Shown one piece after another: positions 1 to 64,000 of a stretch of 64,000 nt of DNA. A program made the translations under genes and the position numbers. The notes beneath the pieces are model-generated. The model did not search any database. It was not told where the DNA came from and saw only the letters and a program-made list of their open reading frames with translations. Position 1 is the stretch's first letter. Every line of letters begins with the position of its first letter. This DNA is from Rhodothermales bacterium (GTDB lineage: Bacteria > Bacteroidota > Rhodothermia > Rhodothermales > Bin80): contig OX638318.1 in assembly GCA_951812585.1 (NCBI GenBank), forward strand, positions 462,819-526,818, in the 5' to 3' direction.

Positions 1-1419
1 AACTGCTTGGCCTCGTCGATGCGATCTACGAACTGGTTGAGCGGGATTCTCTTAAGTACTGCAAGGGAATACAGCACATGAGCAAACTCTCCTTTGAGCC
101 CCATTACGATGCACGCCACACCCTTGTCCATCGCGGAATCTATCAAGCGTTCGAATGCCAGCGCAGCGCTGTCGTCAACCGTGGTCGCTGCCGCAAAGTC
201 GAGGATGACCACATCGTGGTCTTCTATGTCCTTGAAGACCGTGCGCACAAGCTCGTTGGAACTCGCCACGGTGAAGCGCCCCGTCAGCCTGATAATGCCA
301 ACCGGTACAGAGAATGGATCGAGATCGTCAACATCCTGCGCGAACGAGAAATAGTTCGGATCGACAATGGGAAAGGACATGATGCTGTCCAGTTCGCGCT
401 GCTGCGAACGTCTGGCGGTAAGTACGCCGGATGTGATCAAGCCGAGCGCCACCGCGGTGATGAGATCGACCAGAACGGTGAGGACGAACGTCATTGCCAT
501 CACCAAGACATACTCCGTCCGGGTGTGCACGAGTCGCTTGATGAAGCGCCAGTCGATGATGTCCCAGCCGATCTTGATAAGGATGCCAGCAAGTACGGCC
601 AATGGGATCGGTTCCACCATTCTTCCCAAGCCTAAAAGCAGTGCAAGCAAGACGAGCGCCGCGAATGCACCCGCCATGGGCGTGCGACCGCCCACGCGTA
701 TGCTGGTGACAGTGCCCATCGTGGCACCGGCTCCTGGAAGCGCTCCTAATCACACGAACATCGCTGAACCAGAGAATTGAAGCACAGGTGCCTACGATCA
801 GGGCGGCCAAGGGAGCCGGCACGAACTTATGCAGGTGCCGCGGCCAAAAGATGCAGATGCCGAGCGCCAACGTGCCTACGATCACCGCGTCCAAATGCAT
901 CGCTGCCAAGGCACCCGGCAAATCGCGCAACTGCTCCACGATACTGCCCGTTATGGCCTCCACGCCCAAATTTGGATGAAGCTGAAGCGCGATGATGATG
1001 ATGCCGATACCTGACATGAAGCCGGAAATCACCGAATATGGCGTATAACTCACGAACGTGCCCATGCGGAGCGCACCGAGGGCGACCTGGAGAAGCCCCG
1101 CCAGCATCACGATCGCGAATGCCGTTGCAAGATCGTCGCTGTAGATCACAACGACGGACGCCATGGCGATTGTCATCGGACCCGTGGGACCCGATACCTG
1201 CGAGGGCGTACCACCGAAGATCGCAGCGAAAAAGCCTACGAAGATCGCGCCGTAGATGCCGGCGACCGGCCCAAGACCAGAGGCCACGCCAAAGGCCAGT
1301 GCCATGGGCAGCGCCACCACGGCGGACGTCAGCCCGCCCGTGAGATCTCCCATCAAGCGTCGTCCGCTGTAGGGCTCGTTGCCAGGAAGAAAGAAGAACG
1401 CCTGTTTGAAAAGAGACAA
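1..1419 (-). pseudogene. SulP-family anion transporter, internally deleted, cut by window edge
   Basis: SulP proteins are inner-membrane anion or bicarbonate transporters with a C-terminal STAS domain. Reading leftward from about 1419, the first ~220 residues match the SulP membrane domain (G-P-V-A-G-I-Y-G-A, then a P-S-Q-V-S-G-P-T-G-P loop). At about 746/747 the reading frame breaks. The next recognisable SulP block, G-A-L-P-G-A-G-A-T-M-G-T-V, continues in another frame, followed by a STAS domain (I-I-R-L-T-G-R-F-T-V...) that runs to position 1. The family normally has about 70-80 residues between these two blocks, and they are absent, so this is an out-of-frame internal deletion and not a simple one-base error. 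The best start is a TTG at 1417-1419, which is weak. An assembly collapse cannot be excluded. Confidence 0.8.
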
Positions 1420-1871
1420 AAGAGAACCAATCTAGCCATAGCGTTTTCAGCGAAGCCAGCCGTATACGTACAGTCCCTGAAGGAGGACGAATTGCCGCTT
1501 AATCGTCGACATCATACATGAAATGTAAGTGACAAAAGAAGGTGTGGTGCGGCTTATACCATCGAATGCATGGACGTTTTCGGAGAACACCGGTTAGACG
1601 AATGCATACGTAATGCTCAGCGCACACGCACAGAATCTAAGACATCGGCTCTGCACAACGGCAGCGCCGCGGATCAAGCACCAGCCACGAGGCATATCAC
1701 CGCGCGGCATTTCGACTGCGTAGCGCGGCGGTACCGGTAACCTCTGCATGGTACGTCCCTACAGAGATAATGTCATGGCGCTACGAACAGCATCGCACCG
1801 TTGGCATTGCGCCATACTTCCTTGCAGGTGCGCAACATGCCTGAGATTCGACAGCGGTTCATCTTCGACAG
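1420..1871. other. Intergenic stretch without a recognisable gene
   Basis: No convincing coding region or RNA gene is visible. It separates the start of the minus-strand SulP remnant from a plus-strand LacI remnant, and probably contains the decayed N-terminal part of that regulator. Confidence 0.5.
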
Positions 1872-2105
1872 TTGTGCATGAGTACGATTACGGATGTGGC
1901 CGTTGGATGCATTGACGACATCGAGGTGGCCGCGCTCGTCAATCCCTTCCTCACGGTTGTTGCGCAGCCGACCTACGAGATGGACTCCAAGGCGATGGAA
2001 CTGCTGCCCCGCCGTATGAACGGGTTCGCCGGACCGCCGAGCACGCACCTGCTTCCCACGGAGCTGATTGTGCGGCGCTCCTCGCTTGCCATCGCGCAGG
2101 CCTGA
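1872..2105 (+). pseudogene. C-terminal remnant of a LacI-family regulator
   Basis: The translated piece has the typical end of a LacI/PurR-type repressor: a D-D-I-E-V-A block, then a P-(F/L)-T-V-V-A-Q-P segment, an A-M-E-L-L helix and the closing L-P-T-E-L-I-V-R-R-S-S strand. Only the last ~65-75 residues remain, where family members have about 330-350. No helix-turn-helix region is found upstream in any frame. It probably once regulated the adjacent polysaccharide genes; LacI-type palindromes lie in front of both TonB-receptor operons. From 2106 to 2370 nothing recognisable follows. Confidence 0.6.
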
Positions 2106-2370
2106 CCAGCACCATGCAGATCCCCCGGGCGCGTTGGCACTGTGATCTGTGTCTGCACCCGCGCAGCTGCGACCATCTACACGGCAGACGCCAACACCCT
2201 GCGTCTGGCATGACCCTTACGGCGTGCTGGTCGGTCCGGGTTGGCAAGATGCAGCAAGGATCCCTGGAAGCGCCAGCGCCGGATCCGGCTCGGATCAATG
2301 ATTAGCCTCGTCGCATAGTGGATGCCGCCTGGCTGTATCCTCCACGCAGCCGCATGGCACGCGTAAGGTG

Positions 2371-4962
2371 CTACCTTGCGCTCCTGTGCACTGTGAAGGC
2401 CGTGGCCTCCCCGCGCGGAAACGTGCGCCCGTCTGCGAAATCCGTTTCACCATAGCCGTGCAGCATAAACCGTTTCAGCTCGATGGAACCGTTGGCTGGA
2501 TGCAATTCAACCGACATCTGCGGCCCGCTGCCGGTAATCTTCACGCTGCCATACTGGTAGCCGCTGGACCAGAAGTAGGTGCCCTTCCTTGGAGTGAACC
2601 CCATGCGACCCTCCACCGCGGAGTACTGAAAACCCGTGTAGGCCAACAGCCCGGCCCAAGCGGCCATGGCACGCGCGTAGCGGTGGCCATACTCTCCTTC
2701 GTTGAATGGATTGCGCTTGTGGCCATCATAGCGGTCCCGAATCGCGCGAAAAACCTTAAGCCCCGCCTCCTCCTGCCCCTCGTAGATCATGTGGGCCGCG
2801 GTGCTGTACTCAAATCCCGTCATGATCTCCGTGTAATACGGGAAGGGAAAGTCCAAGAGCTCCCCGCGCGGATAACTGGCCATGAGCAGGCCCGCCTCGT
2901 TCCCCAGACCGAAGCTCCGAAACGTGTTGAAATGCTCGTTGAAGTTGTCGATGTAGTTGTACTTCATGATGCTGCGCAGCGTCGTCTGCACGTTCTCCTT
3001 GCGCAGGAGATACCCCAGCCCCGCCGTGTGCGCGAGGTACTGTCCGACCAGTTGATCAACCAGGCACCCCCGGCCGAGCTGTGCTACCGTGCTTGTGCCC
3101 TCCGGGATGTGGTGCTCGTAATACTCGCCGTTGAAAATGTTGTCGTCGATCCAGGCGCTGCCGCGCTCAAAAAGGTCTCTGGTTTCGTCTGCAAAAGCCT
3201 CGTCTCCCAAGTACCGCGCCATCTCCTCCGAAGCCCGTAACGCGCCCAGATACCACGCCGCCATCTGCGGGTTGGGGCCGAGATAGTTGATATCCATCGT
3301 GTTGTGCTGGCTGCCTTCCATCACGCCATCCTTGTTCTGATCCCATATGCCAGTCCAGGCAAAACTCATGGACTTGCGGATGTTGGGCCACAGCCGCCGG
3401 AGCATCGCGTCATCTCCTGAAAGCTGCCAGTCGCGATAAATCTTGATCAGCGTGCCCATCTGCCCGTCCGCAGCCCAGCGCTGAAAACTTCGGGCCCGTT
3501 GATCAATAGGAAGCCCGACGCGGTGGCTCATGGCACCGTTGTCGTTGACGGAATGCGCGAACTCCACCTCACGAAACCGCTTGGACAGGTCTCCAAACAG
3601 GAACGGTACGGTGGACTCGTAATTCCACACGTGAAAGCATGTCCCAAAGCCCCATCCGGAGCTTCTGGAAGCCCCGATTTTTGTACCTGTTATGCTCCCC
3701 GTGCCCTCGAAGCCGTACGGAAGCCCATCGGCTGTCCTGAACACCGTCTGACTCCGCAAGTGATTGAGGTTGAAGAGGCCCGCTTCCTTGAGCACTTCCG
3801 GCGCGTCGCTTGCCGTCAGCGTGCGCACGAAACGCACGGTTTCTGCTTCCAGCATATCGAGCGCGGCGGCAGTCTTCACGGCAACATCCCAGGCGTTCTC
3901 GTACAGCGTCGTGTAGTAGTTGCCTACAATCTCGGGGCCGCCAAACTGTCCGGCATGGTGCACGCCATGATCCCAGGCCCGCCGATTCGGAAAATGCCAC
4001 GTCAGCATGAACGTGATCGCGCGAGACTCGCCGGGCGCAAGCGCCACCTTGGCGGCAACTGTCGCCGGCGGTGTCTGAATGACATGCGCCGTATCGGGAT
4101 GATCCACAAGCTCGCCGTCTGCAACAAAGTCATCCCAGAACGCGCGGAATGTCCAGTTCCAGGCCAAGGGTTCCCAGGATGTACGATAAGTGACCGGACT
4201 AGCGGTGGTCGTCAGGGCCATCGTGCCCCAATTGACATCCAGGGAGTCCACGCCTTCCGACGTCATGTAGATGCCCGAAACACCGTCATCCTTGCGAAAC
4301 GTGTTGACGTTCCTGTCCGGCGTGCCGGTCCAGCCATCCACCCCGATGTAGTTGGGCACCATACCGACCACCGCCGCCTCCAGCGAATCACGGGTCGGAT
4401 TGACAAGCACATAGCGCAGAATAGCCACGGGGATGCCGCTCCGCTCGGCGTCGCCAACGATGAGCGGGTTGAATGCTTCAAGACGCACATCCACAGGAAC
4501 GGCGGAATGTTCAAACGACACCTGAGCCAACGGGTAGGCGGCCTCGAATGTCGTAGACTCGAACCGGGGAAACCCTGAGTTGACCGCATCGGCACCCCAG
4601 TCTCCGCTATGCTCCTTGGCCGGAACGGGACCTTCCAGCACGCGCACCCGACCGGGGCTGTCCGGCGTCTTGTAATAGAGCGCGAAGAAGGGCCCGTTGG
4701 CAATGGTGGGCGGCACCAGCTTGAAGGCCGGAAGGTAGCCCAGCGCGCCGCGGTTCATGATCTCCCAGTCCCGCAGGTCCCCACGCCCACCCAAAGACAC
4801 CGTCCCCGTTCCGATGCCTCCAAGCGGCATCGCGACCTCGTCCAGATAGATACCCGTATACGTCTTGAGCACAGGCCAGCCGGTATCCACATCGGACTGC
4901 GAACATGCGGCAACAAATGCAAGCAGGAAGACAGCAAGCAGCGGCGCTGGTTTCATCATCAT
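2371..4962 (-). CDS. GH116-like glycosidase (DUF608/bile-acid beta-glucosidase type), lipoprotein
   Basis: GH116 enzymes are retaining beta-glucosidases or beta-xylosidases related to human GBA2. The ~863-residue product starts with a lipoprotein signal ending in F-V-A-A-C. It has the N-terminal beta-sandwich signature (G-G-I-G-T-G-T-V near residues 45-55), a W-N-Y-E block in the region of the catalytic glutamate, an H-N-T-M-D-I block matching the H-N-T-x-D acid/base region, and the late [15 protein letters not shown] motif. Three consecutive ATGs (4962, 4959, 4956) precede the signal peptide. It is the last gene of locus A, 35 bp after the DUF6786-like gene. Exact substrate is unknown; the lipoprotein signal places it in the cell envelope. 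Confidence 0.8.
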
Positions 4963-4997
4963 CTGGAGCATGGCGAATCGAATAAGGTGTCCGATCG

Positions 4998-6230
4998 CTA
5001 CTGTGCGAAAGCCGAGCGAATGGCTTCCAGCGACTTGCCCAGCACCGCTACGGCGATGCGGTCCAGCGCTGCCTCGTCTCCCTGCAGGTGGATCGTCCGA
5101 TGCACATGTGTGTGCGCTTCCCCCGGTGCCAGCGCCATTGCTGGAGACGAGGTCTCGAGCTCGTAGAAGGGACCCAGCGGCGACACGCCGGGGGCCGGGG
5201 GACCATCGTTGTAGCTGTTGACAACATCGCCTGCATACGGATCCTCCTGCAGCTCCCACATGGAATTGACGTACAGGGCGTCATGGTCTGGCATCGTGTA
5301 CTGAACCAGCGTCAGCACCCGGTTGGCCCCATCATAGCTTCCAAATGTGGGCATGCTGCGTGCTCTGGAGAACCCAATCTTGCTGCGATATTCCCCGTCG
5401 CCCTTGAAATAGACGACCTCGTCATCGTGCGTAAGCCGGTCCGCAGGGACCTCGCCAAAGTAGGCCGCATTCACCACGGGACCGCGCGCCTCCATGCTGC
5501 CCGCGGCATAGGGTACAACCACGGTCGTTGCCGGCGACGGATTGTACATGCCCAGGATCCAGATCGACAATAGTCCGCTCTCCGCAGTCCACGCTTCGCT
5601 GCCGATGTTGGTGACCGTGTTAACCGATTCGAAAGCCACCACATGGACGCCGACACCGACTTCAAGTCCCAGGTGGGCGTTGACTGTATCCACATCGATG
5701 AGGTGTACCTCGCGATCCACCTTGAGGTCGAAGTCCGTTCCGGAATAGTTCTGAAGCTGCATGGTCTTCTCAAAAGCGACATGCCCGGACGACTCGGATA
5801 CAACCGTCCATGGCCCCCAGTCTATGGCCTCGGGTACATACCAGTGATCCAGATCAAATGGATCCCCCTCCTGAAAGTAGATTGAAAACTGCCCCCCTTC
5901 AGGGCCGAGCCAAAAACGGTCTTCTCCGCCAAATACGTTGATATGCTCCTGCCGCTTGCCGGAAGCGATCACGGATCGGTTGATCCAGCCAAAGCTGGTG
6001 CCTTCGCTGCCCTGCGCCGTGCTGGTGAGTACGCGTCCCTGCATATCCGGACTGACCGCAACCTGCGCCTGCGCTGCAGCATCTGAGAGCACCACCAGGC
6101 TGGTGTGTTCCTGTAAAAACGCAAGGTCTGCGCCAAAGGTGGCGGCCGCGGGGACTGATTCCATGGTGGTTGCCGGCTGATTGCATGCTGCAAGTACCAA
6201 GAGCACAAGCAGAATAGAGCATTTCGTCAT
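4998..6230 (-). CDS. DUF6786-like lipoprotein
   Basis: A ~410-residue product beginning with a clear lipoprotein signal (hydrophobic stretch ending V-L-A-A-C at the ATG chosen at 6230). The conserved core reads [35 protein letters not shown] recognise this as resembling DUF6786, a family common beside glycosidases in Bacteroidota. The fold appears beta-rich, like aldose epimerases or beta-sandwich accessory domains, but this is inference and no activity can be assigned. It sits between a large putative glycosidase and the GH116 gene in one operon, so a role in handling the same saccharide is likely. Confidence 0.65.
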
Positions 6231-6297
6231 GATCAACGCTGTTGGATTGCGATGGGCGACATCAAGCAGTGCTTCGCGCAAGATACATGCAGGCGCG

Positions 6298-9081
6298 TCA
6301 GGGCGTTATACTCACCGGGTAATTGGCCAAGTGCTCCCGGTACAGTCCTGGGTGAGTCTGACCGCCAATGATCAGCTCGTACGGCCCCTCGTCGGGTAGA
6401 CCCTCAACCCGAATCAGCGCCACGTAAGGCTCCTCATACGGCACGGGTAATTCGAACAGCAACTTGGAGATATCAACGGTAAGAGTTCGACCTTCAAGGC
6501 GGTATGCCTGAACGGCCAATCCATCCACGCCCACGGCAATGTCGCGTGCTACATCGATGTAGACGCCTCCGAGCTGACGCAACACATCAGCTGCGGCCAT
6601 GAGGCCGCCGACTTCAGACCAGCTCGGTCCAGAGCGCAGCGGCGTCTGTGGAAAGCCTTCATGGTCGATATTCTCTGGACCCAACCCGAAAGGAAACGTA
6701 GGCGCATTGTAGATGCCGTTGGCTACATGGCGGGGGTGCGTCACAAGCGTCAGCGATGCGCGGGCCGCTGCGATGCCGCGTTCGATGAGATCCTGTCGAC
6801 CGGTTAAAAGGCCCAGCCGCACCAGAATCCCTGCAAATCGGTGATCGCGCTGATCCAGCCATTCGGCGTCTCCGATCTGTGAAGAGAAGCCGCCGAAAGG
6901 ATAAGCCGTGATGATGTAATGCGGGGCCCAGACAGTCTGGAGCAGACCGGCGTAATCCGCCACCGCCTCCGCTGCATCCAGGTATTGATGTTCGCCGGTG
7001 GCTTCGTATAAAGAGACGAAGCCTTGCAAGGCCCACGACATGGCCATGGCGTTGCGCGGCGGCTGCCCGGTGCGATCATCGTGAAAGCTTTCGGCCTTGA
7101 CTGCGCACGAATAGAGCGCCTCAAAGTCGATCCACCGCTGCGTGGGCAGCACTTCATCCAGAAGAAACTGCGCCGCACGTGTGGCCGCATCCAGATAAAG
7201 GGTGTCTCCCGTAGCACGATAGAGCTCACTGAGAACCCACACGTTGGCTCCGCCCTCCGCATTCCATCGCATTGCCGGGCGTGGCCGCAAATCTGCGTCA
7301 AACCAGGCGGGTACTGTGCCGTCCGGAGCCATGCGCTGCACAAGAAAGTCTCCAAAACGCTGCACGAACGCCAGGATGCGCGAATCTCTTGTGCCGGACC
7401 GATAGAATTCCATCAGATAACCAGCCGTCACGGCCGCTGCCGCCGTATGGTAGTCCGATGTCTCCCAATCCCAGTAGTTGCGCGTCTCGTGCGGATTGTA
7501 TCCTTCGCTGGGGAAGCGCCAGAGGCTGCGTTGCCAGACTCCCTTGTCCAGATCGTACAGGGACGGAAACAGCCCCTCGTTCTGCGGAGCCGTTAGGGCC
7601 AAGTTGATGATCTGATTGGCCTTTGCCCCGATCAACGCATCAGACAACACCTCTCCCCAGTAGGACAGCCCCAGTGCATCGGCGACGTTGTTCCACCAGG
7701 CCGTGATATAGGTGAGATGAAACCACTGCGGTGCGGTCAGGCGAAACATGCCCATGGTCTGCCCGTCCGCTACCCACTCCTGCCAGGAGTTCCACGCCTG
7801 GGGACCGTCCGGCGCTCTGTGTACCATCACCGGCAGACCATCCTGGACCTCCACGGTGAAACCCTTGTAGTCGAAGCTCGCCGGATAGAATGCCTTGGCA
7901 TATTCAGCAAACGGGAGGGCCTGCGGCCGCGGCTGCTGGAAATAATGCTGGCCATAGTGTTCCCACAAAAAGCGGGAGGCGCGCTGATACCCGCGATGCG
8001 GCGGCGCATCGGAAGCCAGAAGCAGGTCCATGCCGTAGCGCACCTCATGACTGGAAAGGGTACGCACGAATGTGCCTCCAGCGTTGACGTGACGCCAGTA
8101 GACATGCTGCTCCGCAATGGCATCCATCAGGCCGTATGCCATAAGCGGCTGACTGGTCATCCCTGAGACGAGTTCCAGGTCCAGCACAGCGGGCAAAGTT
8201 ATCCTGGTTGAGTCAATGGGCACGCCAAAAATCCAGCGATGCTTCTGCGGCCGTGCGCCTTCGGCATAGACTCTATGCTCATTGATCAGATTCAGATCTG
8301 GAACGATGGCTGCAAACAGCCCGCCTGTTTGCACGATTGTTGCCGGCGCAAAGAAGACGCGATCCGCAATGACATCGCCGGGCGAGCGTTTGTAGGCCGG
8401 CGCATGACTGAAATCCGGAGTGCCTTCTTCCGCAAAGGCAATGGGCGACAACAGATACTCCAAGCGCGGTGGGTTGCCCTTGAGCTCCGCGCGCACATCA
8501 ATGTGCACCGACGACATGCCACTGCGCAGCGTCAGCGTTTGCGTGACGTGCGCAATCTCGGTGTTGCCAGACAGCGTCACTGCCACATGATCCGCGTCCT
8601 GCGCTGTCACTTCGTACGCATCCAGCACCTCCGGCACAATGATGCGGTATGCATCGGCTACCTGGAGCGCCCGGCCATGCTCGTTGGAGCGATCCAAATA
8701 CAAGGCGGTCGTAGTCACGGGTCGCGGCGTCGGCGGACGAAAAGCCTCGGCTACCTCCACCCATGCCCCTGCCCTGGCTGCAAAAAAGGTCTGACTGATG
8801 CCATCGTCATCACGCGCGACCACAACCTTGACCTGATTATTAGCGATCTCCAGGCCAATATCCGTCTGATGCACGCGTACCTGCGCCGCTGACACCGGCA
8901 CCATGGCGGCCATAAGCAGCACCAGCATTGCGGTGCGGCACCCGCCGGATCGGCGAAGAACGGTGCTGGTCTGCCGGGTGACGCATGGAACCCGGCGTGC
9001 CGCGGGTGACTGCAGCGCATTCGCATCGCTGCCCATCATGACGCGGTCGCTGGTTCTCAAGGCTGGATCATCCATTGCCAT
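6298..9081 (-). CDS. Putative secreted (alpha/alpha)6-barrel carbohydrate-active protein
   Basis: The ~927-residue product is not assigned to a named family. Residues ~70-400 look like a beta-sandwich (alternating short strands with T-L-T-L-R-S-G-M), and ~450-840 are rich in paired helices with aromatic and acidic residues (Y-L-D-A-A-T-R-A-A-Q-F, Q-Y-L-D-A-A-E-A-V-A-D-Y), the pattern of six-hairpin glycosidase or lyase toroids. A hydrophobic export segment (M-L-V-L-L-M-A-A-M...S-A-A-Q) lies ~50 residues inside the longest frame. The start is therefore uncertain: ATG at 9081, 9039 or 9036, or a shorter one at the signal itself. Position between a sulfatase and a DUF6786-like gene supports a role in polysaccharide breakdown. 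Confidence 0.6.
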   Translation of the reverse strand: MAMDDPALRTSDRVMMGSDANALQSPAARRVPCVTRQTSTVLRRSGGCRTAMLVLLMAAMVPVSAAQVRVHQTDIGLEIANNQVKVVVARDDDGISQTFFAARAGAWVEVAEAFRPPTPRPVTTTALYLDRSNEHGRALQVADAYRIIVPEVLDAYEVTAQDADHVAVTLSGNTEIAHVTQTLTLRSGMSSVHIDVRAELKGNPPRLEYLLSPIAFAEEGTPDFSHAPAYKRSPGDVIADRVFFAPATIVQTGGLFAAIVPDLNLINEHRVYAEGARPQKHRWIFGVPIDSTRITLPAVLDLELVSGMTSQPLMAYGLMDAIAEQHVYWRHVNAGGTFVRTLSSHEVRYGMDLLLASDAPPHRGYQRASRFLWEHYGQHYFQQPRPQALPFAEYAKAFYPASFDYKGFTVEVQDGLPVMVHRAPDGPQAWNSWQEWVADGQTMGMFRLTAPQWFHLTYITAWWNNVADALGLSYWGEVLSDALIGAKANQIINLALTAPQNEGLFPSLYDLDKGVWQRSLWRFPSEGYNPHETRNYWDWETSDYHTAAAAVTAGYLMEFYRSGTRDSRILAFVQRFGDFLVQRMAPDGTVPAWFDADLRPRPAMRWNAEGGANVWVLSELYRATGDTLYLDAATRAAQFLLDEVLPTQRWIDFEALYSCAVKAESFHDDRTGQPPRNAMAMSWALQGFVSLYEATGEHQYLDAAEAVADYAGLLQTVWAPHYIITAYPFGGFSSQIGDAEWLDQRDHRFAGILVRLGLLTGRQDLIERGIAAARASLTLVTHPRHVANGIYNAPTFPFGLGPENIDHEGFPQTPLRSGPSWSEVGGLMAAADVLRQLGGVYIDVARDIAVGVDGLAVQAYRLEGRTLTVDISKLLFELPVPYEEPYVALIRVEGLPDEGPYELIIGGQTHPGLYREHLANYPVSITP

Positions 9082-9143
9082 TTGTGTAGTCTTGTATGGT
9101 CAAACATAAGCGCGTCACCATGCCACCATGGGAGTGGCGCTCA

Positions 9144-10649
9144 TCATTTCGCGATGTCCCGGCCCATCGCCTGATGATCCTGCTGTGAGCGGAGATGCCG
9201 CAGGCTTCTGCGATCGTCCATCAGGTGTGTGATGGTGTGCTGGCCAGTCCCTGGCTGATCCCACGAGCCCAACTCCGCGCGCGCATGCGCGGCTTCTGCC
9301 ATCAGCCGCGTTACGATGTCTGGATGTGCGGCAGCAACATCCTGCGTTTCGCCGGGGTCTTTGCTCAAATCGTACAGCAATGGTTCTTCCAGATCCCGAA
9401 GGCCCGACTCCCACCAGACCAGCATTTCCGGCGTGCGCGGCAGGTGCAGCTTCCACTGACCCTCGCGCACCGCTTGCAGGTTGAGGCCGTTGTAGTAATA
9501 GAATACGCGATCATGCATGCCTTCAAGCCGGTCTCCAAAGAGTACCGGGCGCAGGTCGGTGCCATCAATGAGGCGATCAGAGGGCAGCGTAGCACCTGCC
9601 AGGTTGGCAATCGTCGGCAAAAGATCCATGGCGTTCACCATCGCGCCGCTCACTGCACCTGCGGCGATGCGGGCAGGCCATCGCATGATGCAAGGTACCC
9701 GCAAGCCGCCTTCAAACGTGCTACCTTTGCCACCTCTGAAGGGCCCGTTGGAGCCGTAGGTACTTGCCGGCGCGGACCCATTGTCAGAAGTGAATATCAC
9801 CAGCGTATCGGCAGCCAGGCCCGCGTCCTCTAGTGCGCCAAGGACCATGCCTGTGCTCCAGTCGATCTCCTCGACCATGTCGCCGTACACGCCTGCGAGC
9901 GACTGACCCGCAAATCTTGGATTGGGCATCCAAGGTGCGTGGGCACGCGTGTGTGACAGGTAAATGAAAAAGGGGCGCTGCGGATCGGCGTGGATAAACT
10001 CGACGGCGCGTTGCGTAAAGTGCTCTGTGATGGTCGTCACATGCGCATCCGGGTCTACGATGCTATCGTCTTCCAAGAGCGGCGTGGAACCGTCCGGATG
10101 CGTGTTGACGACCATGCCATGGAACAGATCAAAACCGTGCCGCGCCGGGTGAAACTGCGAGTGCGCGGTGAAACCCGCATGCGTGTCGAAGTCAAAGCCT
10201 GGCGGAATGCCCAGGTGCCACTTCCCGATACAGGCCGTCCGGTAGCCGCGACCTTTTGCCAATTCGGCAATGGTCACTTCGCTCTCTTCAAGCCCCAGAT
10301 CGCTGTAGACCCCGCCTACCGCGAAGGGCACGCCGCACCGCGACGGATAACGCCCCGTCAGCAGCGCGGCGCGGGAAGGACTGCACACTGAACAAGGAGA
10401 GCGATAATCGGTGAAACGGATGCCTGCCGCCGCCATACGATCCAGGTGCGGCGTCCTTATTGTGTTCGACCCGTAACAGCCCAGGTCGCCGTAGCCCAGA
10501 TCGTCGGCAAAGATGAGGACAACGTTAGGGGCCGCCGCGCGTGCAGCCCGGCTCCAGCATCCAGTGCTAGCGGCGACCGCGGCGCATGTGGCCGCTTTGA
10601 TAAAGTCCCGGCGCGTCAGGGCGGCGCTATTAGCTGTTGGCAGCCTCAT
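9144..10649 (-). CDS. Tat-exported type I sulfatase
   Basis: Arylsulfatase-type enzymes hydrolyse sulfate esters using a formylglycine made from cysteine or serine. Here the activation site is C-S-P-S-R followed by A-A-L-L-T-G-R (residues ~85-97), so it is the Cys type. The metal-binding start of the domain is F-A-D-D-L-G-Y-G-D-L-G, and F-T-S-D-N-G is also present. The N-terminus carries a twin-arginine motif (T-R-R-D-F-I-K) and a possible lipobox (S-T-G-C), giving export of a folded protein. The length of 501 residues is normal. Its start overlaps the stop of the ankyrin gene by 4 bp, so the two are translationally coupled. The substrate is unknown, probably a sulfated algal glycan. Confidence 0.9.
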   Translation of the reverse strand: MRLPTANSAALTRRDFIKAATCAAVAASTGCWSRAARAAAPNVVLIFADDLGYGDLGCYGSNTIRTPHLDRMAAAGIRFTDYRSPCSVCSPSRAALLTGRYPSRCGVPFAVGGVYSDLGLEESEVTIAELAKGRGYRTACIGKWHLGIPPGFDFDTHAGFTAHSQFHPARHGFDLFHGMVVNTHPDGSTPLLEDDSIVDPDAHVTTITEHFTQRAVEFIHADPQRPFFIYLSHTRAHAPWMPNPRFAGQSLAGVYGDMVEEIDWSTGMVLGALEDAGLAADTLVIFTSDNGSAPASTYGSNGPFRGGKGSTFEGGLRVPCIMRWPARIAAGAVSGAMVNAMDLLPTIANLAGATLPSDRLIDGTDLRPVLFGDRLEGMHDRVFYYYNGLNLQAVREGQWKLHLPRTPEMLVWWESGLRDLEEPLLYDLSKDPGETQDVAAAHPDIVTRLMAEAAHARAELGSWDQPGTGQHTITHLMDDRRSLRHLRSQQDHQAMGRDIAK

Positions 10650-11254
10650 CTTTTGGACCTTTCCATATGCGCGTCCAAGAGCTGCACGATGCGATCATGA
10701 CCATAGTGCGCTGCCAGTTGCTTCGGCGTCCATCCGCCGCCCGGAGCTGCCTGCGCATCCGCGCCGGCGCGCAAGAGCGCCTCAGCGAGCGCCTGACTGC
10801 CGCTGAACGCCGCCCAGTGCAGGGGTGTCCATCGCTGTGCACCGTTGAAGGTGTTCAGGTCTGCTCCTGCATCGATAAGTATGCGGCCTGTACCCGCCTG
10901 ACCCAGCATAGCAGCGCGCAGAAGCGGCGTCCATCCGTCGATGCCCCGCGCCTCGACTTCAGCGTCCCATCCCAAGAGCAACGTCGTCACCGCTTCGTGG
11001 CCCAGCTTGGCAGCCCGATGCAACGGGGTCCAATCCCCTGCCCCGCGCATTTCCACATCAGCCCCAGCCTCCAAGAGCGCTTGTGCGATGGCGGTATCGC
11101 CCATTGCCGCGGCACGGTGCAGCGGTGCCCAGTCGCCGTGCATGCCGTTGACCTCGGCTCCGCTGGCCAAGGCTGCGTGCACGGCTTGCAGGTCCCCCGC
11201 CACCACAGCGCGGTGCAAGTCTTCGGTAGTCTGCTGTAAGCCCATGGTGCGCAT
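10646..11254 (-). CDS. Ankyrin-repeat protein inside the sulfatase operon
   Basis: A ~202-residue protein made almost entirely of ankyrin repeats; five or six units are visible, with recurrent W-T-P-L-H-R-A-A...G-H/D, then A-L-L-E-A-G-A-D. No signal peptide is seen, so it should be cytoplasmic. The start chosen (11254, next ATG 11245) avoids overlap with the upstream sulfatase, whose stop lies at 11263. Its stop overlaps the next sulfatase start by 4 bp. Ankyrin proteins mediate protein-protein contacts. Given two flanking Tat-targeted sulfatases that must be matured before export, a chaperone or docking role is possible, but that is speculation. Confidence 0.85.
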   Translation of the reverse strand: MRTMGLQQTTEDLHRAVVAGDLQAVHAALASGAEVNGMHGDWAPLHRAAAMGDTAIAQALLEAGADVEMRGAGDWTPLHRAAKLGHEAVTTLLLGWDAEVEARGIDGWTPLLRAAMLGQAGTGRILIDAGADLNTFNGAQRWTPLHWAAFSGSQALAEALLRAGADAQAAPGGGWTPKQLAAHYGHDRIVQLLDAHMERSKR

Positions 11255-11262
11255 CGCCGCGG

Positions 11263-12864
11263 CTACTCGAACACCTGTTCCGGGTGGTCTTGGTACCACT
11301 GAAGTTCAAGCTGCTCCCGTGCATCCAGCGTGTCTTCGCGGCTGAGCAGCTGGTGACGATACCGCCGAAAAGCCTGCATATCTGTTTGCAGGGCGCGGGT
11401 AGTCTCCTCCCAGTGCGGGCTGCCAAGCCACTCCTTGGGATCCGTGTAGCTGGAATGCGCCGATCCTGTGGGGCGTACGCCGCTCCCGCGTCGGCCATAG
11501 TCGCCCAGCTCCGCGCGCGCCTCGTCGGCCAATGCCAAAAGGCGCGCCACGACATCGGGGTGCTGAGCCGCCACATCTCTTGTCTCGCCTGCATCTACCT
11601 GCAGATCATAAAGTGCTGGCGCGTCCATCAGCGTCGTATTAACCGCAAGCCAGGGGGCACACTCGCCGTAGATGCCCGCGCGCGACTCCGGGCGCGCAAG
11701 GTGCAGCTTCCACCGCCCGGCCCGTACGGCCTGCAGCCATGTACCAGCGTAGTAGTAGTAGACCGCGTGCGGGCTCTTTGCACCCGCGCGCGCCTGCATC
11801 AGCGGCCACAGGTTCCTGCCATCAATGGTGCGATCCCCCGGCAACGGTGCGCCTGACAGGTGCGCAAGCGTCGGCATAATGTCCATGATGGTGGCCAACT
11901 CGCTGCATGTGGTGCCTGCCGGAATCTCCTGGGGCCACCTCATGATGCATGGCACGCGCACACCGCCCTCCCATGTGGTTAGTTTGCCGCCGCGGAGCGG
12001 CGCCGCGGAGCCGGACTGATCCCCGAATCCCAGCCATGGCCCATTGTCGGAGGTATAAATGACCAGCGTGCGATCGTCCAGTCCCAGTGTCTTCAGGTGG
12101 TCCAGGATCAGTCCCGTGCACCAGTCAATCTCTTCTATGGCATCCCCGTAAAGTCCCGCATCGGAAGTGCCCTGAAACTCCTTGCCAGGATAGATCGGGA
12201 TATGCGGCATGGGATGCGCCAGATACAGGAAAAACGGCTGGTGCTGACTCCGCTCGATAAACGCGATGGATTCGCGGGTGTAATCCTGCGTGAATCGAAA
12301 GTGGTTTGGACGCTCGGTAAGCTTTCGGTCGTTGTAGTAGAGCGGCACGGCAAAGTTTTCGAATGGCTGCGTGCCGTTTACGATGCGGATGCCATAGAAG
12401 AAGTCGAAGCCTTGGCGATTCGGAGCAAAGATGTCGTCTTGGCCCAGGTGCCACTTGCCTATACAGGCGGTTGCATAGCCGCGGGTCTTGAGCATATCCG
12501 CTATGGTCACCTCGTCGGGACTCAGCCCAAAGGGAGCATCGTACAGGTGCACATCAGGCATGCCGGCCCGCACTGCATAGCTTCCTGTCAGCAGCGCAGC
12601 ACGCGAGGGAGAGCAGATCGGGCTTACGTAAAAGTCGGTAAAGCGCATGCCTTCGGCCGCCATGCGATCAATGCGCGGGGTCCGAATGTTCGGCGACCCA
12701 TAGACGCCCAAGTCGTTGTAGCCCTGGTCATCTGTAAAGACGATCACAAAGTTGGGTGGCTGCGCTGGGGCTGCCCGGCAGGAGGCAAGCCCACTGGCCA
12801 AGCCGAGCGCCGCCCCTTTTCCCAGCGTATGCAGGAAGTCGCGGCGGCTCCACAGTCTAGACAT
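11263..12864 (-). CDS. Tat-exported type I sulfatase
   Basis: A second Cys-type sulfatase of ~533 residues with C-S-P-S-R-A-A-L-L-T-G as activation motif and F-T-D-D-Q-G-Y-N-D-L-G as metal-binding entry. The start at 12864 gives an N-terminus with S-R-R-D-F-L (twin arginine), a hydrophobic G-A-A-L-G-L-A-S-G-L-A stretch and a cysteine (L-A-S-C) that may be lipidated. It differs clearly in sequence from the neighbouring sulfatase, so the pair probably removes sulfates from different positions. First enzyme gene after the receptor, surface protein and PorV triad of locus A. Confidence 0.9.
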   Translation of the reverse strand: MSRLWSRRDFLHTLGKGAALGLASGLASCRAAPAQPPNFVIVFTDDQGYNDLGVYGSPNIRTPRIDRMAAEGMRFTDFYVSPICSPSRAALLTGSYAVRAGMPDVHLYDAPFGLSPDEVTIADMLKTRGYATACIGKWHLGQDDIFAPNRQGFDFFYGIRIVNGTQPFENFAVPLYYNDRKLTERPNHFRFTQDYTRESIAFIERSQHQPFFLYLAHPMPHIPIYPGKEFQGTSDAGLYGDAIEEIDWCTGLILDHLKTLGLDDRTLVIYTSDNGPWLGFGDQSGSAAPLRGGKLTTWEGGVRVPCIMRWPQEIPAGTTCSELATIMDIMPTLAHLSGAPLPGDRTIDGRNLWPLMQARAGAKSPHAVYYYYAGTWLQAVRAGRWKLHLARPESRAGIYGECAPWLAVNTTLMDAPALYDLQVDAGETRDVAAQHPDVVARLLALADEARAELGDYGRRGSGVRPTGSAHSSYTDPKEWLGSPHWEETTRALQTDMQAFRRYRHQLLSREDTLDAREQLELQWYQDHPEQVFE

Positions 12865-12950
12865 AGCGTCAGCGGGGGATCCTGGATGCGGCCGGGGCGA
12901 CCAGACGAGTGGCACTGGCCATCTCGCTTGAGCGCACGCCACCGTGCCGC

Positions 12951-14000
12951 CTACAGCCCGAAGGCCATGGAGACGATATGCACCGACCCTAGCCGGCCAA
13001 ACTCCCAGAACGCGTAGCCCACATTGAGCGTGTAGCCACTCAAGCCGACGTTGATGCCGGTCCCCAGCGTGAGTCCCTCCTCGTCGTAGTTGAAGCGGTA
13101 ACCGCCGCGCACCGAAAACAGGTTGCGGAAGGTGTACTCCGTGCCCATGTTGACCTTCTCGGCTCCATCGTTGGGATGCACAAACTCAGCGGCCACCGTC
13201 CAGTGATGCAGGCTGCCCGCGCCGCTCTCCATAAGGTCATAGGCCGCGCCGAAGCTGAAATTGACCGGCATCCGCACATCTGCCGGTTCGTAGCCTATGC
13301 GCTCGTCGAAGGAGGCAATCTGCGTATCGGGACCGATGTTGCGGCCCACCATGGTGACGCGCAGGCTTCGAATGCCCGTATGAAACACCGTGCCAATGTC
13401 CACCGCCCAGGCACCGACCGTAGCGTCGTCCAGTGTTTCTGTGATGTACTTGGCGTTGACGCCGAAGTGCAGCTGCTCTGTCACCCTGCGGGCATAGCTG
13501 ACACCCAGGGCCAGGTCCTGCGCGGTGACCGTGCCGAGGTCTGTCAGCACTTCGGAGCGTCCGGTGGGGACGCCATCCACGAGGATCGCCCTGTTTTCTG
13601 TACGGGGCATGTCGCCATAGTCCAGGAACAGCAGGTTGACGCCAATGACACCGATGCCCTCAAAGTACCGGGCGGCAGCCATACTGTAGTAGTTGATGTC
13701 TGCAAACCAGCGGACGTTTGTCAGACCGATGTTGAGGCTGGTCATATCCACCAGCGAGGCAGGATTGGTAAGCGACGATGCTGCATCGCCGCGGCCCAGT
13801 GACGAGTTGACCCCACCCATGCCCGCCTGGCGCGCATTGGTGGGAAGCTTGAGAAACTGAAATCCTGCCTGTCCTACGCGGCTGAAGTCTGTGGGCGGCA
13901 GTCCGATGCCTGGGTCCGGGTCGAGCTGTGCATGCGCCGGCTGCGCAAGGCCTGCGATCATGAGCGCCAAGCAGGCCGAAAAGAAAGTCAGTCGTTTCAT
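12951..14000 (-). CDS. PorV/PorQ-family outer-membrane barrel, locus A
   Basis: A 349-residue outer-membrane protein with signal peptide (A-L-M-I-A-G-L-A-Q-P-A-H-A-Q) and the family signature F-L-K-L-P-T-N-A-R-Q-A-G-M-G-G followed by A-S-S-L-T-N-P-A-S-L. Alternating beta strands continue to a C-terminal strand ending V-S-M-A-F-G-L. PorV proteins accept type IX cargo at the outer membrane and help deliver it to the surface. This copy lies directly downstream of a large surface protein and a TonB receptor, an arrangement repeated in locus B, so it probably serves that protein rather than secretion in general. Confidence 0.85.
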   Translation of the reverse strand: MKRLTFFSACLALMIAGLAQPAHAQLDPDPGIGLPPTDFSRVGQAGFQFLKLPTNARQAGMGGVNSSLGRGDAASSLTNPASLVDMTSLNIGLTNVRWFADINYYSMAAARYFEGIGVIGVNLLFLDYGDMPRTENRAILVDGVPTGRSEVLTDLGTVTAQDLALGVSYARRVTEQLHFGVNAKYITETLDDATVGAWAVDIGTVFHTGIRSLRVTMVGRNIGPDTQIASFDERIGYEPADVRMPVNFSFGAAYDLMESGAGSLHHWTVAAEFVHPNDGAEKVNMGTEYTFRNLFSVRGGYRFNYDEEGLTLGTGINVGLSGYTLNVGYAFWEFGRLGSVHIVSMAFGL

Positions 14001-14040
14001 GGGATACCTCGGTAAGGATTAGCGTGCAGGTTCATGCGCA

Positions 14041-16017
14041 TCATTTGATGATGAGGAACTTGCCTGTGCTGGACTCTCCTTCGTGCCCTTGCACGTGCGA
14101 TTCGATATGGTAGATGTAGACGCCTGGCTGCACGTTCTGGAAGAAGCGCGTCAGGAGGTAGTCTCCGTGGAGTGCCGAGCCCCAGGCCTCTTCTCCAAAG
14201 CCATCGTCATGCTCGATGGTGCGCACCAGCTCCCCGGCAACCGTGTAGATGCGGATGGTGCATTCGCCTGGGATGTTCAGGAAGCTGATCCGCTTTTCTT
14301 CAGACGGATCGGACAGGCCACTGACCTGACGGAACGGATTCGGAACGACCAGCACCTTGGACTGATCGTTGCTGGGCGCAGGCTTGGCCGCCAGTGCGTA
14401 GTAGGTGTAGGCAGTGAACCCGCTTTCATTGCCGTCCGAGTCGTACGAGGTGACCCAGTGGCGGTACGGAATCCCGGGCTCTGCGGGCAGGCGATAGGTC
14501 ACCTTCCCTCCAGAGGTAAGTGCCGCCGCTTCAGCGTTGGACACATCTGCTGCTTCGACCCAGGGCCCCTCAATCCTTGACTCGGACTGGTACACCTTAT
14601 ATCCAGCGAAGTCGTTGGTACCCTTGATGGGATCCGTGTAACTGGAGGGTACCGCAGTCCAGGTGAGCTCGAAGCCTTGCGTGCCGAGTTCAGTATCGAC
14701 ATAGATGCCTACGTCAAGCTCGTCGTCGTTGCTGGCAAACGGGGCATCGCCTACGGTTGGCGGTGGAAAAGCCGAGATGCCCTCATTCCAGCTGCCCGTG
14801 CGCCTGAATCCGTCCACGATATCCAGCGCTGCCTGCCAGTTGGCCTTCAGGTTGGCTAATCCCTGCTGCAGGTAGCTTTGGGTGGCGTTCGTGCCGCCTA
14901 GTTCGCTGACATTGCGGTCCATTTCGCCGAGCGCAACCACGCGAATGAGCTCGACCGAATCTCCCGGCGCAATGTCGTAGGGCCCAATGCCCAGGCTGAA
15001 CGAAGGCACGCGCTCGTACAGGTTGCCATCAATCGTGCTGCCATTTGCATTGGCATCCTGCCAGCTCATGCGCGTCTGCTGCTTCGTCATGCGCGTGAAG
15101 ACATAGGTCGGATCCAGGTTGGTTGGCTGCCAAAACTCTTCGTCGGGGGCCCCGGGATTTTCGTTCAGGATGCGATGGAAGATGCCCTGATAGACCGTCG
15201 TCTCGCCATGCTTGTTGGGCGTGACATACACAATGTTGTCCGTAAAGAGCTGCGGCGAGTACAGGCGGCGATCAATCGAGTTCTGGATCGTGATATTGCC
15301 GGGATCTCCGCGGTCACCCGTCACATCGCCGGGGGAAATATCGTAGGTGACAGGGGCTTGATTGGGTGGCATGGACGTGTCGTCGTAGAACACGAAATTG
15401 CCCGACTCCGTGCGAAAGTTGCTGAAGCTTGGATCCCACAGGTATTCGTCGTCGAAGGAGACGCCGTAGGGTATGCCCAGGCTTATGTTGATGCCATAGG
15501 CCACATTGTAGTACCAGTTGGTAATCTGCTCCGTGCTCTCGTTCGTGAATACCTCCCGATGTATGACGAAGTCGTCATACTTCGGCAGGCTCCATACCAT
15601 GCGCTTGCGCGAAACTGTCAGCGGTATGACAGGAACCTCGGACCCGGACGGGTCCACAGAGGTGACCGTTTCATAAGAGTACTCCTCAGCCTCAGTCAAG
15701 CTTTTCGTAAAGTTGTAGTTCTTGACCTGGGTGTGATGCACGACATTGAAGCCCGGCCATCCGCCCGTGATGTGCTGCACGCCGTCTACATCGCCCGCCC
15801 AGTAGCTCAGGGTGTTGAACCAGTTGGATGGTGCTTCAAAGTACCCGGGATAGGAGGCCAGCCAGATCGGCGGGTTGGGCACAGCTTCACTGATGACCGT
15901 CCAGAACTTGCCGCGCGTGAAGGAGTGATCCGTACTGCTCTGGCCAAAGGCCGCTACGCAGGGCAGCCCGACCAATAAGGCAACGAGCAGTGCGCTATGT
16001 CTTGTGTAGGTGCTCAT
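14041..16017 (-). CDS. Large surface protein with Fn3-like region and type IX-like C-terminal domain ('YDDF' family), locus A
   Basis: A 658-residue protein with a signal peptide (L-L-V-G-L-P-C-V-A-A-F-G-Q). Residues ~130-190 contain a conserved block, K-R-M-V-W-S-L-P-K-Y-D-D-F-V-I, recurring in the locus B paralogue as S-Y-P-D-Y-D-D-F-I-I. Residues ~450-560 resemble a fibronectin type III domain (Y-K-V-Y-Q-S...G-P-W...). The C-terminus (V-V-P-N-P-F-R, then I-R-I-Y-T-V-A-G-E-L-V, then G-V-Y-I-Y-H-I) has the form of a type IX/FlgD-like sorting domain. I do not recognise a named function. Its place between TonB receptor and PorV suggests a surface glycan-binding role like SusD, without SusD homology. 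Confidence 0.75.
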   Translation of the reverse strand: MSTYTRHSALLVALLVGLPCVAAFGQSSTDHSFTRGKFWTVISEAVPNPPIWLASYPGYFEAPSNWFNTLSYWAGDVDGVQHITGGWPGFNVVHHTQVKNYNFTKSLTEAEEYSYETVTSVDPSGSEVPVIPLTVSRKRMVWSLPKYDDFVIHREVFTNESTEQITNWYYNVAYGINISLGIPYGVSFDDEYLWDPSFSNFRTESGNFVFYDDTSMPPNQAPVTYDISPGDVTGDRGDPGNITIQNSIDRRLYSPQLFTDNIVYVTPNKHGETTVYQGIFHRILNENPGAPDEEFWQPTNLDPTYVFTRMTKQQTRMSWQDANANGSTIDGNLYERVPSFSLGIGPYDIAPGDSVELIRVVALGEMDRNVSELGGTNATQSYLQQGLANLKANWQAALDIVDGFRRTGSWNEGISAFPPPTVGDAPFASNDDELDVGIYVDTELGTQGFELTWTAVPSSYTDPIKGTNDFAGYKVYQSESRIEGPWVEAADVSNAEAAALTSGGKVTYRLPAEPGIPYRHWVTSYDSDGNESGFTAYTYYALAAKPAPSNDQSKVLVVPNPFRQVSGLSDPSEEKRISFLNIPGECTIRIYTVAGELVRTIEHDDGFGEEAWGSALHGDYLLTRFFQNVQPGVYIYHIESHVQGHEGESSTGKFLIIK

Positions 16018-16063
16018 CTATTCAGACTCCGGTTAAAGGGTGATGAAATGATTCCAGGCACAC

Positions 16064-19000
16064 CTAAAACGTCACCTGGAGTCCGAAATAGACCTGCCTT
16101 GGCAAGAGTCCCTGATTGTACCAGTCCCATTCGCTTTCCTCGCCGGTGGTCGGATTGACCGGCAGCTTGCCTTCTTCGTGATAGGTCTCCAGCGCGTTGC
16201 CGGTCAAGAAGTTGAGCCGCTTCGAATTAAGCACGTTGTGCACATCGATGCTGAACTCCATATGCGCACCGCCGGGTACTGCAACAGCCTTGGAGAGGCG
16301 CAAGTTGGTATTATGGTGCGGCTTCCAGCGCCGGTTGTTGGGCTCTGTGGAAAAGTCTCCCGGCGAGTGGTACGTATAGCGGTGGCCGCTCGCATAGACG
16401 TAGTAGGCATTGAGATGCCAGTCGCCAAACGGATGGAAGGATCCGAGCGCCGGCCCCAAATCCGTCGGCGAGAAGAGGTTCGCGATCACCTTGACGCTGG
16501 TAGTCGGATTCCAGGTGTCGTTGTTGGTGCCCGACAGGCCTTTGTCGCTGAGGCTTACGCCATGCAGCGTATGGGGCCGTACGGGATTACCTTCCTCGTC
16601 TGTGATGAAGATCTGCCTGAAGCCGTATTGTCCCGAGCGCACGAATGACCGATTGAAGATGATCCGCGCGCGGGCATGCTGCAGGAACAGGGAGTGCAGG
16701 GACAACTCCAGACCGCGCACATCCACATAGCCCCCATTGGAGGTGACGCGACTGCGGCCACCACCCGGCGCAAACCCGAAGGGGTTCGCCGCATCCCAAT
16801 GCACCTCCGTGGTGACCGACCCGCCGACGCCGAAGAGGTTGTCACCGATGTTGTTGGGAGACTGCCGCACCCCCAGCGAAGTCAGGTTCTTTCCGTCCCT
16901 GTAATAGACCGTTGCGTCCAGGTTTGCAATACCCGGAATGTGCTGATCGAAGCCGAGTTCGTACTGGATAATCTTTTCGAAGGCGAGGTCCGGATTGCCC
17001 GTGTTGGTGTTCGGGTGGTAGAACACGAAAGTATATTGCGCCGTGTCCGGCGAGGCATGCGGGGCCCCGGCGGACGAGCCGAAGACATGGAACACGGTAG
17101 GCCCGCCCCCGATAAGCTGCCAGGCCGGGCGCTGGTTGAAGTGGCCGTAGGCGAAATGCAGCACTGTGTTTTCTGTGATCGGGTGGGAAATGCCGAAACG
17201 CGGGGACACGACGGCCTTGGAGGCCGTAGACACGCCGTGCTCATCGTCGGTATAGGTCACAATATCCGCGGGCGGCGCGTTGAGCATGTTGGTGATCATG
17301 GCGGGATCAAAGATGGACGGTGCCACTTTCGTGTTGGCATTGAAGACATCGAGGCGCAATCCGGCGTTGATCACCATACCGTTGGCCTCGATCTTGCCCT
17401 GTGCATACGCCGCGGCGTCCCACGGATAGAAGTCGGGCCTGGTCGCATGGTTGGAGTATATGGCACCCGGCATGGCGCCTGACTTGAACCGCTTGGACAC
17501 ATACTGCGGCGAATACATCGCCCCGGTCTTGAGTTGGAAGAAGCGGTTGATCTGGTTCGTATAGTCGGCCTTGAATACCCCGGCGTCTGATTCAACCATG
17601 AGCTGGAAGATGCCCGGATGTCCGCGGTGAAATATGGGCGGCAGCAGAAACAGCGGATTGCCGGGAATCATGGTCTCGTCCCACGCCGTTCCGAAGCTCT
17701 CGGAATCTGGATCATAGACATCGCTGGCTTCCAACTGCTTGAAGTTGTTGCGATCCAGATCCATGGACGTATAGCTTATCTGGACATCCAGGTAGGAGGC
17801 CGGATTGAATACATGGGACCATTTGAGTTGCCCGCTCTTGAGCCGCATGTACTCCGGCGGCGAAGGCAGCTGGAAGATGTGGGAGGTACCGTAAGGCCAG
17901 TATTTGAAGGTGGCATAGCCGGAATAGTAGAACGGTGCCGGACCCCAGAGACCGGCTATGAACGAGTCCTCGCTGGACCAGTAGCTTAGCCGGGGTCCCT
18001 CAGTGTTATTGAATCCCTGAAGCAGGCCTGAGAATTCCAGCCGGTTGCTTCGGGAGAGCCGATAGTCCAGCTTTCCCTGGTAGTTCCAGTCTCTGGAAAA
18101 CGGCAGGTAGGCCGGAAATTCAGGGGCATCCTTTAGAAACTTGCCCGACAGCAGAAAGCTGAGCCCGCGGGTTATCGGTCCGTAGATGGTGGCTTCCGTT
18201 TCCCAGGTTGGGCGCTCCGCATAGCGCTGCATGTTTTTTGATGGGTCCCCAAAGAGGTCTCCAGAGATAAAGGCCGTCCAGGCGTTCAGACGCTCCTGCG
18301 GCGTCTTGTTGACCCAGTCGCCCCCGCCGGTATTCTCCGTCCAGTAGTCCAGGGTCGCCATCGTAGCCCATTCGTAGTTCTCCTTGCTGTAGATATTGCG
18401 GCCCCAGTGGTACTTCCCCGGGGGTCGCAGGCGGGCGCGTACTGTGCCATGCAGGCGATCAGTCGCCGACTTGGTAACGATGTTGATGACTGCACCCATG
18501 GCGCGGCCGTATTCCGCATTCCAGCCTCCGGTCAGGACTTCCAGCTCGGATATCGCTGTGGTGTTGACACCCGTCAGATTGACGCCGGACACGTTGTCAC
18601 GCAGGCTGAGCCCATCCATATAGTAGCTGTCCTCCAGGCCAAAGCCTCCGCGAATGCCGCCGTTGATGTTGGTGGCTGCCTGGATTTCGATGGCCTCTAG
18701 GACGGTTTTGGCCCAGCTGTTGGCAAGCTCTTCGCCGCTCATGCGCTCTTTGCTGCCGGTCAGGTCCACCTCTACGGGCGGCCGATCGGCTGTCACGATG
18801 AGCTCGTCGGTTTCGACGGTCGCTTCGGTCATTTCAAAGTGGACCGGTGTGGTCTGACCGATGAAGACCCGAGCATCCGTCTTCGTCACGGTGACAAAAC
18901 CGATGATCGACGCTTGGACGGCGTGCAGCCCGGGGGGCACCCGCAGTATGAAGTAGTTGCCTTCCACATCGGTAGATGCCCCGAGGGTCGTGCCGACCAC

Positions 19001-19144
19001 GACGACATTGACACCCGGCAAGGGGTCGCCGGTGTTGGCATCGGTGATGGTACCCGCGATCTTGCCTGCCTGGGACTGGGCCAGGGCTACGCCCTGACAG
19101 GCCACAAGTGCGGCGATAAGGAGGGGAGGCAGTCTCGTAAGCAT
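16064..19144 (-). CDS. TonB-dependent outer-membrane receptor, locus A
   Basis: The ~1026-residue product starts (ATG at 19144) with a signal peptide ending V-A-L-A-Q and a carboxypeptidase-regulatory-like domain (G-K-I-A-G-T-I-T-D-A-N-T-G-D-P-L-P-G-V-N-V, ~25-110). The plug follows (A-E-Y-G-R-A-M-G-A-V-I-N-I-V-T-K, ~210-225) and then a long beta-barrel ending in V-Y-F-G-L-Q-V-T-F. It imports large substrates energised by TonB. There is no SusD gene next to it; a YDDF surface protein and a PorV-like barrel follow at 46 and 40 bp spacing. A LacI-type palindrome and a TTG/TAnnTTTG promoter are visible upstream. Alternative in-frame starts extend to 19291 but lack a signal peptide. Confidence 0.92.
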   Translation of the reverse strand: MLTRLPPLLIAALVACQGVALAQSQAGKIAGTITDANTGDPLPGVNVVVVGTTLGASTDVEGNYFILRVPPGLHAVQASIIGFVTVTKTDARVFIGQTTPVHFEMTEATVETDELIVTADRPPVEVDLTGSKERMSGEELANSWAKTVLEAIEIQAATNINGGIRGGFGLEDSYYMDGLSLRDNVSGVNLTGVNTTAISELEVLTGGWNAEYGRAMGAVINIVTKSATDRLHGTVRARLRPPGKYHWGRNIYSKENYEWATMATLDYWTENTGGGDWVNKTPQERLNAWTAFISGDLFGDPSKNMQRYAERPTWETEATIYGPITRGLSFLLSGKFLKDAPEFPAYLPFSRDWNYQGKLDYRLSRSNRLEFSGLLQGFNNTEGPRLSYWSSEDSFIAGLWGPAPFYYSGYATFKYWPYGTSHIFQLPSPPEYMRLKSGQLKWSHVFNPASYLDVQISYTSMDLDRNNFKQLEASDVYDPDSESFGTAWDETMIPGNPLFLLPPIFHRGHPGIFQLMVESDAGVFKADYTNQINRFFQLKTGAMYSPQYVSKRFKSGAMPGAIYSNHATRPDFYPWDAAAYAQGKIEANGMVINAGLRLDVFNANTKVAPSIFDPAMITNMLNAPPADIVTYTDDEHGVSTASKAVVSPRFGISHPITENTVLHFAYGHFNQRPAWQLIGGGPTVFHVFGSSAGAPHASPDTAQYTFVFYHPNTNTGNPDLAFEKIIQYELGFDQHIPGIANLDATVYYRDGKNLTSLGVRQSPNNIGDNLFGVGGSVTTEVHWDAANPFGFAPGGGRSRVTSNGGYVDVRGLELSLHSLFLQHARARIIFNRSFVRSGQYGFRQIFITDEEGNPVRPHTLHGVSLSDKGLSGTNNDTWNPTTSVKVIANLFSPTDLGPALGSFHPFGDWHLNAYYVYASGHRYTYHSPGDFSTEPNNRRWKPHHNTNLRLSKAVAVPGGAHMEFSIDVHNVLNSKRLNFLTGNALETYHEEGKLPVNPTTGEESEWDWYNQGLLPRQVYFGLQVTF

Positions 19145-19215
19145 GATTGATCTCGTTCTGCTAGCAGGATCATCCGTGCAGGAGCACGAGGCAGCGCAAG
19201 GAGCAATCCGCTCGA

Positions 19216-19229
19216 TGTTAACGCTAACA
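19216..19229. promoter_or_regulatory. LacI-type operator in front of locus A receptor
   Basis: TGTTAACGCTAACA is a 14-bp near-perfect palindrome with a central CG, differing from full symmetry at only one base pair. This is the form of LacI-family operators. It lies 72 bp upstream of the receptor ATG and about 60 bp downstream of the candidate -7 box, a position suited to repression. Confidence 0.5.
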
Positions 19230-19288
19230 CGTCGCCATGCAGGCAGCAGACCTGCCTGCACTCTGGGAACTACCCACGCCACCAGTAT

Positions 19289-19319
19289 CAAAACTATTGC
19301 GCAAATCGAGCAATATCAA
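19289..19319 (-). promoter_or_regulatory. Bacteroidota-type promoter for locus A
   Basis: Read on the minus strand, TTG (complement of 19317-19319), 20 bases, then TAGTTTTG (complement of 19289-19296). This fits the TTG / TAnnTTTG arrangement used by the primary sigma factor of Bacteroidota. It leaves a leader of ~140 bases containing the palindrome at 19216-19229. Confidence 0.5.
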
Positions 19320-19379
19320 GGTTTCGTTATTTTTTTTCCATGGAAAGTTCTGCCGTGCCCTTCGAAGCCTGGGAACGTG

Positions 19380-19942
19380 CACGATGCACACGTAGCGCTG
19401 TAGAAGGGTGTACCCCCCAGGGGCGGACCGCTGCTTCGCCTGTTGCGGTCGTAAGCCAGCAGGCGTGTCCCGCACGCTGGCGCCCGGACTCCTTCGCGCC
19501 GCGCCGGGGCGCATCGACTGGCGGGGCCGTTCATTCCGCCAATGAGGTGCGCAGATCCGCGAGGGGATCCACGCGCCGCCATTTTCGAGGACCGGCCGTA
19601 GCCGCAAGGACGACGGCTCCTTCGCAGGCACACAGACGCGGCGACTCATGCCCCATGTGCTTCGCATTCTTGGCTGCCGCGGGGCTCGGAGAGTCCCGCG
19701 ACAGCCGTGCAGGAATATGGACGCACCGCTGCTGCTTTGGCGCGCCTAGCCGCAGGGACCGGGTCCATGCAGGCCCCTGGACACGCGGAACGGTGCAGTT
19801 ACTCGGTCGACACAGATGCGCTGAGGTCCACGGCAGCGCACAGGGCGAATGAGTCCGCAGCGCCGCGGGGTTCAACTTGCCGGGTGGCACGGTGCGGCAA
19901 CAACAGGTATATTGTGGCGCACCTTGTCCATTGCGTTCTCCT
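19380..19942. other. GC-rich divergent intergenic region
   Basis: Between the divergent receptor (minus) and PL17 (plus) genes I see no convincing gene; the open frames here look like GC-rich shadows. A TATATTG sequence near 19911 could be part of the PL17 promoter, but no well-spaced partner box is found. Confidence 0.4.
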
Positions 19943-22126
19943 ATGTTGCGGTTGCTGCTTGCCCTCTTGGTCTTTTGCACAATACCTGCAGCGAATGGGC
20001 AAAATGCGGGCATCTTTATCAGCGCTGAGGATGCCGCCGCTATCCGCGGAGCGCAAGGCCAGTTCACGCTGCTTGATCATTCCGTCACCTTGGCGGCCGA
20101 AACGATGGCCGCCGCCTTCGCGCACCCCATCGAAGTGCCGCCGCCCGGCGAGGCCGGCGGATACGCGCATGAGCGGCACAAACAGAACTACCGCGAGATG
20201 CGCCTGGCTGGGCTCTTATACAGCATCACCGAAGAAGTGCGGTATGCGGCCTTCGTGCGCGACATGCTGGAAGCATATGCGGTGCTCTATCCCACGCTGG
20301 ACGCGCATCCACTGGCGCATCACCAGCGACCCGGAAAGATTTTTCACCAGACCCTGAATGAAGAGGTGTGGCTGGTCCATACGGCCATTGCCTACGACTG
20401 CGTATACGACTGGCTGTCCGAGGAAGAGCGCGCTCGTTTTGAGACCAACATATTCCGCCCGATGGCGGAATGGTTTCTCGTGCGCAATGAGGCGGAATTC
20501 AATAGGATACATAATCACGGTACCTGGGCCGTCGCTGCCGTCGGCATGATCGGCTATGTTATGGGCGATCTGTCCTTGGCGGAAAAGGCCTTGTACGGCT
20601 CCAAGCTGGACAAGAACGGCGGGTTTCTTAGGCAGCTTGACCTGCTGTTTTCGCCTGACGGATACTACATGGAAGGACCCTACTACATCCGCTATGCACT
20701 GATGCCCTTCTTCTATTTTGCGGAAGCGGTTCAGCGAATGCAACCGGAAATAGGCATCTATGAGTACCGCGACGAGATTCTGCGCAAAGCTTACTACGCT
20801 GCGGTTCAAACGTCCTTTCCCAATGGAATCTTTCCGCCGATTAACGATGCCTCGCTCACGATGGACGTGGCCGCACCGGAGGTCGTCTTGTCGAATGCCC
20901 TGACGTATGATCGCTACGGTGCGGACAAGGCACTGCTCGGTGTAGCCGGTGTACAGGAACGCGTATCGCTCAATCGCGGCGGCCTGATGCTGGCACGCGA
21001 CTACGAGGACCTGGATTCAAAGCCGACCATCGACTGGCCGTCCGTGGAGTTTCGCGACGGCCACGACGGCACGCGCGGCGGGCTGGGCATACTGCGCATG
21101 GGCGAGGGGCAGGATCAATCCATGCTTCTTATGAAATACGGCGTGCATGGCGGCGGCCACGGACACTTTGACAAGTTGCACTTCATCTTTTTCGATCAGG
21201 GGCGACAAGTAATCCGGGATTATGGATTTGGACGATGGATCAACATAGAGCCTAAGTTCGGCGGTCGCTACCTGCCCGAGAACGACTCCTATGCCATGCA
21301 GACCGTGGCACACAACACGGTCGTGGTGGACGAAACCACGCAAAACGCATGGGACGAAGGCGAGGCCGAGACCACCGCCGGGCAGCGTCACTTCTTTGAC
21401 GCACAAAGCGCGAGGGTCAAGGTCATGAGCGCCCGCGCAGACACCTATTACGAGGGTGTGGGCATGCAGCGCACCATGTTTCTGATTCAGGATGCGTCCC
21501 TTGAATATCCCGTTGTGGTTGATCTGTTTCGCCTGCGCAGCGATGCTCCGCATGTGTACGATTACCCGATTCATTACCGCGGGCAGATAATCAACACCAA
21601 CCTCGACCTGGAGACCAGCAAGACCGCACTCGCGCCCCTGGGGGATAACTTTGGATACGAACACATCTGGAATACCGCGCAAGCCGCAACAGATTCGACT
21701 GTCCGCTTCACATGGCTGGACGGGAACCGGTACTACTCTCTCATTGCGGCGGGCTGGCCGGGTGCGGAAGTGCTGCTAGGTCGCACAGGTGCCAACGACC
21801 CTGACTTCAACCTGCGATCAGACCCGTTACTGTTGCTCCGGCATCGTGGTTCGGACCACCTTTTTGCTTCCGTTATCATGCCGCATGGCTACTTCAACGA
21901 AGCCCAGGAACGTTCAAACCAGGCGCGACCTTCCGTCAGGGAGGTGCATGTCGTGGGCCACTCCGAAGAGGGTAGCGTTGTTGAAGTATCGGGCTACGAA
22001 GGCCCCCTGTGGCGCATCTTTGTCACCAACAAGCCGACGGCGGACACTGTTTCAGTCAATTTTGGCGGTAAGCAATATGAGTGGTCCGGCGCCTACCATG
22101 TGGAATATCTGGACCGGCAGAACTAA
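19943..22126 (+). CDS. PL17 oligoalginate lyase (heparinase II/III superfamily)
   Basis: PL17 enzymes cut alginate oligomers from the end by beta-elimination, releasing unsaturated monomer that becomes DEH. The ATG at 19943 gives a 727-residue product with signal peptide (F-C-T-I-P-A-A-N-G-Q). An (alpha/alpha) toroid precedes a beta-sandwich carrying the H-G-G-G-H-G-H-F-D-K motif of heparinase II/III-type lyases. N191-H192 (in H-N-H-G-T) and Y248 (in Y-M-E-G-P-Y-Y-I-R-Y) reproduce the Asn-His...Tyr set of Alg17c with the same 56-residue spacing. It begins a plus-strand operon with an SDR and a TRAP transporter. No lipobox, so probably periplasmic. Confidence 0.88.
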   Translation: MLRLLLALLVFCTIPAANGQNAGIFISAEDAAAIRGAQGQFTLLDHSVTLAAETMAAAFAHPIEVPPPGEAGGYAHERHKQNYREMRLAGLLYSITEEVRYAAFVRDMLEAYAVLYPTLDAHPLAHHQRPGKIFHQTLNEEVWLVHTAIAYDCVYDWLSEEERARFETNIFRPMAEWFLVRNEAEFNRIHNHGTWAVAAVGMIGYVMGDLSLAEKALYGSKLDKNGGFLRQLDLLFSPDGYYMEGPYYIRYALMPFFYFAEAVQRMQPEIGIYEYRDEILRKAYYAAVQTSFPNGIFPPINDASLTMDVAAPEVVLSNALTYDRYGADKALLGVAGVQERVSLNRGGLMLARDYEDLDSKPTIDWPSVEFRDGHDGTRGGLGILRMGEGQDQSMLLMKYGVHGGGHGHFDKLHFIFFDQGRQVIRDYGFGRWINIEPKFGGRYLPENDSYAMQTVAHNTVVVDETTQNAWDEGEAETTAGQRHFFDAQSARVKVMSARADTYYEGVGMQRTMFLIQDASLEYPVVVDLFRLRSDAPHVYDYPIHYRGQIINTNLDLETSKTALAPLGDNFGYEHIWNTAQAATDSTVRFTWLDGNRYYSLIAAGWPGAEVLLGRTGANDPDFNLRSDPLLLLRHRGSDHLFASVIMPHGYFNEAQERSNQARPSVREVHVVGHSEEGSVVEVSGYEGPLWRIFVTNKPTADTVSVNFGGKQYEWSGAYHVEYLDRQN

Positions 22127-22150
22127 GCCCAGCCTACGACCCCAATTGCT

Positions 22151-22909
22151 ATGAACATAGACCTTATGAACAAGACCGCACTGATCACCGGCGGCGGTCG
22201 GGACATTGGCCGGGCCATCGCGTGCCAACTGGCGGACGCGGGCGCTTCGGTGGTGGTCAACTACCACACGAGCGCCGATCAGGCGCACGCGACGGTGAAC
22301 GAAATCAAGCGTCGGGGTGGACATGCCGTAGCCGTACAGGCTGATGTGACCTGCACACAGGCAGCACAACGCCTGGTAGAGACGGCCATCAATACCTTCG
22401 GCGGCTCGCTGGACATTCTGGTCAACAATGCTGGTGGGCTGCTCGCCAGAAAAAAGATCCGCGAAATGGATGAAGCATTTTGGGATGCGGTTATGGCCGT
22501 CAACCTCAAGAGCGTCTTCCTGGTAACACGCGCCGCGCTACCTTACATGAATGCCGGCGGGGCCATCGTCAACGTGTCCTCGCTGGCGGCGCGCAATGGG
22601 GGCGGGGGCGGATCAGTAGCTTACGCCACCGCCAAGGGCGGTGTCCTGACCATGACCCGAGGACTGTCCAAGGAGCTCGCCCCTCAAAAGATTCGCGTGA
22701 ACTGCGTCTCGCCCGGCCTCATCAATACCACGTTCCACGATACGTTCACCCCTGGAGAGGTCCGGAAGACGGTCGCTGCCAACACCTCTGCAGGACGCGA
22801 AGGAGAATCTGAAGATGTGGCGAATGCGGTCGTGTTTTTGGCCTCGGACGCAGCGTCGTACCTAAACGGGGAATCCGTAGAAATCAACGGCGGACTGTAC
22901 TACGTCTAA
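22151..22909 (+). CDS. SDR oxidoreductase, candidate DEH reductase
   Basis: A 252-residue classical short-chain dehydrogenase. It has T-G-G-G-R-D-I-G as the nucleotide-binding turn, N-N-A-G-G at ~90, catalytic Ser in N-V-S-S-L and Y-A-T-A-K as the Tyr/Lys pair, and ends in the usual E-I-N-G-G-L-Y. Position directly after a PL17 lyase (24 bp) and before uronate-type TRAP genes suggests NAD(P)H-dependent reduction of 4-deoxy-L-erythro-5-hexoseulose uronate to 2-keto-3-deoxygluconate. This substrate is inferred from context only; the fold alone would also fit other keto-sugars. Confidence 0.8.
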   Translation: MNIDLMNKTALITGGGRDIGRAIACQLADAGASVVVNYHTSADQAHATVNEIKRRGGHAVAVQADVTCTQAAQRLVETAINTFGGSLDILVNNAGGLLARKKIREMDEAFWDAVMAVNLKSVFLVTRAALPYMNAGGAIVNVSSLAARNGGGGGSVAYATAKGGVLTMTRGLSKELAPQKIRVNCVSPGLINTTFHDTFTPGEVRKTVAANTSAGREGESEDVANAVVFLASDAASYLNGESVEINGGLYYV

Positions 22910-22923
22910 TGGGCGGCAAGACA

Positions 22924-22954
22924 GCCATCCAAGGCCCGCATTGGGATGGCCTTT
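22924..22954 (+). terminator. Stem-loop with T-run between SDR and dctP
   Basis: GCCATCC (22924-22930) pairs with GGATGGC (22944-22950), followed by CTTTT. It could attenuate transcription so that lyase/SDR and transporter genes are expressed at different levels. Confidence 0.45.
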
Positions 22955-22985
22955 TGCTGGGATGGCCTTTGCTTAATTCTGCCTA

Positions 22986-23975
22986 ATGAATCGACCTGTT
23001 CTGCCGCTTTGCATAGCGCTCGCATTGATCGCGGGCGGATGCCAATCGGCCAGCGATACCATAGAACTCAGGCTGGCGCATGTCCTGGACTCCACGCATC
23101 CGGTCCACTTGGGCATGGCGCACATGGGTGAGCGGTTGCAATCGCTCTCGGGCGGCAGCATGCAGGTCAAGATCTACCCGAATGGGCAGTTGGGCAATGA
23201 GCGCGAAACGGTTGAGCTCTTGCAGCTGGGCACGTTGGATATGGCCAAGACCGCTTCCAGTGTGATCGAAAACTTCGTGCCTGCCATGGGCGTGTACAGC
23301 CTGCCCTTTCTGTTTGATGACCACGCACACCTGTGGAGAACGCTGGAAAGCGAAATAGGAAGGGAAATACTCCTGAAGGGTGAGCCCTATCGCGTGCGTG
23401 GGCTGTGCTACTACGATGCGGGGTTTCGGAGCTTTTATGTGCGCACACGCAGTGTCGTAACGCCGGCAGACCTCGAAGGACTCAAGATCAGGGTCATGCG
23501 CAGCAACCTGTCGATTCAAACCGTGAACATGCTCGGCGCCAATGCGACCCCAATGGCGTACGGCGAATTGTACACGGCCCTGCAGCAGGGCGTGGTCGAC
23601 GGTGCAGAGAACAATCCGCCCAACTTTTACGGTTCCAAGCACTTTGAGCAGGCTCGGCACTATACCCTGGATGAACATGCCGCGCCGCCCGATGTGCTCC
23701 TTATCGGCACACACACATGGAACCGGCTGAGCGCACAGCAACAGGCATGGTTGGCGCAAGCTGTGCAGGAGTCAGTGGCGTTTCAACGGCTGCGGTGGCA
23801 GGAGGCGACCGAGGTGGCTTTGGAAGCACTGGAGGAAGCAGGCGTTACGGTCGTACGACCGGACAAGCGCCCGTTTCAGGAAGCCGTGCAACCGCTGTAC
23901 GATGCGCTGGCGGACGATGCACTCGGGAGATGGGCCGCGCGCATCCGGGCACTTCGGGCTGCGGAACTGGACTAG
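22986..23975 (+). CDS. dctP: TRAP transporter solute-binding protein DctP
   Basis: A 329-residue DctP-family lipoprotein (signal ending A-G-G-C). TRAP binding proteins capture organic acids and hand them to the membrane subunits. Family marks are R-L-A-H-V-L near the start, N-G-Q-L-G-N-E-R-E-T-V-E-L-L-Q, the carboxylate-binding arginine in G-L-K-I-R-V-M (~170), and G-V-V-D-G-A-E-N-N at ~208. The lipid anchor is less usual than a free periplasmic form. Neighbouring PL17 and SDR genes point to a uronate such as DEH as ligand; that is inference. dctQ follows after 6 bp. Confidence 0.9.
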   Translation: MNRPVLPLCIALALIAGGCQSASDTIELRLAHVLDSTHPVHLGMAHMGERLQSLSGGSMQVKIYPNGQLGNERETVELLQLGTLDMAKTASSVIENFVPAMGVYSLPFLFDDHAHLWRTLESEIGREILLKGEPYRVRGLCYYDAGFRSFYVRTRSVVTPADLEGLKIRVMRSNLSIQTVNMLGANATPMAYGELYTALQQGVVDGAENNPPNFYGSKHFEQARHYTLDEHAAPPDVLLIGTHTWNRLSAQQQAWLAQAVQESVAFQRLRWQEATEVALEALEEAGVTVVRPDKRPFQEAVQPLYDALADDALGRWAARIRALRAAELD

Positions 23976-23981
23976 GCAGGC

Positions 23982-24467
23982 ATGACCCGCATCATAGACC
24001 GAGGCTTGGCCGTCGTGCTGATCACACTCATGAGTGTGATGGTCATCACTGTTTCATGGCAAGTAGCCACGCGCTACCTGCTCAACAGTCCCAGCTCCTA
24101 CACGGAGGAGCTGGCAACCTACCTGCTCATCTGGATCAGCCTCCTAGGGGCCGCCTATGCGCTTCGCCTGCGTGCACACCTTGGCATAGACATCGTGATC
24201 CGGCGGATGCGACCAATCAATCAGCGCCAGGCCCGCGTGTTGGCCTATGGGGTCATCATGATCTTCTCGCTGGTGGCACTCGTCTTCGGCGGCGGGTGGC
24301 TGGTCTACGTGACACTTGATTTGAACCAGCTCTCAGCGGCCTTTCAGCTCCCTATCGGGTACGTCTATACCGTGCTGCCCCTGAGCGGTCTGCTCATGAC
24401 CTATTACAGCATTGTAGCAATACGTGACTTGCGAGACGAGCAAGAGCACACGACTGACCCCCAATAA
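23982..24467 (+). CDS. dctQ: TRAP transporter small membrane subunit DctQ
   Basis: A 161-residue protein with four hydrophobic segments (approx. 10-32, 42-62, 83-107, 120-142) and the family's central W-Q-V-A-T-R-Y and E-E-L-A-T-Y-L-L-I-W motif. It forms the transport complex with DctM in the inner membrane. Located between dctP (6 bp) and dctM (18 bp) in one operon. Confidence 0.92.
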   Translation: MTRIIDRGLAVVLITLMSVMVITVSWQVATRYLLNSPSSYTEELATYLLIWISLLGAAYALRLRAHLGIDIVIRRMRPINQRQARVLAYGVIMIFSLVALVFGGGWLVYVTLDLNQLSAAFQLPIGYVYTVLPLSGLLMTYYSIVAIRDLRDEQEHTTDPQ

Positions 24468-24485
24468 TTCGGAGGATCCAACCGT

Positions 24486-25778
24486 ATGGGACTCGCCATA
24501 GTCGTCCTTCTTGCGAGCTTCGTGATCCTCCTGCTGATGGACGTGCCGGTCGCCTACTGCATCGGCATGGCGACGCTTCTGACCATGGTGGTAGCCGCTG
24601 ATTTTGTGCCGGCCGCCAGTACCACCGCCCAGCGCATCGCCACCGGCCTGGACAGCTTTACACTTCTGGCCATCCCCTTCTTCATATTGGCCGGGCACCT
24701 GATGGGTAGGGGTGGCATTGCGCGCAGGCTCATCGCGTTCGCACACGCCCTGATTGGCGCATTGCCTGGTGGCCTCGCCTTGGTTAACGTGATCGGCTGC
24801 ATGCTCTTTGGTGCCATCTCGGGCTCAGGGATTGCCGCCGCTGCCGCCATCGGCTCGGTGATGCATCCCAAGATGGTGGAAGGCGGCTATGCACCAGGCT
24901 TCAGCGCCGCAGTGAACGTCTCCTCCGCCACGACGGGGCTGATGATCCCGCCAAGCAACGTTCTGATCGTCTATTCGCTAGCCAGCGGAACGGTGTCTGT
25001 CGCCGCCCTGTTCATTGCCGGCTACTTGCCCGGCATCCTGATCGGCGGCTTTTTGATGGTTATTGCCGCCTACATGGCACATCGCAAAGGGTATGGAACG
25101 GGTGCGCGCGTACCGCTTTTGGAAGTGCTCAAACAATTCGTTCACGCCCTGCCTAGCCTTACGCTGGTGGTTGTCGTCATTGGCGGCATCGTGGCCGGCA
25201 TCTTCACTGCAACAGAGGCGGCAGCAACGGCCGTGCTTTATGCGCTGGTGTTGGTGTTCATCTATCGCGAAATCCGTATTCGCGAACTCCCCGACATACT
25301 GCTTGGCAGCGTGGTGACAACGGCTGTCGTCATGCTGCTGATTGGCACCTCGCTTGCACTGTCGTGGGTCCTTTCCTTTGAGGACATTCCGCAGACTATT
25401 GCAGGCACCCTGGTGACGCTAAGCGAGAGCAAGATCGGCGTGCTGCTCATCATCAATTTGCTCCTGCTCATCGTGGGCACCTTCATGGACATGACGCCCG
25501 CCATACTCATCTTTACGCCCATCTTCTTGCCCATAGTGACTGGCCTGGGCGTTGATCCACTTCACTTCGGCATCCTGATGGTGGCAAACTTGTGCATTGG
25601 GCTCTGCACGCCCCCAGTCGGCACGGTGCTCTTTGCGGGTGCAGGCGTCGCCAAGGTCCCTGTTCAATCTATGGTCCGGCCGCTGATTCCCCTGTACGCT
25701 GCGATGCTTGTCGCATTGATTCTCATCACCTTCATCCCTTCCATCACGCTCGTTCTCCCGCGTATCTTTGGACTCTGA
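24486..25778 (+). CDS. dctM: TRAP transporter large permease DctM
   Basis: A 430-residue polytopic permease with about 11-12 hydrophobic segments. Signature stretches include I-P-F-F-I-L-A-G-H-L-M, F-G-A-I-S-G-S-G-I-A-A-A-A-A-I-G and L-M-I-P-P-S-N. It uses an ion gradient, usually sodium, to import the ligand delivered by DctP. A good ribosome site, GGAGG at 24471-24475, lies 10 bases before the ATG. Last gene of the plus-strand alginate operon; the next gene converges from the other side. Confidence 0.95.
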   Translation: MGLAIVVLLASFVILLLMDVPVAYCIGMATLLTMVVAADFVPAASTTAQRIATGLDSFTLLAIPFFILAGHLMGRGGIARRLIAFAHALIGALPGGLALVNVIGCMLFGAISGSGIAAAAAIGSVMHPKMVEGGYAPGFSAAVNVSSATTGLMIPPSNVLIVYSLASGTVSVAALFIAGYLPGILIGGFLMVIAAYMAHRKGYGTGARVPLLEVLKQFVHALPSLTLVVVVIGGIVAGIFTATEAAATAVLYALVLVFIYREIRIRELPDILLGSVVTTAVVMLLIGTSLALSWVLSFEDIPQTIAGTLVTLSESKIGVLLIINLLLLIVGTFMDMTPAILIFTPIFLPIVTGLGVDPLHFGILMVANLCIGLCTPPVGTVLFAGAGVAKVPVQSMVRPLIPLYAAMLVALILITFIPSITLVLPRIFGL

Positions 25779-25837
25779 GCCCTGTCGGCATACGCGGATT
25801 CATTGCTTCGAGAAAAGTTCAGCGCACTGCCAGCACC

Positions 25838-25933
25838 AAGGCCTGCGGGGATCAGTTGCTCCTTCCGAGACTGCGGCACCCGCGTAGTGCATGCCGGCCT
25901 GCCGGCATGCAAGGCCTGCGCGGATCAGTTGCT
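25838..25933. repeat. Imperfect 73-bp tandem repeat at convergent gene ends
   Basis: A 23-bp unit at 25838-25860 recurs at 25911-25933 with one difference, and weaker similarity continues (GTAGTGCAYGCYGG at ~25885 and ~25949). The second unit abuts and overlaps the 3' end of the PL6-fusion gene, so the array looks like a duplication of that gene end. Confidence 0.55.
25888..25911. terminator. Perfect 10-bp hairpin between convergent operons
   Basis: TGCATGCCGG, loop CCTG, CCGGCATGCA. It lies between the stops of dctM (plus) and the PL6-fusion gene (minus), where a bidirectional terminator is expected. There is no T-run. Confidence 0.5.
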
Positions 25934-25938
25934 ACGCG

Positions 25939-28629
25939 CTACTGCTGACGTAGTGCACGCTGGTATGCGTACAGAGAGGGCACCGACTGACCTGGCCTGT
26001 TGATACCTTCCAAATGTACGCCTGCCGCACGGGTCATGCGCACCGGCACATGCGCATGCAACCCAATAAGCATAGCGGGCGGTGCCAGTTCACCCACATA
26101 GGCGGGAAGGCGCATCGCCTCCGGGCCCTCGTACTGCACAGTGATATTCCACAGCACCGGAGCAGCCCCCGCACCCATCTCCCACAGGGGCTCACCACTG
26201 CTTGCAACCGTTAGCTGTTCGTAAAGGCTGACCGAATGGCAGGGATGGAGCTGCTTCACGCGTCCGCGCACGAATACATTGTAGGCACTCTGGCCTTCGC
26301 AGCTGATCGAATGGATGGCCGGCGCATCGAAATCGAAATCGTGCACGAACACCTGCTGCGCGTCGGTGAGCTGCAGACCTAGATGGCCGGCACGGCCAGA
26401 CGTCGACACGCGATCCAACGAAACCTGGGATGAGACATGCAAAAGGAATCCGGCGTCCGCGTTGCGGACCGTTACATCGCGGATCCATGCCTGCCGCACG
26501 CTGCTGAGGAAGATGGCATTGTACCCGTCTTCCAGGTGATGCCCGCTGTAAGGTACAGGCTCAAACTCCACCGACAAGTGTTCAATGCCGACTTCGGTGA
26601 GCACCGCCTTAGATTCCAGCCACGGCTGCATGTCCGCCGAAAGGATGGCCCAGACGGGCGCTTTAGTGGTGAGAACCCGACCTTCCATGGCCACTATGGT
26701 GATGTCCTGCGTCACGCGCTTACCGCTCCGCGTAGTCCAGACCAAGCGCGCATCGCCGACTGCGACCATCACCGACGAATCTGCCACTGTGATCGTACGG
26801 CCTTCCGCCCGCACGACCGATGTGCTGCGCGGCGCAGCTGTGGCTTCCGGCGGGCGCACCCAGAAATAGCCCCCCATAGAAGAGAACCGTGAATGCATAC
26901 GTCCCTGTACCAACGGTAGACCTGCGTCCGCTGGACTCCCTTGTGGCACCGCTACAGCGGCCAGCGGCTTTTCGATGATGATGCGGGTTCGATGTGGCCC
27001 GCGCCCTTGCACAACCAGGCTGTCGCGCTCCATCAGGAGCACGCCCGACAGGTGGAACTGTCCCTCAGGTATCCCAACGACGGCCAGGCCCTCCTGGGCA
27101 TGCGCCGCTGCAAATGCCCGCTGAAACGCCTCCGTATCGTCGCGGGTATCGTCGCCCGTGGCGCCGAAATCTGCAACATTCAGCGTAGGCGCATACTTCG
27201 GCGGCGGTCGCATATCCCACTGGTACCCGACATACGAAAAATCCGGCAGGCTGCCAGCCGTATCAGGCAGCACGCTTGGCGTCCATTCAGCCCCCCACCA
27301 GTAAGGACCCACCTCCGATGGCGTGAGCGGCGGCTGCGCAAGGGATGCGCCCTTGCCGGCAGCCGGCCCGTCGGGGTCGGGGCTGTACATTCCATCCGGC
27401 GAGCGGATCAGCACCGGATCTTGCCACGCGATCCCGTCGGGATGTGGCATGCCCAAGGCTGCTCCGTAGAATACGTTGCCACGCCAGCGGATCGCTTCCG
27501 GCGTCACCTGCATGGTCAGTACGGGCCCCTCAGCCCGTACCACATTATCCTCGAATGATACGTCTTCTGGAAGGAGCGTCTTTTCTCCATCGGCGCCCAG
27601 GCCGAAGAGCACACTTACCCGTGTGCCGACAAACGTGTTGTGGGCGATCACCGGGCGCTTCACCTGGAAGTAGCGGTTCAGCGGCGAGTTCGGGATGCCA
27701 TTCATGATGGACAGTGAAGCCCGTGAAGAATCACCCCGGAGGTGGGCGAAGTAGTTGCCCGTGACCTGATGATCTTCGCCGATGATGCGCACCCCGCCCG
27801 TGCCCGGCTTGTCATTGCCCAGGAAGTAGTTTGCTTCGACCACCGCTTCATTGCCGTGACGCAGCGTCAGCGCCCCCTGCGCTTCCAGGAAAGTGTTATG
27901 CCGATAAGTGTTGCCGCCGGACTTGTTAGAGATAATTTCGTGCTCCCCGTTGGTGCGTTCGAACAGGTTGTGCTCCACCACGGTGTAGGAGTGCTGCATG
28001 GAACGGGCGCTCGTGCCGATGCGGATGGTTTCGCCGCCATTCTTGCCCAGCCGCGGACGATGACCAAAATGATTGTGGTCAATGCGATGATGATTCGGAA
28101 TGTCGTGTGGGGGATCGGCCAACCAGACCACCAGCGTTGCGCCATCGTGGGTCTTGCCGGCAAAGTAGCAGTGATCCACGCGGTTGTGCGTGCCGTAAAG
28201 CGACAGCCACTTGTACTGGCGCAGCCAGTCCGGAGGATTGTATTCGGTGATGGCGCAACTTGTGATCCGGCTGTGGTGGGCTGGCCTGTGCGTGCGAAAT
28301 GCGACGATGTGCCCACCCTCCAGCGCGCCCCGATGAAACCACAGCCCTTCCACCTTAAGGTAGCTTCCCCCGATGCGCAACCGGGACGTGCCGGTCAGGA
28401 TCACTGCGCCGGGCGTTTGTGCCCGAACCGTGATGGAATCCCCCTCCGCACCGTCTGCATCAAACACCAGGTCGGCATCACGCCATATGCCATCAGCCAG
28501 GATGATCGTGTCCCCGGGGCGGGCCTTGTCCACGGCTGCAGCAAACTCCTCCGGAGTGCGCACCAGCGTATCGGGCCAGCCCGGTCCTGCACCCACCAGC
28601 AGGCACAGAAAGATGATTAGCGCCCGCAT
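25939..28629 (-). CDS. PL6 alginate lyase fused to a pectate-lyase-3-type beta-helix
   Basis: PL6 enzymes (chondroitinase B/alginate lyase) are right-handed beta-helices. In this 896-residue secreted protein residues ~22-470 are PL6-like, with the catalytic Lys in I-S-N-K-S-G-G (K236) and Arg in L-R-H-G-N-E-A (R257). A linker leads to a second helix domain (~485-880) that opens with V-A-D-F-G-A-T-G-D-D-T-R-D-D-T-E-A-F-Q, the signature of pectate-lyase superfamily 3/GH28-like folds. There is no C-terminal sorting domain, unlike the other lyases of the locus. Start at 28629 overlaps the upstream stop by one base (TGATG). Likely attacks alginate; the role of the second domain is unknown. Confidence 0.85.
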   Translation of the reverse strand: MRALIIFLCLLVGAGPGWPDTLVRTPEEFAAAVDKARPGDTIILADGIWRDADLVFDADGAEGDSITVRAQTPGAVILTGTSRLRIGGSYLKVEGLWFHRGALEGGHIVAFRTHRPAHHSRITSCAITEYNPPDWLRQYKWLSLYGTHNRVDHCYFAGKTHDGATLVVWLADPPHDIPNHHRIDHNHFGHRPRLGKNGGETIRIGTSARSMQHSYTVVEHNLFERTNGEHEIISNKSGGNTYRHNTFLEAQGALTLRHGNEAVVEANYFLGNDKPGTGGVRIIGEDHQVTGNYFAHLRGDSSRASLSIMNGIPNSPLNRYFQVKRPVIAHNTFVGTRVSVLFGLGADGEKTLLPEDVSFEDNVVRAEGPVLTMQVTPEAIRWRGNVFYGAALGMPHPDGIAWQDPVLIRSPDGMYSPDPDGPAAGKGASLAQPPLTPSEVGPYWWGAEWTPSVLPDTAGSLPDFSYVGYQWDMRPPPKYAPTLNVADFGATGDDTRDDTEAFQRAFAAAHAQEGLAVVGIPEGQFHLSGVLLMERDSLVVQGRGPHRTRIIIEKPLAAVAVPQGSPADAGLPLVQGRMHSRFSSMGGYFWVRPPEATAAPRSTSVVRAEGRTITVADSSVMVAVGDARLVWTTRSGKRVTQDITIVAMEGRVLTTKAPVWAILSADMQPWLESKAVLTEVGIEHLSVEFEPVPYSGHHLEDGYNAIFLSSVRQAWIRDVTVRNADAGFLLHVSSQVSLDRVSTSGRAGHLGLQLTDAQQVFVHDFDFDAPAIHSISCEGQSAYNVFVRGRVKQLHPCHSVSLYEQLTVASSGEPLWEMGAGAAPVLWNITVQYEGPEAMRLPAYVGELAPPAMLIGLHAHVPVRMTRAAGVHLEGINRPGQSVPSLYAYQRALRQQ

Positions 28630-30353
28630 CAGCGGCGAACAACAACCATGGACTGGCGCTGGCCAGAAACCTCGAGAACGGCAATGTAGGCACCGGAAGC
28701 CAGCTCGGACGCATCAAGCGTCACCGAGTGGGCGCCCACCATGCAGTCTCCATGGAATGCGCGGAGCGCCACACGGCCCCAAACGTCGTAGAACGTGAGC
28801 CGGGTAGGCGCCGGCTGATCCAGCGTAAAGTCAAACGTGATGTTCGAAGAAAACGGGTTCGGATAGGCGATGACCGCAGGCGTCCAGGCAAGCACCCGAT
28901 CTACATCCTGCAGGATGATATCCATGAAGTCCGGGCCCACATCCTGCCTGGTTAGTGGACGATGGACGATTGGCGAAACAGACCACTCGTCCGCGCCGAT
29001 ATCCGGCAAAGCATCCCGCTGCTGCCCGTCGATATCGACACTTGCAAAGTCGAATGCAGTAGCTGTATTAACCGCCGGACTGCTCAACACGGGTCGCCAG
29101 AGACCCTCTGACTGCTCGAGCTCAGGATCGATGACCACAAAGCCGCTGCTGTCCGTGATGCCGACCGACGCGCCGTAAAAGATGTTGGTCGCATATTCCA
29201 CGCTCAACGGCGTGTCTTCATATTCGATGATCGGACCCCTGCTTGTGGACACGAGATTGCTTGCAATCAACAGGCTGTCTGGGGGCTCTGACTGCTCCGC
29301 ACTCTTCCCGGCACCAATCACAAAGGCTTCGCGCACATTGACAAACGTGTTGAACACAATCTGGGCACGTTTGACCTGAAAGTACCGGTTCAGCGGAGAA
29401 TTCGGCACACCGTTGACCACCGACACCGCCGCACGATATCCGGTACCCTCCAGATCCTGGAAGTAATTGTTGTACACGCGGTGCCGCTCACCGATGATTC
29501 GAACACCGCCGCTCCCACTCTTGCCTTCTCCAAAAAAGAAGTTGCCGTATACCTGAGCCTCGTTCCCGTGTCGCAGAGTCAGCATGCCCGAAGAGCGGCG
29601 AAACGTGTTGTGCCTGAAGATGTTTTGGCCGCTCTTGTTGGAGATGATTTCGATCTCGCCATCGCACTCTTCAAAGAGATTGTGCTCAACGGTTACGTGC
29701 GAGTCCTGCATAGAGCGGCTGCTGGTGCCGATGCGCAGGCTTTCGCCACCATTCTTGCCCAGATCCGGGCGATGCCCGAAATAGTTTTGGTCAATGCGAT
29801 GCCGTACCGGCCCGTCATTGGGTGGATCTCTGAGCCACACCACGACCGTCGCGCCATCATGCTCCTTACCGGCAAAATGGCAGTGGTCCACCCGGTTGTT
29901 TGTGCCGTAGATGGAAACCCACTTGTACTCTGTCGATCGACTCGGCGGATTGTAGCTCGTCACCGCGCAGTTCGTCAGCCGGCTGTGATGCGCCAGGTTG
30001 GAGCTTGACCGGCGGAATTCGATCACATGGCCGCTGCTTAGCGCACCGCCATCAAACCACAAGCCCTCCACCTTGAGATAGCGGCCCCCGATACGCAGGC
30101 GGGATGCTCCGTCAAGAATGACCTGACCCGCCGTTTCTGCGCGCAGCGTGATGGAATCACCCTCCGCCCCTTCGGCGAAGAAAGAAATCACTGCGTCCGT
30201 CCAAGTGCCGTTGGCCATCACCACGGTGTCCCCAGGGCCTGATGCGGCGATGGCTGAAGCGAGTTCCGCCTGCGTATGCGCCCAGCGCTCCACCTGCGCT
30301 GCGGCGGGACAGCTCAACAGGATCCCTGCGACCAGTCCAGCGAGCGGTCGCAT
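28629..30353 (-). CDS. PL6 alginate lyase with type IX-like C-terminal domain
   Basis: The ATG at 30353 gives 574 residues with a signal peptide (I-L-L-S-C-P-A-A-A-Q). The PL6 beta-helix covers ~22-470, with K240 in I-I-S-N-K-S-G-Q and R261 in L-R-H-G-N-E-A at the catalytic positions. The last ~90 residues (A-Y-P-N-P-F-S, then T-F-Y-D-V-W-G-R, then S-G-A-Y-I-A-V-L) form a type IX-like sorting domain, so the enzyme should be surface-attached or secreted. Closely similar to the PL6 half of the downstream gene, indicating duplication. The cysteine in the signal region could be a lipobox but the A-A-A-Q cleavage site looks better. Confidence 0.88.
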   Translation of the reverse strand: MRPLAGLVAGILLSCPAAAQVERWAHTQAELASAIAASGPGDTVVMANGTWTDAVISFFAEGAEGDSITLRAETAGQVILDGASRLRIGGRYLKVEGLWFDGGALSSGHVIEFRRSSSNLAHHSRLTNCAVTSYNPPSRSTEYKWVSIYGTNNRVDHCHFAGKEHDGATVVVWLRDPPNDGPVRHRIDQNYFGHRPDLGKNGGESLRIGTSSRSMQDSHVTVEHNLFEECDGEIEIISNKSGQNIFRHNTFRRSSGMLTLRHGNEAQVYGNFFFGEGKSGSGGVRIIGERHRVYNNYFQDLEGTGYRAAVSVVNGVPNSPLNRYFQVKRAQIVFNTFVNVREAFVIGAGKSAEQSEPPDSLLIASNLVSTSRGPIIEYEDTPLSVEYATNIFYGASVGITDSSGFVVIDPELEQSEGLWRPVLSSPAVNTATAFDFASVDIDGQQRDALPDIGADEWSVSPIVHRPLTRQDVGPDFMDIILQDVDRVLAWTPAVIAYPNPFSSNITFDFTLDQPAPTRLTFYDVWGRVALRAFHGDCMVGAHSVTLDASELASGAYIAVLEVSGQRQSMVVVRR

Positions 30354-30364
30354 GATGCAAGCCG

Positions 30365-32725
30365 CTACCTGGCGACCACGAATGAACGCCACTCGGTTAT
30401 CCCATCAATGGTCAGCCGGTAATAGTAGGTACCCATGGCCCGATGCGGCATGGAGACATCCACATGGTACGTGCCGGCGGGCTGCGGCTCCGCCACCAAA
30501 CGTGCCACTCTGCGCCCCAAAAGATCAAACACCTCCAGCGTCACGTATCCCGATGCTTCGACGCGGTATGGGATCGTGGTGTGCACCTGGAACGGATTCG
30601 GATAGTTCTGGCCCAAAAGTCGCGTCGGCTCAATCGGGAGCTCCTCCGGCTCCGTGGAGGTAATGCCGTGAATCCATCGCAGGTCGCCGATACCGTTCAT
30701 GTTGGTGCCCAACGTGCGAAGCGTCGAGGTCACTGGAATCGAGAAGTCCATGTTGTCCGGATCGCCGAATTCAGGGTCCACATCGTACATCATGTCAGCC
30801 ACAGCATCGCCAAGGAGCCTTACCGGCGCAACCATGAAGGTGTCGCTGTGCTCGATGCGGGAATCACCTTCAAGGCTGACGCTCCAGTCAGCGTCCTCTT
30901 TGCTGTTGGCAATGATGCTGTTGGTGACAACCGCATCGTGAATGCCTCGGGCCCATATGGCGCGCCCGTTGTTATATCCGCACATGTAGCAGGTGAGATG
31001 ATTGACCAGGAATGTGGGCCCCGGGGTCGCAGGATCGGAGTCTCCCGCATAGACGTAGATAGCCGCGCGGTTTGTGTTGGCGATGGTGGTATTGTCCACC
31101 ACGAAGTTGCCTACGTTGTAGTAGCCCATGTCGGGGCGATCACTGGATTCATCCTTGATCCTGATGCCCTCTTTACCACTATTGACCAAGATGGAATTCT
31201 TGAAAATGACCGAGTCCACGTAGGTCTCCGTGTATTGACGCAGGAAATTGCCATCGCTGCCGGCCACAACGTCGTGTATGTAGCTGTTCGTGATCTTCAC
31301 CACCGCGCTTGAGTCCACCAAGTCACTGCCGCTGTTGCGGATACGCAGGATGTACTTGGCGTTCAGGTCCGTGCCCGCCTGGCCATCGATCTCGACGTTG
31401 TCAAGGTGAAACGACTTGAAGATGTCAAACACCACGCGCGTACTTTCGTCTGGCTCGTTGTTCTTTATGACCGGCCGCTCGGTCACGCCGGCGGCGGCGC
31501 GAATCGTCAGCGGCACGCGCACATTGATATCACTGTCATTGAGGTACTCTCCACCAGAATCCGTCAGCTCGATAATGTCCCCAGGAGAAGCCCCGTCCAC
31601 CGCGTCCATGAGCGTGTTCTGCCCAGCCGCAATCTGGTGCACGACGCCGCCTGCCGGCCACCAGCGCGGATCGCCCAAAGTCACGCCATTCATGCCTGCA
31701 CCAATCAGGGGGCTGGTGCTCATCAGCGTGAAATCTCCGTTGGCTGCATCCATGAACTGAGGATCCACAGCGTAGAGGTTTTCGATGGTGGGATCGCCGC
31801 GGTCTCCTGTCCAGTCGCCATCATCGCTCACGTTGAGCGTGTCGCTGTACCCCAAATAAGCCCCTGGCACAAGCCAGGGCGCCCCCAGCGTCTTGTTCGT
31901 TGCATTGACGATGTCGTAGTTGTCGACCATGATAGTGTTGGTCACCCGCGCATCCTCCACATCTTTGAGATTGATCAGGTAGTGCCCAACATTATGCATG
32001 GTGACATGGTCAATCACCACTTCAGGGCCCGGCGAAGCAGGATCCTCGTCCCCGCCATAGACGCTAATGGCGTCGTTCTTGATGTTCCAGAAGGTAGAGT
32101 TGGAGACCTCGAAATAGCGGACGTTATAGAAGCCGAAGCCGGGCCTTTCGTTGTCCTCGTCCCGCACGCGGATGGCCTCTTTGCCGGTGTTGTACACCAG
32201 CGTATTGCGCACAATGATGGAATCGGCCATCGTGTCATAGTAGGCGCGAAATACATTCCCATCGGACCCGTGCACGAAGTCGTGAAAATAGCAGTCCAGG
32301 ATCTTGAGCACATACCCCTCCTTTACCTGATCCTGGTCGCTGCCAGAGCTGTTGCGGATCGCGTACTTGGTCTGCTCGCCCGCGTGGGCCAGACCATCGA
32401 ACTCGAGTCCTTCCAGCGTCAAGTCGTTGTACATGCGGATGATGTCCTTGGTGCCATCCGTTCCGTTGTTGGTGAGCACGGGCCGATTGGTCAGCCCCGG
32501 TGCAGCCATGATGGTAAGCGGCATCTCAACGCGCAGTTCATCGTCGTTCTCATACTTGCCGCCATCGGTCGTGAGTACCAGGGTGTCCCCAGGCACGGCT
32601 TGCGCCAGCGAATCCAGCAACGTGTTCTGCCCTTCCAGCACTTCAATGCTTCGCTGCGCATGAGCCTGCGCTGCAAATGTGACGGAGAGCAGGAGTATAA
32701 ATATGGTGGTAGAGATCAAACGCAT
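30365..32725 (-). CDS. Tandem-duplicated beta-helix protein (chondroitinase-B-like) with sorting domain
   Basis: A 786-residue secreted protein. Two homologous halves are evident: ~28-350 begins G-Q-N-T-L-L-D-S and ~360-680 begins G-Q-N-T-L-M-D-A. Both continue with P-G-D, G-G-x-Y-x-N-D, P-L-T-I, R-P-V, N-T-x-x-x-N-S/T-G-K-E-A/G-I-R-V/I and a late D-P-x-F. These are right-handed beta-helix coils like those in DUF4957/DUF5123-type alginate-locus proteins and PL6/PL31-type lyases. The last ~85 residues (Q-N-Y-P-N-P-F, then L-E-V-F-D-L-L-G-R, then G-T-Y-Y-Y-R-L) are a type IX-like sorting domain. It may be a lyase or a binding protein; no catalytic set is certain. Confidence 0.7.
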   Translation of the reverse strand: MRLISTTIFILLLSVTFAAQAHAQRSIEVLEGQNTLLDSLAQAVPGDTLVLTTDGGKYENDDELRVEMPLTIMAAPGLTNRPVLTNNGTDGTKDIIRMYNDLTLEGLEFDGLAHAGEQTKYAIRNSSGSDQDQVKEGYVLKILDCYFHDFVHGSDGNVFRAYYDTMADSIIVRNTLVYNTGKEAIRVRDEDNERPGFGFYNVRYFEVSNSTFWNIKNDAISVYGGDEDPASPGPEVVIDHVTMHNVGHYLINLKDVEDARVTNTIMVDNYDIVNATNKTLGAPWLVPGAYLGYSDTLNVSDDGDWTGDRGDPTIENLYAVDPQFMDAANGDFTLMSTSPLIGAGMNGVTLGDPRWWPAGGVVHQIAAGQNTLMDAVDGASPGDIIELTDSGGEYLNDSDINVRVPLTIRAAAGVTERPVIKNNEPDESTRVVFDIFKSFHLDNVEIDGQAGTDLNAKYILRIRNSGSDLVDSSAVVKITNSYIHDVVAGSDGNFLRQYTETYVDSVIFKNSILVNSGKEGIRIKDESSDRPDMGYYNVGNFVVDNTTIANTNRAAIYVYAGDSDPATPGPTFLVNHLTCYMCGYNNGRAIWARGIHDAVVTNSIIANSKEDADWSVSLEGDSRIEHSDTFMVAPVRLLGDAVADMMYDVDPEFGDPDNMDFSIPVTSTLRTLGTNMNGIGDLRWIHGITSTEPEELPIEPTRLLGQNYPNPFQVHTTIPYRVEASGYVTLEVFDLLGRRVARLVAEPQPAGTYHVDVSMPHRAMGTYYYRLTIDGITEWRSFVVAR

Positions 32726-32891
32726 ATCAGATCAGGCTTGGGTGTGACAGGTGGAACAGCACCATTGCTAAAGGCCGACATCGCCATGGCGTTAAGCAGC
32801 ATTGGAGCAAAGAAGCGCCGTTGTTACGAATAAGTTAGTGAATGACATCCATTAGGGGCAACCTCCCACGTGCATAGGCAAAGATCCCCCG

Positions 32892-35507
32892 CTAACGGAG
32901 TCGAAGTACGCGGCCGCGATATACCGCGCCCGATGCTTCCGTCCACTGCAGGAAGTAGACGCCCGCGGGTGCCCGGGTCCCCTGAGCCGTGCGGCCGTCC
33001 CACATGAGGGCATGATCGCCGCTGGCACCCCGAAGCAGGCGTATCTGCTGACCGAGCACATTGAATACGGCGACGGCGAATGGACCCGATTGCGCGCCGG
33101 GACCGTGGAGCGTCACGCGTTCAACGAACGGATTCGGATAGACTTCGATGCGTGCGCGGCCTTCGGGAATGATTTCCTGTAGTGCTTCCGTTGCACCGAC
33201 GCCAATCGTGAGCTCATCGCCCTGCTGCGAAAAATGAACCGACTGATCGTTGACCGTGACCTCTTGCACTGCCGCCGCACCCGCAAAGCGCAGCCTGATC
33301 TCCGTTCGCGGCTGCTCCTCGGGAACGGCGAGTCGGAGAACTGTCGCGGCGCTTGCGTCCATCGCCAGGGTGACTGGCGCCAAAGCGGAAAAAGCCATGC
33401 TGCCGGCGGATAACGCCTGTGATTCCCGGACAGCAAGGTGCGTCCACACATCGCCCGTCAGGCGCATCCAGGCCAAGGTGGCATCCGTCGAGAAATCGGC
33501 GAGGGTCTGCTGCGTCCGCTCCGCCTGCAGAAGGTAGTAATCAACGGCACTGCCCCGCTTAATGCGGGCAGCTACATACGCGTCCCCACTCAGGTCCTCC
33601 GCCTCTGGCGCAGGATCGGTCACGGCCGCTGGCGTCAGCAGCTGCAGGAATGCTGCCTGGGTGCCGCTCTGGCTTACCTCGACGTAACGCTCATAGCGCT
33701 CGTCCTTGAACAGGCTGATGTAACCCGTAGCGTGGACAATGTCAGCGGAGTGTGGAAAGAAGAACGCGTCCAGGCGGGCCGCAACGCCATAGCTGTTCTC
33801 GAAGGGCGTCCAGGATGCATGATGACCCGTCCGCTGAAAGGTGCCGCGCCCATGTAAGTACGAGCGGTACACATGCGCCTGCGAACCAAGCGCGAGATCC
33901 GCCACTACGAAGTACTCCCGATTGACGAAGCTGATTCCCCGACGGAGTCGGGCATCATTGGGCCTCAGATACCCGCTCTCCTTTTCCGCGAATGCAAAGA
34001 ACGGCGCATCCATATGGTAGCGGGAGGGCGGCGTAACGTTGTACACGAAGGGGGAGCGATACAAGCTATCCGTCACCGGCGGATAGCCATCCGCGGTAAC
34101 GATGTTGTGCGCCTTGGCGGTTGTGTACCAGGAACTTCGCCGATCATCCGAGAAGCCGTTCGGGCCGTATCCCGCGTCGGGCACCAGGATAGCATCGTTG
34201 CCGGCCATAAAGAAGGCCAACTGGTCCGGATGGTTATGGTTGTCGCCTTCCGCCACCCCATGAAACAGGAGGTATCGGTCATCGGGCGTCGCTTCCCAGC
34301 CGCTCCGAAAAACAACCTGCCCACTCTCCAGATACTGGTTGGGATTGCTTGATGGTGCCGCCGCAGTGATGGTACTGTCGTACAGTATGTACTCGTCTAT
34401 TTCCCAGGTTACGTCCTTCGTCGCCCCGGTGTAGTCCCGTTGGACGAGTCGCGTGGTTTCGAAATTCCACTGGCAGATCGCCGCAAAATCAGCCATCGGA
34501 TTAAGGTCCGTATAGACCCCTACATACGCCGCCGCAACCATGTGAGTCGGTGCAGGCTTGAGATAGCTGTCCTCAAAATTCGGAATCTGCCCGCGGCCCG
34601 TGCGCACGCGTATGGGCCATTCGAAGGCAGGGCGGTAGTCATCAAACAAATCTACGGCGGACACATTGCGATAATGCCAGAGGAAGGGGACCAGGTTCAC
34701 AGCATTATACATCCAGTAATGTCCGCCCTCCCGGTAGACGCCATCCATGCTGAACTGGTAGCGAGTGACGGAGTTGGCCGCCTCCAAGGCATGCTGCAGC
34801 CAGTCGGCAGCCTGCGCGTGGTCCGACAGTGTCAAGGCGGCGGTGCCGATTGCCCACGCCGGTTTTGAGCGGTGGTTGTGCGGACGCGGGGCCAGGCGCT
34901 CCCCTACCATCAGGTTGTCGCGAAGGTACTGGGTTTCATTGGCAATGCGCGCCCGAATGGTGGAATCCTCCGCGGCGGTCAGCCGGTCGTGCATCCAGTC
35001 ATAGGCAGCGGCGTAATTCTGCAGCCAGGTCGCGCGGTAGATCTCATCGTACGGCTTTTCGCCCGTTTGCGGCACACCGTCGAAGGCCAGTAGCAGAGCT
35101 TCGACCGCCTTCTGTGCGGCCACGGTGTCCGCTTCGATAATCCACCAGAATGCCAGCGACTTCGCAGCCCGCGGACGGTGATTCTCGTTCAATGTGGCCA
35201 TGTCGTCGTCCCTGTACCGCAATGCGTCTGCCCTGAAGCCTACCCACAGGTCGTAATAGCGGGATGACGGGTCGGCCTTGCGCGCCCGCAATTCGTCGAT
35301 CTGGTCGGCGCGAAAGTAGAGGGACGGGTGTATCTCCGCTGCTGGCAGCACGGGTGTTGTGTCTACAGCGAAGCCACTGTAGGTATCGTACCGCGGATGC
35401 TGCGCCGTGCCGTCGTCTGGGTACAGCAACACCAAGCCGGCAAGCAGCCACAAGACTTGCAAGCGAAGTTTTACCCCACCGGACAAGACATGGGCATGGG
35501 CGAGCAT
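32892..35507 (-). CDS. Heparinase II/III-like polysaccharide lyase with sorting domain
   Basis: An 871-residue secreted protein. Residues ~60-400 are helical with R-P-H-N-H-R-S-K-P and G-V-Y-R-E-G-G-H-Y-W-M-Y, placed like the Asn/His and Tyr segments of PL15/PL17/PL39-type lyases. Residues ~410-700 are the beta-sandwich half (G-V-A-E-G-D-N-H-N-H-P-D-Q-L-A). The C-terminal ~90 residues (V-Y-P-N-P-F-V-E, then A-V-F-N-V-L-G-Q-Q, then G-V-Y-F-L-Q-W) are type IX-like. Probably an endo- or exo-acting alginate or uronan lyase at the cell surface; exact family not assigned. Begins 3 bp after the preceding stop; a 166-bp gap separates it from the next gene. Confidence 0.8.
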   Translation of the reverse strand: MLAHAHVLSGGVKLRLQVLWLLAGLVLLYPDDGTAQHPRYDTYSGFAVDTTPVLPAAEIHPSLYFRADQIDELRARKADPSSRYYDLWVGFRADALRYRDDDMATLNENHRPRAAKSLAFWWIIEADTVAAQKAVEALLLAFDGVPQTGEKPYDEIYRATWLQNYAAAYDWMHDRLTAAEDSTIRARIANETQYLRDNLMVGERLAPRPHNHRSKPAWAIGTAALTLSDHAQAADWLQHALEAANSVTRYQFSMDGVYREGGHYWMYNAVNLVPFLWHYRNVSAVDLFDDYRPAFEWPIRVRTGRGQIPNFEDSYLKPAPTHMVAAAYVGVYTDLNPMADFAAICQWNFETTRLVQRDYTGATKDVTWEIDEYILYDSTITAAAPSSNPNQYLESGQVVFRSGWEATPDDRYLLFHGVAEGDNHNHPDQLAFFMAGNDAILVPDAGYGPNGFSDDRRSSWYTTAKAHNIVTADGYPPVTDSLYRSPFVYNVTPPSRYHMDAPFFAFAEKESGYLRPNDARLRRGISFVNREYFVVADLALGSQAHVYRSYLHGRGTFQRTGHHASWTPFENSYGVAARLDAFFFPHSADIVHATGYISLFKDERYERYVEVSQSGTQAAFLQLLTPAAVTDPAPEAEDLSGDAYVAARIKRGSAVDYYLLQAERTQQTLADFSTDATLAWMRLTGDVWTHLAVRESQALSAGSMAFSALAPVTLAMDASAATVLRLAVPEEQPRTEIRLRFAGAAAVQEVTVNDQSVHFSQQGDELTIGVGATEALQEIIPEGRARIEVYPNPFVERVTLHGPGAQSGPFAVAVFNVLGQQIRLLRGASGDHALMWDGRTAQGTRAPAGVYFLQWTEASGAVYRGRVLRLR

Positions 35508-35510
35508 GGC

Positions 35511-36905
35511 CTAGAAGGAATAGGTAGCGCCGAACAGCACGTTGTGCTTGCGGATTCGGTTGAAGTCTACGTTGGACTCCCAGCGGTCCTGGTAAAGCAG
35601 CCGCTGAAACTCATAGCTCATGTCGAGCACCAGCACGCCCAGACGGCGGCCTATACCCGCACTCAGGGCATCGCCGGTGGCCGTCTCGCCGAGAAGACCG
35701 GAGCCCTCGATGCGAAAGCCCCGCGGGTCCCGTCGGAACCCTGCGCGTATCCAGGTGTCGTCGCGCAATGACCCTTCGATGCCCAGGCCTATGCCGTGGG
35801 CCAAGCCCCAGTCTGGCGCCGCGCCGCTTGACTTCAGCAGCGCATAGTCCTGCCTGAAGTAGTCTACAGCGATCATGACGCGCGGCATGGGACGAACCGC
35901 GGCCCCCAAGACGATGCGGGCCGGCAGTGTGACTTCATCGTCACCTGTCATCGGCACATTCGTATCCCCGGATACCGACGCCTGAGCTGACCGGGCGTAG
36001 CTGAAGCTGTGCGCAACCGTGTGCGGGAACGTAAAAACGATGCCCGTACGCAGCACATGATACTGCCAGTGGAGTCCGACCGTCGCACTCATGCCACTGA
36101 ATTCGGATGTGCCCTCCCACGCCGTGTATCCGTCCGCCGTATCGAAGCTGTAGTCGTGTGCGTCTTCCCGCAAGAGAAACAAGCCGCGATCGCGAAGCTG
36201 TTGCCGATCGGTCGTGGTGCCCCAGGACCGGGCCACGCGCAGCCCAACGTAAAGATTCTGGGCCACCTCCATGCCCGCGGCCATGGAGATGGCCCGTAGG
36301 TGCCCGACGCGCTCGCGCTCAAAGGCCGACCAGCGCACTTCAATCTCCTCGCCGGGATTAGGTCGCTCTATAGGCGCGGGTCGGAACTGCCCGATGTATG
36401 GGTCTAAAACATTGTCATTGCGGTCATAATCCCCCAGATGCGCTGCCTGGTGGAGCATTAGGCCGACCGCTACGCGGCGGCCCGCCAGCCTAAACGGCAT
36501 CGCGCCCCCCAAAGCACCCAGTTGCACCGTGCGCTGGCGATGCGTCCAGTCCGGATTGGCGAAGGGATCCGTCGTGTAGGCATCGGGATCCGCAAAGTAC
36601 AGTGACAGCCCAGCATAGTACCGGTTTGGATTCCAGTGCTGCGTCTCCGCCCAGTCTCCAGAGCGCCAAAACCCGCTGGCTGCTACCGCCGGTCGCTGCA
36701 TGATGGCCAAGCCCGCGGGGTTAAGCACCACCGACTCCACTTCGCCCGGCAGCGCGGCGAATACGCCCCCCATGCCCCGGGCGCGAACAGACATCAGTGC
36801 ATGCTGCTCAATCCCTTGGATACCAAGCCGCTGCATGACGCCTTGGCCCTCAGCTGCCGGCGCTGCCAAAAGCAGCACAATACCGCAAAGCCCACCGCGC
36901 CACAT
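35511..36905 (-). CDS. Outer-membrane beta-barrel (FadL/UPF0164-like)
   Basis: A 464-residue protein with signal peptide (L-L-A-A-P-A-A-E-G-Q) and the N-terminal R-A-R-G-M-G-G...V-V-L-N-P-A-G-L-A signature shared by PorV, UPF0164 and FadL-type barrels. Many amphipathic strands follow and the chain ends N-V-L-F-G-A-T-Y-S-F with a terminal aromatic. Its start overlaps the stop of the preceding PorV-like gene by one base. It may be a second cargo-shuttle barrel or a diffusion channel for products; the sequence does not decide. Confidence 0.75.
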   Translation of the reverse strand: MWRGGLCGIVLLLAAPAAEGQGVMQRLGIQGIEQHALMSVRARGMGGVFAALPGEVESVVLNPAGLAIMQRPAVAASGFWRSGDWAETQHWNPNRYYAGLSLYFADPDAYTTDPFANPDWTHRQRTVQLGALGGAMPFRLAGRRVAVGLMLHQAAHLGDYDRNDNVLDPYIGQFRPAPIERPNPGEEIEVRWSAFERERVGHLRAISMAAGMEVAQNLYVGLRVARSWGTTTDRQQLRDRGLFLLREDAHDYSFDTADGYTAWEGTSEFSGMSATVGLHWQYHVLRTGIVFTFPHTVAHSFSYARSAQASVSGDTNVPMTGDDEVTLPARIVLGAAVRPMPRVMIAVDYFRQDYALLKSSGAAPDWGLAHGIGLGIEGSLRDDTWIRAGFRRDPRGFRIEGSGLLGETATGDALSAGIGRRLGVLVLDMSYEFQRLLYQDRWESNVDFNRIRKHNVLFGATYSF

Positions 36906-37915
36906 CAGTCCGTCGTAAAGGAGACGCCCAGGCGATGCACCGCGCCAAACGCCTCCGTCATGTTACTGTAGCTGTAATCGAAGCCCAGCGTAATCGCACC
37001 GAGCGGCTGCACCACGCCCGCACCGTAGCTGAAGGACGCGATGTCGTAGTTGTGCTGGTACCCGCTGCGAAACATCAGACGCCCAAAGATGGCATACTCC
37101 AGACCCGCGGCCCACTGCTGATCGTAGTCGTTGGGCTGAATAAGGTCAAAGGTGGCCGTCAGGCGGTTGTTATCATGCAGCGAAATAAGCCCCGCGCTCC
37201 CTAAGACATCCACGGCACCGCCGATCCGAAAAAGGAGCGGCACCGGATAGGCTTCCTCCCCGAATGACACGGGCGCACCGAAGTTCATGACCGAGGCACC
37301 CAGGCGCAGAGACCGAAATCCTGTCACGTAGGTCATGCCAAAGTCAAACAAGAACGCATTGTCTGCCGCAAGCCAAAGGTCCTCGCGGGCCAGTTTCGCC
37401 GTGAGGCCCGCTGCAAAGCGATCAGTGAAATTGCGAGCGTACGTAACGCCGAGCACCCAGCTGCTTATCGAGAACGTGTTGCCGGTCAGTCCGGGGTTGT
37501 AGACAACCGCGCCGTCCTGATCCTGAAAGCCCAGGTTCTCCACGCGCGTCTCCTGAAACTGGCCCATATCCGCCATATGGAAGTGCGCACCCAGGTATCC
37601 GAACGACCCCAGAGCCACGCCATAGGCTACGCCGTAGTGCGCTGTATCCAGGAACCAGTCGACGCGGTCCATAGCGAGGCTGTGGCCCGCGGTGCGCGCC
37701 AATCCGGCTGGATTCCAGTACAAAGCATGGGCACCCTCGGCTCGTGCGCTAAAGGCCGTGCCCACGCCCATCGACCGGGCATCCGGGGCAACGTTCAGGA
37801 ACTGCATGGAGGAGGTCCCCACCTTTTGGGCTTGTCCGATGTGGGGCACCAGCGTGCACACCAAGGCGCATGCCAGGCCTAACCGCGCTCCAGCCAACTG
37901 TCGTGATTCAATCAT
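36905..37915 (-). CDS. PorV/PorQ-family outer-membrane barrel, locus B
   Basis: The ATG at 37915 gives ~336 residues with a signal peptide (L-V-P-H-I-G-Q-A-Q). The family core is F-L-N-V-A-P-D-A-R-S-M-G-V-G...A-L-Y-W-N-P-A-G-L-A. Barrel strands follow, ending L-G-V-S-F-T-T-D. Start and upstream stop overlap by four bases, coupling it to the YDDF surface protein. Counterpart of the barrel at 12951-14000 in locus A. Expected role: receipt and surface delivery of the coupled sorted protein. Confidence 0.85.
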   Translation of the reverse strand: MIESRQLAGARLGLACALVCTLVPHIGQAQKVGTSSMQFLNVAPDARSMGVGTAFSARAEGAHALYWNPAGLARTAGHSLAMDRVDWFLDTAHYGVAYGVALGSFGYLGAHFHMADMGQFQETRVENLGFQDQDGAVVYNPGLTGNTFSISSWVLGVTYARNFTDRFAAGLTAKLAREDLWLAADNAFLFDFGMTYVTGFRSLRLGASVMNFGAPVSFGEEAYPVPLLFRIGGAVDVLGSAGLISLHDNNRLTATFDLIQPNDYDQQWAAGLEYAIFGRLMFRSGYQHNYDIASFSYGAGVVQPLGAITLGFDYSYSNMTEAFGAVHRLGVSFTTD

Positions 37916-40194
37916 TTGATCACCACAAATTTGCCGCGGTAGGCCCCGCCATCTGGCGTACTTACCACGAAGAAGTAGACGCCTGACGCTATTTCCTGGT
38001 CGTTGCGCGTCACTTGGAACCATGGTGTCGAATAGCGCGCGGCATCGTGCTCAATCGTCTCCACGAGCTGACCGCTATACGAATAGATGTCTATCGTTGC
38101 CCGCTCAGGAAGCCCATAGAAGCCGATCTGCTGTGCCACGTTCGCCGCGCCTCCACTGGTGAATCCGCTGTTCAGATAGAACGGATTTGGCACGGCATGC
38201 ACTTCGGTCAACTCGTCTGCTGGGCCGAGCGCCGCCAGGACGTTCGTCAGGTTGGTCTTGCCGCTCTCGCGGCCCTCTGAATCGAGGGCCGTTACCGCAT
38301 ACCACTTGGACTCACCCACGGTCGTGGCGTCGTCAATGAATTCATATTGATCCGAGTCGGTCAGGTAGCTGGTACTCCCGACCGGCACTTCTGCCAGTGT
38401 TTGCCATGGACCGATGGCTGCCTGCGCGCTAAGCACACGGTAAGAAGTCACGGCCCCCGTGAGCCGCGGATGCGAGAAGCTTTCCTGGACTCGCCCCCAG
38501 CGAATGACCGCATGGGCCCGGTCATTGTTGGTGATATTGAGTACGGGCGCGGGCGGCGGCACGGGCACCTGGTAGATCCCGTGCGCTGGATTATCCTCGG
38601 GCCAGTACGGAAGCACAGGGGGTTGGCCGGTGTAGGCATTGTAGGCCATATCCGCCACATCTTTGACGGTCTGAATGTCTGAGTTTACGTACTCGGGGTA
38701 TCCGTACGTACCAATGTAATTGTCTGTAAGCGTCTGCCCGGTGTTGGGATCGATGACACGGTCGTAGAAATGAGGCACTTCGTGCCAGGGCATCTGCTCG
38801 TCAATGACTTCGCCCAGTCCTCCACCCTCGTCCCATTCTCCGGGTCCTTTGGCTGCGCCGTAGCCCACGACCTCTGCGAGCGAGAATTCAAGCTTCGCCC
38901 CATGGGGCAGTATGTATGGACCGAAAACGATATGATGCCCAACCGCTTTGTAGGACTGCCTGAAGTTGAAGGCACCGCGCCCAGTCCACCGAAGCGAATC
39001 GGAATCTTCCGTACCTGGAGGCGGCGGAAACTGCGTTTCGCGATACGGCGTGTACGTGCCGCTCCACCGCGTGTAGGGCACGAGCTTGGGCTTCATCTTA
39101 TCCTCGCGCGAATTGCCGCTTTCGACCTTGTTCATGAAGGGCTGCTTCAGCGTACTATCGGCGTCTATCATGCGCTCATTGGACACACGCGGATCCAGGG
39201 CATATGTATGCCCTCTGGTAGCCAGATGGTTGCGGTCGTAATACAGCATCTGGATGCCCGGGACCTGCGGCGACATCAATCCGCCTCCCTGCTGCCCCGT
39301 CGATGCATAGGTGTCAAAATACTTGGGATCCGGCTTGCCGGATTCGGCAAAGTCTGCATCTACGCCGTTGCCGATGTTGACCACATAGCGCAACCAGCGG
39401 TGGCGGTCGAAATAGCCGCGCAAATCGTTCTTGTACATGAAGTCATACTCCCAAGTACCGTACCAACGCTGGAAGCCCAGCATTGAGGGAGCCACGCCGT
39501 AGTGGAAGCCGATGAGCACCTCGTACAGGGTCGAATCGTTGTTCATGATCCCGTCTCCATCGGTATCACCCGTGTTTTCGAAGGTGTACTCGTAGATGAT
39601 GAAGTCGTCGTAGTCGGGATAGCTCCAAGCGCGGCTGGTTCGCTTCACTGAAATGCCCGTGTTGGATCCCCATTCCGCCACGATGACCTCTTCCGCTTCG
39701 TCGGGATCGTAAGCGGGGTTGAGGCTACCGTCGTCCAGGAGCGGATAATTCTCGAAGCGCTCTATGGAAATCGGAAAGGAGTACACGCCCGCCACGGTGG
39801 TCGGGATGTGCTGGCCGGCCGAGCCTCCAAACGAGTAAAGCCGTTGGTCCAGATCGAAAATGTTGGTTCCTCTGTACGAGGCTGCGATTGAGATTCCTCC
39901 GCCAATGATGTTGTGCTGTCCGCTGTACTGCAGGCCATCAATGAGCGTTGCGGAATTGCCTGGCCATTCCATGAGCGGGTCCAGGGTGATATCATGGTCG
40001 CGGTAGCGCCATGCCCGGCCGATTTCCCCGGTGTTGTAGACGGTTTCGTGCAGTGTGCCGCGCCTGTGCACACGCTTGTCGCGAAGAACCTGCGCGCTGG
40101 CAGTCTGCAAGAGGGTGGCGACCATTACGGCCAGCGCGACCGTGCCTATTGAGCCTATTGAGGCTATTGATATGTTCACAGGCCTACGCATCAT
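37912..40194 (-). CDS. Large surface protein with Fn3-like region and type IX-like C-terminal domain ('YDDF' family), locus B
   Basis: A 760-residue exported protein (signal M-V-A-T-L-L-Q-T-A-S-A-Q), paralogue of the product at 14041-16017. Shared traits are a central S-Y-P-D-Y-D-D-F-I-I-Y-E-Y-T-F-E-N block (~195-212), the preceding S-V-K-R segment, an Fn3-like region near 560-660, and the terminal V-P-N-P-F-Y...I-D-I-Y-S-Y-S-G-Q-L-V-E-T-I...G-V-Y-F-F-V-V domain. D-x-D-x-D-G (D-T-D-G-D-G) at ~215 may bind calcium. The start overlaps the receptor stop by four bases. Function unknown; context suggests a surface partner of the receptor. Confidence 0.75.
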   Translation of the reverse strand: MMRRPVNISIASIGSIGTVALAVMVATLLQTASAQVLRDKRVHRRGTLHETVYNTGEIGRAWRYRDHDITLDPLMEWPGNSATLIDGLQYSGQHNIIGGGISIAASYRGTNIFDLDQRLYSFGGSAGQHIPTTVAGVYSFPISIERFENYPLLDDGSLNPAYDPDEAEEVIVAEWGSNTGISVKRTSRAWSYPDYDDFIIYEYTFENTGDTDGDGIMNNDSTLYEVLIGFHYGVAPSMLGFQRWYGTWEYDFMYKNDLRGYFDRHRWLRYVVNIGNGVDADFAESGKPDPKYFDTYASTGQQGGGLMSPQVPGIQMLYYDRNHLATRGHTYALDPRVSNERMIDADSTLKQPFMNKVESGNSREDKMKPKLVPYTRWSGTYTPYRETQFPPPPGTEDSDSLRWTGRGAFNFRQSYKAVGHHIVFGPYILPHGAKLEFSLAEVVGYGAAKGPGEWDEGGGLGEVIDEQMPWHEVPHFYDRVIDPNTGQTLTDNYIGTYGYPEYVNSDIQTVKDVADMAYNAYTGQPPVLPYWPEDNPAHGIYQVPVPPPAPVLNITNNDRAHAVIRWGRVQESFSHPRLTGAVTSYRVLSAQAAIGPWQTLAEVPVGSTSYLTDSDQYEFIDDATTVGESKWYAVTALDSEGRESGKTNLTNVLAALGPADELTEVHAVPNPFYLNSGFTSGGAANVAQQIGFYGLPERATIDIYSYSGQLVETIEHDAARYSTPWFQVTRNDQEIASGVYFFVVSTPDGGAYRGKFVVIK

Positions 40195-43034
40195 AGGTGC
40201 ACCACCACACCGAATCGGATGGATCGCGGGGCATTGTCGTAAATGCGGAACGTCTGCAGGGCGGCCAGGTCAGGATTGTTGCTGTCTGGCAACGCATACT
40301 CTATATCGTCGCCTTCCTCGTACCGGCGCAACGTTTCAGCGTCAAGAAAGACCCGGTTGTAGTCGAAGGTGTGGACGTTGAAGAGGTTGAAGATCTCCAC
40401 AAACACGTCAGACCGCCCGGCGGGCGTCTCCAGACGTTTCGTGACCTTCAGGTTGGTGTTGTGCTCCCAAGGTGTCCGCAGCGTATTGAGCTTAGCGAAA
40501 TTGTCGCCCAGCAGCTCGCTGGGCGTGTACGGGCGGCCACTCCGGCTGTCCTGGAGTATGTTGACACGCAGGCCGCCGAGCGGGTGGGCGCCGATGATTC
40601 GCGGTCCCCACGCACGCGGAAGGTTGAGTCCTGCCACCCAGACGAGCGCGTGTCGGCGGTCAAAGTCCAGCAGAATATCACGCGGACTGGGTGGCTGCGT
40701 TTGCTCATTGGTCTCATCTACGATGGGACTGCGACCGGTCGGCGTGGAGTTCTTCCCCGTAGCGACTGAAAAGTGATAGCGAATGGAACCCGAGACCACC
40801 CCTTGGCGCTTGTTCAGGCGAAGGCTGAACCCCCTGACATTGGCATAATCCCGATTGCCTACCGACTCGTACAGGTTGTCGTTGGCGTCGATATAGACTA
40901 CGCGTTGGATCAGGTTCTTGACATCTTTGAAGTAGCCGCTGACATCGAATGTGAACCCGCGGGCGACGCCCAGCACCAAGCCCACATCATAACTCTTGGT
41001 TTCCTCCGGTTTGAGAAGCGGATTCCCCAGGCGCCTGGGCTCAGCGGTGCCGAGATTCTCGTTGAACAGCGTGGTGCGCCGCCCGATGAGGCGCTCCAGC
41101 CCCGGACGCTTCAAGAAATTACCGTAGTTCAGGTGGAAGACCGCCCGCTCGCTGATGGGGAAGGAGAACCCCAGGCGAGGCTGCAAACGCACGACTTTAG
41201 GTGCCTTTGACTGCTCCGCCAATGCCTCGTCGATCACCGCTGGGTTGTCTGGATCCCTGAACGGCGAAAAGGTATCGGTGTAGTAATGCACATTCTGGTC
41301 ATAGAAATCCAGCCGCAGCCCGACATTGGTGATCATGCCCTCAAACTCCATCTTGTCCTGCACATAGAGGGCGGCTTCGTACGGTTTGGCACGATAATAC
41401 TCCTGTACGGCACTCGACCGTGACGAGTGATTGAGTCGGTTCTCTACGTTGATGTCATACCAGTTTCCCTGGAAGCCTACTTTGAACTCATGATTGTTGG
41501 ATACCTGGCTGTTAATGAAGCCGACTGCAGACCAGGTCCACGACCGCTCGTTGAAGAAATCGTCGTCCATCACGCCCGTCCTGAATCCGTCCTCCCAATA
41601 CAGCCGTTCCCATACGGATCGGTCGTAGATGTCATCTCTGAACCGGTCCGGATCGATCACATCCACTCCTTCATCCAGGCGTGTCCGCATCCCGTTCAGT
41701 GTCACCTCATAGAACGTGCGATCATTGAGTACATGGGAATACACCAGGCCCAGCCCGGTGCTTCGGTCCCACACTTTGTTGGCACCGATTACGCGATCAT
41801 AAATCCAGCGATAAAAGCCGCCGGACGAGTAGCTGAATTCCTGCGAATAGACTGTTCCGTGAAGGCCGCTGAGCTTTAACTTCATGCCGCGGGCGGGCCT
41901 GATGACGAGATTGCCCATCACTTGGGCCTGCCGGTCGGGGGCGGGCGTCGGCAACATAGGCCAGACCCGGTTAATCTGCGTGGCTACGAACAAGTTGGTG
42001 TGGTCCGAAAGCGGGCCCCCGATGGTAAGGTCCAGTAGTGCATCCCACCGATTGTTGTATTCATGTCCGATATCCCGGTGTGTCCGGCGCCACAGGTCAT
42101 AGGCCAGCTGTGCCCCTTCATCTGGATCCACGCGGGAGCCGAACCCACGACCGATAGCGCCCTGCCACCGCGGCCGGTCGTCGTTCTCTGGATCAGGGGC
42201 TTGCCACCATTCCAGATTATCCATCAACCGGATATACGGATTGGTGTCAGGATCGAAGACGCTGCCACCAAAATGCTTGTAGCTTGGCATTCGCGTACGC
42301 ATTTCCGCGCGGCTTTGCCAAACGCTGCCGCCTTCCTTTGTTGAGATGTTGATTACTCCGCTCATGGCATTGCCGTACTCAGCGGAGAATCCGCTGGTGA
42401 TCACCTCGACCTCCTCCACTGCGCTCAGCATCGGTGTAAATGAGCGTGAGGAATTGAGCGGATTGACAATGCCCATACCTGCCAGGATATAGAGCTCCTC
42501 GTTCGAACGGCCGCCCCGAAAATGCCCATCATTCACTTCAGCCTGGAGCGCCAGCACATCGGACAGGTTGGTTACCCCGGCGATCTGCTCCACTTCTTCG
42601 GGTCGGATGATTTCCACCGTTGCCGTCTGGTCCGGCTCAACGTCCGGCCTGACCGCGACCACGATTACATCGTCTCCCTCCGTGACCGTTTCTTCAAGCG
42701 TGAAATCGACTCTCGTCGTCCGATTGATGTTTACGATAACATCAGACTGCGTGAGGGCGCGATACCCAATAAAGGAGGCGGTCAGATTGTAGGTCCCGGG
42801 GGTAACGTTGAGGATAAAGTAGCGGCCTTCCAGATCGGTGGATGTCCCGCGCAACGTGCCCATGACCACCACATTGACGCCGACCATGGGCTCGCCGGCA
42901 TTGTCGGTCACTAGCCCGGTGATCTTGCCAGACTGACCTGCGGCAGGGATGACCACCTGGGGCAGCATCGAGGCGAGAACCAGCATGAGCAACGAGCCTA
43001 AATACTGCAATCTCGACTGCAATCTCGTGCTCAT
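40191..43034 (-). CDS. TonB-dependent outer-membrane receptor, locus B
   Basis: A 947-residue receptor with signal peptide (V-V-I-P-A-A-G-Q), carboxypeptidase-like domain (G-K-I-T-G-L-V-T-D-N-A-G-E-P-M-V-G-V-N-V, ~36-115), plug (A-E-Y-G-N-A-M-S-G-V-I-N-I-S-T-K, ~220-235) and a barrel ending I-R-F-G-V-V-V-H-L. It should import oligosaccharides released by the PL6 and heparinase-type lyases in the same operon. No SusD partner. A LacI-type palindrome lies 73 bp upstream. Genes down to 35507 overlap or nearly touch, implying one transcript. Confidence 0.92.
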   Translation of the reverse strand: MSTRLQSRLQYLGSLLMLVLASMLPQVVIPAAGQSGKITGLVTDNAGEPMVGVNVVVMGTLRGTSTDLEGRYFILNVTPGTYNLTASFIGYRALTQSDVIVNINRTTRVDFTLEETVTEGDDVIVVAVRPDVEPDQTATVEIIRPEEVEQIAGVTNLSDVLALQAEVNDGHFRGGRSNEELYILAGMGIVNPLNSSRSFTPMLSAVEEVEVITSGFSAEYGNAMSGVINISTKEGGSVWQSRAEMRTRMPSYKHFGGSVFDPDTNPYIRLMDNLEWWQAPDPENDDRPRWQGAIGRGFGSRVDPDEGAQLAYDLWRRTHRDIGHEYNNRWDALLDLTIGGPLSDHTNLFVATQINRVWPMLPTPAPDRQAQVMGNLVIRPARGMKLKLSGLHGTVYSQEFSYSSGGFYRWIYDRVIGANKVWDRSTGLGLVYSHVLNDRTFYEVTLNGMRTRLDEGVDVIDPDRFRDDIYDRSVWERLYWEDGFRTGVMDDDFFNERSWTWSAVGFINSQVSNNHEFKVGFQGNWYDINVENRLNHSSRSSAVQEYYRAKPYEAALYVQDKMEFEGMITNVGLRLDFYDQNVHYYTDTFSPFRDPDNPAVIDEALAEQSKAPKVVRLQPRLGFSFPISERAVFHLNYGNFLKRPGLERLIGRRTTLFNENLGTAEPRRLGNPLLKPEETKSYDVGLVLGVARGFTFDVSGYFKDVKNLIQRVVYIDANDNLYESVGNRDYANVRGFSLRLNKRQGVVSGSIRYHFSVATGKNSTPTGRSPIVDETNEQTQPPSPRDILLDFDRRHALVWVAGLNLPRAWGPRIIGAHPLGGLRVNILQDSRSGRPYTPSELLGDNFAKLNTLRTPWEHNTNLKVTKRLETPAGRSDVFVEIFNLFNVHTFDYNRVFLDAETLRRYEEGDDIEYALPDSNNPDLAALQTFRIYDNAPRSIRFGVVVHL

Positions 43035-43106
43035 ATCTCCCTTTGGGCCGTTCGGAACCCCAAAAACCCAAGCCCCAAGCTATGGTATTGAACGCGGACG
43101 TAACTA

Positions 43107-43118
43107 GCAAGCGTTTGC
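43107..43118. promoter_or_regulatory. LacI-type operator in front of locus B receptor
   Basis: GCAAGCGTTTGC is a 12-bp palindrome with central CG and GCAA/TTGC arms, asymmetric at a single pair, matching the classical LacI-family operator form. It lies 73 bp before the receptor ATG, nearly the same distance as the palindrome in locus A (72 bp), but its arms differ (GCAA vs TGTTA), suggesting a different repressor. Confidence 0.5.
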
Positions 43119-43139
43119 GCAAGCCGCTCGCGCCCCGGC

Positions 43140-44198
43140 TTAGCGGTACAGGGAAATCCTGGTGATGCGGCCCTCGGGGCCTATCGCCCAACCGACGCGA
43201 TTGCTGGCAAAAGCCACGCTCCAGTAGTTTTCTGTGGACAGTGTCGTCCAAGACGCTCCGTCGTTCACTGCAAACCCCAAGCCTTCCGGGCCTACGGCAA
43301 CAAGCGTTGGCAAGGGCGCGCCTGGCACATAGGAAGCGCCATAAACGGGCCCTGGAAAGCTCGACCTCCCGGCCGCAACCCATGTATCGCCGCCGTCCCG
43401 ACTCATCGCGATGTTCACTGCGCGACTCTCCATATCGGTGACATCGCCACCCAGCACCGTGATCTGCGTCTCCGAGGCTACAGCCACCGATGTGATGCCG
43501 CTGACCGGACCACCAGGAATCGGGGTGTCGGCATAGGTCCAGCTCTGACCGCGATCTGTGGTGCGCAAAACGCGCGCCGGCCCCTTTTCATTTGCACCCG
43601 TTCCGATCCACGCCGCACTGTCGCCTCCGACAGTCAGGCAATGTCCGCTGGCAGCAAAACTGCCCTCACCGCTGCGGGCGGCAGGCAGGCTTTCGGCTGA
43701 AATGCGCTCCCAGGTGGTGCCGCCATCCCTGGTAGTGATGATGTAGAAGCGGCCCTCGAAGGAATCACTGAACGCCAAACCACTCTGCGCATCCCAGAAT
43801 CCAATGCAGTCAAAAAAAACCGCAGGCTCAGTATTGGTGAACTGCAGCGCCCAGTGCTGTCCGCCATCTTCGGTCTTGTAGATGCGCGACTGCACGCCAG
43901 ACCCAATGCTCAGCAGGTACGCGGTTTCGGAATCAACTCCGTGCACATCCCTGAATTGGAGCGAATCCGCCCCCGGCACGGTGCCAATCTTCCAGGTCTG
44001 TCCGCCATCAAGTGTGCGACCAAAGGTGCCATCGGTGCCGCTGATCCATACGACTGTCTCATCGACCGGGCTGATGCCAATGAAGTGGGTCGTGCTCCCC
44101 GACTCCTGGTTCGTAATCATCGGATCCAGCTGAAGCGAGGGATTGCAACCCATAAGCATCACGAAAGTGACCAACGAAAAGCGTGTTCTGTGCATCAT
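43140..44198 (-). CDS. BNR/YCF48-like beta-propeller lipoprotein
   Basis: A ~352-residue lipoprotein (signal ending V-M-L-M-G-C; ATG at 44198, alternatives 44195 and 44210). At least four Asp-box-like repeats of the form T-x-D-G-G-x-x-W are visible (T-L-D-G-G-Q-T-W, T-E-D-G-G-Q-H-W, T-R-D-G-G-T-T-W, S-R-D-G-G-D-T-W) plus T-D-R-G-Q-S-W. This is the pattern of sialidase-like or YCF48/Hcf136-type propellers, which act as scaffolds or sugar binders. It precedes the locus B receptor by 105 bp with the palindrome between, so it may be transcribed separately. No sialidase catalytic set is evident. Confidence 0.75.
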   Translation of the reverse strand: MMHRTRFSLVTFVMLMGCNPSLQLDPMITNQESGSTTHFIGISPVDETVVWISGTDGTFGRTLDGGQTWKIGTVPGADSLQFRDVHGVDSETAYLLSIGSGVQSRIYKTEDGGQHWALQFTNTEPAVFFDCIGFWDAQSGLAFSDSFEGRFYIITTRDGGTTWERISAESLPAARSGEGSFAASGHCLTVGGDSAAWIGTGANEKGPARVLRTTDRGQSWTYADTPIPGGPVSGITSVAVASETQITVLGGDVTDMESRAVNIAMSRDGGDTWVAAGRSSFPGPVYGASYVPGAPLPTLVAVGPEGLGFAVNDGASWTTLSTENYWSVAFASNRVGWAIGPEGRITRISLYR

Positions 44199-44375
44199 GT
44201 AGCGAATCATATAGCGAGTCGTGTCCGTGCGCCGTTCTTGCAACGATATGGAAAGATTCGGTGCCTGGCACAGGCCCTGCGCAGCAGCCAGCGCGGCATG
44301 CGCCTTGACGTCAAGCATTGCAAGCGTTGACCGGGTACCGCTGAAGGGCGCACAGTTGCCGCGACCCCGCAGACA

Positions 44376-44413
44376 GCCGGAGCGGATCCGGCATGTGCGA
44401 AGGCGGCCGCCTT
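44376..44413 (-). terminator. Double stem-loop downstream of sugar isomerase gene
   Basis: GCCGGA (44376-44381) pairs with TCCGGC (44387-44392), and a perfect 14-bp palindrome AAGGCGGCCGCCTT occupies 44400-44413. They lie just past the stop of the minus-strand gene at 44447 and before the next gene's start, as expected for a factor-independent or stabilising 3' structure. Confidence 0.5.
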
Positions 44414-44446
44414 ATGGCCGCGCCCAGTGGGTCTGATGCACGATAT

Positions 44447-45319
44447 TCACGGCACGGGCCAATACCTGTTCAAATGGCCTCGCAAAAACGCCGTGCTCTG
44501 CACCAGTTCGTCCATGCCTTGGAGTCCGTCTTCAATGCTCACCCAGGCGCAGCGCGATGCCTCGCGAATGACCGAAAAAATGCGGTCATAGTCATTGAGG
44601 CCTTGCCCGATCACGCCATGCTTCAGCACAGTGGCATAGCCCGCTTCCGGTGGACGCGCATAGAGCGCACGCAGCGTTCCGCCAGCCAGATAGCGATCAC
44701 TGGCGTGCATCGTCACAACACGCGGCGCAAAGCGCCGAAGCCAGTCCATGGGATCGTCGCCCGCCAGGAGCGCATTGGATGGATCAAAGTTGATACCAAA
44801 ATTTGGATGGCTCACCCGCTCCACGAGCGCGGAGAAGACCGTAATGTGCTGCGCAAATTCCGGGTAGGCCCAGTAGTTGTCTTTGTAATGATTCTCCAGC
44901 GTCAATGTGACCTGGTGCCTGCTGGTGTAATCGAGGCATTCATGAATCGCGTCCGACACGAGCATGATACCCTCCGCCACCGCAATGCCCGGCCGCCGCT
45001 GCCCGCTGAGAATGCGGCAGTACTGACCACCAAGCGCAGCGGTCATGTCGATCCAGCGCTTTTGCAGGTCGATTTGCCGCCTACGATATGCCGCATCTTT
45101 GTGGCAGAAGTCTGGCGAGCAGCATAGCATCGGAATGCAAAGTCCTTCCGATTCAGCAATACTTCGATACCTGGACCATCCATTCCTGTCCTGCAAGTCC
45201 AGGAACTCGCCATAGAACTCCAGTCCTTCCACATCCAGTGTCGCCGCCAGGCGGATCCACGCTTCCAGTGTCATGGCACCGGACACGCACAATGCATCCA
45301 TGAATGCCTTCGGAAACAC
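44447..45319 (-). CDS. Sugar phosphate isomerase/epimerase-like TIM barrel
   Basis: A 290-residue protein of the xylose-isomerase-like (AP-endonuclease 2) TIM-barrel superfamily. Candidate metal ligands appear in the usual order: E in T-L-E-N-H-Y (~142), D in N-F-D-P-S-N-A (~182), H in T-M-H-A-S-D-R (~208) and E in S-I-E-D-G-L (~270). No signal peptide, so cytoplasmic. These proteins isomerise or epimerise keto sugars and inositol derivatives; the substrate cannot be read from sequence. Monocistronic in appearance, with a strong hairpin after the stop. Confidence 0.8.
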   Translation of the reverse strand: MFPKAFMDALCVSGAMTLEAWIRLAATLDVEGLEFYGEFLDLQDRNGWSRYRSIAESEGLCIPMLCCSPDFCHKDAAYRRRQIDLQKRWIDMTAALGGQYCRILSGQRRPGIAVAEGIMLVSDAIHECLDYTSRHQVTLTLENHYKDNYWAYPEFAQHITVFSALVERVSHPNFGINFDPSNALLAGDDPMDWLRRFAPRVVTMHASDRYLAGGTLRALYARPPEAGYATVLKHGVIGQGLNDYDRIFSVIREASRCAWVSIEDGLQGMDELVQSTAFLRGHLNRYWPVP

Positions 45320-45793
45320 CGCAAGCCGTGGCCTCCTAAGTCATAGCACGCGGCATTAGCCCATAGAGGCTCGGCCTCAACAAGTACGTGGGCACCTAGC
45401 GCCATGACCTTTTTCGGGCGCTACTCGGACGTGCAGAATCCGATGATGTCCGACTTCGTCCAGGATCGCCAGTCGCCGAGGGGTACGGCTAGGGCGGAAC
45501 AGCTCGACCAGCGGTAGCGCGAGCCGTGTCTCGGCCCGATGCGTTGGAACACGGCGGACTGGCAAGGGGTGCCGCGCCCCCCTTGGACCCCCTGAGCTTC
45601 CGCCCGGGGTCGGCCGCGGCGGAGGGCGGGAGCCGCCTTCAGAACCTCGTCCTCATTTGACCCCATGATCGGCCGCCGCACCAACCCCGTGACCGCGTGC
45701 GACAAATGCGTTGGACCTGCGGGTTTTGCCCGGATAGTGTCCGTTGGTGCCGCTCACCCCCTCTTCTCCAGTTCCGCTTTTCCGATGACGAAG
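45320..45793. other. Intergenic stretch without a recognisable gene
   Basis: Very GC-rich, with a stem of CAAGGGG (45563-45569) and CCCCTTG (45579-45585). Minus-strand frames give arginine/proline-rich shadows only. Composition resembles the adjacent PLP-decarboxylase gene more than the sugar-isomerase gene, and it may be part of the same acquired segment. Confidence 0.4.
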
Positions 45794-47272
45794 TCAAAGC
45801 AACGCATCCTGCCCGAAGCGCTCGGCGGCCGACAGCGTCTCCCGCACATCGTCCCAGGTGGTGTTGTAGTTGACGATGCAGAGCCTCAGCGAAAACCTTC
45901 CTCCTGGCATGGCCGAGGACATGAACGCCGGGTCGTCCCAGAACAGGTGGGCCAGCACCTCGCGATTGATTTCGTCCAAGTCGTGGTCCGCGATGTCTTG
46001 ACCGGCTGGATCGACGCGGAAGCACACGACGCTCAACGACGCGGGGCTCGTGCACGTCAGCACGGGACTTTCGTCGATGTATTCCTGAGCACGCTCGGCT
46101 AATTCCAGGCCGTTGGAGATGGCCTGTCTGAATGCGGCCATCCCGAACGTCTGCACCGACATCCAGATCTTGAGCGCGCGCGCGGAGCGGCTCATCTGGA
46201 GGCCGCGGTCCCAGAAGTTGGGATGACCGGAGCCCCACAGCGCGTCTTGCAGGAAGTCGGGACGGATCGCGAACGGCTTCTCGAGTGTCGAGATGTCCCT
46301 GACCATTAGGCAGCCCACTTCATAGGGCTGGAAGAACCACTTGTGCGCGTCGAGCCCGACCGAGTCGGCACGATCGATGCCGCGCAGGATGCGCTTGCCT
46401 CGTTCGGTCACGACGGCGAACCCGCCGTAAGCGGCGTCGACATGCAGCCAGATGCCCTCCGATGCGCAAAAGTCGGCCAGTTTCTCCAGCGGATCGACCG
46501 CTCCGGTCGCGGTAGCTCCGGCATTGGCGCACACCGCGATGGGCTCCAGTCCGGCGGCGCGGTCCTCTGCCACCATTGAGGCCAGCTCGCCCATATCGAT
46601 GCGAAAGCAATTATCGCTCGGCACAATCCGGGCGTGCTCCGGGCGGATACCGACGATCTTCACGGCCCTCTGGTGCGCACTGTGGCTCTGATCACTCATG
46701 TAAACGCTGGCGCTCTCCGGGTATCCGGCGGCTTCCCTCGCGGCCACGAGCGCATCCAGGCTCGCGGCGGAGCCACCGCTCGTCAGCACCCCGCCCCCCG
46801 TGTCCGGGTAGCCGAGCCATTGGCGAAACCAGTCGATGACCACGCATTCGAGCTGGCTGGTGCCGCTCGCGATGAGCCAATTGCAGGAGTTGACGTTGTA
46901 GCCTGCGGCGAGGAAGTCCGCGATGACTCCCGGCCAGGTGGCAGAGGACGGCACGAAGCCGAAGCAACGGGGATGGTCGAGGCTAAGTGCCAGTGGAAGG
47001 ATGTCGGTCAGCGCCTGCTCCATAACCTCATTGGGCGCTCGCCCGCGCTCCGGCGGATCCTCCATGAACTTTTCGTCAAGCTCGCCACGAAACTCGCCGT
47101 CCCATGCCTCTTTCCGGCCCAACTCCTCGCTGCGCCGTACGAGAGCCTCGGCTGCCCTGACGGCTAGGTCAAGCATGGCCGGAGCGGGCATCCGTAAACC
47201 GTTCGAGAGTGCAGGGCCCGACGTGCCCTGCGCCTGGTTCTCCGTGGAAGAGTCCTTTGCTTGTCGACGCAT
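45794..47272 (-). CDS. PLP-dependent group II decarboxylase (aromatic/acidic amino acid type)
   Basis: The ATG at 47272 gives ~492 residues. The fold-type I decarboxylase core is clear: T-S-G-G-S-A-A-S-L-D-A (phosphate loop, ~165), a histidine in S-D-Q-S-H-S-A-H (cofactor stacking), H-V-D-A-A-Y-G-G (~300) and D-A-H-K-W-F-F (~335) whose Lys binds PLP. Relatives decarboxylate L-DOPA, tryptophan, tyrosine, glutamate or 2,4-diaminobutyrate; the substrate is not predictable here. It has no pathway link to the polysaccharide genes. Base use looks more GC-rich at third positions than in neighbours, which may mark transfer. Confidence 0.85.
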   Translation of the reverse strand: MRRQAKDSSTENQAQGTSGPALSNGLRMPAPAMLDLAVRAAEALVRRSEELGRKEAWDGEFRGELDEKFMEDPPERGRAPNEVMEQALTDILPLALSLDHPRCFGFVPSSATWPGVIADFLAAGYNVNSCNWLIASGTSQLECVVIDWFRQWLGYPDTGGGVLTSGGSAASLDALVAAREAAGYPESASVYMSDQSHSAHQRAVKIVGIRPEHARIVPSDNCFRIDMGELASMVAEDRAAGLEPIAVCANAGATATGAVDPLEKLADFCASEGIWLHVDAAYGGFAVVTERGKRILRGIDRADSVGLDAHKWFFQPYEVGCLMVRDISTLEKPFAIRPDFLQDALWGSGHPNFWDRGLQMSRSARALKIWMSVQTFGMAAFRQAISNGLELAERAQEYIDESPVLTCTSPASLSVVCFRVDPAGQDIADHDLDEINREVLAHLFWDDPAFMSSAMPGGRFSLRLCIVNYNTTWDDVRETLSAAERFGQDALL

Positions 47273-47800
47273 TCTCCGCTCTGCTCCTGTTATTCCTGTT
47301 ATGATGTGGTCCAACAGCAACCGGTCTTCGATGCCATTATGGTACAAGCATACACCGTGGAATCCCACCAGCGATTGGCCGGTCGCGCGACAATTGCCTG
47401 CATTTCCAACGCGGCCTAATTGCGTGAGTGCCAGTCCACGCAGATTGCGTACGGGGGCCCATATTGGGTCCAAATTGGGCGTTTTTCACCTGTTTGGTCC
47501 ACGTCATTGTAGTGATGTAATGAGTTTAACCCGGATAAATCACAAGGGTTTTGAATCGCCATAAACGCGAGGCGTTTGAAGGCATTGGCTCCCGGTTTGG
47601 GAGCGCAAATGCTGATTTCCGCCTTCTGGAACATTTATCCGGCTAGCAGCGGTCAAACGCCTCGCCTGATTCAAAAGACTGCTGGGAAAAACGCCTGGCG
47701 ACGCGCGCAAAACCGCAATGTGTTACCGCTCCCAAGCGCAGTTTGCAATACTTCTGCAATACAGTCGGATGCCACAGGTGGCCATAGGGCAGCAGGCATG
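47273..47800. other. AT-richer intergenic region with inverted repeats
   Basis: No convincing gene. It contains the promoter side of the PLP-decarboxylase gene and the 3' flank of the SDR gene, and the inverted repeat listed at 47567-47665. Base composition near 47480-47560 is notably AT-richer than its surroundings. Confidence 0.45.
47567..47665. repeat. 13-bp perfect inverted repeat
   Basis: GCGAGGCGTTTGA (47567-47579) and its exact complement TCAAACGCCTCGC (47653-47665) bracket 73 bp. A nested stem AAACGC-GAG-GCGTTT occupies 47563-47577. Could be a small non-autonomous element or a transcriptional structure. Confidence 0.5.
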
Positions 47801-48583
47801 CTACTGCTCTACTGCTTTCGGCGGATTGCGGCCGATCATGGGGTACTGTTCCAGGTCTACCACCGCGCCGCTCACAGGACGGGAAGCATCGCTCAGCCAG
47901 TATATCGCGCCGGCGGCAATCGTTTCCGGGCTCACCAGTCCGCCGGAAGGCGCCACCATGCGAGGAAGACGACCCGGCCAGTCCTCCGGCAAGCCATCCG
48001 CAACCTTGAGTCGAAACTCGCCATCGGTGAGCACCCAGCCTGGATTGATCTGGTTTACGCGTACACCGTAGTGGTGATGGAGCCCGTCGCCCAGATTGCG
48101 CGACAGCGTCATCAAGGCTCCCTTGGAAATGCTGTAGGCGAGCAGCGGCACTTCACCGCAATAGGCGTTGATAGATCCGATGTTGAGCACGCTCCCACCC
48201 GTCTTTTTGAGGTAAGACAAAGCAGCCTGAATAAGCAGCATGGGAGCACGAACGTTGATGGCCATCACGCGGTCAAAGAGGTCGGAATCCGTCGTGAGGA
48301 TGTCAGACCTCGGAATGTAGGCGGCGTTGTTGACAAGCCCGTGAATCGCGCCAAATGCCGAGATGGCGGCTTGGACAATGCGCTGGGCCGCCGCCGCGTC
48401 TTGCAGGTCGTCAATGTGCCCTGCCGCAGCGCGGCCCAGCATCTCCACAGTCTGAGTCGCACCCGTTTCGTTTTGATCCGTAATCAACACGCGCGCGCCT
48501 TCCTGCACGCAGTGCTGCGCAATGGCGCGCCCTATCCCTCCGGCGCTGCCTGTAACAATGATGACTTTGCCTGCTAGTTGCAT
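47801..48583 (-). CDS. SDR oxidoreductase
   Basis: The ATG at 48583 gives 260 residues with T-G-S-A-G-G-I-G (nucleotide binding), N-N-A-A-Y (~85), catalytic Ser in N-I-G-S-I-N and Y-S-I-S-K (Tyr/Lys). It is intact while the alcohol dehydrogenase gene upstream, whose stop overlaps this start by 10 bp, is frameshifted. Pairing of an SDR and a zinc-type dehydrogenase is usual in oxidation/reduction of sugar acids or polyols; substrate unknown. Confidence 0.85.
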   Translation of the reverse strand: MQLAGKVIIVTGSAGGIGRAIAQHCVQEGARVLITDQNETGATQTVEMLGRAAAGHIDDLQDAAAAQRIVQAAISAFGAIHGLVNNAAYIPRSDILTTDSDLFDRVMAINVRAPMLLIQAALSYLKKTGGSVLNIGSINAYCGEVPLLAYSISKGALMTLSRNLGDGLHHHYGVRVNQINPGWVLTDGEFRLKVADGLPEDWPGRLPRMVAPSGGLVSPETIAAGAIYWLSDASRPVSGAVVDLEQYPMIGRNPPKAVEQ

Positions 48584-49604
48584 GGTTTCAGTATTGCTTT
48601 GGCGATGGTACCCTGATGCATGGCACCAAAGGCGTCCTGCCACTGGTCAAGCGGCCATACGCCCCCGATCAGAGGATCCAGGTTCAACCGCTTGTCGGCC
48701 ATAAGGCCCAGCACGGACTCCCATACAGGATAGTTGTGACTGAAGCTGCCGCGCAAGGTTACGGCTTTCCGGACCAGCAGGTCCAGCGAGTGACCAAGGG
48801 TTCAGGCCCCCATCCCACCTTGGTGATCCAGCCTGCGGGCCTTACGATCTGCAAGGCCGTGTGCAGCGCAGCGGAAACGCCCGTGGCATCAATGACGCCA
48901 TGAACACCCAGCGACCCTCCCCAGTCCCTGGGCACCGCTTCCGTAGCAAACATGCCTAGCCGCACTGCAATGTCAAGCCGTTCGCGATCATGCGGCAAGC
49001 CAATCACGGCCACCGCAGCGCCCCGCAGCCGTGCCATGAGTCCGCAAAGCAGGCCAATCGGACCTGGACCCAGAACCACCACATAGTCCCCAGGACGAAC
49101 GCTGGCGTGGTTGACGACCGCATTGTAGGCGACGTTGCACGGTTCGGCCAAGGCGGCATGGAAAAGAGGGACGACCGGCGGCACATGATGCAAGCACCGG
49201 GTTGGTACGCACACGAAGTGCGTCATCGCGCCATCAACGCCATAGCCAAATCCCTTGCGGACCGGGTCTAGGTTGTACAAGCCTTGTCTTGACAGGGAGG
49301 AGTGCGGATCTATAACCGCCGCGGTTTCGCTGACGACCCGGTCTCCTACGCTAAACTCCGCAACACGCGCACCAACGGCTGCCACAGTGCCCGCAAACTC
49401 GTGGCTGAGAATGACCGGGTAATTGACATCCCAACTGTGGGTGCCTTGCCACTGGTGGATTTCTGAGCCGCATACCGCCACAGCATCAACCTGAAGCAGC
49501 ACTGCATCCTCGCTGATTTCGGGCACATGCACATCGCGCAGCTCTACACTGAGCGGCACGCTGGCGTAATTGACGACTGCAGGCTGTTGCATCAGACGAA
49601 GCAC
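48574..49604 (-). pseudogene. Zinc-type alcohol/sugar dehydrogenase, frameshifted
   Basis: Medium-chain dehydrogenase with A-V-C-G-S-E-I-H (catalytic Cys), S-H-E-F-A-G-T-V, a Rossmann turn V-L-G-P-G-P-I-G and a normal C-terminal part (A-V-T-L-R-G-S-F-S-H-N-Y-P) that lies in another frame. The break is near 48795-48805, where one base is missing after the codons for G-P-E-P-L. The usual four structural-zinc cysteines are absent: the segment reads D-P-H-S-S-L-S-R-Q-G-L-Y-N-L-D. Could be a real inactivation or a consensus error at a GGG run. The translated halves together make ~343 residues, a normal length. Confidence 0.75.
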
Positions 49605-49652
49605 TGAAAATGCAATTTATGAAGGGGCCGGTAATCGAACGGATACGAAACG

Positions 49653-49670
49653 CAAGGCTGCGCAGCCTTG
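49653..49670. promoter_or_regulatory. 18-bp perfect palindrome between divergent genes
   Basis: CAAGGCTGCGCAGCCTTG is exactly symmetric and lies between the start of the dehydrogenase gene (minus, 49604) and the Tat lipoprotein gene (plus, 49758). It could be an operator or a cruciform-forming element. Confidence 0.45.
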
Positions 49671-49757
49671 ACACGCGCAGCTTCCCGCACACCCAGGCCC
49701 TGCGCGGAACACACAAGGCGGCGCATCTGTACGCATGATCGGTACACCGCCGAGCGT

Positions 49758-51206
49758 ATGCCAGGTATGGAATCCACGCTGCGCACGACGCGGCGACACT
49801 TCTTTAAAACTGCGTTGGGCATGGCCGCAGGTGCCGCGCTGACAGGGTGCGAAAGCCTGGGTTTGGAGGACAAAGAGGATCCACTGTTTGATGGACCTAC
49901 CATCGCCGAGGATGACTTTATCTCCTTTAACGCAGGATACTACGGCCTCGGTGTGGACGCAGCCTCACAGCTGCCGTTCAGCTTCATACGCAACGGCGTG
50001 GCTGCTCCCGAAGCCGATCCCGTCTCCATCGCATTTCGCTTGCAGCACCTTTTGAGCAACAACCGCCATGTCAATGCCATTGATACACTGCTGAGCCATC
50101 TGCTCAACGCGCAGATTGATGACCGGCCGCCAAACAACTACCGCAACATGATTCCGCGGCTGGCCATTCAGCTGGACAATATCGTCCCGGCTACCAAGGA
50201 TTACTCTTTCCATGATAATGCACTGCTCTCCTCTCGCGTGGCGATGGTCGCGCAGGCGCACGCAGGTACAGCAACGGGCGACAAGGCACAGACATTCCTC
50301 GACAAACAGAAGTTTGGCTACAACCAGGTGCTGGCCCAATCTCCGACCGGATTCTTTCCGGAGTTTGGGAACGCAGGGCTCTTTGGCGTGGACCCCGTCG
50401 GCATGAACCTGGTGTTTGGCGGATTCTACGAAGCGGTGGCGTTCGTGCTTGGGTACTTTATCGGGGACACGCCTATCATCGGTGATCCCCAGGTGGGGTT
50501 GGATTCCTGGCAGGCCATGATTGATGCGCAGAACACCTATGTTGATGCGCATCCGGCTTCCACGCGGGCCTCCACCAGCATACAGGCTCCGCTCGCACGC
50601 AATGGAAGCGGGTTCCAGTACTTCCATGCACTCTTGGCCATCGAGCCTTCCTGGCTGGACGCTTCGATGGACAATGCCCTGTACAATGCTCTGTTCTCAT
50701 TCATCGACGCGGCAGTCTACGACCGCGTGCCGGGCATTTACTCTGCCGGTCCCCACGATGGCGGCTTTTTTGTGGACAACGGTCTGAACCGGCTCGCCGC
50801 AAAGCAGCGGTTTCAGACTTCTCGCGAGTCCATTGTGACCGTGGACGCGTTAGCCGCTGCCCTGCGATTGTTTCCTGAAGATTCAGACGCTCGCCTCATC
50901 CTTCGGGGGTGGATCGGGCTGTATGCGTCTGTAAACGGCAACATCACGCCGCAAGGATACCTGAGCGGCATGAAGAAAGAAGGCACGGCCGTGACGGCGC
51001 TCTACGCCAGGCAGAACTGCGCGATGATACTCTTCAAATCCCGTGGCTCCACACTGCTCGATGGCTTCATGAAGGCGCAGGGCAAGCCCGGCATGCAAGA
51101 GCTGATCAGCTGGATCAAACTGACCTTTCAGGGCGCGCCCATTGCGCGCGTGGACGCACAGCTGCCGGTCCCGCTCCGTGCAGAGCGCCTCTTTACGCGC
51201 TTGTAG
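49758..51206 (+). CDS. Tat-exported lipoprotein of unknown function
   Basis: About 482 residues from the ATG at 49758 (a second ATG at 49767 is equally good). The N-terminus has T-T-R-R-H-F-F-K (twin arginine), a hydrophobic A-L-G-M-A-A-G-A-A segment and L-T-G-C (lipobox). The rest is largely helical with aromatic and glycine-rich connections (F-F-P-E-F-G-N-A-G-L-F-G-V-D-P-V-G-M-N, ~210), suggestive of an (alpha/alpha) barrel, but I recognise no family and no catalytic set. It is divergent from the dehydrogenase gene and overlaps, antisense, the decayed end of the HUMPS pseudogene by 79 bp. Confidence 0.75.
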   Translation: MPGMESTLRTTRRHFFKTALGMAAGAALTGCESLGLEDKEDPLFDGPTIAEDDFISFNAGYYGLGVDAASQLPFSFIRNGVAAPEADPVSIAFRLQHLLSNNRHVNAIDTLLSHLLNAQIDDRPPNNYRNMIPRLAIQLDNIVPATKDYSFHDNALLSSRVAMVAQAHAGTATGDKAQTFLDKQKFGYNQVLAQSPTGFFPEFGNAGLFGVDPVGMNLVFGGFYEAVAFVLGYFIGDTPIIGDPQVGLDSWQAMIDAQNTYVDAHPASTRASTSIQAPLARNGSGFQYFHALLAIEPSWLDASMDNALYNALFSFIDAAVYDRVPGIYSAGPHDGGFFVDNGLNRLAAKQRFQTSRESIVTVDALAAALRLFPEDSDARLILRGWIGLYASVNGNITPQGYLSGMKKEGTAVTALYARQNCAMILFKSRGSTLLDGFMKAQGKPGMQELISWIKLTFQGAPIARVDAQLPVPLRAERLFTRL

Positions 51207-51879
51207 TCAACCCGTGCACAGCGGCGGCAAATCACGGCCAGCGCCTGTTCTACATCCCCCTTCGCGGCCCGAAACGCCTCTGCATCAATGGTCAGCGGCG
51301 CGCCGATAACCACCAGCGGAGCACCGAGCTGCGGCGCACGGATCGCCTCTTGTATGGACAGCCCTCCTACGGCCTGCACGGGGATGCTGACAGCCGCCAC
51401 GACTGCAGCCAGTGCATCCATGCCCGGCAGCCCTTCGCGCGCATGCCGCGCCGCTCATCATATCCGATGTGGTGAATCACATAGTCGCATCCCAGCGCTT
51501 CCAACCGTCGAGCTGCCGCCACCTTGTCGGGACAACCCAGATTGTCACCCATCACCTTGAGTCCGTAGTCTGCACCTGCTTCAACGACGCGGCCGATGGT
51601 TTCTTCATGGGCTCGCGCCATGACCACGACATGGGTTGCACCGGCCTGCGCCATCATTCCGCTTCCAGGTAGCCCCCGTCCATTGTTTTGAGATCCGCCT
51701 CCAGTGGAACTCCTGGAAAGGCCGCACGCAGCGCACGCACGCCGTGGAGCCCTTCGGCAAGGATCAGGGGCGTCCCTTCTTCCAAGCCAGTCCACGCCCG
51801 CGCGCAGCGCCATGGCGGCTGTGTCCAGCGCCTCCTGAATGGTGGTCACATCCAGCGAGATCTGGACGATAGGCTGCAT
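51128..51879 (-). pseudogene. HUMPS-type decarboxylase/synthase (UlaD/HPS family), multiply frameshifted
   Basis: Orotidine-monophosphate-decarboxylase suprafamily members of this type decarboxylate 3-keto-L-gulonate-6-phosphate or make hexulose-6-phosphate. The start (I-V-Q-I-S-L-D, 51879) and most family blocks are recognisable but need three frames. There are breaks near 51785, 51659 and 51438. In the compensated reading a D-L-K-T-M-D-G block, A-T-H-V-V-V-M-A, C-D-Y-V-I-H-H-I-G-Y-D and V-Q-A-V-G-G-L appear in the right order. The first two shifts cancel; the third moves to a frame that runs on into the neighbouring gene. Either a decayed gene or a poorly resolved consensus. Confidence 0.7.
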
Positions 51880-51883
51880 GGAA

Positions 51884-52786
51884 CTATTCGAAGAACGGGA
51901 AAAGCGCCTTCAGCTGCTCACGCGTGGGCTGACTGCCATACTCAGAGACTTCAAAGGCCTCCGCGAACCGGAATGCGTTGCCCCGCTCTTCGCCGTAGTA
52001 TTCCACTAGGAGGTCCCGCCATGTATCGGCTACCCATGCATCACGCTGCTGAAACCGCCCAGCGATATACGCCTTGCGCGCCTCTTCTTCTGTGGGCACT
52101 TCGTCGAGGTATCCGCCGTGCCAGGCGTTCCAGTCTGAAAACTGCGACCGCAGCGCCGCCATGCACGCATACTTCTGGTCGCCATAGTCGTCAATGCCGA
52201 CGATCACATCCGGCTCGAACGGGTACGGCTTCTGAAAACGGTCGTAGAAATACAGGAACACCGGATTGCGTTCTACACGCGGTACATCGGGTGTAAAGAA
52301 CGGCACAGTCACCATAAATGCAGCGTCCTGCACCAGGATGGCGGTGTACCGGTGATCGGGGTGATAATCATTGGAACGGGGGCCCAGCACGATATCCGCC
52401 TGCCAGTCGCGGATGAGCCGCGCGATGGTCTTGCGATTCTCCAGCGTCGGCATAAGCTCGCCGTCGTGATTGTCCAGTACGACCGTTTCGGCGAGTCCCA
52501 GGATCTCGCCGCAGTCCTCCACCTCAGCTTTACGCACCAGGGCCAGCGGACCGCCCGCCATCTTGTAATGACCGATATCACCGTTGGTGACGGAAACGAA
52601 TTTGACCTGGTGCCCCATGGCGGCCCACATGGCGGCAACGCCGGAGGCACGCACTTCACAGTCGTCCGGATGCCCCCCGAACGCAATGATCCGAAGCGGC
52701 CGGTCTCCGTCCTGTGCCCATGCCGTGCATGCGGCAGAAGCCATGATGACCACCAAAGCGGCCAGTGGTAGGGTATGAATACGCAT
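51884..52786 (-). CDS. PIG-L/LmbE-family deacetylase, secreted
   Basis: The ATG at 52786 gives 300 residues with a signal peptide (M-A-S-A-A-C-T-A-W-A-Q). Zinc site signatures are G-G-H-P-D-D-C-E (~38) and Y-H-P-D-H (~142), as in N-acetylglucosamine-type deacetylases. The enzyme removes N-acetyl groups from amino sugars or related glycoconjugates in the envelope; the true substrate is unknown. It is divergent from the serine hydrolase with 47 bp between start codons, so both promoters must share that short space or lie in the opposing genes. Confidence 0.88.
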   Translation of the reverse strand: MRIHTLPLAALVVIMASAACTAWAQDGDRPLRIIAFGGHPDDCEVRASGVAAMWAAMGHQVKFVSVTNGDIGHYKMAGGPLALVRKAEVEDCGEILGLAETVVLDNHDGELMPTLENRKTIARLIRDWQADIVLGPRSNDYHPDHRYTAILVQDAAFMVTVPFFTPDVPRVERNPVFLYFYDRFQKPYPFEPDVIVGIDDYGDQKYACMAALRSQFSDWNAWHGGYLDEVPTEEEARKAYIAGRFQQRDAWVADTWRDLLVEYYGEERGNAFRFAEAFEVSEYGSQPTREQLKALFPFFE

Positions 52787-52833
52787 GATGAACCTCATTA
52801 TCTTGCTGTTGCAGTGAACACGCTTTGTTGCGC

Positions 52834-54153
52834 ATGATTCGATTGATGCCCGCCTTGGTCCTGGTGCTTGCGATGCCGGCACAGGGGCAAGACCTTTCTT
52901 CCCAGATCGACTCCCTCTTTTCCAAGTGGGACCGCGCCGATGGCCCCGGCGCTGCGGTCGCCGTAGTGCATAAAGACAGCCTGAAGTACGCGCAGGGCTA
53001 CGGCCTGGCAAACCTCGAGTACAACGCCGCCATAACGCCCGAGACGGTATTCATGGTAGCGAGTGTGTCGAAGCAGTTCACGGCGTTCGCCATCGCGTTG
53101 CTGGTCGTTCGCGGCGATATCGCACTGGATGACAATGTGCGCACGTATGTTCCCGAGATGCATGCCTATGACCCACCGATAACAATACGTCATCTGGTAC
53201 ATCACACCAGTGGACTGCGCGACGAGTTCGGGCTGCTCGCCATGGCCGGATACCATATGGACGATGTCATCACCAAGGACACAATACTGAATTTACTGTA
53301 TCGGCAGCGTAGGCTCAACTTCGAGCCTGGGAGCAAATACACCTACTGCAACTCTGGATATACGCTCATGGCCGAGATCGTGGAACGCGTGACGGGACAG
53401 TCGTTCCGCGAATGGACCACCGAAAACATCTTCGGACCGCTGGGCATGGACCATTCGCATTTTCGCGACGACTACACGAGCGTCATCCCGAACCGGGCAC
53501 AAGGTTATATAACCATCGACAGCACTGTCAAGAATCAGCCGCTGGCCTACGCAAGCGTGGGCGCTAGCGGCCTGTACACGACGGCGCTTGATCTCGTACG
53601 CTGGGTGAAGAATCTGAAGTCAGGTCAGGTGGGCGGCCCGGAGGTTCTGGCGCTGATTCAAGAGCGCGGCGTACTCAACACGAAAGACACGCTGGACTAC
53701 GCTTTTGGGCTCAGCCATGGCGTCTATCGGGGCACGCCACGCATCAGCCACAGCGGTTCGCACCGCGGCTTCAAGACGCATGTGGTGCGGTTTCCGAGCT
53801 TGGATCTCGCCATCATCGTACTGGGAAATGTAGAGGAATTCCAGCCGAGCACGTACACATTGCAAATAGCCGACCTCTTCCTGCCCGATGACGCTGAGCG
53901 TCTGGCGACCTACATAGGTACGTACACCAGCGAAGAGCTGCAGTCTTCATTTGAGCTTGCAGTGGAGGATGACAGGCTGGTTATGATCAACCGGCATGGC
54001 GAGCGCATCACGCTCACCGAAACGGGACGTGACGCGTTCAGCTCCGACACCTGGTACATGCCCAATATTACGTTCATGCGCACTGGCGGGCAGATCACAG
54101 GCTTTACAGCTTCCAGCAGCCGGACGCTGAACGTCGCTTTTGATCGCAGGTAG
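52834..54153 (+). CDS. Serine hydrolase of the beta-lactamase/PBP4* type
   Basis: A ~439-residue exported protein (signal A-L-V-L-V-L-A-M-P-A-Q-G-Q) with all three class C-like motifs: S-V-S-K (~79), Y-C-N (~170) and H-S-G (~305). Residues ~350-439 form a lipocalin-like C-terminal domain (Y-I-G-T-Y...L-V-M-I-N-R-H-G-E...). Such proteins are usually esterases, D-aminopeptidases or peptidoglycan-related hydrolases, not resistance enzymes. The ATG at 52834 is preferred over in-frame TTG codons just upstream. A transposase tail follows immediately in the same frame after the stop. Confidence 0.85.
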   Translation: MIRLMPALVLVLAMPAQGQDLSSQIDSLFSKWDRADGPGAAVAVVHKDSLKYAQGYGLANLEYNAAITPETVFMVASVSKQFTAFAIALLVVRGDIALDDNVRTYVPEMHAYDPPITIRHLVHHTSGLRDEFGLLAMAGYHMDDVITKDTILNLLYRQRRLNFEPGSKYTYCNSGYTLMAEIVERVTGQSFREWTTENIFGPLGMDHSHFRDDYTSVIPNRAQGYITIDSTVKNQPLAYASVGASGLYTTALDLVRWVKNLKSGQVGGPEVLALIQERGVLNTKDTLDYAFGLSHGVYRGTPRISHSGSHRGFKTHVVRFPSLDLAIIVLGNVEEFQPSTYTLQIADLFLPDDAERLATYIGTYTSEELQSSFELAVEDDRLVMINRHGERITLTETGRDAFSSDTWYMPNITFMRTGGQITGFTASSSRTLNVAFDRR

Positions 54154-54432
54154 CACGCCCCGCACGGCGACCTGCAGCTGACGCTCATGGCCAGTGCGCT
54201 CTATCGCATGCTGGCCCATCGCGTAGGGGGACTCTATGCCAAGAGCAAGGCGCGCACGCTCTTCCGCGAATTCGTCGCTGCCTCCGCCACCGTCACGCTC
54301 AGCGAAGAGCAGGTCACCGTACGGCTGGGGAGGCGCACTCACAACGGAGCACTGCTCAAAGCCGGCTACCTGGACATGACCGAGCCCATCCCGTGGCTCC
54401 AGAATCGACGACTGCGCATCAACTTTGTCTGA
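54154..54432 (+). pseudogene. C-terminal fragment of a DDE-type transposase
   Basis: Starting right after the hydrolase stop and in the same frame, the ~92 residues read D-L-Q-L-T-L-M-A-S-A-L-Y-R-M-L-A-H-R-V-G, then R-T-L-F-R-E-F-V, then R-R-T-H-N, then I-P-W-L. I recall this as the shape of the tail of some bacterial transposases (F-D-L-x-L-T...L-Y-R...R-x-H-N...P-I-P-W-L) but cannot name the IS family. There is no catalytic part, so it is a remnant left by an earlier insertion that ends precisely at the hydrolase stop codon. Confidence 0.5.
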
Positions 54433-54648
54433 CGGGAAGCAATCACGTCGTTAATGCGAATTATTGCTCTTGGAAGTCCAGGCTAGCGCACCATGCCTTT
54501 GGTGCGAGCAGCGGCCGGCGGCCACAATTATTCCAGGAACGACTTGCCGAGTCCCACCCCTGCTGCGTTCTGCGGGTGCGGGCCGCAATTTATTCGGTGC
54601 GAACCGCAATTTATTGGTGCCGGCGGGTCGGCGGGTGGGCTCCCGTCG
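54433..54648. other. Intergenic region with hairpin and 22-bp tandem motif
   Basis: CGCACCA (54487-54493) pairs with TGGTGCG (54500-54506), a likely terminator-type stem between convergent transcripts. Near 54580-54620 the motif CCGCAATTTATT followed by GGTGC occurs twice, spaced by about 23 bp. No gene. Confidence 0.45.
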
Positions 54649-55707
54649 CTATACACGCTCCAGCTTGATAGGATAACTCTTGTTCGCGTTCCACTGACAG
54701 ACATACAGGTTCTTGTCCCTGTCCACGCATACATCATGGCAGTGATTGAAGATGGGCTCGGCCTGAACCATGAGCTGAAGCACGCCGTCCTCATACACCG
54801 GCTGCGTGCCGCCCGGATTGGAAACAACCCTGTCCTCGCTGTCCAGGATCGTCACAAACCCTGAATCGGGCGTCTGATTCAGATACCGCAGGCGCGACCA
54901 GCATACGCCCGAATACAGCATGTCATCGTCAATGACCGCACGGCAGACGAAGGCCCCAGGCAAGAAGATCGTGGACAGGTACTCGCCCATCAGACTGTAC
55001 CGCTTGAACGCATTGTGCGCCCGGGAAGTGCAAACAAGCGTAGGCGCGCCCTCACCGCGTGCGTCGATGCAAACGCCGTGCGCCGTCTGGAACTCGTGAT
55101 CGGCATCCCCGCGTCCTCCGAACTTCCGGATGAAACTGCCGTCGATAGCGTATTGCAAGATCCACTGCGATCCGTAACCGTCCGCGACGTAGATATCGCC
55201 ATTCGGACCAATCGCTGTTTCCGTTGGATGGTAGGCATCATCGGCGTCGTAAGCGCCAACCTCCGCCGGGTGCGCAAGCCGCATCACCACGCGCCCGTCC
55301 AGCGTCGTCTTGACCACCTGCGGGTTGTTGTCAAAGCCATTGTCGCAGATGAACAGAAACTCCTCGTCACCCGCCTCCCAAAGCGTTAACCCGTGCCCAT
55401 ATGGGTAGTCAGTACCCCAGGCATCCAAGAGCCTGCCTGCTGTGTCGTACACCAGAACATTGTTGCGCACCTCATCTCCAATCATGATGAGTCGCCCGCG
55501 CCTGTCCTGGACCATCTCGTGGCAGTTGTTGACCGGCGTGACGCGGGCGTCCAACTTGCCCCAATCCCTGTGAACCCTGTAGCGAAAGTCCCCATGACCG
55601 ATGATCTCGGTCACAGGCAAAGCCTTGCTTATGATGTGGAAGGCGGGCGCAGCGGCAGCCATGCCCGCTATGCGCTGCACAAAGTCCCTGCGGTTGATCT
55701 TGCCCAT
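54649..55707 (-). CDS. Tat-exported six-bladed (NHL-type) beta-propeller
   Basis: The ATG at 55707 gives ~352 residues starting M-G-K-I-N-R-R-D-F-V (twin arginine) with a hydrophobic A-G-M-A-A-A-A segment. Repeated N-x-x-V-Y-D-T-A-G-R, T-A-I-G-P-N-G-D-I-Y-V-A-D-G, Q-T-A-H-G-V-C-I-D and H-D-V-C-V-D-R-D-K-N-L-Y-V blades identify an NHL/SMP-30-like propeller. These can be lactonases, peptidylglycine-lyase-like enzymes or binding scaffolds; no catalytic assignment is possible. Its upstream region contains the 209-bp repeat also found before the PSCyt/PSD1 gene. Confidence 0.8.
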   Translation of the reverse strand: MGKINRRDFVQRIAGMAAAAPAFHIISKALPVTEIIGHGDFRYRVHRDWGKLDARVTPVNNCHEMVQDRRGRLIMIGDEVRNNVLVYDTAGRLLDAWGTDYPYGHGLTLWEAGDEEFLFICDNGFDNNPQVVKTTLDGRVVMRLAHPAEVGAYDADDAYHPTETAIGPNGDIYVADGYGSQWILQYAIDGSFIRKFGGRGDADHEFQTAHGVCIDARGEGAPTLVCTSRAHNAFKRYSLMGEYLSTIFLPGAFVCRAVIDDDMLYSGVCWSRLRYLNQTPDSGFVTILDSEDRVVSNPGGTQPVYEDGVLQLMVQAEPIFNHCHDVCVDRDKNLYVCQWNANKSYPIKLERV

Positions 55708-55782
55708 CGGCTCAATGGCGAAGCTGGTGTGACCGACGCTATCGGAAGGTACGAAGCCACACAGGTCGCTGCAATACAGGGT

Positions 55783-55991
55783 TCCGCTGCAAAAACGCGT
55801 GCTGCTGCGCTGACAAGTGGAAGCGCGGCGCGTCCTACCGCTGCACAAGTGCTCCCCGCACAGTCCGCTGCTTCCTGAATGCGCGCTCGAAAGGCGCTTC
55901 AGTGGAACAAGGAGGGCGTTTTGCTTAACTTTTGCCGGATAGCTCGCAGTTTTTGTGTATTCCGACGGCCAGCAGGCCGCGCATGCGTTGG
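55783..55991. repeat. 209-bp dispersed direct repeat, copy 1
   Basis: Begins TCCGCTGCAAAAACGCGT and ends GCATGCGTTGG. Identical to 60072-60281 apart from one C in a C-run. Both copies have the same orientation and unrelated flanks. This copy lies 76 bp upstream of the minus-strand propeller gene. Confidence 0.9.
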
Positions 55992-56366
55992 TTGGACCGC
56001 AACAGTGGTCTGGACGAGTTCGTGGGCGGTTCCTATGAAGCGGTGGGGCCCATGCACCTTTATCGGGCAAGCGACCTGATCGTGTTGGAGGAGATCTTTG
56101 GTAGGATGTTCTTGAAGCCAGCTTCGAGCGTAGGCCGCACCGTTTTTAGCGTACCATGCACCCCAACGGTTCTGGTAACGAGGGGGCATAGCACGCAAAA
56201 AGGGGGGCGGATTGCATCCAAATGGGATCCCAATCACCGCAACGCCCATATATTAGCTCTTGATGTCGCTGGAGCGGTTCCCGGTTGACGCCGCTAAGCC
56301 GGTGACCACCTTGGTGGCCTGCTACAATCCCATACTTCCACTCGATCAACAAAACCTGGATCAGCC
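55992..56366. other. Intergenic region without a recognisable gene
   Basis: Between repeat copy 1 and the plus-strand propeller lipoprotein. A short plus-strand open frame to 56288 has no family resemblance. A G-rich tract near 56200 and a TATATTAG sequence near 56250 are the only notable features. Confidence 0.4.
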
Positions 56367-57584
56367 ATGTCGCCTACTCCTGCAACGGTAACCAGCTCCC
56401 TTGCCCTGGCACTCTGTTTGTTTGGCAGCGGGTGCGGTGCCGGCAGCGTTGATGCCAGCAAAGCTTGGTCCGGCACGATCGATACGCTTGCTTCCGGCGA
56501 GATCGTCGTCCGAAATACGGATGAGCCACTCTGGGCGCCTCAAGACGCATGGCGGGTTGTGGAGGAGCTCAGGGTCGGAAGTGACACGGGTGACGAGGCC
56601 CGAGTCTTTGGAGACATCATCTCCTTTGATGTCAATGTGCAGGGGCAGATCTATGTGCTTGATTTTCAAGCACAAGAGGTAAGCATTTTTGACTCGGACG
56701 GCTCCTTTGTACGCGCGGTGGGAAGCAGTGGAACCGGACCGGGGGAATTCGAACAGGCCATCGCGGTTGACATCAGCCGGAAGGGAGAAATCTGGGTCAT
56801 GGAGATGCTCAAGGGACGACTTTCCATATTCGACCCCGATGGCAAATACCTGAGTTGGGAGCCTGTCGGCAACCCTGGCGTAGCCCTGAGACCATATCTG
56901 GGCGGGTTCGACTCAATGGGTCGCTACAACGCGATAATCTTTTCCTTTAACGAGTCCGAGGAAACGCAGGTCATGGGCCGATTCGATCAGTCCCTTACTC
57001 CGCTCGATACAATCGCGATTCCCAAGACTACTAAGAAAAGGGATGCCTTCACGCACGTAAGTGACAACGGGCGCGCGTCAATTACTGCGACAATTCCATT
57101 TCAGGAATCCTTCCAATGGCGCCGCTCCCCAATGGGCAATCTATGGACGCTTTCTACCGGAGCGTATGAACTTGTCGAGCTGGCCCCCAGCGGAGAGACG
57201 CTTCGGAGGGTCACCAGGGAGCATGAACCACTTCAGGTGACCGAAGAAGACCGAAATGAGGCGCGAGAGAGTTTCCGGCACTTCATTAGTAGAGGTGGAA
57301 CGGTCGATTGGTCCAGAGTTCCCACTACCAAGCCGGCCACCGTGTCCTTCTTCTGTGACGACAAAGGCAATCTTTGGGTAAAGCTTGAAGCAGCGACCCC
57401 CGGAGACGAAGGCCATCTATTCGACCTGTTTGATCCTGAAGGACGCTATCTGGGAGAAATGCGGCTCCCATTCTCTTTGCAGTCGAACCCTGAACCAATC
57501 GTAAAAGATGGAGTCCTCTATGGTATCACAACGGATGAATTTGGTGCCCCGAATGTTGTGAGAGCGCGGATCGAAAAGTCTTAG
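56367..57584 (+). CDS. Six-bladed beta-propeller lipoprotein
   Basis: A 405-residue lipoprotein (signal C-L-F-G-S-G-C). Blade repeats include D-V-N-V-Q-G-Q-I-Y-V-L-D-F-Q-A-Q-E-V and I-F-D-S-D-G-S-F-V-R-A-V-G, typical of '6-bladed beta-propeller' proteins in Bacteroidota. These are often encoded next to receptors or sensors as binding proteins. No neighbouring partner is evident: upstream is the repeat region and downstream the IS. Unrelated in sequence to the Tat propeller just upstream. Confidence 0.8.
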   Translation: MSPTPATVTSSLALALCLFGSGCGAGSVDASKAWSGTIDTLASGEIVVRNTDEPLWAPQDAWRVVEELRVGSDTGDEARVFGDIISFDVNVQGQIYVLDFQAQEVSIFDSDGSFVRAVGSSGTGPGEFEQAIAVDISRKGEIWVMEMLKGRLSIFDPDGKYLSWEPVGNPGVALRPYLGGFDSMGRYNAIIFSFNESEETQVMGRFDQSLTPLDTIAIPKTTKKRDAFTHVSDNGRASITATIPFQESFQWRRSPMGNLWTLSTGAYELVELAPSGETLRRVTREHEPLQVTEEDRNEARESFRHFISRGGTVDWSRVPTTKPATVSFFCDDKGNLWVKLEAATPGDEGHLFDLFDPEGRYLGEMRLPFSLQSNPEPIVKDGVLYGITTDEFGAPNVVRARIEKS

Positions 57585-58185
57585 CGGGCTGATTCGCTGC
57601 AGTAGCAACAAGGGTCGATCCGCCGGGTTCGGAGCAAGGCAGGCATAGCATCCCTTCCAGAGGACGCGCCTCTTCCTGGAGTTGTAGCTGCTTCCAGAAC
57701 TGGATCTGGGGCGTACCGGTGACGGCCTTGAAGTGATACTGAAAGCCCGGGGCGCTCCTTTCGATCACTTTGGCAAGCGTCTCGTGCGCCATCAACTGAT
57801 CGTATAGCTCGCATTCTGGCCTTACTTCAATAAAGCCAGTCCAGCAAGAGCGCGCGCGTCCCATTATGGCCGCATCCCGAATCCCGACTTCCGCGATTTT
57901 GCCGAGGGATGGGCTCCGCCACGAGCCAAGATGAGGTGTTGAATCGGTCTTTGGTCGTTTCCTGAGGTGTCCAGACTTCGTGTGGAGTAGCCGAATTGGT
58001 GGCTGCATTGTCCGATTTGGGCCCCTTTTTGCGCTTTTTTAGGGCAAATCGGTCCATTTCAGCGCGCTTGGTGTGCGCCTTGACCCCAAGGGCGATAGTG
58101 TGCAATGTTGGATGTGACCCCCAAAACAGGTGCCAGGGCATCACGCGGGCCGGGTCGATTGGGACGATGTTGGTTTATAGTGTTC
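57585..58185. other. Intergenic region with inverted repeat, possible gene debris
   Basis: A minus-strand frame (57526-58008, up to 160 codons) overlaps the propeller gene end; residues from its middle look protein-like but match nothing I know. CCGATTTG (58012-58019) and CAAATCGG (58045-58052) form a stem around T-rich sequence, a possible terminator. The left end of the IS lies near 58186. Confidence 0.4.
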
Positions 58186-60053
58186 AGTACAATTATGGGA
58201 TTGACATTGTTGAGGACGCTGTTGTGCCTTAGCGCATAGCAATACGCACAGACCGCTGACGCTCAGCATGTTCGTCCGTACCCTCCGACGCAAGACCACC
58301 CAGAACGTTAGCGTACAGATTGTCGAATCGACCCGCGTACCCGGAAAGGGACCACGGCAGCGGATCATCAAGCACATGGGCGCTGCTCCTGAAGGGCCAC
58401 TGCTGGATGCCCTGGTACGGTTGGCGCATCGGGCGAAGCTGCGGCTCTTGGAAGAACGGCAGCCCACCCTGTTTCCAATGGAGTACTGGGCCGCGCGCGT
58501 ACAAGGGGCTCGCCAGGACAGCCAGAGCGACCAGCCGCTTCCCATACCCGATGTACGCAAGCTGGTCGAGACCTAGCGTCTGATTATGGGCGTTCACGAG
58601 ATCTTCGGGACACTGTACGATCGGATGGGCTTTCAGAAGGTCTTCGGGGCCCGCAAGAAAATGGCCGCACGCCTGTTTCGTCAGGCCGTGCTGATGCGTC
58701 TGGCCGCGCCGGGCTCCAGCAAGCGTGCGTGCTGCGGAAAGCTTTCCAGACACCATGGCGTGGAAGTGAATCCGGACAAGTTCTACCGCATGATGGACAC
58801 CGTCAATGACGACCGGATTGCACGGCTGCAGTCAATCGTCTCGCATGAAGTGCGCGGACTCCTGCAAGAACGGGTGGACGTGCTCTTTTTCGACGTGACG
58901 ACGCTTTCCTTCGCCAGCGACAAGGGCAAGGATCTTCGCAAGAAGGGATTCAGCAAGGACGGTAAGCCGCAGAAGGTGTCGGTCGTTCTGGCCTTGTTCC
59001 AGAGCGTGGAGGGGCTGCCGATAGGATATGAGCTATGTCCAGGCAGCACGGCCGATGTGCGCACGCTGGGGCCAGCACTGAAGACCCTGCGGGCGCGCTT
59101 TGACATAGGTCGGGTGGTCTTGGTTGCAGACGCCAGGATGCGCAGCCAGGACAACCTGGACCTGCTCGCCTCCCAGGGGTGGGACTGGGTGGTCGCGGCG
59201 CGCCTGCGCAGCTTACCACGCAGGATGAAGGCCGCGCTTTCTGCATCCCATGACTGGGTAACGGTCAGCGAAGACATCAGCGTAACAGAACGGCAAATAA
59301 AAGGCCGGCGTCTGGTGCTGCGCTACAACAAGAAGCGGGCGGCCAAGGATGCCTATGAACGGGATCGCATCGTAGAGAAGCGCAAGCGTCGCCTGACGCA
59401 AGGCATCAAGGGAAGCGGCAAACGCGGCCGCTTTCTCAAGGTGGACCGCAATGCCGTGGTGCTGGACCAGGATGCCATTGACCGAGACGCATGCTTTGAC
59501 GGCCTCCACGGCGTTTGGACCAGCCTGGATCGAGACAATCATCCAGCACAACACATCTATGCATACTACGAGGAGCGGTGGCGCATCGAAGAGGGCTTTC
59601 GCGTACGCAAGCACACCATGGCGACGCGGCCCATCGATCACTGGACCCCCAGCCGTGTCAAGGCACACATCGCGATTTGCTTCGTTGCCTTTGCCTTGCT
59701 GCGCCTGCTGCGCTACCAGCACAACACCATGCATGCGGGCCAAGAGCCACTCAGCGAGGCTCGTATCCTGTCAGAGCTGTGCGGCGCGCAAGTCTCCCTC
59801 ATCACCGACACCAGTACGCTGAAGCAGTACCTACTCGCCTCCCCCGCCACCGCTGTTCAGCGGACACTCTACAGCGCAGCCGGACTAAAATACCCCAGCA
59901 GGACCCGCGAGCTGGCCGATCCCGGCCCGCTCGCTTAAGGAGTCCAGGGAATCCGGATACGATCGAGAGGAGCCTCAAGGATCCCCTCAAAATCAGCACG
60001 CATAGTGTTCAATATTGTATGTTGGTCAAATGTAACGCATACGATTTTGTACT
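58186..60053 (+). mobile_element. IS1634-like insertion sequence (ends approximate)
   Basis: One transposase gene between short outer inverted sequences AGTACAA (58186-58192) and TTGTACT (60047-60053), followed inward by weak similarity (ACATTG). Total ~1.87 kb fits the family. No target duplication is visible, so ends are tentative; a 10-bp direct repeat ATAGTGTTCA occurs at 58177 and 60002. Confidence 0.5.
58268..59938 (+). pseudogene. IS1634-family transposase interrupted by an in-frame TAG
   Basis: The family has a basic N-terminal domain (V-S-V-Q-I-V-E) followed by an IS4-like DDE domain. Codons 58268-58573 and 58577-59938 are in the same frame, separated only by TAG at 58574-58576. The reading ...R-K-L-V-E-T-stop-R-L-I-M-G-V-H-E-I-F-G-T-L-Y-D is continuous with homology on both sides, so a CAG-to-TAG change is the simplest explanation. 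The DDE parts are D-V-T-T-L-S-F, V-A-D-A-R-M-R and Y-E-E-R-W-R-I-E-E-G-F, all intact. A shorter product could start at the ATG at 58586, lacking ~106 N-terminal residues. Activity therefore doubtful. Confidence 0.8.
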
Positions 60054-60071
60054 TACACCGCGGAAGTCAGC

Positions 60072-60281
60072 TCCGCTGCAAAAACGCGTGCTGCTGCGCT
60101 GACAAGTGGAAGCGCGGCGCGTCCTACCGCTGCACAAGTGCTCCCCCGCACAGTCCGCTGCTTCCTGAATGCGCGCTCGAAAGGCGCTTCAGTGGAACAA
60201 GGAGGGCGTTTTGCTTAACTTTTGCCGGATAGCTCGCAGTTTTTGTGTATTCCGACGGCCAGCAGGCCGCGCATGCGTTGG
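60072..60281. repeat. 210-bp dispersed direct repeat, copy 2
   Basis: Same sequence and orientation as 55783-55991 with one extra C (CTCCCCCGCA vs CTCCCCGCA). It begins 18 bp after the tentative IS end and overlaps the possible GTG start of the PSCyt/PSD1 gene. Confidence 0.9.
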
Positions 60282-63200
60282 CCCGCCCTTTGAACTTCTT
60301 CCCGCGGCTTCTCGCCCGCGCAAATTTGGATGCCCTCGCAATTCGGATCACCCCGGACCGTGCCGGTCGGACGCTGCAGAAGGTCTGGCGGCTGACTGCA
60401 TGCGTCTCAGCGCTGCTCGTCGCTGGCTGCGGTACAAACGACACCACGCTGCCCGATGTGGTGGACTATAACTTCCACATCAGACCGATTCTGTCTGATC
60501 GCTGCTACAAGTGTCATGGGCCAGATGATAACGCACGCAAGGCGGAACTGAGACTTCACACGCAAGCGGGCGTGTACGCCGCGAGCCGGGACGACTCGTT
60601 GCGCTACATCATCGTGCCCGGCAGCGTTCAGGAGAGCAAGCTCATGGCGCATATCACGTCGGAGGACCCAAAAACGGTCATGCCACCGCCGGAAAGTAAC
60701 CTCTCCCTGACGAAACACGAAATCGCGCTCATCCGCCGCTGGATAGAACAAGGCGCGACCTGGAAACCCCACTGGGCCTTTACACCCCCGGTGCCGCCTG
60801 AACGCCCCGCCGTACAGCGCGAAGACTGGATACGCAACGACATCGACGCCTTCGTACTTCGGACGCTCGAAGAGCAAAGGCTCAAGCCGTCGCCCGAGAC
60901 AGACAAGGCCAAACTCCTGCGACGCGCAACGCTGGACCTTACCGGGCTGCCGCCATCCATAGAAGCGCTCGACTCGTTCCTGGCCGACGAAAGGCCGGAC
61001 GCCTATGAAGAGGCCATACGTGCCCTCCTCAAGCGCCCAGCCTATGGCGAACGGATGGCTTCCATGTGGCTGGATGTGTCGCGCTACGCAGATACGCATG
61101 GATACCAGGATGATCGCCCGCGAACCATGTGGCCGTGGAGAGACTGGGTCATTCGTGCATTCAACGACAACATGCCGTATGACCAGTTCGTGACATGGCA
61201 GCTGGCGGGAGACCTGCTAGAGAACGCCAACTACGAACAGCGCCTCGCTACCGGCTTCAACCGCAACCATGCCATCACACAGGAAGGGGGCGTCGTGCCG
61301 GCGGAGTACATCACCGAATACGTGGCGGACCGCACCAACACCATGGCAACGGCCTTTCTGGGTCTGACCATGGAATGCGCCCGGTGTCATGACCACAAGT
61401 ACGACCCGATACTGCAGCGGGAGTACTATCAGCTGTTCGCATTCTTTAATGCCATTGACGAGCAGGCACCGATCAACTATTTCGACCTCTCGCCCCGGCC
61501 GTCCATGCGCATGGAGGACGAAGCACTGGAAGCGCTGATTGCATCCACAGCCGAAGCCATCAGCAACGAGGAAGCGGCGCTGGAAGCCCATGCGCCGGAG
61601 GACGATTACGCAGCCTGGAAAGCGCTGGGAGCCTTGGATGTCGCCGCGGGCCTGGAACGTGACCTGCTGGCATACTATGCGCTGGACGGGCTGGACAATC
61701 TGACGACGGCCAACATGGTCGGCCCCTACGCCGTGGCCAACACCGGCCTGCAAAACGAGTTGGACCCGCCCGCAACTGTGCAAGGCCGCCAAGGCCAGGC
61801 TTTGGCTTTTGATGGGGTGAACTTCCTCAACCTGGGCGCGGAGGCAGATTTTGACTGGTATGACCGGTTTTCCATAGCCTTCTGGGTGCATCCTGAGCCG
61901 CAAGAAAAGGATGCAGCCCTGTTGTCCAAGCGCGTTGATGAGCAAAAACGCCACGGCTACGAAGTCTACCGTACAGCAGATGGCCACCTCGGCGTGCGAC
62001 TGCTGAATGACAACGCACTGAAGATCGAAGTCGTTTCGGCTCCCGTCGTGCCGCTTCGGATCTGGTCCCATATCGCTGCCACCTACGACGGGTCAGGACG
62101 CGCAGAAGGCCTGGCGCTGCACATCAATGGCGCAGCGGTGCGCACCATCATCGTTCGAGACTCCCTGGCACGCAAGAGCATTCTTAACGGCAATGATCTC
62201 TTGGCTGGCCACTGGTCGCACCGCAAGAAGACGCGCGGCGACATCGAAGGGCTGAAGGGAGCAGCACTGGACGAGATTCGCATCTACGCGCGCGAGCTTT
62301 CCGCATTGGAGGTGGCGCACCTGGCCGACAAGCCGCCGTCAGAATCCGCGCTGAAAGACCACTACCGCATACACCATGACGCCGCGCACGCGGCGCACGT
62401 AACGCGCCTGGACAGTTTGCGGCGAAGCTGGCGCGAAGTCCCCCATATCATGGTGATGGAAGACATGGAAACGCCGAGGCCCACCTTTGTGCTGGCGCGC
62501 GGCGCATACGATGCGCCGATGGATTCTGTCGGCCCCGATACGCCGGAGGCCATTCTAAGCATGCCGGCGCACTACCCACGCAACAGGCTGGGACTAGTCT
62601 ACTGGCTGATGGACCCGCAAAACCCGCTTACCGCGCGCGTAGCAGTCAACAGGTTCTGGCAGATGATCTTTGGAGAAGGCCTGGTACATACACCCGAGGA
62701 CTTCGGCAGTCAGGGCGCCTTCCCCACGCATCCAATGCTGTTGGATTACCTGGCGACCGCCTTCATCGCGTCCGGGTGGGACATCAAAGCACTCCTCTAT
62801 GAAATCGTCACCTCAGCCACGTACCGGCAGTCCAACGCAATTACAGCATCGCTCGCTGCACGAGACCCGGACAACATGTACCTGGCCCGTGGACCCAAGG
62901 TGCGCCTGTCCGCAGAAATGATGCGCGACAACGCACTATTTGCGAGCGGACTCCTGCACCAGGAGATCGGCGGCGAACCCGTGCGGCCCTACCAACCCGC
63001 AGGGCTCTGGAAAGCCCTTGCCAACCAGGTCGGCGAAAACCGCTACCGCCCCGGCCGGGGACACGACCTCTACCGGCGCAGCCTGTATACCTACTGGAAG
63101 CGCACCATACCGCCGCCCGCCATGCTCACCTTTGATGCGCCCGAGCGCACCGTCTGCACGGTGGAACGCCAATCCACGGCCACGCCGCTGCAATCCCTTG

Positions 63201-63526
63201 TGCTGTTGAACGATCCGCAGTTTGTGGAATCAGCCCGTGTCCTTGCAGAGCGGATAGTGCATGACCGGGCACTGGATGACGAGGAACGCATCACACGCGC
63301 CTTTCGCCTTCTGACTTCACGCGTGCCGACAAGAGAAGAACGCGCCAGCCTCAAGGCACTCCTTAGCGCGCAGAAGACCGCCTTTTCCAACGATTCAACC
63401 CGCGCCGCACGCTTGGCCAGCGTGGGGAACAGCCGCCCTGGGGGGCTGGCCGATGACGTGACGCTGGCAGCCTGGACGGTGGTCGCCAGTACAATCATGA
63501 ACCTGGATGAAGCCCAGTACCGATGA
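60245..63526 (+). CDS. PSCyt1-PSCyt2-LamG-PSD1 lipoprotein
   Basis: Up to 1093 residues. Domains in order: a lipoprotein-like signal (C-V-S-A-L-L-V-A-G-C, ~50-60); a PSCyt1 haem motif C-Y-K-C-H-G (~92); DUF1549/PSCyt2 with D-L-T-G-L-P-P and C-A-R-C-H-D-H (~250-400); a LamG/concanavalin-like domain (~475-685); and DUF1553/PSD1 (N-R-F-W-Q-M-I-F-G, ~790-1060). Such proteins are abundant in Planctomycetes and polysaccharide-degrading relatives; function unproven, thought to be surface electron-transfer or glycan related. The GTG at 60245 lies within the repeat, and a TTG at 60326 is an alternative, so the native start may have been lost when the repeat was placed. Confidence 0.85.
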   Translation: MYSDGQQAAHALARPLNFFPRLLARANLDALAIRITPDRAGRTLQKVWRLTACVSALLVAGCGTNDTTLPDVVDYNFHIRPILSDRCYKCHGPDDNARKAELRLHTQAGVYAASRDDSLRYIIVPGSVQESKLMAHITSEDPKTVMPPPESNLSLTKHEIALIRRWIEQGATWKPHWAFTPPVPPERPAVQREDWIRNDIDAFVLRTLEEQRLKPSPETDKAKLLRRATLDLTGLPPSIEALDSFLADERPDAYEEAIRALLKRPAYGERMASMWLDVSRYADTHGYQDDRPRTMWPWRDWVIRAFNDNMPYDQFVTWQLAGDLLENANYEQRLATGFNRNHAITQEGGVVPAEYITEYVADRTNTMATAFLGLTMECARCHDHKYDPILQREYYQLFAFFNAIDEQAPINYFDLSPRPSMRMEDEALEALIASTAEAISNEEAALEAHAPEDDYAAWKALGALDVAAGLERDLLAYYALDGLDNLTTANMVGPYAVANTGLQNELDPPATVQGRQGQALAFDGVNFLNLGAEADFDWYDRFSIAFWVHPEPQEKDAALLSKRVDEQKRHGYEVYRTADGHLGVRLLNDNALKIEVVSAPVVPLRIWSHIAATYDGSGRAEGLALHINGAAVRTIIVRDSLARKSILNGNDLLAGHWSHRKKTRGDIEGLKGAALDEIRIYARELSALEVAHLADKPPSESALKDHYRIHHDAAHAAHVTRLDSLRRSWREVPHIMVMEDMETPRPTFVLARGAYDAPMDSVGPDTPEAILSMPAHYPRNRLGLVYWLMDPQNPLTARVAVNRFWQMIFGEGLVHTPEDFGSQGAFPTHPMLLDYLATAFIASGWDIKALLYEIVTSATYRQSNAITASLAARDPDNMYLARGPKVRLSAEMMRDNALFASGLLHQEIGGEPVRPYQPAGLWKALANQVGENRYRPGRGHDLYRRSLYTYWKRTIPPPAMLTFDAPERTVCTVERQSTATPLQSLVLLNDPQFVESARVLAERIVHDRALDDEERITRAFRLLTSRVPTREERASLKALLSAQKTAFSNDSTRAARLASVGNSRPGGLADDVTLAAWTVVASTIMNLDEAQYR

Positions 63527-64000
63527 CACCAGACCCGTTCTATGAATGCGGTTGCCAGATGAACCGCCGCCACTTCTTTTCGCGCTTAAGCCTGGGCATC
63601 GGGGGTGCAGCACTCGCGTCGCTCCTGGGCTGCGGCACGCGCCCTGCCGCCTCGCGAAGCGCACTGGAGGGAATTCTGGAAACGCCGCATATTGCGCCGC
63701 GGGCACGGCGGGTGATCTATCTGTTTCAGAGCGGCGGGCCATCACAGCTGGAGCTGTTCGACTACAAGCCCCTTTTGAAGGGACGGCGCGGAGAAGATCT
63801 GCCCGCGTCAGTTCGCATGGGGCAGCGCCTGACTGGTATGACGGCCTACCAGAAGACGCTGCCGCTGGCCCCTACGATCTATCCGTTCCAGCAGCATGGC
63901 AAGAGCGGCGCGTGGATCAGCGACCTCTTGCCATACACCGCCCAGATTGCCGACGAGCTTTGCATCGTGCGCTCGATGTACACCGAAGCGATCAATCACG
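63523..64000 (+). CDS. DUF1501 family protein, partial at window end
   Basis: Starts at the ATG at 63523, overlapping the PSD1 stop by four bases (ATGA), and is still open at 64000. The N-terminus has M-N-R-R-H-F-F-S (twin arginine), a hydrophobic G-I-G-G-A-A-L-A-S-L-L segment and G-C-G (possible lipobox). Then comes the family's F-Q-S-G-G-P-S-Q-L-E-L-F-D-Y-K-P block and I-V-R-S-M-Y-T-E. DUF1501 proteins resemble sulfatases/alkaline phosphatases in fold and are almost always paired with PSCyt/PSD1 proteins, as here. A second ATG 36 bases downstream would fit the Tat signal better. Confidence 0.88.
   Translation, partial: MTPDPFYECGCQMNRRHFFSRLSLGIGGAALASLLGCGTRPAASRSALEGILETPHIAPRARRVIYLFQSGGPSQLELFDYKPLLKGRRGEDLPASVRMGQRLTGMTAYQKTLPLAPTIYPFQQHGKSGAWISDLLPYTAQIADELCIVRSMYTEAINH

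Follow-up and report, generated by a model that had tools for sequence, protein, structure and literature searches.

Locus A, on the minus strand of a 64,000-nucleotide stretch of a Rhodothermales bacterium genome (the window), carries a copy of a conserved outer-membrane module made up of three genes, which encode a TonB-dependent receptor, a mostly β protein that ends in a T9SS-type CTD (the middle protein), and a barrel of the PorV/PorQ family. The original prediction had described a receptor, a YDDF/Fn3 protein with a type IX-like C-terminus and a PorV-like barrel as consecutive, and the open reading frames agree with it (Table 1). The three genes lie on one strand, with gaps of 46 bp between the receptor and middle genes and 40 bp between the middle and barrel genes, and the run continues into two sulfatases, between which an ankyrin-repeat protein is encoded. 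Promoter and terminator scans returned a number of sites not above that of shuffled sequence.

The genome, a single contig of 3.2 Mb, has the order receptor–middle protein–barrel at six places, two of which, triads A and B, are within the window. A search for homologous loci, class-wide and collection-wide, with the middle protein alone as query, gave 79 loci; 62 of them have all three genes, the middle gene being preceded by the receptor and followed by the barrel in the same orientation, and in 6 others a contig end cuts off the receptor side. The intergenic gaps have medians of 22 and 11.5 bp. These loci are found in Rhodothermota, Ignavibacteriota, KSB1, Calditrichota, Neomarinimicrobiota, Zixibacteria, WOR-3, Latescibacterota, Poribacteria and others, so that the three-gene order, which the original prediction had proposed to look for across FCB genomes, is indeed there. 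The six genomic copies and the 62 loci exclude a chance neighbourhood of the three genes. A recent local duplication of one triad was also ruled out, as the six triad barrels of the genome are scattered, on long branches, over an FCB-wide tree.

Table 1. Features of triads A and B in the window.
Feature	Position in window	Strand	Evidence or remark
TonB-dependent receptor, triad A, 1026 aa	16064..19144	-	ATG at 19144, stop at 16064
CarboxypepD_reg-like N-terminal domain (CarbopepD_reg_2), receptor A residues 29-117	18794..19060	-	PF13715, 60 bits, E=2.1e-16
Plug-domain match, receptor A residues 164-219	18488..18655	-	PF07715, 18.1 bits, under cut-off 23.9
Middle protein, triad A, 658 aa	14041..16017	-	signal peptide, super-β-sandwich, Fn3, T9SS-type CTD, no lipobox
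Super-β-sandwich domain, residues about 22-426 (predicted)	14740..15954	-	fold search; GH116/GH94/GH15 N-domain-like
YDDF motif, residues 147-150	15568..15579	-	alignments; family consensus YDDFII-TN
Fn3-like domain, residues about 434-530	14428..14718	-	model strands and fibronectin matches
T9SS-type CTD, residues 551-658, distinct triad subfamily by score	14044..14367	-	leave-one-out HMM
PorV/PorQ-family barrel, triad A, 349 aa	12951..14000	-	NF033709, 183 bits
Sulfatase, next in same strand run	11263..12942	-	PF00884, E=2e-62
Second sulfatase, same strand run	9144..10649	-	PF00884, E=3.9e-60
Receptor, triad B	40191..43034	-	E=2e-64 to receptor A; TIGR04056, 83 bits
Middle protein, triad B, 760 aa	37912..40194	-	family HMM E=1.6e-59, coverage 80%; homologous along most of length
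PorV/PorQ-family barrel, triad B	36905..38023	-	NF033709, 175 bits

Is the receptor a SusC that has lost its SusD, as the original prediction implied? Receptor A has a CarboxypepD_reg domain, a plug and a β-barrel, but its score on TIGR04056 (SusC/RagA) is 62 bits, from the N-terminal part only, against a cut-off of 368. The six triad receptors together span 46 to 97 bits, mostly through the N-terminal domain and plug; TIGR04056 never matches them full-length, and the TIGR04057 SusC signature is absent from them. Three other receptors of the genome, by contrast, score 628, 636 and 513 bits, and each directly precedes its own SusD-superfamily protein. As these three are all the SusD-superfamily proteins that the genome encodes, the original prediction was right that the triad has no SusD homologue, none being found in locus A and all three sitting elsewhere by their own true SusC. 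What did not survive is the receptor as a SusC: the family scores and the separate true SusCD pairs rule out a SusC with a lost SusD. Since the receptor lies outside SusC/RagA, a SusD lid is not to be expected. With three SusC–SusD pairs and six triads, the two are separate systems within one genome, and the triad represents a receptor system of its own type rather than a SusCD pair minus its lid. In four sister-genus genomes, a complete SusC–SusD pair stands directly upstream of the triad A orthologue. Therefore, both systems can share one locus, and the triad is no simple stand-in for SusD.

The middle protein is of a different kind from SusD. Its AlphaFold2 model, built from 59 aligned sequences (pLDDT 77, pTM 0.80) and superseding an earlier one from 13 sequences (pLDDT 48), predicts a super-β-sandwich followed by a long helix over residues 22-426. 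VIA-align places this region with the N-terminal domains of dextran dextrinase and of GH116, GH94 and GH15 enzymes, with Z of 15-17.5, 236-289 residues aligned and rmsd of 3.3-4.3 in most of the top rows, at about 10% identity. No SusD fold is among the fold matches listed for the protein, and a Pfam scan at E up to 1 matched zero families, SusD_RagB and SusD-like included. A lipobox is absent, and a lipobox-like string occurs in only one of the 59 relatives. Longer middle proteins, encoded in other triads, fall into one superfamily with it (hhalign probability 100%, E=1.5e-65). Thus, of the proposal that the YDDF protein is an unrelated replacement for SusD, the lack of relationship holds, as a β super-sandwich with Fn3 and CTD is another fold, whereas a simple replacement is at odds with the SusC–SusD pairs beside the orthologous triads.

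Given that this fold is known from glycoside hydrolases, and that degradative enzymes are encoded in the loci, the middle protein could be an enzyme or an adhesin that is merely co-transcribed with the receptor for the same nutrient. In the model, however, the catalytic barrel, whether (α/α)6 or TIM, is missing, and the super-sandwich runs straight into the Fn3 and CTD. Moreover, 12 residues are invariant among the 59 relatives; most of them are Pro, Gly, Trp or Asn, and there is no acidic pair among them. The conserved residues look structural and point to no binding site, which also weighs against a binding role. Finally, the superfamily is also present where the loci have no clear CAZymes. 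We consider an enzyme or adhesin improbable. A super-sandwich without its catalytic module suggests, as far as the model goes, a role in ligand binding or presentation.

What the ligand might be can be approached through the neighboring genes. Triads A and B stand at the head of gene runs with sulfatases and lyases, the enzymes alongside being sulfatases and PL6/heparinase-type enzymes. Triads C and E have as neighbors FG-GAP/ASPIC proteins, an amidase and an oxidoreductase, with no clear CAZyme locus. Because of these differing neighbors, the ligand is probably not the same between copies, and a glycan ligand is not general.

The CTD of protein A falls under the curated cut-offs, and its best sequence match, to the PorU C-terminus, is weak (E=0.0095). 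On TIGR04183 (cut-off 23), protein A is unmatched and protein B reaches 21-25 bits, and matches to the tails of PorU and PorZ are weak. An alignment with 58 relatives supports the assignment as a CTD, as do a hit to the crystal structure of PorU in the fold search and paralogues that come up to, or near, the TIGR04183 cut-off. By a leave-one-out HMM, the triad CTDs score 72-93 bits, and 30 further T9SS tails from this genome 0-21.5, so that, by sequence score, the triad CTDs are a distinct subfamily.

A similar distinction applies to the barrels. Barrel A is a member of the PorV/PorQ family (183 bits on NF033709, cut-off 90), as are the remaining five triad barrels (120-215 bits). It stays below the equivalog cut-offs both for PorQ (NF033711, 127.5 bits, cut-off 220) and for PorV (NF033710, 60.6 bits, cut-off 250), and all six triad barrels miss both. 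The genome has its own housekeeping PorV (277.9 bits), which adjoins PorU (951 bits), and a PorQ of its own that is separate from the triads (246.5 bits). In a tree of the barrels, 63 of 64 triad barrels cluster away from PorV and PorQ. Their top PDB match is PorV of the SprA–PorV complex (E=4e-30); the next, TodX, matches over a short stretch (E=4e-4), and a plain FadL-type transporter is unlikely.

In a set of 64 triads, the distances among receptors, CTDs and barrels are correlated, with r=0.89-0.94. Could this be simply the history of the species? When only the genome's own six paralogues are compared, the correlation is still r=0.57-0.69 (p=0.016-0.027), and species history cannot be its cause since it is constant there. 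Receptor, CTD and barrel are, by these distances, co-inherited, which does not imply contact. Because the barrels miss the equivalog cut-offs and group separately, the CTDs have their own subfamily and the distances are correlated, each triad barrel looks dedicated to the neighboring CTD protein. The genetic linkage in the original prediction that the YDDF protein has its own PorV-family barrel is therefore real, and dedication appears likely.

We propose that the middle protein is exported via SprA, held on its dedicated barrel, and serves as a surface binding partner beside the receptor, a reading that we hold to be modestly probable by analogy with known systems. The protein would be secreted by Sec and then by SprA, which most genomes with triad-type loci encode, its special CTD being received by the barrel of the adjacent gene instead of the housekeeping PorV. 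It would then be retained on that barrel without a lipid anchor, in the manner of PorZ on PorQ and of type B proteins on PorP/SprF. Next to the receptor on the cell surface, it would bind or present a ligand, perhaps fragments of glycans in the case of loci A and B, for import by the receptor with TonB energy. The middle protein would thus be a SusD-type partner in function, with another fold and another anchor, and not a SusD.

An alternative explanation is that the barrel is a specialized shuttle only. PorU would remove the CTD, the super-sandwich/Fn3 protein would be released or linked to lipopolysaccharide without ever being at the receptor, and the operon would reflect co-regulation for one substrate. 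PorU is encoded in this genome and normally cleaves type A cargo (PMC10202324), so that the CTD may be cleaved and the middle protein then released or attached elsewhere; in addition, secretion itself needs the cognate shuttle in the case of PorP/SprF (PMC12618676). On the other hand, the 30 other T9SS-tailed proteins examined in the genome, among them enzymes from the triad B operon, have no PorV and no triad-type receptor within about 1.5 kb, and the 1:1:1 order with the receptor is maintained across phyla, the three genes being co-inherited. For these reasons, we think a mere shuttle unlikely.

It is also conceivable that the receptor acts outward and takes part in the export or surface placement of its neighbor. 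Oar, a TonB-dependent transporter of Myxococcus, is needed for the secretion of PopC (PMC6434023), and the triad receptors are of the CarboxypepD_reg type rather than the SusC type. Nevertheless, of 33 genomes with triad-type loci, 29 encode SprA, the T9SS translocon (27 above the cut-off), and so does the genome of triad A; together with the T9SS-type CTDs, this means that nearly all triad genomes already have a dedicated export route. The position of triads A and B at the head of the sulfatase and lyase genes suggests uptake as well, and an Oar-like role seems to us very improbable.

The proposed arrangement with a retained, barrel-held middle protein resembles three known systems, and matches none of them. 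PorZ keeps its CTD and remains on PorQ (PMC10202324). The triad likewise has a CTD-bearing protein, predicted to be at the surface, and a barrel of the same family, in triad A nearer to PorQ than to PorV by score, and retention of the CTD on the barrel would be a shared feature. Unlike PorZ–PorQ, the triad occurs in a genome with a separate true PorQ, the body of the middle protein is different, and there is a TonB-dependent receptor and many divergent copies. Type B proteins bind, and depend on, a PorP/SprF barrel whose gene lies directly downstream and which has been proposed as their anchor (PMC9143113, PMC12618676). As in SprB–SprF and PG1035–PorP, the triad barrel gene directly follows that of the secreted protein, but the barrel is of the PorV/PorQ family and the CTD is type A-like, as in the tails of PorU and PorZ. 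Like SusC–SusD, the triad combines a TonB receptor with a single presumed surface partner, here ahead of glycan-degradation genes, and it differs in the family of the receptor and in that partner, SusD being a helical lipoprotein.

According to a recent published account, one PorV shuttle recognizes all type A CTDs (PMC12618676). Dedicated PorV-family barrels, if this is what the triad barrels are, would contrast with it. No description of the triad was found in the open-licence papers searched, and the coupling of a cognate CTD-protein and barrel pair to a TonB-dependent receptor would be new. It is tempting to go further and to suppose an FCB-wide TonB uptake machine, so far unrecognised, in which a private T9SS-type barrel, and not a lipid, holds the ligand-binding partner, and in which the complex of receptor, partner and anchor evolved independently of SusCD. 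This extension is tentative and, on balance, somewhat doubtful. If it is true, many FCB phyla that have been little studied, namely Ignavibacteriota, KSB1, Neomarinimicrobiota, Calditrichota and Rhodothermota, would have another way, besides the known one, of taking up nutrients with help at the surface. The type IX machinery would then assemble permanent receptor complexes besides exporting cargo. Type A-like CTDs could then own dedicated barrels, which bears on how a CTD is directed to retention or to cleavage. The triad would also supply testable partners for many “hypothetical” CTD proteins.

A comparison of SusD counts with PorV-family counts over 133 genomes of the class (completeness at least 95%) gave a Spearman coefficient of -0.43, uncorrected for phylogeny and based on first-look counts that are loose or to be read as “at least”.

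In four sister-genus genomes (loci L050, L051, L052 and L053), the triad A orthologue is preceded by a complete SusC-SusD pair, which is encoded on the same strand about 0.9-1.1 kb upstream. At the corresponding position upstream of triad A in the Rhodothermales bacterium genome, the SusC-SusD pair is absent.

The second complete triad of the window, triad B, is the first element of a gene run whose products include two chondroitinase-B-like (PL6-type) proteins, a DUF5123 beta-helix protein and one protein resembling heparinase II/III; T9SS tails are present on three of these products. Directly after the triad B barrel, ahead of the lyase-type genes, there is a 464-aa protein with no Pfam match.

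The genes divergent from triad A have the appearance of a cluster for the catabolism of uronate or alginate. The ankyrin-repeat protein is flanked by a sulfatase on either side, and sister genomes have a gene of similar size at its position.

Coordinates of the features discussed
Feature	Location	Content
Triad B	window 36905-43034 (-)	complete triad
464-aa protein	window 35511-36905	
Genes divergent from triad A	window 19877-25778	heparinase II/III + alginate-lyase-domain protein, short-chain dehydrogenase, TRAP transporter genes
Ankyrin-repeat protein	window 10646-11233	
Genes after triad C	L020 2536-7754	three consecutive FG-GAP/ASPIC_UnbV proteins
TonB-receptor-like gene	L054 16302-19001	followed by DUF4249 lipoprotein
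Large T9SS-tailed proteins (L192, L193, L194)	G000:C1:122844-138458	three proteins, 1838-1843 aa

At other loci, tandem triads occur in Neomarinimicrobiota and related FCB contigs (L116, L128, L138 and L141), where receptor, CTD protein and barrel are followed by a further receptor. The DUF4249 lipoprotein is possibly a further type of receptor partner. Since the three large T9SS-tailed proteins have identical tail scores and follow each other closely, a recent tandem duplication is suggested.
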